DNA of 20,051 nt from a virus: IMG/VR virus record IMGVR_UViG_3300006565_000009, positions 1 through 20,051 of that record, one strand, 5' to 3'. Shown here piece after piece: positions 1 through 20,051 of this stretch. The notes below the pieces were generated by a model. The model searched no databases. It saw only the letters and a program-made list of their open reading frames with translations, and was not told where the DNA came from. Both the position numbers and the translations under genes were made by a program. Positions within the stretch are counted from its first letter, which is position 1; every line of letters starts with the position of its first letter.

Positions 1-486
1 GTAACTGATATTGCGTTTGCAAATACAGGTGCTACTGGTATTGGATCAACTGTCTACTATGTTACTAACTTAGATGGTGTTTCTACTGCAAGTTCTATCA
101 CAGTTGACTCTAATGTTGGTGTAGCAATAACTAATGCTCCAATCATTGCTGTTGGTTCTACATCTGTTACTGTTGGTCTTGGAATGACAATGGCAGGACA
201 AGCACTCGCTGGTATTGGATCTACTGTCACGTTCAGTAACTTAACTAGCGAAACAAAACTCGCTATTGACATAGAAGCAGGAGTAGTTGGAACAGTTACA
301 TCCTTCTACGGAGATGCTGCTACGAAGGTATTCAGAGGTAACTCTGCTAATATCATTCGACAAGTCGGTGGTGCTGGTACATTCATGAGTGGATCCTTTG
401 AACCTAATGGTGGAGGAACCATTGATGGTAAAGGTACTGTTGGTATAGGAACTACAACCATCCAAGTTAACGCACTCTCTGCATAA
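1..486 (+). CDS. C-terminal part of a virion structural protein (5' end outside window)
   Basis: The frame is open from base 1 to the TAA at 484-486, giving 161 visible residues with no plausible start required inside the window, so this is the tail of a longer gene. The composition is typical of a beta-rich phage virion protein: Gly, Thr, Ser, Val and Ile dominate, there are almost no Cys or Trp, and motifs such as GIGSTVT and GIGTTTIQV recur, suggesting short repeated beta segments. The last residues read NALSA. Seven bases separate it from the next gene, which runs the same way. It could be a tail, fibre or baseplate-associated protein; the visible part does not identify which. The internal ATG at 184 is not needed as a start because coding clearly continues upstream. 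Confidence 0.75.
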   Translation, partial: VTDIAFANTGATGIGSTVYYVTNLDGVSTASSITVDSNVGVAITNAPIIAVGSTSVTVGLGMTMAGQALAGIGSTVTFSNLTSETKLAIDIEAGVVGTVTSFYGDAATKVFRGNSANIIRQVGGAGTFMSGSFEPNGGGTIDGKGTVGIGTTTIQVNALSA

Positions 487-492
487 TATGAT

Positions 493-879
493 ATGATTTT
501 CACTGAATTGACTTCAGAAAACTTTCTGTTATTTGCCATTAAACATTACGAAAATCCCCAAGCAGTAACCAAAGAAGATTTTGAAAAGGACTTAAATCAC
601 TTTAAGTACATCAAGAGATTATTAAAAAGATACAGGAATACAGGTGAGCTCAAAGCTCACCTTCTTCTTAATCACTTTATTATTCTCTATAATATCTTTG
701 GGGAAGGAACAACTGCTATGTTGTTCTATAAAATTGAAGAGGAAATGTGGGATATTATGAAAACATTTGTTGTTTTCTTAGATAAATTGCCTGAATATCC
801 TAAATGTTTTATTCATGATATCGAAGTTGATGAATATTGTCTCGCAGAACTAGGAAGAATCTATGATGAGAAGAAGTAA
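493..879 (+). CDS. Conserved hypothetical phage protein, 128 aa
   Basis: An ORF of 128 residues starts at ATG 493, seven bases after the previous stop. The protein is helical-looking, aromatic-rich and fairly charged, with a long hydrophobic stretch around residues 52-75 (HLLLNHFIILYNIFGEG) and an acidic, aromatic C-terminal half. There is no signal peptide. The central hydrophobic part carries charged residues and looks like a buried helix rather than a certain membrane span. No catalytic motif is seen. From memory, similar small proteins occur in T4-like marine cyanophages next to structural genes, but I cannot assign a function. No strong Shine-Dalgarno sequence precedes it. Its 3' end overlaps the next gene by 17 bases, which suggests translational coupling. 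Confidence 0.8.
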   Translation: MIFTELTSENFLLFAIKHYENPQAVTKEDFEKDLNHFKYIKRLLKRYRNTGELKAHLLLNHFIILYNIFGEGTTAMLFYKIEEEMWDIMKTFVVFLDKLPEYPKCFIHDIEVDEYCLAELGRIYDEKK

Positions 880-1066
880 ACTTAATAAAATTATTTCTAT
901 CATCAGAGAAGAGATGATGACTGCTAATGCTCCTGGTGCTTCAGGTGGTTTTGGTGCTGATTCTCCTGCCAAAGGTCCAAGAGCTGGATTTTCTCCTGTG
1001 ATGGGTAAGGTGATGAAAAGAAAGAAAAGTTTAGGTGTTTGGTCAAGATCTCTGAGGAAAAAATGA
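863..1066 (+). CDS. Small basic hypothetical protein, 67 aa
   Basis: This 67-residue protein overlaps the end of the upstream gene by 17 bases. An AGGAAG ribosome site at 852-857 lies 5 bases before ATG 863 and 8 before ATG 866, so either Met may be used. The N-terminus is a charged helix (KLNKIISIIREEMM). A Gly/Ala/Pro-rich linker follows (residues ~21-47), and the C-terminus is strongly basic (MKRKKSLGVWSRSLRKK). It resembles small conserved proteins of T4-like cyanophages, function unknown. The stop TGA at 1064-1066 overlaps the next ATG at 1063 as ATGA. The basic tail would suit nucleic-acid or membrane contact, but that is inference only. Confidence 0.75.
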   Translation: MMRRSKLNKIISIIREEMMTANAPGASGGFGADSPAKGPRAGFSPVMGKVMKRKKSLGVWSRSLRKK

Positions 1067-1437
1067 GACCAAGCGAAGCTATGTTGGATCGACTGGAGAG
1101 AGTCATTGAAACTCTTCAGGACAACTCTGTAAAGATGGGACAGATGCTTGCTGTTCATGATGAGAAATTAGACAAGCAGGACAGGATAGATGCAGTACTA
1201 TTTGAGAAAATTGAATCGGTTCACAGAGAAGTTAACCGTCAAAGTAAGGAGATTAAAGCAGGATGTGAGAGAGATATTCGCAAGGTAGATGAAAGATTAC
1301 GTAAGATAGAGATGAAGATGTGGACTATTGCTGGTGCTATTGCCATCATTAGTTTTGTAGTATCACCAATTGGACAAAGAGTTGTTGGAACCTTCTTGAC
1401 ACCAGCACCTCAAACAGGTATGATATCTACAGAGTAA
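1063..1437 (+). CDS. Coiled-coil protein with C-terminal membrane helix, 124 aa
   Basis: I place the start at ATG 1063, which overlaps the previous stop as ATGA and is preceded by a GAGG site at 1054-1057. An in-frame TTG at 1039 would add 8 residues but lacks this support. Residues ~5-82 are highly charged and heptad-like (ERVIETLQDN, VHREVNRQSKEI, RLRKIEMKMW), consistent with a coiled coil. They are followed by one hydrophobic segment (WTIAGAIAIISFVVSPIG, around residues 86-103) and a short Thr/Pro-rich tail. The coiled-coil-plus-one-helix architecture is that of XhlA-like phage proteins, small lysis or membrane accessory proteins, but the resemblance is architectural only. It could act in lysis or in the envelope; certainty is low for function and high for the gene. 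Confidence 0.75.
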   Translation: MRPSEAMLDRLERVIETLQDNSVKMGQMLAVHDEKLDKQDRIDAVLFEKIESVHREVNRQSKEIKAGCERDIRKVDERLRKIEMKMWTIAGAIAIISFVVSPIGQRVVGTFLTPAPQTGMISTE

Positions 1438-1446
1438 TCCTTGTGA

Positions 1447-2415
1447 ATGAATCTAATTGATTCCAAATATATTGGATTAGTATCTTCTAGGTTAATAAAA
1501 TTTAAAAGGGTTAAGTCTGATCTTTATAATTTCAGATGCCCTATTTGTGGCGATTCTAAGAAAAATAAGACCAAGACTAGAGGGTATCTGTATACAATAA
1601 AAGCAGATGTAAATTTTAGGTGTCACAATTGTGGTGCTTCTATGACCTTTAGTAATTTTCTAAAGGAGATAGATCCTGTTATTCATAAACAGTATGTTTT
1701 TGAAAGATTTAAGGATGGTCATACAGGTAGAGGAACTGTTGTTGAGGAACCAAAGTTTAACTTTCAACCTCCAACATTTAAACCTAAGTTAGATTTGCCT
1801 AAGGCATCTCTAAATCCTGCTGCTAAAAACTATCTTGAAAAGAGAAAGTTAGATCCTAATAAATTTTATTATACGGATAAATTTAAAGCATGGTCTAACT
1901 CACATAAACAAACTTTTGATGATGTGAGTTATGATGAACCAAGGATAATTATTCCTTTGTTCTATCAAAAAACTTTGATTGGTTTTCAAGGAAGATCCCT
2001 TGGTCCAAGCAAGGTTAAATATATTACAGTAATGATTAATGATGAAGCACCAAAGATCTACGGACTGGATAACATCAGAAGAGATGCTCCAGTCTTCGTT
2101 ACAGAAGGACCGTTTGATAGCACATTCATACGCAATTCGATTGCTATGTGTGGTGCAGACGGTGATGTTGGGAAGTGGGGTATTAGCGATCCTGTTTGGG
2201 TTTATGATAACGAACCAAGGTCTAAGGAAATTACAACAAGAATCTCCAACACCATCGACAGAGGTGATAAAGTCGTTATCTGGCCAAACAACCTAAAGGA
2301 AAAGGACATAAATGATATGGTTCTTGCTGGACATTCCGTACAGGAACTGCTAGAATCTAACATATATAATGGACTTAAAGCAAAACTGCAATTTAACACC
2401 TGGAAAAGAATATGA
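1447..2415 (+). CDS. 61: DNA primase, T4 gp61-like
   Basis: The protein of 322 residues is close to the 342 of T4 gp61, the primase subunit of the phage primosome, which makes short RNA primers for lagging-strand synthesis together with the gp41 helicase. The N-terminus has a zinc-ribbon: CPICGDS (Cys31, Cys34) and FRCHNCG (Cys59, Cys62), which recognises single-stranded template. The central part contains a TOPRIM catalytic domain: VTEGPFDS, with the conserved Glu near residue 220, then YDNEP with Asp near 254, the expected metal-binding acidic positions. The ATG at 1447 follows the previous stop by nine bases. The stop overlaps the nrdA start as ATGA (2412-2415), so primase and nrdA are probably translated in succession from one transcript. 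Confidence 0.93.
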   Translation: MNLIDSKYIGLVSSRLIKFKRVKSDLYNFRCPICGDSKKNKTKTRGYLYTIKADVNFRCHNCGASMTFSNFLKEIDPVIHKQYVFERFKDGHTGRGTVVEEPKFNFQPPTFKPKLDLPKASLNPAAKNYLEKRKLDPNKFYYTDKFKAWSNSHKQTFDDVSYDEPRIIIPLFYQKTLIGFQGRSLGPSKVKYITVMINDEAPKIYGLDNIRRDAPVFVTEGPFDSTFIRNSIAMCGADGDVGKWGISDPVWVYDNEPRSKEITTRISNTIDRGDKVVIWPNNLKEKDINDMVLAGHSVQELLESNIYNGLKAKLQFNTWKRI

Positions 2416-3434
2416 GCAACGGCATCAAAGTTAAAAAGCGTAATGGAAGAGGAGATGAACCTCTTAACCTAGAGAAGATGCATAGGATGGTTGAAGAGGC
2501 AACCAAGGGCGTTGCAGGAGTATCTGCAAGTCAAGTAGAAATACAATCAGGAATTCAATTTTATGATGGTATTACAACTCAAGAGATTCAAGAGATTTTA
2601 ATTAAGTCTGCTAGTGATCTTATTAGTTTGGATAATCCTAATTATCAGTATGTTGCTGCGAGGTTGTTGCTTTTTGCAGTTCGAAAGAATCTTTATGGGA
2701 AATTGAGAGTACTTCCCCATTTAGAACAGCATATTATGAATTGTACAAATATAGATGTGTATGATAAAGATATTTTTACAAAGTATTCTAAAGAAGAAAT
2801 TGATAAAGTAAATGGATTTATAGACCACGAACGTGACTTTTTGTTTACATATGCTGGATTACGGCAAGTTGTAGATAAATACTTGGTACAAGACCGTAGT
2901 GGTGGCGGTGTTTATGAAACACCACAGTTTATGTACATTATGATCGCATTGACGATCTTCGCAGAATATCCTAAAGAAAAGAGGCTTAATTATGTCAGAC
3001 GATACTACGACGCAATCTCCAAGCACAGAATCAACATCCCCACCCCCATCATGGCAGGAGTCAGAACCCCTTACGTCAATTTGCATCTTGTGTTCTGGTT
3101 GATATTGACGATACCCTCGATAGTATCTTTAGCTCTGATATGGCTATTGGGAAATACGTTGCACAAAGGGCTGGTATCGGTATTAACGCTGGAAGAATCA
3201 GGGGAATCAACGCTAAAATCAGAGACGGAGAGGTTCAGCACACAGGTGTTGTACCCTTCCTTAAAAAATTTGAGTCAACTGTCAGATGTTGCACACAAAA
3301 CGGTATTAGAGGCGGCTCCGCAACTGTCCACTTTCCTATCTGGCATCAAGAGATCAGCGACATCTTGGTACTCAAAAACAACAAAGGAACAGAAGACAAC
3401 AGAGTCAGAAAACTCGACTACAGCATCCAATTAA
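2412..3434 (+). CDS. nrdA: Ribonucleotide reductase large subunit NrdA, 5' portion (gene frameshifted near 3070)
   Basis: This is the N-terminal part of class Ia ribonucleotide reductase alpha subunit, which reduces ribonucleoside diphosphates to deoxy forms for phage DNA synthesis. Residues ~4-95 form an ATP-cone (IKVKKRNGRG, PLNLEKMHRMVEEATKGV, and a segment ending in PNYQYVAARLLL), the allosteric activity site. The NrdA barrel begins after this and family-like sequence continues to IPTPIMAGVRTP at about 3070. Beyond that the frame runs on to a stop at 3434, but the residues (YVNLHLVFWLIL onward) are unlike any NrdA. The correct continuation is found one frame back. The true 5' part is therefore 2412-3070 and the last ~120 residues are an artefact of the shift. 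The start ATG overlaps the primase stop. Confidence 0.85.
   Translation: MSNGIKVKKRNGRGDEPLNLEKMHRMVEEATKGVAGVSASQVEIQSGIQFYDGITTQEIQEILIKSASDLISLDNPNYQYVAARLLLFAVRKNLYGKLRVLPHLEQHIMNCTNIDVYDKDIFTKYSKEEIDKVNGFIDHERDFLFTYAGLRQVVDKYLVQDRSGGGVYETPQFMYIMIALTIFAEYPKEKRLNYVRRYYDAISKHRINIPTPIMAGVRTPYVNLHLVFWLILTIPSIVSLALIWLLGNTLHKGLVSVLTLEESGESTLKSETERFSTQVLYPSLKNLSQLSDVAHKTVLEAAPQLSTFLSGIKRSATSWYSKTTKEQKTTESENSTTASN
3064..3073 (+). other. Frameshift site in nrdA (C-run)
   Basis: The upstream frame reads V-R-T-P at 3060-3071 and the downstream frame reads L-R-Q-F-A-S-C from 3071. Joined, they give VRTPLRQFASC, which is what an intact NrdA should read. The join needs one extra base, and the sequence has four C's (3067-3070) where five would restore the frame. 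A one-base deletion in a homopolymer (sequencing or assembly error, or a real mutation) is the simplest explanation. A -1 ribosomal slip after CCT would give the same product, but the site is not a good slippery heptamer. Confidence 0.85.
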
Positions 3435-4744
3435 GTAAATTATTCTATGAGCGATTTATCCAAAACAGTACTATTAGCCTATTCAGCCCTCATGATGTGC
3501 CTGGGTTGTATGACGCTTTTGGTAGCGATTCCTTTGACGAACTCTATACTAGATACGAATCAGACGAATCTATCCCCCGAACCACAATCGGAGCTCAAGA
3601 TCTTATAATAGATCTGTTGAAAGAAAGAGCAGAAACTGGTAGAATATATTTGATGAACATAGATCATTGTAATTCTCACTCATCCTTTTTGGATAAAGTA
3701 GAGATGAGCAATCTATGTCAAGAGATTACTCTACCAACCAAACCTATACAACATATTGACGATGAAACTGGAGAAATTGCTCTCTGTATCCTTAGTGCTA
3801 TTAATATTGGCAAAATTAGGGATGTTTCGGATCTTGAAAGTCTTTGCGATCTTAGTGTTAGGAGTCTTGATGAACTCATTGATTTTCAAGGATACCCAGT
3901 CAGAGCAGCAGAGATCGCTACAAAGGCAAGAAGATCCTTGGGAGTTGGTTTTATTGGACTCGCACACTACCTTGCCAAGCAAGGCGTTAAGTACGAAGAT
4001 CCAGAGGCATGGAAGTTAATTCATGATCTTACTGAAGTATTCCAGTATAACCTAGTTAAATCTTCGGTTAATCTTGCTAAAGAAAAAGGTGCTTGTACTT
4101 ATTCTGATAGAACTAAGTATGCTCAAGGTATTCTTAATATTGATACTTATAAGAAAGATGTTGATGAATTAGTTCCAAATAATTTAAATTGTGATTGGGA
4201 ATCGCTTAGGGAGGAAGTAAAGCAGTATGGTATTCGTAATAGCACTCTATCTGCTCAAATGCCCTCAGAGTCTTCTTCTGTTGTATGTAATGCCACTAAT
4301 GGTATTGAACCACCTAGAGGATATCTCTCTGTTAAGAAATCAAAGAAAGGACCACTCAAACAGATAGTTCCGCAGTATAATACTCTTAAGAATAATTATA
4401 CTCTTCTTTGGGATATGCCAAACAATACTGGTTACATCAATATCGTTGCTGTAATGCAGAAGTTCTTTGATCAGGCAATTTCTGGAAACTGGTCTTATAA
4501 TCCTCAACATTTTGATGGTAATGAAGTTCCAACAAGTGTTATGGCACAAGATTTATTAACCACATATAAGTATGGTTGGAAGACATCTTATTATCAGAAT
4601 ACTTATGATATTAAAACTGATGAAGTTGATTTATCAGTTCCTAATACAGAAGATGTAGGTATTCAGGGTAGTACACAATTGAATAGTTTAATAGAAGAAT
4701 TAGCAAACGCAACTGAAGAGGAGTGTGAGTCCTGTGCCATCTAA
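3071..4744 (+). CDS. nrdA: Ribonucleotide reductase large subunit NrdA, 3' portion
   Basis: The frame containing this part is open from 2990, and recognisable NrdA sequence begins at codon 3071 (LRQFASCVLVDIDDTLDS). It holds the catalytic residues of class Ia reductase: the first redox Cys at 3089 (FASC), the N-x-C-x-E triad in NLCQE (Asn 3710, thiyl-radical Cys 3716, Glu 3722), the second redox Cys at 3785 (ALCIL), and the C-terminal CESCAI shuttle cysteines re-reduced by thioredoxin or glutaredoxin. The ATG at 3140 (MAIGKYVAQRAG) is an internal methionine, not a natural start. Together with the 5' portion the gene would encode about 777 residues, against 754 in T4. nrdB follows directly, so both subunits come from one transcript. 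Confidence 0.92.
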   Translation, partial: LRQFASCVLVDIDDTLDSIFSSDMAIGKYVAQRAGIGINAGRIRGINAKIRDGEVQHTGVVPFLKKFESTVRCCTQNGIRGGSATVHFPIWHQEISDILVLKNNKGTEDNRVRKLDYSIQLSKLFYERFIQNSTISLFSPHDVPGLYDAFGSDSFDELYTRYESDESIPRTTIGAQDLIIDLLKERAETGRIYLMNIDHCNSHSSFLDKVEMSNLCQEITLPTKPIQHIDDETGEIALCILSAINIGKIRDVSDLESLCDLSVRSLDELIDFQGYPVRAAEIATKARRSLGVGFIGLAHYLAKQGVKYEDPEAWKLIHDLTEVFQYNLVKSSVNLAKEKGACTYSDRTKYAQGILNIDTYKKDVDELVPNNLNCDWESLREEVKQYGIRNSTLSAQMPSESSSVVCNATNGIEPPRGYLSVKKSKKGPLKQIVPQYNTLKNNYTLLWDMPNNTGYINIVAVMQKFFDQAISGNWSYNPQHFDGNEVPTSVMAQDLLTTYKYGWKTSYYQNTYDIKTDEVDLSVPNTEDVGIQGSTQLNSLIEELANATEEECESCAI

Positions 4745-4754
4745 AGTGAAAGGA

Positions 4755-5885
4755 ATGACGGTATTTAATACCGCAGATATAAACACCAAGAAACAACCAA
4801 TGTTTTTTGGTGCTCCTCTAGGAGTTCAAAGATATGATAATTTTAAATATCCTCAGTTTGAGAATCTAACAAAATCTCAACTGGGATATTTTTGGCGACC
4901 AGAAGAAGTTTCTTTACAGAAAGATCGTGGAGACTATCAAACGCTTCGTCCAGAACAGAAGCACATCTATACGAGCAATCTTAAATACCAGATCATGCTC
5001 GATAGTGTACAAGGCCGTGCTCCTGGTATGGCTTTCTTACCTTACTGTTCTCTACCTGAGTTAGAGGCATGTATGGAAGCATGGTCTTTTATGGAGATGA
5101 TCCATAGCAGATCATATACTTATGTGATTAAGAATGTATATTCTGATCCATCAGAGGTATTTGATACGATTATTAAAGATGATCGTATTCTAGAACGTGC
5201 TGCTAGTGTAACTGGATCATATGATGATTTTATTAATTACGCACAGGAGTATGGTCAGAGTAGTGCTTGGACACCTGAGATGAAGGATCATCCTAACTCT
5301 GAATGGACAATCAAAGATCTCAAAAAACATTTATATAGGGCAGTCGCTAATGTCAACATCTTGGAGGGTATTCGTTTTTACGTATCTTTTGCTTGCTCTT
5401 TTGCTTTCGGTGAGCTCAAGCTCATGGAGGGATCCGCAAAAATCATATCCCTCATTGCACGAGATGAGAATCAACACCTCGCCATTACCCAAAACATAAT
5501 AAACAATTGGAGAAAGGGTGATGATCCTGATATGGTTGAGATAATGAAGGAAGAGGAGCAGTGGACATATGATATGTTTGATAAGTGTGTGAATGAGGAG
5601 AAGAAGTGGGCAGAGTACTTATTTAAAGATGGATCAATGATCGGTCTTAATGATAAACTTCTACAACAGTATGTTGAGTTTATTGCTAATAAGAGATTAA
5701 GAGGAATTGGTTTAAAACCATTATATGATATTCCAGCAAAAAATAATCCATTACCTTGGACAGAGCATTGGATTAGTTCTAAGGGTCTTCAAGTAGCACC
5801 ACAAGAAACTGAAGTAGAATCTTACATTGTAGGGGGAATTAAACAAGATGTTAAAAAAGACACCTTCGCAGGATTTAAACTCTGA
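4755..5885 (+). CDS. nrdB: Ribonucleotide reductase small subunit NrdB (class Ia)
   Basis: This is the radical-generating beta subunit that partners NrdA. The di-iron and tyrosyl-radical signature is complete: EMIHSRSY supplies Glu and His ligands and the radical Tyr exactly four residues after the His, as in E. coli (E115, H118, Y122). LEGIRFYVSFACSFAF supplies the third Glu region, and ARDENQHL the final Glu-x-x-His pair. From ATG 4755 (MTVFNTADIN) the length is 376 residues; T4 NrdB has 388. I prefer 4755 because it is where the family normally begins, but GTG at 4725 or 4734 is possible: a GAGGAG site at 4718-4723, inside the end of nrdA, sits 10 bases before GTG 4734. The gene lies 10 bases after the nrdA stop. 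Confidence 0.93.
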   Translation: MTVFNTADINTKKQPMFFGAPLGVQRYDNFKYPQFENLTKSQLGYFWRPEEVSLQKDRGDYQTLRPEQKHIYTSNLKYQIMLDSVQGRAPGMAFLPYCSLPELEACMEAWSFMEMIHSRSYTYVIKNVYSDPSEVFDTIIKDDRILERAASVTGSYDDFINYAQEYGQSSAWTPEMKDHPNSEWTIKDLKKHLYRAVANVNILEGIRFYVSFACSFAFGELKLMEGSAKIISLIARDENQHLAITQNIINNWRKGDDPDMVEIMKEEEQWTYDMFDKCVNEEKKWAEYLFKDGSMIGLNDKLLQQYVEFIANKRLRGIGLKPLYDIPAKNNPLPWTEHWISSKGLQVAPQETEVESYIVGGIKQDVKKDTFAGFKL

Positions 5886-5985
5886 TGAAGAGTTTAGAAG
5901 GATTTGGATGGAGATGGATCGTATAGAACCTCTTACACCAACTCCTATTTGGCATCCTGATAATTATAAAAAAGTGGATGAATAA
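5848..5985 (+). CDS. Small hypothetical protein, 45 aa, overlapping nrdB end
   Basis: This 45-residue frame starts at ATG 5848 inside the last codons of nrdB (38-base overlap) and ends at TAA 5983-5985. A purine-rich AGGGGG at 5831-5836 lies 11 bases upstream and could serve as its ribosome site. The protein is acidic and Trp/Pro-containing (EEFRRIWMEMDRIEP, then TPTPIWHPDNY). This composition looks like a real small phage protein, and the frame fills the gap exactly up to the next late promoter, whose box overlaps its stop. No function is recognised. It may be a reductase-operon accessory peptide by position only. Confidence 0.55.
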   Translation: MLKKTPSQDLNSDEEFRRIWMEMDRIEPLTPTPIWHPDNYKKVDE

Positions 5986-5988
5986 ATA
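5981..5988 (+). promoter_or_regulatory. Late promoter -10 box (AATAAATA)
   Basis: The box matches the cyanophage late motif NATAAATA (T4: TATAAATA), recognised by RNA polymerase with the gp55/gp33-type late sigma and coactivator. Its last base is 25 nt before the ATG at 6014, within the 21-36 nt range seen for the other late boxes here, and it lies at the boundary between the nrd block and the structural block. Confidence 0.6.
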
Positions 5989-6013
5989 CTAAGATATAGT
6001 GTCTGGAAGCCAG

Positions 6014-7183
6014 ATGAAATCTTTTACACAATTCATATCTGAAAAGAAAAATAGTAATAAGAAGGGTAATACTAGTGGAACTAAAAGTACTAAAGGTTCT
6101 GGATCTGGGAATATAGGTAGTGCAGAGAATAAATTTAGATCTACTTCAGGTAAAGTTGATACTAATACAGTAAGGCAGACAACATCACAAGTAGCAGACA
6201 CTGCTACAAATACTCCTCAAGGACAAAAGGCATTTCGTGATGCAATAAGAGATTCACAGGGTACACCACCATCAACACCTACTCAGAAAACTAAGGTTAA
6301 GGCTAAATTAGATAGATATGTTCAGAAAGATTTATTTGGAGATGGTGCAGAAGCATTAAAAGATAGAATAGATCCAAATCAAAGATATTCTAGACCTGCA
6401 ACAAAAGGGTGGACTGGAGGAATAGAACAACCAGCAACGAAGGTAAGTGGTAAGAGTTTTGATCAATTAAAAAAAGAGATTGATTCAAAAGTAGATAGAA
6501 GATCTACCAATAAACCCCCTCAAGGTACTCAATTTAAACGTACTAAAGGTGGAGCACTTGCGACAAAACAAGATTTAACACCCCCATCATTTAAACCCAG
6601 TAATAATAAGACTGTAGTAAAAGATTTAAAGAAGAATAATAAAAATTTTAAAAACTTATTTAAGGATTCTCTTAAAACTGCTAAGGATAGTAAGGTATTA
6701 AACAAAGGAGCTAAGACATTCCAAAAGTTTGCTAATAATCCTGCAGTAAAGGGTGTTACTAAGGTTGGTGGTAAACTTACAGGACCTGCTTTTGCTGCTC
6801 TTGATGTTAAAGGTGAGTTTGATGCTGCAAAAGAACAAGGAAGGACTAATAGAGGTGCTTTAACTAAAGCTGGTGTTAAAGTTGGTGCTGGTTATGCTGG
6901 TTGGGCAGCAGGTGCTAAAGCAGGTGCTGCTACAGGTGCAGCATTAGGTAGTTTCTTCCCAGGTCCAGGAACTGCTATAGGTGGAGCAATTGGTGGTATA
7001 GCAGGTGGTTTGACTGGATATTGGGCTGGTTCTAAATTAGCTGGTTCAACTTATGACAAAATTGCAGGACCAACTCAAAAGCAAAAAGATGCAGTTGCAA
7101 ATGCTCAAGTTGCTATAACAAAGGCGAAGGAGAAAAAGAAATTAAAAACTGGTGTTTATTTGAATACTGGTAAGTATTCTTAG
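6014..7183 (+). CDS. Putative capsid-internal protein with T4-type capsid-targeting sequence and glycine zipper, 389 aa
   Basis: I set the start at ATG 6014 because a GGAAG site (6005-6009) precedes it and because the resulting N-terminus, MKSFTQFISE, closely parallels the capsid-targeting sequence of T4 internal proteins (MKTYQEFIAE). GTG at 5999 would add five residues and hide this. In T4 the prohead protease gp21 cleaves after the Glu of an (I/L)-x-E motif; here I-S-E|K is present. The next ~200 residues are low-complexity, Lys/Asn/Thr/Ser-rich and basic. Residues ~270-345 form a Gly/Ala-rich, hydrophobic stretch (GYAGWAAGAKAG, AIGGAIGGIAGG) of glycine-zipper type that could insert into membranes. 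It has its own late promoter. An internal head protein ejected with DNA is my inference; a plain structural protein is the alternative. Confidence 0.8.
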   Translation: MKSFTQFISEKKNSNKKGNTSGTKSTKGSGSGNIGSAENKFRSTSGKVDTNTVRQTTSQVADTATNTPQGQKAFRDAIRDSQGTPPSTPTQKTKVKAKLDRYVQKDLFGDGAEALKDRIDPNQRYSRPATKGWTGGIEQPATKVSGKSFDQLKKEIDSKVDRRSTNKPPQGTQFKRTKGGALATKQDLTPPSFKPSNNKTVVKDLKKNNKNFKNLFKDSLKTAKDSKVLNKGAKTFQKFANNPAVKGVTKVGGKLTGPAFAALDVKGEFDAAKEQGRTNRGALTKAGVKVGAGYAGWAAGAKAGAATGAALGSFFPGPGTAIGGAIGGIAGGLTGYWAGSKLAGSTYDKIAGPTQKQKDAVANAQVAITKAKEKKKLKTGVYLNTGKYS

Positions 7184-7184
7184 A

Positions 7185-7192
7185 TATAAATA
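7185..7192 (+). promoter_or_regulatory. Late promoter -10 box (TATAAATA)
   Basis: This is a perfect match to the T4 late-promoter box, starting just after the TAG stop of the upstream gene and ending 28 nt before the ATG at 7221. By T4 geometry transcription should begin near 7198, inside the left arm of the inverted repeat at 7194-7201. Confidence 0.7.
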
Positions 7193-7193
7193 T

Positions 7194-7224
7194 ACATTGT
7201 ATAGGTGTATAGTGTCTACAATGT
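7194..7224 (+). promoter_or_regulatory. Inverted repeat masking a start codon, next to a late promoter
   Basis: ACATTGTA (7194-7201) and TACAATGT (7217-7224) are perfect 8-bp complements separated by 15 bases, and the right arm contains the ATG at 7221. RNA read through from upstream could pair the arms and hide the start codon. RNA begun at the late box 7185-7192 would start inside the left arm and could not form the full stem. The stem is AU-rich and therefore weak, so this is a plausible but unproven switch. Confidence 0.35.
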
Positions 7225-8417
7225 CATACAATAATATAGAAGACATACGAGTTTTGCTTGAAGATGTATCTGAGATTGAAGATACTGAGGGAACTAATAT
7301 TGTTGAGTCTATCTATTGCTCAATGTTATCTGAGGGTTATAGTAGTGGAGCGATAGAAGGTTATTTAAAGTCAGCAACTCAAACTGAGTTAATTGAGAAA
7401 TATTTTTCATTATCAGATGAAATTCTTATTAATGAAAATTATGAAAACCTTTTACTTGAAAAGAAGGGTTTAATACAGAGTATTGGTAAAGGTTTAAAAG
7501 AGATTGGTAAGAAATTTGGCAAAAATTTTAAGAAGAAATGGAATAATCCAGATTGGAAAGGTGGAAAGGAAGGATTAAAGAAAGTAAAAACACCTAAGAA
7601 TACTAAGAATACTATTACCGATCCTTGGCTTGATGGTGCTGATAAGTATAAAAAGTCAGACGCTTTTCCAATTACAGGATCAAAAAGTAGTAAAAAGTCT
7701 ATTAGTGATAAATTAGGTACATTAGGTAAAAATATTAAGACTAAAGGTTCTAATGCTGTTGATAAATCTAAGAACTTTGTGAAGAATAATCCTGTTAAAT
7801 CTGCTGTTATTGGTGGTGCTGTTACTGGTGCTGGTACTGCTGTTGCAACCAATGCAGTTTTAAGTGGTGGAAGGAAGAAGAAGGAAGCAGAGAAACAAGC
7901 TCAGTATGATGCAGAGAAATCAGCACAAAAAGCTACTAATGTAGCACTGCAATCAAAGATAGATCAGTTATCTAAAGATTTCCAAGCATCTCAACAAAGA
8001 CTAGCTGCTAAGAATGCAGGAGAACAGGCAGCAAAAGCAGCAGCACAAGCGAAAAAGGATCAGAGGGAGTCTGATAAGAAGGCTTATTTACACAAAATAC
8101 GTAACAGTCCTGCAGTAAAATCGGGTGCTTTTAGTGGTGAAGATTTATATAAACAGCATTTAAAGCATAAACAATGGCAAAAGGATAATAATAGAGGAGA
8201 ATTTCGTAAGAATAAGAAATCTGGTGGCAGAAAATGGAATCCAAGTAATAGAGTTACACAGGTGATGGATTTAGAGTCTTATGAACCATATGATATAGTT
8301 CTTGATTATTTACTAGAAACAAATCAAGTAACAACAATTGAAGAAGCAAATTATGTAATGCTTGAAATGGATTCAAAAACCATTCAAGGTATTGTTGAGG
8401 ATTTTAATAAGGAATAA
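7221..8417 (+). CDS. Lysine-rich putative virion/internal protein, 398 aa
   Basis: The start is placed at ATG 7221; an in-frame TTG at 7197 is unlikely. Residues 1-80 are acidic and helical (VLLEDVSEIEDTEG, YLKSATQTELIEKYF). At residue 80 an L-L-E|K motif matches the T4 gp21 cleavage pattern. It is followed by a very basic amphipathic segment, residues 81-107 (GLIQSIGKGLKEIGKKFG). A Gly/Ala hydrophobic segment lies near residues 197-216 (AVIGGAVTGAGTAVATNA), followed by an Ala/Lys/Gln-rich coiled-coil-like stretch and a basic region. The C-terminus is a compact acidic helical domain (IVLDYLLETNQV, EEANYVMLEMDS) of a type I recall from other cyanophage virion proteins. The tandem position and similar composition suggest a partner of the upstream gene. 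Its stop abuts the stop of the opposing gene with no spacer. Confidence 0.8.
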   Translation: MSYNNIEDIRVLLEDVSEIEDTEGTNIVESIYCSMLSEGYSSGAIEGYLKSATQTELIEKYFSLSDEILINENYENLLLEKKGLIQSIGKGLKEIGKKFGKNFKKKWNNPDWKGGKEGLKKVKTPKNTKNTITDPWLDGADKYKKSDAFPITGSKSSKKSISDKLGTLGKNIKTKGSNAVDKSKNFVKNNPVKSAVIGGAVTGAGTAVATNAVLSGGRKKKEAEKQAQYDAEKSAQKATNVALQSKIDQLSKDFQASQQRLAAKNAGEQAAKAAAQAKKDQRESDKKAYLHKIRNSPAVKSGAFSGEDLYKQHLKHKQWQKDNNRGEFRKNKKSGGRKWNPSNRVTQVMDLESYEPYDIVLDYLLETNQVTTIEEANYVMLEMDSKTIQGIVEDFNKE

Positions 8418-8762
8418 TTATCTCGTTACTGGTCTTTTTACTACTGCCGACCCTTCAACAACTCTTGTTGTTTTTCCTTGAGGGTCGGTTATTAGTATGT
8501 CATAAAGATATCTTCCTGCACTTAAGGTTTCTGTAACTGCAGCAGTCATAGCAATTTGTACTCTACCAGTTGTTGCATCACTTGCTGTAGAGAAATTAAA
8601 TGCTGCTACTTTAGATGAAGATTCATATTTTTTTAATTCTGCACATCCAGTATATCCCGTCAAATCCATTAAGGTATTTGATTGACTATCTTCTAATACA
8701 AAAGTTTGAGCGAAATCTGTTCCACTGTATAGTCCAATATTAGATACAAATACTGATGCCAT
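8418..8762 (-). CDS. Single-domain beta-sandwich virion protein, 114 aa
   Basis: This 114-residue protein is made up of one beta-rich domain: MASVFVSNIGLYSGTDFAQ at the start, then DLTGYTGCAELKK, an ETLSAGRYLYDILITDPQGK strand pair, and VVEGSAVVKRPVTR at the end. The same pattern forms the N-terminal domain of the gene at 9393-9983, so the two are paralogous. Proteins with this Ig-like fold are common in T4-like cyanophage structural regions; the exact virion location is unknown. A late box on the minus strand (8786-8793) ends 23 nt before its ATG. The gene runs opposite to its left neighbour and ends base-to-base against it. Confidence 0.85.
   Translation of the reverse strand: MASVFVSNIGLYSGTDFAQTFVLEDSQSNTLMDLTGYTGCAELKKYESSSKVAAFNFSTASDATTGRVQIAMTAAVTETLSAGRYLYDILITDPQGKTTRVVEGSAVVKRPVTR
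8447..8488. terminator. Nested hairpin at the convergent gene ends (possible bidirectional terminator)
   Basis: CCGACCCT (8447-8454) pairs with AGGGTCGG (8481-8488). Inside it, AACAAC (8457-8462) pairs with GTTGTT (8467-8472) around a four-base loop, and on the plus strand a run of five T's spans 8471-8475. It lies inside the 3' end of the minus-strand gene, about 30 bases past the plus-strand stop. The bases also encode DPQGKTTRVVEGS, so the structure may be a by-product of coding. The T-run is weak for a classical terminator. Confidence 0.3.
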
Positions 8763-8785
8763 TATAGTTTTACCTTATAATTAGA

Positions 8786-8793
8786 TATTTATG
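8786..8793 (-). promoter_or_regulatory. Late promoter -10 box, minus strand (CATAAATA)
   Basis: Read on the minus strand this is CATAAATA, ending 23 nt upstream of the ATG at 8762. It overlaps the stop codon of the upstream minus-strand gene (8789-8791), so the small gene has its own late start even though it lies downstream of two others. Confidence 0.55.
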
Positions 8794-9391
8794 ATAAGTC
8801 TTTTGTAAATGCATCAACCCAATCACTACCACTAACAGTCATTACTGTAATATTTCTTTCAGTTAATTTTGATACTAATTGATTATATGATGCTTCAGCT
8901 GAATAATCATTTTTATATATTGCAACTTTGGATCCATCTGGTAATCTATCTAATCCACATATAGTGTACCAATCAGATGTATTTGAAGTATTTCCACTAT
9001 CAGCATTAACATTGATTGGACCATAAGTTAGTCCATCTGAATCTTGTCCTACAATTGTAGAAGTATCGTTAATTGTTATTATGTTTGATGATGTTAGTGC
9101 TATACCAGCAACACCACCTTCTCTTATTGTTATTCTAAATCTTTCTGTTCCCTCAGTGGCCCTATCACGACTTAGGGTTCTTGTAAATGTTTGTGGACTT
9201 GTCCAGATCCAAAGACTTCCTGTTAATGATACATCAGTAAAATCAGATGCTGTAAGATTACCTTCTAATCCTTCTTGTTCAGTTGACCAATAAAGAGATT
9301 TATTAAGTGATGTGGAAGGTGATGTAATAGTGAATGAAAGGGTTCCACCTTCATTTGCAACAGTAGAATCTTCCGTAATTGATGTATTCAT
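8789..9391 (-). CDS. Calx-beta-like virion/appendage protein, 200 aa
   Basis: The N-terminal ~115 residues have the features of a Calx-beta-type repeat as found in phage fibre and adhesin-like proteins: ANEGGTLSFTITSPSTS, LYWSTEQEG, ASDFTDVSLTGS, a TEGTERFRITIREGG strand, then SSNIITINDTS. The remaining ~85 residues form a different domain, WYTICGLDRLPDGSKVAIYK, then YNQLVSKLTERNITVMTVSG and a DWVDAF end. Its alternating strand/helix pattern recalls a von Willebrand A fold, but the metal-binding DxSxS motif is not intact (the equivalent stretch reads KNDYSAE). The stop of the preceding gene is one base upstream of this ATG, so the pair is probably co-translated. Likely role: surface or fibre component; the target is unknown. 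Confidence 0.75.
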   Translation of the reverse strand: MNTSITEDSTVANEGGTLSFTITSPSTSLNKSLYWSTEQEGLEGNLTASDFTDVSLTGSLWIWTSPQTFTRTLSRDRATEGTERFRITIREGGVAGIALTSSNIITINDTSTIVGQDSDGLTYGPINVNADSGNTSNTSDWYTICGLDRLPDGSKVAIYKNDYSAEASYNQLVSKLTERNITVMTVSGSDWVDAFTKDLS

Positions 9392-9392
9392 T

Positions 9393-9983
9393 TTATATTA
9401 GAGGTTTAACATTTACAGTAGTTTGATTTAAGAAATTATCTGGAGCTACTATATTATTGTAGTCGGTATTAGTTGCTTTAGTACCAAATCCAGAATAATT
9501 TGGTTTTATAACATAAAACATTCTATTAGGATATGTATTTCTAAATGTTTCCCATTTAGATTCCATATGTGCAAATGATTGATTATTCCAACTAATTATA
9601 GCTATACAAACTCTTTGGTCACTATTTGGTGTGGAAAATGAACATGAAGTAGAAATTCCTGCTCTTACTGTAGCAGAACCTTCTAAAACAATTTCACTTT
9701 CTCCATTTGGTTTATTTACTAAAACGTCATATACATATCTACCAGATTTTAGTTTTGATGTTGCCCAACTTGGAAAATGTAGATTTATTTTACCTTCTTT
9801 TCTATTTGGAAATCCAACATTAAAATTTATAGAACTTGAACTATCTCTATGTTTTCTTAGTTGACTTCTTGCAGTGTAGTTTGTTAGATCTATACTATTA
9901 CCACCCATTTCAAGAAGATCAAATTCCTGATTAAAATCTTCTCCTGTATTAACAGTAATATTATTTACATATACAACAGACAT
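9393..9983 (-). CDS. Two-domain virion protein with Ig-like N-terminus, 196 aa
   Basis: Residues 1-~108 match the whole of the 114-residue protein at 8418-8762 in pattern: VYVNNITVNTGEDFNQEFDL, IDLTNYTARSQLRKH, LKSGRYVYDVLVNKPNGES, VLEGSATVRAG. Both share V.N/SNI....G.DF.Q.F, DLT.YT, GRY.YD.L and EGSA.V. Residues ~109-196 form an unrelated domain with a hydrophobic strand (RVCIAIISWNNQSF), a helix (HMESKWETFRNTYP) and another strand (RMFYVIKPNYSG), which I do not recognise. A minus-strand late box at 10007-10014 lies 23 nt before the ATG, the same distance as at the short paralogue. It is first of three co-directional minus genes and probably a virion or appendage protein. Confidence 0.8.
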   Translation of the reverse strand: MSVVYVNNITVNTGEDFNQEFDLLEMGGNSIDLTNYTARSQLRKHRDSSSSINFNVGFPNRKEGKINLHFPSWATSKLKSGRYVYDVLVNKPNGESEIVLEGSATVRAGISTSCSFSTPNSDQRVCIAIISWNNQSFAHMESKWETFRNTYPNRMFYVIKPNYSGFGTKATNTDYNNIVAPDNFLNQTTVNVKPLI

Positions 9984-10006
9984 TTTAGATTATATTACAT
10001 ATTAGG

Positions 10007-10014
10007 TATTTATC
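10007..10014 (-). promoter_or_regulatory. Late promoter -10 box, minus strand (GATAAATA)
   Basis: On the minus strand the box reads GATAAATA and ends 23 nt before the ATG at 9983. It lies in the 46-base divergent gap to the plus-strand gene at 10030. I see no convincing NATAAATA on the plus strand of this gap; TATAAG at 10018-10023 is a poor match. Confidence 0.6.
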
Positions 10015-10029
10015 ATATATAAGTATGAG

Positions 10030-10497
10030 ATGAATGATGATTATGAAATGGAAGGAGATTATGAAAATCCCTGGCACTACAAAGGTACAGCTTTCACTTC
10101 TGATGATATTGGCGATTTCTTCGGTTTCGTCTACTGTATTACTAATATCAAGTCGGGTAAACAATATATCGGAAGAAAGTATTTCCAACAAAAACGTAAG
10201 CCTAGAGGTGGTAAGAGACGGGTTACGTCTGAGAGTGACTGGAAAAAATACTATGGAAGCTCTGACGAGCTTAGTGCAGATCGAAAGTTACTTGGAAACA
10301 CAGCGTTCAAACGAGAGATCTTATCCCTCCATACCAGACTCGGAGATGTAAACTACGAGGAAACAAAACAGTTATTTCTTAATAATGTTTTACAAGAATC
10401 ACTTGACAATGGAGAACCAGCATATTACAATAGCAACATCTTAGGACGTTATATGCGTAAAGACTATGGATCTTTTGGAAAAGACATTAAAGAATAG
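10030..10497 (+). CDS. GIY-YIG-like protein, 155 aa (possible Seg-type endonuclease)
   Basis: The segment FGFVYCITNIKSGKQYIGRK fits the core of a GIY-YIG nuclease domain: the GFVY strand, about ten residues, then YIG followed at once by Arg. A basic stretch (QQKRKPRGGKRR), a KKYYGSS motif and a conserved-looking NYEETKQLF with Glu follow, as expected for the catalytic Arg and Glu. Such proteins in T4 are the Seg homing endonucleases. Closely similar sequences seem widespread in T4-like cyanophages, so this copy may have a fixed phage role rather than be a mobile element. Start ATG 10030; neighbouring ATGs at 10025 and 10034 are in other frames. It is divergent from the minus-strand cassette, and its end overlaps the next gene by 32 bases. 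Confidence 0.8.
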   Translation: MNDDYEMEGDYENPWHYKGTAFTSDDIGDFFGFVYCITNIKSGKQYIGRKYFQQKRKPRGGKRRVTSESDWKKYYGSSDELSADRKLLGNTAFKREILSLHTRLGDVNYEETKQLFLNNVLQESLDNGEPAYYNSNILGRYMRKDYGSFGKDIKE

Positions 10498-10678
10498 TCA
10501 TGATTGGGCAATTCATCGTATGGATGTATTGTGTAAATTGGGAACTATTGAGGATATTGAAGACGCAGAATCTATTCGACAAGAATTTAAAGAATGGATA
10601 GTTCCTAATGCCAAAGTTCACAATATAGATATACTTTCTCTTGAATATTTTGGAGAAGGAAGTGACTTTGATAAATAA
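10466..10678 (+). CDS. Small acidic hypothetical protein, up to 70 aa
   Basis: The frame opens at ATG 10466 inside the end of the GIY-YIG-like gene and runs to TAA at 10676-10678. An internal ATG at 10520 (MDVLCKLG) would give 52 residues. Neither start has a clear ribosome site, so the N-terminus is uncertain. The protein is acidic and helix-like: KLGTIEDIEDAESIRQEF, EWIVPNAKVHNID, then LEYFGEGSDFDK. No motif is recognised and no membrane segment is present. The stop lies inside the late-promoter box that serves the next gene. Confidence 0.6.
   Translation: MDLLEKTLKNSHDWAIHRMDVLCKLGTIEDIEDAESIRQEFKEWIVPNAKVHNIDILSLEYFGEGSDFDK
10670..10677 (+). promoter_or_regulatory. Late promoter -10 box (GATAAATA)
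   Basis: GATAAATA ends 21 nt before the ATG at 10699, the shortest spacing of the set, and overlaps the previous gene's final codons. It probably drives the membrane-protein run starting at 10699. Confidence 0.5.
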
Positions 10679-10698
10679 AAATTACTTGTATTAAAATC

Positions 10699-10947
10699 AT
10701 GCAAAAAATAATCAATGTACTTGCTGTTGCGTCTGCTGCTGTATCTGTTGCCGTTGTTGGCCTTGGTGGGTATGTTTACCTTAATAGGGAAGCCATCATA
10801 GAAGATGTAAAACAAAAAGCACTTGGTGGTCTTGGTGGATCATTGGGTGGTGGATCATTAGGAGGGGATCTTCCTATTGGTGCTCCTGATCTTGCTGCTC
10901 CTGATACTTCTGCAGGTCTTCCTTCTTCTGATATTAAACCATTTTAA
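10699..10947 (+). CDS. Small membrane protein with Gly-rich tail, 82 aa
   Basis: Residues ~4-27 form one hydrophobic helix (INVLAVASAAVSVAVVGLGG), preceded by a single Lys. A short charged helix (NREAIIEDVKQKA) and a Gly/Leu/Ser repeat (GGLGGSLGGGSLGGD) follow, ending in a Pro/Ala/Asp-rich tail. The first segment could be a signal anchor or an uncleaved transmembrane helix; there is no lipobox Cys. Similar one-helix proteins are frequent in T4-like cyanophages and have no assigned function. It begins 22 bases after a late box, lacks a clear Shine-Dalgarno sequence, and starts a run of envelope-type small genes. Confidence 0.75.
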   Translation: MQKIINVLAVASAAVSVAVVGLGGYVYLNREAIIEDVKQKALGGLGGSLGGGSLGGDLPIGAPDLAAPDTSAGLPSSDIKPF

Positions 10948-10948
10948 G

Positions 10949-10975
10949 ATTGCTATATAGTAGAGAATTGCTATA
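10949..10975 (+). repeat. Direct repeat of ATTGCTATA, 18-base period
   Basis: ATTGCTATA occurs at 10949-10957 and again at 10967-10975, exactly 18 bases apart, filling the 33-base gap between two genes. Each copy contains TGnTATA. The second reads TGCTATACT, an extended -10-like element, but it lies only a few bases before the ATG at 10981. Confidence 0.5.
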
Positions 10976-10980
10976 CTAGA

Positions 10981-11475
10981 ATGGCTGAAGAAGTAAAAGA
11001 AGAAGAGATTCTTGAAGAAGAACCCAAAGAAGAAAAGAAAGGGTTGTTTCAAAAGGCAAAAGATGCTATACTACCTGATGCTGATGAACAAGCAGCCATA
11101 ATCAGTACATTCGTCAGAATTACTGTCCTTGCCTGGTCAGGTGGAATATTGACATTAAATTATGTTGCCATTCCAGGTGTACCACAACAGAAAATTGACC
11201 CAACATTTATAGCTTCAGTTTTTACAGGAGTTTTAGCTTCCTTCGGAATTCAGACCGCATCTAAGAAAGGTGACGGAACGATGAAGATGCAGAACAACGG
11301 TAACGGAAATGGAAATGGTGGTGGCAACGGTGGTGGTGGCATTAGCAAAAAAGACCTTGAGTTGTTAATCGAAAAAGCTTCCCAGACAGGTCCTACTCAA
11401 ACAATTAGAATTGAGCAAGCACCTATTAAGATTAGTACTGTTGACGACAAACCAACAGATACATTCAAGATGTAA
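10981..11475 (+). CDS. Two-helix membrane protein with acidic N-terminus, 164 aa
   Basis: The first ~23 residues are strongly acidic (EEVKEEEILEEEPKEEKK). Two hydrophobic segments follow at about residues 43-63 (FVRITVLAWSGGILTLNYVA) and 75-92 (TFIASVFTGVLASFGIQTAS), separated by a short Pro/Gly loop. A Gly/Asn repeat (NGNGNGNGGGNGGGG) links them to a C-terminal helix and a tail (KKDLELLIEKASQTG). Two helices with a charged end are compatible with a holin-like or other envelope protein, but nothing in the sequence proves lysis function. The ATG has no visible Shine-Dalgarno sequence. Confidence 0.75.
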   Translation: MAEEVKEEEILEEEPKEEKKGLFQKAKDAILPDADEQAAIISTFVRITVLAWSGGILTLNYVAIPGVPQQKIDPTFIASVFTGVLASFGIQTASKKGDGTMKMQNNGNGNGNGGGNGGGGISKKDLELLIEKASQTGPTQTIRIEQAPIKISTVDDKPTDTFKM

Positions 11476-11490
11476 AATCCGTGTTTTTTT

Positions 11491-12093
11491 ATGATGGACA
11501 AACAAATAAATTGGACTAAGTGGTCCGCCCTTGGATTGGGTGGATTACTTGGTCTTTCGCATATAAGTATGATTATAATGCTTGCTACTAGACAACAAAG
11601 CAAGTATCCTAAGATTGATATCCCTCCCGTGAATCAATACTCTTCAGTTAGAGTAATGGCAGGAGAAGATGGATATAGTCTTGAGTATCGTGGAAATGAT
11701 CCTAAGAGTATGTTTACTACCAAAACTGTAAACAGAGGTGGGTTCCTTAAGAAAGGTGATACAACTACTGTCACACAAGAATATACTATGGATGGTGCTG
11801 TGCATCATGGTGGTCCAGTATCTAATGGTAGAACTTGGATTGACCCTGCAGGTGTAGGTAGTTTTAGTGAAAAAAAGAGTAGTGCCAAAACCGAGGCATG
11901 TATTGAGGCAAGAGGTGGTGGAAAATCAACAGGAAGACTTGTCGGTGGTAGCGTTGGTGCTGCTGCTGGTTCTGGTCTCTCCTCTATTCCTTTCGTTGGC
12001 TGGGTTTTGGCTGGTGCTGCTACGATGATTGGTATGAATGAAGGTGCTGATCTTGGTGGTGATGTTGCAGAATCTTTCAGCGATGATTGTTAA
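11491..12093 (+). CDS. Membrane-anchored hypothetical protein with C-terminal glycine zipper, 200 aa
   Basis: The N-terminus holds one hydrophobic helix (WSALGLGGLLGLSHISMIIM). A middle soluble region includes VMAGEDGYSLEYRGNDPKSM and a TTVTQEYTMDGAVHHGG stretch. The C-terminal ~50 residues are Gly/Ala-rich and hydrophobic (GRLVGGSVGAAAGSGLSSIP, VGWVLAGAATMIGM), a glycine-zipper-like region. Single Cys residues occur at SAKTEACIEARG and as the final residue. ATG 11491 and 11494 are both possible starts; neither has a ribosome site. It is probably an envelope or virion protein of unknown role. A late box follows two bases after its stop. Confidence 0.75.
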   Translation: MMDKQINWTKWSALGLGGLLGLSHISMIIMLATRQQSKYPKIDIPPVNQYSSVRVMAGEDGYSLEYRGNDPKSMFTTKTVNRGGFLKKGDTTTVTQEYTMDGAVHHGGPVSNGRTWIDPAGVGSFSEKKSSAKTEACIEARGGGKSTGRLVGGSVGAAAGSGLSSIPFVGWVLAGAATMIGMNEGADLGGDVAESFSDDC

Positions 12094-12094
12094 T

Positions 12095-12102
12095 AATAAA
12101 TA
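12095..12102 (+). promoter_or_regulatory. Late promoter -10 box (AATAAATA)
   Basis: AATAAATA follows the TAA of the preceding gene and ends 35 nt before the ATG at 12138. It would transcribe the coupled run of small genes from 12138 to 13089, ending with the first NifU-like gene. Confidence 0.5.
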
Positions 12103-12137
12103 TAAAGAGGATATTAAATAACTAACTACTTAGGAAA

Positions 12138-12341
12138 ATGAACGACCAATATCCCAAGCCACGGTGGGATCTTGAGAATGATATCCTTCGATTAGAGCAA
12201 ATGATTATCCTGTACGAGCAAGAAATCGAACAACTAAAGATAGAGAAGAAAGAGTTGAAGAGGGAAATCACTTTCCTTAGAACTCAACTTGAATATAAAT
12301 CATTAGGTAATCCAAATGGGATGGAAGATGTGGAATCTTAA
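12138..12341 (+). CDS. Short coiled-coil protein, 67 aa
   Basis: Nearly the whole chain (residues ~10-55) is a charged heptad-type helix: LENDILRLEQMIILYEQEIE, then KIEKKELKREITFLRTQLEY, typical of a parallel coiled coil. TAGGAAA directly before the ATG gives a good ribosome site. The short tail is NPNGMEDVES. It overlaps the next small gene by 26 bases. The function is unknown; a small oligomerisation or scaffold role is a guess from the coiled coil alone. Confidence 0.75.
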   Translation: MNDQYPKPRWDLENDILRLEQMIILYEQEIEQLKIEKKELKREITFLRTQLEYKSLGNPNGMEDVES

Positions 12342-12483
12342 TCTAAAAGAAGCATTTCATAATCTCAAAGAATGGGATAAGAAATGGGCAAAGAAAATCC
12401 AAGAGAAATTTAAATTAACAGATTATCAAATGTTATGTCTTGCATTTGGTAAAGGGTTTATTATAGGTGCTATACTCTTATGA
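12316..12483 (+). CDS. Small amphipathic/membrane protein, 55 aa
   Basis: The frame runs from ATG 12316 to TGA 12481-12483, with a second possible ATG at 12328. The N-terminal part is Trp/Lys-rich and helical (NLNLKEAFHNLKEWDKKWAK). The C-terminus is hydrophobic (YQMLCLAFGKGFIIGAILL) and could be a membrane helix. Its 5' end overlaps the coiled-coil gene and its stop overlaps the next start as ATGA (12480-12483). This fits translational coupling and is the main argument that it is real. The function is unknown. Confidence 0.7.
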   Translation: MGWKMWNLNLKEAFHNLKEWDKKWAKKIQEKFKLTDYQMLCLAFGKGFIIGAILL

Positions 12484-12806
12484 TATTTGCGATACTGTAT
12501 ATACTAATAAGCGTTGCTATGTTAGGTGCAGCATTCGCTTTAATTTTTAGGAACTTAAGAGATATTGATAAGATTGAAAAGGGTACTTATAATATAGTGG
12601 AAAAGAAAAGGTTTGTTACTAGACAGCAGCATCCAGAAATGGAAGATGTTGAAGTTGGTGATGAATTATTAATTGTTAGATTTGATGAACCTAAAAAGGA
12701 GAAAGATCCAAGATTTAAATTAGATTCTCCAGAACTTCATAATCTTGGTGATCCAATGTATAAATCACTACAGGAAAGAATTGAAGAATTAGAACAAGAT
12801 GAGTGA
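12480..12806 (+). CDS. Single-pass membrane protein, 108 aa
   Basis: Residues 2-24 are a hydrophobic helix (IFAILYILISVAMLGAAFAL) followed by basic residues (RNLRD), so the rest should be cytoplasmic. The soluble part has a small beta-like segment (DVEVGDELLIVRFDEPKKEK) and ends in an acidic helix (SLQERIEELEQDE). It starts with the ATGA overlap and shares eight bases with the following NifU-like gene. No family is recognised, although such proteins recur in T4-like cyanophages. Confidence 0.75.
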   Translation: MIFAILYILISVAMLGAAFALIFRNLRDIDKIEKGTYNIVEKKRFVTRQQHPEMEDVEVGDELLIVRFDEPKKEKDPRFKLDSPELHNLGDPMYKSLQERIEELEQDE

Positions 12807-13089
12807 CAATCAGTATGAGTATCTGAAAAGGCAGCATTATTTGGCAACACACATGGAATTAACAGAAGAAAATGTAGTAAGAGTTTTAGAAGAACTTGTT
12901 CCTTACATAGAAGCGGATGGAGGATACCTTCAACTTGTGGAGATAGAATATGAAACAGGATATGTTAAGGTAAAATTGGGTGGTGCGTGTGAGACATGTG
13001 CCATGAGTACAATGACATTGAAGCAAGGTATAGAGAGTAAACTTATGCATGAAATTCCTGATGTTGTTGGAGTTGTGCAGGTTCTCTAA
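12799..13089 (+). CDS. NifU-like (Nfu-domain) iron-sulfur protein, copy 1, 96 aa
   Basis: This is an Nfu domain, the C-terminal unit of NifU that carries a [4Fe-4S] cluster between subunits and hands it to apo-proteins. The hallmarks are all present: VLEELVPYIEADGGYLQLVE, then VKVKLGGACETCAMSTMT with the cluster-binding C-x-x-C, then TLKQGIESKLMHEIPDVVGV. The domain begins at the internal ATG 12853 (MELTEENV). From ATG 12799 an extra 18 residues precede it; that start overlaps the upstream stop, so I keep it, though 12853 is possible. A second copy about 80% identical over 76 residues lies at 14862-15092. Such proteins are known auxiliary genes of marine cyanophages. Confidence 0.9.
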   Translation: MSDNQYEYLKRQHYLATHMELTEENVVRVLEELVPYIEADGGYLQLVEIEYETGYVKVKLGGACETCAMSTMTLKQGIESKLMHEIPDVVGVVQVL

Positions 13090-13138
13090 CAGTGTGTGTG
13101 AGTCCACATATTCATGCGTAAAAATACCTATATGGTAT

Positions 13139-13146
13139 AATAAATA
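13139..13146 (+). promoter_or_regulatory. Late promoter -10 box (AATAAATA), overlapping a TATAAT
   Basis: AATAAATA ends 24 nt before ATG 13171. TATAAT at 13136-13141 overlaps it and equals the sigma-70 -10 consensus, but no good -35 is seen at 16-18 bp upstream. The site could serve both early and late transcription. Confidence 0.5.
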
Positions 13147-13170
13147 TCATTAGTATGGGATTGAAGAATC

Positions 13171-13401
13171 ATGCCCCTAACGCAACAAAAGCATTACATT
13201 GTCGGTTATCACGACACACAACATCAACATTATGAAATCTGCGAATACGCTGTAGATTCATATAACGCAATACAGAATTCTAAAGAGGATGTTCCTTATC
13301 TAAGGGAGCATCCTTCTTTTATTGACTATTGTACAAAAGAGTTACCTGAGATCGATAGGATTACACATCTTATGGCAGCAGGTATTCCTATGGGACATTG
13401 A
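13171..13401 (+). CDS. Small hypothetical protein, 76 aa
   Basis: The start is ATG 13171, after a GAAG site and a promoter box in an 81-base gap, so this gene opens a new transcription unit. The protein is rich in His, Tyr and Gln (HYIVGYHDTQHQHYEICEYA) and has a helical acidic second half (YLREHPSFIDYCTKELPEID). Two Cys residues and several His residues are present, but they are not arranged as a clear metal site. There is no membrane segment. The function is unknown. The next gene begins two bases after its stop. Confidence 0.7.
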   Translation: MPLTQQKHYIVGYHDTQHQHYEICEYAVDSYNAIQNSKEDVPYLREHPSFIDYCTKELPEIDRITHLMAAGIPMGH

Positions 13402-13403
13402 TT

Positions 13404-13499
13404 ATGAAACATGAAATAATGTGGTGGATGAGTAGAATCACCATCATGGGAACCTCTTTAAGTTTATCAGTGTGGCTTGCTGCACAGGCATATGCTTAG
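13404..13499 (+). CDS. Small membrane/signal-peptide-like protein, 31 aa
   Basis: A 31-residue frame begins two bases after the previous stop. It reads as one short hydrophobic helix preceded by Trp/Arg residues (MWWMSRITIMGTSLSLSVWL) and ends in AAQAYA, which resembles a signal-peptidase site at the very C-terminus. It is therefore a one-helix membrane peptide. Tight packing with neighbours supports it. The function is unknown. Confidence 0.5.
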   Translation: MKHEIMWWMSRITIMGTSLSLSVWLAAQAYA

Positions 13500-13527
13500 A
13501 CCTTTAATAGAATGGATAGGGGGGAAT

Positions 13528-13626
13528 ATGAATACTCTCGCTCTATTCAGTTGGGTAATATTTTTGCCCATAGGATTTATGACAATAGACGCACCAAGAA
13601 ACCCAGAGAAATATAAACATAAGTAA
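13528..13626 (+). CDS. Small membrane protein, 32 aa
   Basis: ATG 13528 is chosen because a very strong ribosome site (AGGGGGG, 13518-13524) precedes it. An in-frame ATG at 13492, overlapping the previous gene's end, would give 44 residues. The protein is one hydrophobic helix (LALFSWVIFLPIGFM) followed by a polar, basic tail (DAPRNPEKYKHK). The stop TAA is followed one base later by the GTG of the next gene. Its role is unknown. Confidence 0.55.
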   Translation: MNTLALFSWVIFLPIGFMTIDAPRNPEKYKHK

Positions 13627-13627
13627 T

Positions 13628-13804
13628 GTGAGTGATATCGTCTGGTCAATAAATATTATGGTAGCCTTGCTATTAGTATTAGTAAGTGTTACAATATACT
13701 GGATATTTAAATACGATGAATGGTATCCTAGCAACGATGTTCATAGTCACATCTCCTCTGAACGTGGGGCAGATGATTCAAGACATGAGGGATTGGGAGT
13801 CTGA
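13628..13804 (+). CDS. Small membrane protein, 58 aa (GTG start)
   Basis: The frame starts at GTG 13628, one base after the previous stop, and ends at TGA 13802-13804. Residues ~10-27 form a hydrophobic helix (IMVALLLVLVSVTIYWIF). The tail is polar and acidic (KYDEWYPSNDVHSHISSERG). The upstream GGGG-type ribosome site of the previous gene is too far away, so translation probably depends on coupling. An AATAAATA sequence at 13648-13655 falls inside this frame and may be only part of the coding sequence. The 3' part overlaps another frame that opens at 13716. Confidence 0.55.
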   Translation: MSDIVWSINIMVALLLVLVSVTIYWIFKYDEWYPSNDVHSHISSERGADDSRHEGLGV

Positions 13805-14021
13805 GAGAACTCGAACTCCTGTAGAAGAGATGCTAAATAACTCACTACAAGAAATGGAGTGGGGAGATTATGGGAGCGATGGTTCCACCGAGCAGGAAGA
13901 GTTGTTACAACTTCCGAGTAACGGAGATAGTCAAGGTAGTGGACGGGGACACGATAGATGTTCTGATAGATCTTGGATTCGATTTATACAAGAAAGAACG
14001 GGTAAGAATTGCGGGAGTTGA
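13716..14021 (+). CDS. Hypothetical protein overlapping the thermonuclease gene, 101 aa
   Basis: From ATG 13716 the frame gives MNGILATMFIVTSPLNVGQM, a short hydrophobic N-terminus, then a charged helix (DMRDWESERTRTPVEEMLNN). These ~50 residues look like genuine protein. From about 13870 the frame runs inside the nuclease gene in another frame, and the rest (Gly/Ser/Arg-rich) looks like a by-product of the nuclease codons. Either a short protein uses whatever stop comes next, or the tail has real function. The start is uncertain (13716 or 13737). Confidence 0.45.
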   Translation: MNGILATMFIVTSPLNVGQMIQDMRDWESERTRTPVEEMLNNSLQEMEWGDYGSDGSTEQEELLQLPSNGDSQGSGRGHDRCSDRSWIRFIQERTGKNCGS

Positions 14022-14334
14022 TACTCCTGAGAAGAGAACAAGAGACTTAGAAGAGAAAGCATTAGGACTTGATGCTACCTATTGGATGAAGAAAAATTTA
14101 GAAGATACTATTGCAGGAGATGAAGAACTCACTATTAGAACTGAACTTAAGGGTGGCATGGGGAAGTATGGTAGGCTTCTTGGTTGGCTCTATGTTGGCG
14201 AGGATACTGTTTCCTTAAATGAAAAAATGATTACGGAGGGTTATGCTTGGGCATATGATGGCGGCACTAAACAGAAAAATTTTGAGGAGCTACGTGAGAT
14301 TAGGCGTTCGCTTGGGTCACTGGTCGAGTCTTGA
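13870..14334 (+). CDS. Thermonuclease (staphylococcal nuclease-like), 154 aa
   Basis: The domain matches SNase throughout: VVDGDTIDVLIDLGF, RVRIAGVDTPEKRTRD and KYGRLLGWLYVGEDT, then EGYAWAYDGG. These supply the catalytic Arg (RVRIAG), the metal Asp and Glu (DGDT, DTPE) and the second Arg (KYGR), so the enzyme should be active as a Ca-dependent phosphodiesterase on DNA or RNA. A GGGGAG site at 13860-13865 fixes the ATG at 13870. There is no signal peptide, so it acts in the host cytoplasm unless packaged. It could help degrade host DNA and recycle nucleotides alongside the reductase, but that pairing is inference. It ends in plain SLVES, with a further small frame overlapping the last 92 bases. 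Confidence 0.9.
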   Translation: MGAMVPPSRKSCYNFRVTEIVKVVDGDTIDVLIDLGFDLYKKERVRIAGVDTPEKRTRDLEEKALGLDATYWMKKNLEDTIAGDEELTIRTELKGGMGKYGRLLGWLYVGEDTVSLNEKMITEGYAWAYDGGTKQKNFEELREIRRSLGSLVES

Positions 14335-14440
14335 TCAGACATACATAGATTCAAAGGGTAAAACAGGCAGACGTACATACGCTGACTGGGAAATACCCAC
14401 GGAGGAATACGAAAACTATGGACATACAAAAGGCAGCTAG
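14243..14440 (+). CDS. Possible small protein overlapping the nuclease 3' end, up to 65 aa
   Basis: This frame opens inside the nuclease gene and continues past its stop to TAG 14438-14440, overlapping the next gene by 23 bases. The part outside the nuclease (SSLDQTYIDSKGKTGRRTYA, DWEIPTEEYENYG) is compositionally protein-like and fills the 83-base gap exactly. No ribosome site or clear start is seen, and the first 30 residues are constrained by the nuclease codons. It may be real but small, or chance. Confidence 0.3.
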   Translation: MLGHMMAALNRKILRSYVRLGVRLGHWSSLDQTYIDSKGKTGRRTYADWEIPTEEYENYGHTKGS

Positions 14441-14678
14441 TACAGTTACAGCAGTAGCAGTTGTTGGTACTGGTACTGTAGTTGGTGGTAACTATCAAAT
14501 CGATAAGATGCAGGGTGGTCCTCAGAAGAGAGAGGATGCTAAGATAGAAGCAATCAGACAGGTGGTTAGAGAAGAAATCTATATACAGTTAGTTAATAAC
14601 TGGCCTAAGAGTTCTGGACCTGTTAAGGGTCTTAAAGATCCTAAGCAAAACTATCGTGAACAAATCCCCCCACAGTAG
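14418..14678 (+). CDS. Small membrane-associated protein, 86 aa
   Basis: The N-terminus after MDIQK is a small-residue hydrophobic segment (AASTVTAVAVVGTGTVVGGN), too polar for a confident transmembrane helix but compatible with one. An acidic/basic helix follows (KREDAKIEAIRQVVREEIYI), then a Pro/Lys-rich tail. A GGAGGA site at 14401-14406 precedes the ATG by 11 bases. The end overlaps the next gene by 23 bases. The function is unknown; this is one more of the local series of small envelope-like genes. Confidence 0.65.
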   Translation: MDIQKAASTVTAVAVVGTGTVVGGNYQIDKMQGGPQKREDAKIEAIRQVVREEIYIQLVNNWPKSSGPVKGLKDPKQNYREQIPPQ

Positions 14679-14862
14679 TAAGGATAGGGTTATAGACCTT
14701 ATAAGGTTTGTAATCTTTTTTCAGTTAGCAATAGTAGGAGCAACTATATTTGGATGTTTCATGCCTGGTAAGGTATGTGATTCAGATGTAAAGCAACATA
14801 TTGCCAACATGATGACTGTTATAACTACTTCTACATTTGCACTTTATGCTGCTGAAAAATAA
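14656..14862 (+). CDS. Two-helix membrane protein, 68 aa (GTG start)
   Basis: From GTG 14656 the frame gives two hydrophobic segments: residues ~13-35 (VIDLIRFVIFFQLAIVGATI) and ~52-66 (MMTVITTSTFALYAA), with a Cys-containing loop between (CFMPGKVCDSD). A short basic N-terminus precedes them. The size and topology fit small holin-like proteins, but many T4-like phage membrane proteins look the same. The stop and the start of the second NifU-like gene overlap as TAATG (14860-14864), which supports co-translation. Confidence 0.65.
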   Translation: MNKSPHSSKDRVIDLIRFVIFFQLAIVGATIFGCFMPGKVCDSDVKQHIANMMTVITTSTFALYAAEK

Positions 14863-15092
14863 TGGAACTAACTGACGAAAACATAATAACAGTCTTAGAG
14901 GAACTGTTACCATACATCGAAGCAGATGGTGGGTCTTTACAATATGTTGAGACAGAACAAGGTTATGTTAAGGTAAGACTTGGTGGTGCTTGTGAAACAT
15001 GTGCTATGAGTGTTATGACTTTAAAACAAGGTATAGAAAAGAAACTTATGATGGAGATACCAGATGTTAAAGGGGTTATTCAAGTTTTATGA
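14862..15092 (+). CDS. NifU-like (Nfu-domain) iron-sulfur protein, copy 2, 76 aa
   Basis: This is a second Nfu domain with no N-terminal extension: MELTDENIITVLEELLPYIE, ADGG, VKVRLGGACETCAMSVMT with C-x-x-C, then a LKQGIEKKLMMEIPDVKGV end. By eye about 61 of 76 residues equal copy 1 (12799-13089), with a two-residue gap in the VETEQGY loop. Both keep the cluster ligands. The start overlaps the previous stop as TAATG. Two copies within 2 kb suggest duplication and possibly a heteromeric or dosage role. I see no inactivating change in either. Confidence 0.9.
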   Translation: MELTDENIITVLEELLPYIEADGGSLQYVETEQGYVKVRLGGACETCAMSVMTLKQGIEKKLMMEIPDVKGVIQVL

Positions 15093-15119
15093 TAGATAGT
15101 AATAGTTATTGAATTAGTT

Positions 15120-15326
15120 ATGTTTGCAGTATTAAATGTTGTAGAAGCTTGGAATGAAATCTCATGGGGTGATGCTATTCCATTTATTCTAGTATTGATT
15201 GGACTTTACTGGGTTAAAGTTAAGATTGATGCATCTGTTGGTTTAGGTAAAAAGAAAAGTAGACAGTTGCAAAGGATTATTCGTGATGCAATTTTAGAAA
15301 CACAAATAAAAACAGGAAAACCTTAA
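15120..15326 (+). CDS. Single-pass membrane protein, 68 aa
   Basis: The start ATG is 27 bases after the NifU-like stop, without a clear ribosome site. Residues ~19-34 form a hydrophobic helix (AIPFILVLIGLYWVKV), flanked by an acidic/Trp N-terminus (VVEAWNEISWGD) and a basic C-terminal half (GLGKKKSRQLQRIIRDAIL), so the C-terminus should face the cytoplasm. No family is recognised. The last codon is three bases from the next GTG start. Confidence 0.65.
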   Translation: MFAVLNVVEAWNEISWGDAIPFILVLIGLYWVKVKIDASVGLGKKKSRQLQRIIRDAILETQIKTGKP

Positions 15327-15329
15327 TAA

Positions 15330-15560
15330 GTGGATATAGATGAACAAATAACTTATAACCATCTATTCCTATCAGATAGGAAATGTAGAGTTTGTGGAGA
15401 AACAAAGAATCTAATAGATGGATTTTATTTAACTAGAAAGGATAGAGGAACTCTACCATCTGCTTATTCTTATGAGTGTAAGATATGTACGGCAAGAAGA
15501 GTAGTAAGAAATAGAAAAAGGCATAGAAATTTCTCTGATTGGTTATATCCAGACTGGTAA
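15330..15560 (+). CDS. Small zinc-ribbon protein, 76 aa (GTG start)
   Basis: Two C-x-x-C pairs, KCRVCGETK and YECKICTARR, about 28 residues apart, form a likely Zn ribbon. The second pair is followed by a very basic stretch (RRVVRNRKRHRNF). The chain ends in SDWLYPDW. The pattern recalls cyanophage small zinc proteins related to HNH or recombination-endonuclease VII-type ribbons, but the nuclease His/Asn residues are not evident. Nucleic-acid binding is therefore a fair inference and catalysis is not. The GTG start lies three bases after the previous stop. Confidence 0.75.
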   Translation: MDIDEQITYNHLFLSDRKCRVCGETKNLIDGFYLTRKDRGTLPSAYSYECKICTARRVVRNRKRHRNFSDWLYPDW

Positions 15561-15575
15561 AGTGTTCGTGCGAAG

Positions 15576-15639
15576 TTTCCCCTCTGAAAACATTGAAAAC
15601 AATAAATATTTCCAGATAAACTGAGAATTTTAGGGGAAA
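15576..15639 (+). promoter_or_regulatory. Inverted repeat around the gp18 late promoter, masking its ribosome site
   Basis: TTTCCCCT (15576-15583) is perfectly complementary to AGGGGAAA (15632-15639), which is the Shine-Dalgarno region six bases before the gp18 ATG. The late box 15601-15608 lies between the arms. RNA from upstream would contain both arms and could hide the site; RNA begun at the late box would lack the left arm. The 48-base loop makes the pairing modest. Confidence 0.4.
15601..15608 (+). promoter_or_regulatory. Late promoter -10 box for the tail genes (AATAAATA)
   Basis: AATAAATA sits in the 84-base gap before gp18 and ends 36 nt before its ATG. It should drive sheath and tube transcription late in infection. 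gp20 has its own box further on. Confidence 0.65.
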
Positions 15640-15644
15640 AAAAC

Positions 15645-17843
15645 ATGGCGACTCCTCAATTATCTCCTGGTGTACTAATCAGGGAAGTTGATCTTACAGT
15701 AGGAAGAGCTGAAAACGTATTAGATAACATTGGTGCTATTGCAGGTCCATTTCCAATCGGTCCTGTTAATGAAGTTACACAAATCAATACTTCACAGCAA
15801 TTAATCGATACCTTTGGTAAGCCTCAATCCAATGACAACCAATTTGAATATTGGATGACTGCTTCTTCTTTCCTATCATATGGGGGAGTTATTAAGGTTG
15901 TAAGAACTAGTGGAACAGGATTAAACAATGGTAATGCTGGTGTAGGTATAGCATCTACAACTGTATTGGCTATTGAGAACAAAGACAATTACGAAGGTAA
16001 TTGGAAAACTGCTACAAATTTCACTTACGCAGCAAAGAACCCAGGTTCTTGGTCAAACACAATGAAGGTTTGTTATATTGACAACCTTGCTGACCAGACA
16101 ATCGGTATCACTACTGAGAGTCTTACAACTGCTGGTGCTATTATTGGATATGGAATTACCACATCAATAGATGGTGTAGTTCTACCTGGAGCAGGTTCAA
16201 CATCAGAATTTAAAGGATACCTGAAAGGAATTATTACAGGTGTTTCTACTGATGCTGTTACTAAAGCAAGTACCATAGATGTTAAGATTACATCTAGAGT
16301 ATCTTATGCTGGTACAGAAACTGCTATAGACTATGCTGAAAGTGATCCTGCTAGATCATTTGAATCAGCAGATACTGTTTATTTTGTTAATAATTCAGGT
16401 ATCAACACTGGTCCTGCTGCAAATACAACTTGGGCTACAAGTAGTATTGCTGACTGGTATGATCAACAGACTCTTGGATTAACTAACTCAACAGTATATT
16501 GGAAGACAATTGCTTCTAAACCAGTTACTAGTAACTATGTTTCAGAGAGACAAGGTGCTAATGACTCACTACACTTAGTTGTTGTAGATGATACAGGAGA
16601 TATCACAGGAGTACAGGGAAATATTTTAGAGAAGCACACATTCCTTTCAAAAGCAAAGGATGCTGTTGCTGATGGAGAATCTGGTAAGAAGACTTACTAT
16701 AAGGATTACCTTGTAGATAATTCATCTCAAATATATGCTGGATACAACCCATCACAAGGAACTGATGCTTATTGGTTAACAAGTCCTAAAGCAGATGGTT
16801 TCTCTACTGCATATACTAAGTATACTACTGCAGATGGTACTTGGGGTGTAAATGCTCAAGGTATTAATTTCAGTAGTTTAGGAAATGTTTCTTACACATT
16901 TGGTGGTGGAGTTGACTATGGTTCTGCTGATTCATATGCAGCAACTCTAGGAAACTTACTAACATCATACAATAAGTTTAAGAACAAGGATGATGTTGCA
17001 GTTGACTTCCTTATCATGGGACCTGGTTTAACTGTAGAGAGTGAGACTCAAGCAAAAGCTAATCTACTACTTTCTATCTGTGGTTCCAGAAAAGACTGTA
17101 TGGCAACAATCAGTCCACATAGAGCAAATGTTGTTAATGTAACAAACTCTACAACTCAGACTAATAATCTACTGAAATTCTTCAGTCCTCTATCATCATC
17201 TTCTTATGGTGTATTTGATAGTGGATACAAGTACATGTATGACAGATTTAATAATGAGTTCCGTTGGGTTCCATGTAATGGAGACATTGCTGGATTGATG
17301 GTAAGAACAGGAATCAATGCTTATCCTTGGTTCTCACCTGCTGGACAGCAGAGAGGAATCTTGAATAATGCTGTAAAACTTGCTTACACACCAGATAAAG
17401 ATCAAAGAGACCTTCTTTATTCTTCAAGAATTAATCCAATTATTAATCAGAAGGGCAATGGAATTCTACTCTTTGGTGATAAGACTGGATTAGGATATGC
17501 TTCTGCCTTTGATAGAATCAATGTTAGAAGGTTATTCTTAACAGTTGAGCAATCACTTGAGGGTGCTGCAAATGCTCAGCTATTCGAACTTAATGATGCA
17601 AACACAAGGTCCAACTTTGTTAACATTGTTGAACCATATCTAAGGGATGTACAAGCTAAGAGAGGTCTATATGACTTCCTAGTTGTTTGTGATGAAACAA
17701 ATAACACTCCTGATATTATTGATAATAATGAATTCAGAGCTGATATTTACTTGAAACCAACCAAGTCTATCAACTATGTTACTTTGACCTTCGTTGCTAC
17801 CAGAACTGGTGTTGCATTCGAAGAAATTGTAGGAACTGTTTAA
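15645..17843 (+). CDS. 18: Tail sheath protein, T4 gp18-like
   Basis: This is the contractile sheath subunit of the myovirus tail. The N-terminus (MATPQLSPGVLIREVDLTVG) is the classic sheath start. The following GPFPIGPVNEVTQINTSQQL is a strongly conserved gp18 segment, and the C-terminal KPTKSINYVTLTFVATRTGV is the conserved end that forms the inner sheath domain. At 732 residues it is longer than T4 gp18 (659), with the extra length in the variable outer insertion domain (Gly/Thr/Ser-rich, residues ~100-400). A strong AGGGGAAA ribosome site and a late promoter precede it. gp19 follows after 34 bases, as in T4. Confidence 0.96.
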   Translation: MATPQLSPGVLIREVDLTVGRAENVLDNIGAIAGPFPIGPVNEVTQINTSQQLIDTFGKPQSNDNQFEYWMTASSFLSYGGVIKVVRTSGTGLNNGNAGVGIASTTVLAIENKDNYEGNWKTATNFTYAAKNPGSWSNTMKVCYIDNLADQTIGITTESLTTAGAIIGYGITTSIDGVVLPGAGSTSEFKGYLKGIITGVSTDAVTKASTIDVKITSRVSYAGTETAIDYAESDPARSFESADTVYFVNNSGINTGPAANTTWATSSIADWYDQQTLGLTNSTVYWKTIASKPVTSNYVSERQGANDSLHLVVVDDTGDITGVQGNILEKHTFLSKAKDAVADGESGKKTYYKDYLVDNSSQIYAGYNPSQGTDAYWLTSPKADGFSTAYTKYTTADGTWGVNAQGINFSSLGNVSYTFGGGVDYGSADSYAATLGNLLTSYNKFKNKDDVAVDFLIMGPGLTVESETQAKANLLLSICGSRKDCMATISPHRANVVNVTNSTTQTNNLLKFFSPLSSSSYGVFDSGYKYMYDRFNNEFRWVPCNGDIAGLMVRTGINAYPWFSPAGQQRGILNNAVKLAYTPDKDQRDLLYSSRINPIINQKGNGILLFGDKTGLGYASAFDRINVRRLFLTVEQSLEGAANAQLFELNDANTRSNFVNIVEPYLRDVQAKRGLYDFLVVCDETNNTPDIIDNNEFRADIYLKPTKSINYVTLTFVATRTGVAFEEIVGTV

Positions 17844-17877
17844 CTTTATTAAATAACAGATAGGAGGATCACAAACA

Positions 17878-18507
17878 ATGGCTGACACAAGAACACTCTC
17901 ACAATTTAAGGCAAAACTGATAGGTGGTGCTGCCCGCCCCAATCTCTTTGAGGTATCAATTCCTACATTCCCATCCTCAGTCCAAGGTGACTGGGGACCT
18001 GGTGATGATTCAGAGAATGGTATTTTCAAATTTTTATGTAAGGCAGCTGCATTACCAGCTTCTAACGTAGGAACAGTTGATATTCCTTTTAGAGGAAGAT
18101 CACTTAAAGTTGCTGGAGATAGAACATTTGATGATTGGACAGTCAATATCATCAATGATGAAGACTTTAGACTTAGAACTGCATTTGAGAAATGGGCAAA
18201 TGTTATGAGTAAGTTGGATGACGCAACTGGTGTTACTAATCCATCTTCTTATATGACTGATGCTTATGTTCAACAGTTAGGAAGAAGTGCTGGAGTAGGT
18301 GCTGCTACTAATGATGGTGGCGAATCAACTGTTCTTAGAACATATAAGTTCTATGATATTTGGCCAACTTCCATAGATGAAATTGCTTTAAGTTATGATA
18401 CTGGCGATGCTATTGAAGACTTTGGAGTAACATTTAAAGTTCAGTACTTCACAGTCGGTAATTCCACTCAATCCAGTGGTTCTGGTGGAGAGGTTTTAAT
18501 TAGTTGA
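17878..18507 (+). CDS. 19: Tail tube protein, T4 gp19-like
   Basis: At 209 residues (T4: 163) this matches the tail tube family. It has an N-terminal segment (FKAKLIGGAARPNLFEVSIP) and the central conserved part (FKFLCKAAALPASNVGTVDI, then PFRGRSLKVAGDRTFDDWTV). A EKWANVMSKLDD helix and a YDIWPTSIDEIALSYDTGDA end follow, leading to a short Ser/Gly-rich tail. Its hexameric rings form the channel for DNA passage inside the sheath. AGGAGG at 17861-17866, 11 bases before the ATG, is a strong ribosome site. The gene order 18-19-20 is that of T4. No NATAAATA is seen in the gap, so it is probably transcribed with gp18. Confidence 0.95.
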   Translation: MADTRTLSQFKAKLIGGAARPNLFEVSIPTFPSSVQGDWGPGDDSENGIFKFLCKAAALPASNVGTVDIPFRGRSLKVAGDRTFDDWTVNIINDEDFRLRTAFEKWANVMSKLDDATGVTNPSSYMTDAYVQQLGRSAGVGAATNDGGESTVLRTYKFYDIWPTSIDEIALSYDTGDAIEDFGVTFKVQYFTVGNSTQSSGSGGEVLIS

Positions 18508-18513
18508 TAAATA
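18506..18513 (+). promoter_or_regulatory. Late promoter -10 box for gp20 (GATAAATA)
   Basis: GATAAATA overlaps the gp19 stop codon and ends 32 nt before the gp20 ATG. A second AT-rich element, TATAAT, lies at 18516-18521. Confidence 0.55.
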
Positions 18514-18545
18514 GGTTATAATAGTAATATAAACGAAGTTATACG

Positions 18546-20051
18546 ATGGCGAGATTATTTGGATTCTCTATTGATGATACCGAAAAAACACCCCCAGGTC
18601 TGGTATCTCCTGTTCCTCCTAACAATCAGGATGGATCGGAGCACTACGTAAGCTCTGGGTTTTTTGGTTCGTATGTAGATATTGAAGGCGTCTATAAAAC
18701 AGAGAACGACCTATTAAGAAGATATCGTCAGATGTCTTTATATCCTGAATGTGATAGTGCTATTGAAGATATTGTAAATGAAGCAATTGTATCAGATACA
18801 AATGATAGTCCAGTACAAATTGAATTATCAAATTTAAATGCTAGTGATGGTATAAAGAAGAAGATAAGAGAAGAATTTAGTTTTATTTGTGAACTTTTAG
18901 ATTTTGATAAAAAAGCTCATGAGATTTTTAGAAATTGGTATATTGATGGAAGACTCTATTATAATAAGGTTATAGATCAAAAAGCACCTCATGAAGGTAT
19001 ACAAGAATTAAGGTATATTGACGCTGCTAAAATGCGTTATATACGCCAGATGAAGAAGCAGAAAAATAATGGTAATGGTAATGCATTTGCTAAAGAGGGA
19101 GTAGCTCAATATGATTTCCCACCTATAGAAGAATATTTTATATACACACCTCAAGGAGCAAGTAATCCAGTTTATACCTCTTCTGGCGGAAATCCAGCAA
19201 AAGGTATTAAGATGACTCGTGATTCTGTTACTTATTGCACTTCTGGATTAGTAGATAGAAATAAGGGAACAACTCTTTCTTGGATGCATAAAGCAATCAA
19301 ACCTCTCAATCAGTTAATGATGATTGAGGATAGTTTGGTAATTTATCGTCTATCAAGAGCACCAGAAAGAAGAATTTTCTATATTGATGTAGGTAATTTA
19401 CCAAAAGTTAAGGCAGAACAATACCTCAGAGATGTAATGATGAGGTATAGAAACAAGTTAGTATATAATGCCGACACTGGTGAGATTAAAGATGATAAGA
19501 AATATATGTCTATGTTGGAAGATTTCTGGCTACCTAGAAGAGAAGGTGGTAGAGGAACTGAAATCACAACACTTCCAGGTGGACAAAACCTTGGTGAACT
19601 TGCTGATATTGAATATTTCCAAAAGAAACTTTATAGAGCATTAGGTGTTCCAGAATCAAGAATCGCTGCAGAAGGTGGTTTTAATTTAGGACGTTCATCT
19701 GAGATATTAAGAGATGAATTAAAATTCTCTAAATTTGTAGGACGTTTAAGAAAGCGTTTTGCACATATGTTCACCGATATGCTTAAGACTCAATTAATTC
19801 TTAAGAACATCGTTACTCCTGATGATTGGGAATCATTAAGTGAGCATATTCAGTATGATTTCTTATATGATAATCAGTTTGCTGAACTTAAAGAAACTGA
19901 GATGATGAATGAGAGGTTGGGAACTCTTGCACAGATCGAACCTTATATTGGAAGATTCTATTCTAATCAATGGGTACGTAAGAATATTCTTCGTCAAACT
20001 GATGGTGAAATGATTGAAATGGATGATCAAATTGAAAATGAAATTGCTGAA
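18546..20051 (+). CDS. 20: Portal vertex protein, T4 gp20-like (3' end outside window)
   Basis: The frame from ATG 18546 stays open to the last base, giving 502 codons; T4 gp20 has 524 residues, so only the C-terminus is missing. The portal is a dodecameric ring at the head vertex through which DNA enters and leaves, and gp20 also begins head assembly. Conserved segments include YKTENDLLRRYRQMSLYPEC, DSAIEDIVNEAIV, LSRAPERRIFYIDVGNLPKV and EDFWLPRREGGRGTEITTLP, plus PGGQNLGELADIEYFQKKLY and LGVPESRIA. These are the portions used as the usual g20 diversity marker in marine cyanomyoviruses. The ribosome site is weak (CGAAG at about 18534). No defects are visible in the part present. Confidence 0.96.
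   Translation, partial: MARLFGFSIDDTEKTPPGLVSPVPPNNQDGSEHYVSSGFFGSYVDIEGVYKTENDLLRRYRQMSLYPECDSAIEDIVNEAIVSDTNDSPVQIELSNLNASDGIKKKIREEFSFICELLDFDKKAHEIFRNWYIDGRLYYNKVIDQKAPHEGIQELRYIDAAKMRYIRQMKKQKNNGNGNAFAKEGVAQYDFPPIEEYFIYTPQGASNPVYTSSGGNPAKGIKMTRDSVTYCTSGLVDRNKGTTLSWMHKAIKPLNQLMMIEDSLVIYRLSRAPERRIFYIDVGNLPKVKAEQYLRDVMMRYRNKLVYNADTGEIKDDKKYMSMLEDFWLPRREGGRGTEITTLPGGQNLGELADIEYFQKKLYRALGVPESRIAAEGGFNLGRSSEILRDELKFSKFVGRLRKRFAHMFTDMLKTQLILKNIVTPDDWESLSEHIQYDFLYDNQFAELKETEMMNERLGTLAQIEPYIGRFYSNQWVRKNILRQTDGEMIEMDDQIENEIAE

Follow-up and report, generated by a model that had tools for sequence, protein, structure and literature searches.

The gene at 6014-7183 of the window (the whole 20,051-nucleotide stretch of DNA analyzed here) probably encodes a late protein carried as cargo in the head of a T4-like cyanophage. 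Judging from its sequence, we expect this protein to be targeted by an N-terminal leader, cut after Glu10, retained with the DNA and probably ejected with it. The preliminary description had read it as an accessory late protein with a T4-type capsid-targeting sequence (CTS). This is supported by the conservation of the leader over the body, a late promoter, a single [IL]-x-E and the occurrence of such leaders on virion proteins.

Leader and start codon

The open reading frame starts with an ATG at 6014 and extends to 7183 on the + strand (389 amino acids); its N-terminus, MKSFTQFISEKKNS, corresponds to window positions 6014-6055 (+). The following elements were identified around the start:

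5981-5988, + strand: late-promoter-like motif AATAAATA (T4 late consensus TATAAATA), from a motif scan
6005-6009, + strand: GGAAG, probably the ribosome-binding site serving the 6014 ATG, read from the sequence
6014-6043, + strand: CTS-like leader MKSFTQFISE, next residues KKN (sequence, orthologs, motif counts and residue roles in T4)
6014-7183, + strand: predicted internal head protein with leader, 389 amino acids, basic and mostly low-complexity (sequence and alignment)

An alternative in-frame GTG lies 15 nt upstream of the ATG. We consider the ATG as the true start because of the placement of GGAAG and because all orthologs start with M-K-S at the equivalent ATG.

The leader is identical to the T4 sequence MKTYQEFIAE at 5 of 10 positions, and most of the remaining positions are conservative changes. 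Mutagenesis of the T4 leader, as summarized in PMC9026906, assigned residues 4 and 7 to targeting and residues 8 and 10 to processing. All four are present in the window protein: position 4 is aromatic and position 7 is Phe (F4 and F7, also found in the orthologs save for a Leu4 in P-SSM2), while position 8 is hydrophobic and position 10 is Glu (I8 and E10). The ten-residue likeness claimed in the preliminary description is thus confirmed at its aromatic, Phe, Ile and Glu positions, as well as by its enrichment at starts (see below). The [IL]-x-E ending, said to fit the gp21 protease pattern, is equally borne out in the sequence, with no second site in the protein.

Genomic context

The 20-kb contig is cyanomyoviral (Kyanoviridae). 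The window gene follows nrdB, an arrangement also seen in P-SSM2, AG-345-F15, AG-345-E02 and IMG/VR contigs. A late-promoter motif, NATAAATA (ATAAATA), stands immediately upstream in 7 of 7 orthologs examined, and this conserved motif suggests late expression. Two further elements lie downstream:

7185-7192, + strand: exact T4 late-promoter consensus TATAAATA ahead of the companion gene, from a motif scan
7221-8417, + strand: companion protein with a C-terminal YDIVLDYLL..EANYVMLEMD..I..IV segment, from gene-neighborhood comparison

The companion, which carries acidic helical stretches, also adjoins the leader-bearing gene in P-SSM2, AG-345-F15, AG-345-E02 and IMG/VR relatives. The gp21 gene is absent from the 20-kb contig; gp21 and matching gp23 sites occur in relatives.

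Some other features of the contig deserve mention. At about 14,680-15,560 there is a switch: leftward, the contig is collinear with P-SSM2, and rightward (gp18, gp19 and a portal-like ORF) it is closest to P-TIM68, with NifU-like genes at 12799 and 14862. This may reflect recombination in the genome or a chimeric joint made in assembly near 14.8 kb; the window gene sits in the left part, and its arrangement is repeated in independent contigs. The nrdA gene occupies two frames, 2412-3434 and 3140-4744 (break at about 3,070-3,150), from either mutation or sequence error, and is a single intact frame in one relative. Finally, a 67-amino-acid ORF at 863-1066 (+) carries GFGADSPAKGPRAGFSPVMG, which is like the segment of gp23, the major capsid protein, located after the apparent processing site. 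Syn9 and S-CREM2 have a small protein with a near copy of their own gp23 segment (a looser copy is present in S-SM1), and two counterparts of this ORF, S-CREM2 gp160 and S-SCSM1 ORF97, are virion proteins.

Orthologs and conservation

The window protein had no match in a tblastn search of phage records, and orthologs were reached via flanking genes and the P-SSM2 protein, PSSM2_211, whose own matches among phage records were confined to P-SSM2, P-SSM5 and two Marine virus AG-345 records. We know of no virion proteome for P-SSM2, P-SSM5 or Marine virus AG-345. The orthologs start MKSLSQFIIETQ in P-SSM2, MKSFNEFLNISEKK in AG-345-F15 and MKSFSKFIIETS in AG-345-E02 (leader and next residues MKSFSKFIIE/TSS, where the slash, here and below, marks the putative cut), and the IMG/VR orthologs have the leader MKSF[ST]QFI.EK[KR]. 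Two genes beyond PSSM2_211, PSSM2_213 starts with VKTYQQFNES.

Identity in the leader ranges from 9 to 11 of 12 residues across orthologs, except in P-SSM2 (7 of 12), versus 20-38% in the diverged bodies. One close relative is 83% identical overall; in the same alignment, the remaining orthologs share 7-10 of 12 leader residues, 20-34% of residues 13-280 and 25-38% of residues 281-389. Lengths vary from 286 to 697 amino acids. The sole [IL]-x-E of the window protein is the leader end, and six of seven orthologs likewise have none elsewhere in the whole protein. The seven ortholog bodies contain one, versus 8.9 expected from shuffles, a depletion that is only descriptive because the sequences are related. 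A lone [IL]-x-E at the leader end fits a protein that is cut once and then kept.

This distribution bears on the idea that the protein is not cargo but, like T4 gp67/gp68, a scaffold-like part of the prohead core that is largely degraded and lost. A basic, low-complexity protein of highly variable length, adjoining a companion with acidic helical stretches, would suit such a role. However, there are zero [IL]-x-E in the window body and one in total in the seven orthologs, and leader-bearing proteins of relatives occur in mature virions (PMC10665884, PMC9602691, PMC3037559). We therefore regard a core component as improbable and retain the head cargo reading.

Predicted processing site

Is a lysine after Glu10 compatible with cleavage? 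The predicted cut lies between 6043 and 6044 (ISE/KKN). In place of the small residue usual after the scissile Glu in T4, the window protein has Lys11 at P1', a position not mapped as critical. The apparent gp23 processing sites, as read from the sequence, are FLSE/APN in P-SSM2 and AG-345-F15 and ILTE/T in S-SM1, and match the leader ending in form. P1' is Lys (E-K-[KR]) in the window protein, four IMG/VR orthologs and AG-345-F15, and Thr in the P-SSM2 and AG-345-E02 orthologs. In leader-bearing virion proteins it is F, E, A, Q or D (S-CREM2), or the first residue of K-K (S-CRM01 kinase). The preliminary description rightly pointed to the Lys as a weakness of its case, but the objection carries less weight than it assumed, since the leaders of virion proteins vary at this position.

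Alternatively, the leader may function in targeting and stay on the protein, with Lys following Glu10. This would agree with the E-K-[KR] found in the window protein, the four IMG/VR orthologs and AG-345-F15, and with the separability of targeting and processing in T4 (PMC9026906). It would not account for the E/T of the P-SSM2 and AG-345-E02 orthologs or for an [IL]-x-E retained at the leader and nearly absent in bodies, and the S-CRM01 virion kinase likewise has a putative E/KK site. An unremoved leader thus seems to us rather unlikely, and cleavage after Glu10 is the reading we prefer.

Frequency of the leader motif

A search of relatives for leader-type starts, as proposed in the preliminary description, covered 12 records (10 relatives, T4 and the window). 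A relaxed leader expression had 19 matches at start codons versus about 1.1 predicted by the frequency at non-start codons (23 matches in about 850,000 positions), an enrichment that is descriptive because the expression was fixed after examples had been seen. T4 served as a positive control and returned MKTYQEFIAE on proteins of 100 and 193 amino acids, which we take to be IPII and IPIII. The preliminary description had given this sequence to IPI-III together: it is exact in these two T4 proteins, while the IPI leader is merely similar (PMC9026906).

Viral contigs scanned for the leader at the DNA level contained at least 119 such stretches, versus 0 with the same codons in scrambled order. 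The matches start many unrelated proteins; a leader common to unrelated proteins of one phage group, as expected of a CTS, is thus observed. Across 71 distinct leaders, the residue that follows is A in 34, E in 16, T in 7, K in 6, D in 6 and N in 2, with a pattern that admits these six residues only. Motif-bearing contigs have gp21 (PF03420) in 4 of 14 cases and gp23 in 5 of 14, counts drawn from incomplete contigs and without a control set. In two viral contigs (L004 and L112), three separate proteins each start with MKTFKQFI[ST]E, and a leader match in another (L118) lies on a protein resembling HAD hydrolase.

Could the ten-residue likeness be due to chance? Just 5 of 10 residues are identical to T4, but the excess at start codons, the empty scrambled control and the persistence of the leader across orthologs make coincidence hardly credible.

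Protein body

The body is basic and of low complexity with a glycine zipper, as the preliminary description had it: the window protein has 72 K+R versus 28 D+E and no Cys, and its glycine-zipper stretch contains 20 Gly in 65 residues. Two elements can be delimited:

6713-6730, + strand: second internal motif KTFQKF, residues 234-239, from the 8-row alignment, with no cleavage site after the motif
6854-7048, + strand: glycine-zipper segment, about residues 281-345, from sub-threshold Pfam Gly-zipper matches, invariant glycines and low-confidence helices

F236 and F239 are invariant in the 8-row alignment. A KTFQKF-type motif arose in 2.8% of 5000 shuffled bodies, and the AG-345-F15 ortholog has no internal second motif; similar copies are C-terminal in S-SCSM1 ORF93 and S-SM2_163. 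The glycine-zipper segment, whose Pfam matches are below the curated cut-off, is possibly a membrane-active helical hairpin. AlphaFold, run with the 8-row alignment, gave no confident fold (mean pLDDT 42, pTM 0.24). T4 internal-protein families were not found among the PHROG or Pfam matches of the body, and tblastn of phage records was blank. We also sought a function in these domain libraries and discarded the outcome, as there were weak glycine-rich matches only, which we treated as compositional.

The glycine-rich segment has weak PHROG matches to endolysin and tail families, which, together with the glycine zipper, could suggest a late tail- or membrane-associated protein (such as one acting in lysis or resembling a tape measure) with an incidental N-terminal likeness. 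However, these matches are concentrated in the Gly/Ala-rich part and seem to reflect composition, and such a function leaves both the conservation of the leader and its enrichment across families unexplained. We find it very improbable compared with a head cargo protein.

Leaders on cyanophage virion proteins

Similar leaders are found on cyanophage proteins detected in particles. T4-GC190, detected in S-SM1 particles (PMC3037559), has the leaders MKSFSQFLTE/T in P-SSM2 and MKKFSAFLNE/A in S-SM1. NMNAT/cytidylyltransferase proteins were detected in virions of S-SCSM1 (PMC9602691), S-SZBM1 (PMC9146016) and S-CREM2 (PMC10665884). Those of S-SCSM1 and S-CREM2, counterparts of T4-GC190, have the leaders MKSFLQFLKE/A and MKNFSSFLTE/A, respectively.

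Taking the 52 proteins of PMC10665884 Table 3 as the S-CREM2 virion set, five have a strict leader: SAM hydrolase (MKDFDSFLEE), kinase (VKRFDAFLTE), NMNAT (MKNFSSFLTE), ORF13 (MKDLHSFLTE) and ORF136 (MQTFSMFFSE). The strict leader occurs in 5/52 virion-detected proteins versus 0/167 other annotated proteins (Fisher P-value of 6.5e-4, with a pattern widened after inspection); an earlier, narrower expression gave 2/52 versus 0/167 (P-value of 0.056). A sixth virion protein, annotated Cas9, has RFASFMAE/A at residues 18-25 and the C-terminal end KTFRDFLN. The authors of two virion proteomes left it undecided whether the enzymes are cargo or contaminants (PMC9602691, PMC10665884). The leader on SAM hydrolase, kinase and NMNAT favors cargo.

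According to PMC10665884, the S-CRM01 serine/threonine kinase is a virion protein. It starts with MISFDQFLSE/KK, with the E/KK ending of the window protein. This start is one of five consecutive leader-like starts at 2749-7327 of S-CRM01 (L257), genes 131c to 127c: MNFSEFLEAIE, MISFDQFLSE, MKKLDQFLTE, LSLDSFIKE (some residues in) and MKLFNQFFKE. S-SCSM1 ORF30 (106 amino acids) has the leader, yet its annotation does not place it in the virion. Another recurrent element is a post-leader module of about 35 residues, ..LGL..DGHG.W.D...G..VA.T..G.L.F, seen in NMNAT, in the kinase (first copy looser, second clear) and in the nuclease annotated as Cas9, with loci at 7704-12846 in S-CREM2 (L253) and 13144-14418 in P-SSM2 (L229).

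Comparison with known systems

By its sequence-defined features the N-terminus is that of a T4 CTS, and the body is not homologous to T4 internal proteins. Like IPII/IPIII, the window protein is basic with a ten-residue N-terminal leader (aromatic 4, F7, I8, E10). It differs in a body without detected similarity, in length (389 amino acids versus 100 or 193), in its P1' Lys, in its glycine-zipper C-terminus and in the second internal [KR][ST]FxxF motif. T4 Alt, a packaged ADP-ribosyltransferase cut N-terminally at ITE-6 and C-terminally at LTE-619 (PMC5694885), is packaged, ejected and trimmed after [LI]-x-E, in parallel to the leader-bearing cyanophage enzymes, whereas the window protein has no recognizable enzyme domain. 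The T4-GC190 NMNAT/cytidylyltransferase belongs to the same phage family, has the same leader type (MKSFSQFLTE in P-SSM2) and is found in cyanophage virions. However, it has an enzyme domain and an unrelated body, several phages add the GHG/W module after its leader, and its P1' is small (A, S or T) in the examples read. The S-CRM01 kinase shares the leader type (MISFDQFLSE) and the identical E/KK ending, but differs in its kinase domain and gene position.

Proposed mechanism

We infer that the window protein is carried in virions, trimmed at residue 10 and injected, and the steps outlined here, from binding to the core through cleavage, retention and ejection to action at the membrane, are likewise inferred. 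The protein would be expressed late, and its first ten residues would draw it into the prohead core through contacts made by F4 and F7, as in T4. A gp21-type prohead protease would then cut after Glu10, and the basic mature protein of about 379 residues would stay with the packaged DNA, probably exiting with it at infection. More speculatively, once ejected, the protein could act on or within the host membrane through its glycine-zipper end.

Significance

We are inclined to think that Kyanoviridae use a genome-wide T4-type capsid-targeting code. In this code, basic proteins as well as enzymes (SAM hydrolase, kinase, NMNAT and the nuclease annotated as Cas9) would be loaded into the head by a movable [ST]-F-x-x-F element and so delivered to cyanobacteria, the window protein being cargo with a second internal copy. 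N-terminal copies of this element could be cleaved, and the internal or C-terminal copies of some proteins would apparently stay uncut. In the open-access literature on capsid targeting (most subscription journals lie outside this scope), wider use of the leader by cyanophages looks unreported. A cyanophage CTS code that also labels enzymes would apparently be new, and a more interesting result than the window protein alone.

The hypothetical proteins that cyanophages carry in their particles are a largely unknown set, and a leader readable from sequence would be a simple predictor of viral proteins carried in the particle and possibly delivered to the host. It would mark SAM hydrolase, kinase and NMNAT as intended cargo and predict more, the window protein included. 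If true, this would extend the T4 delivery route to marine cyanophages and make early host takeover in cyanobacteria directly testable.
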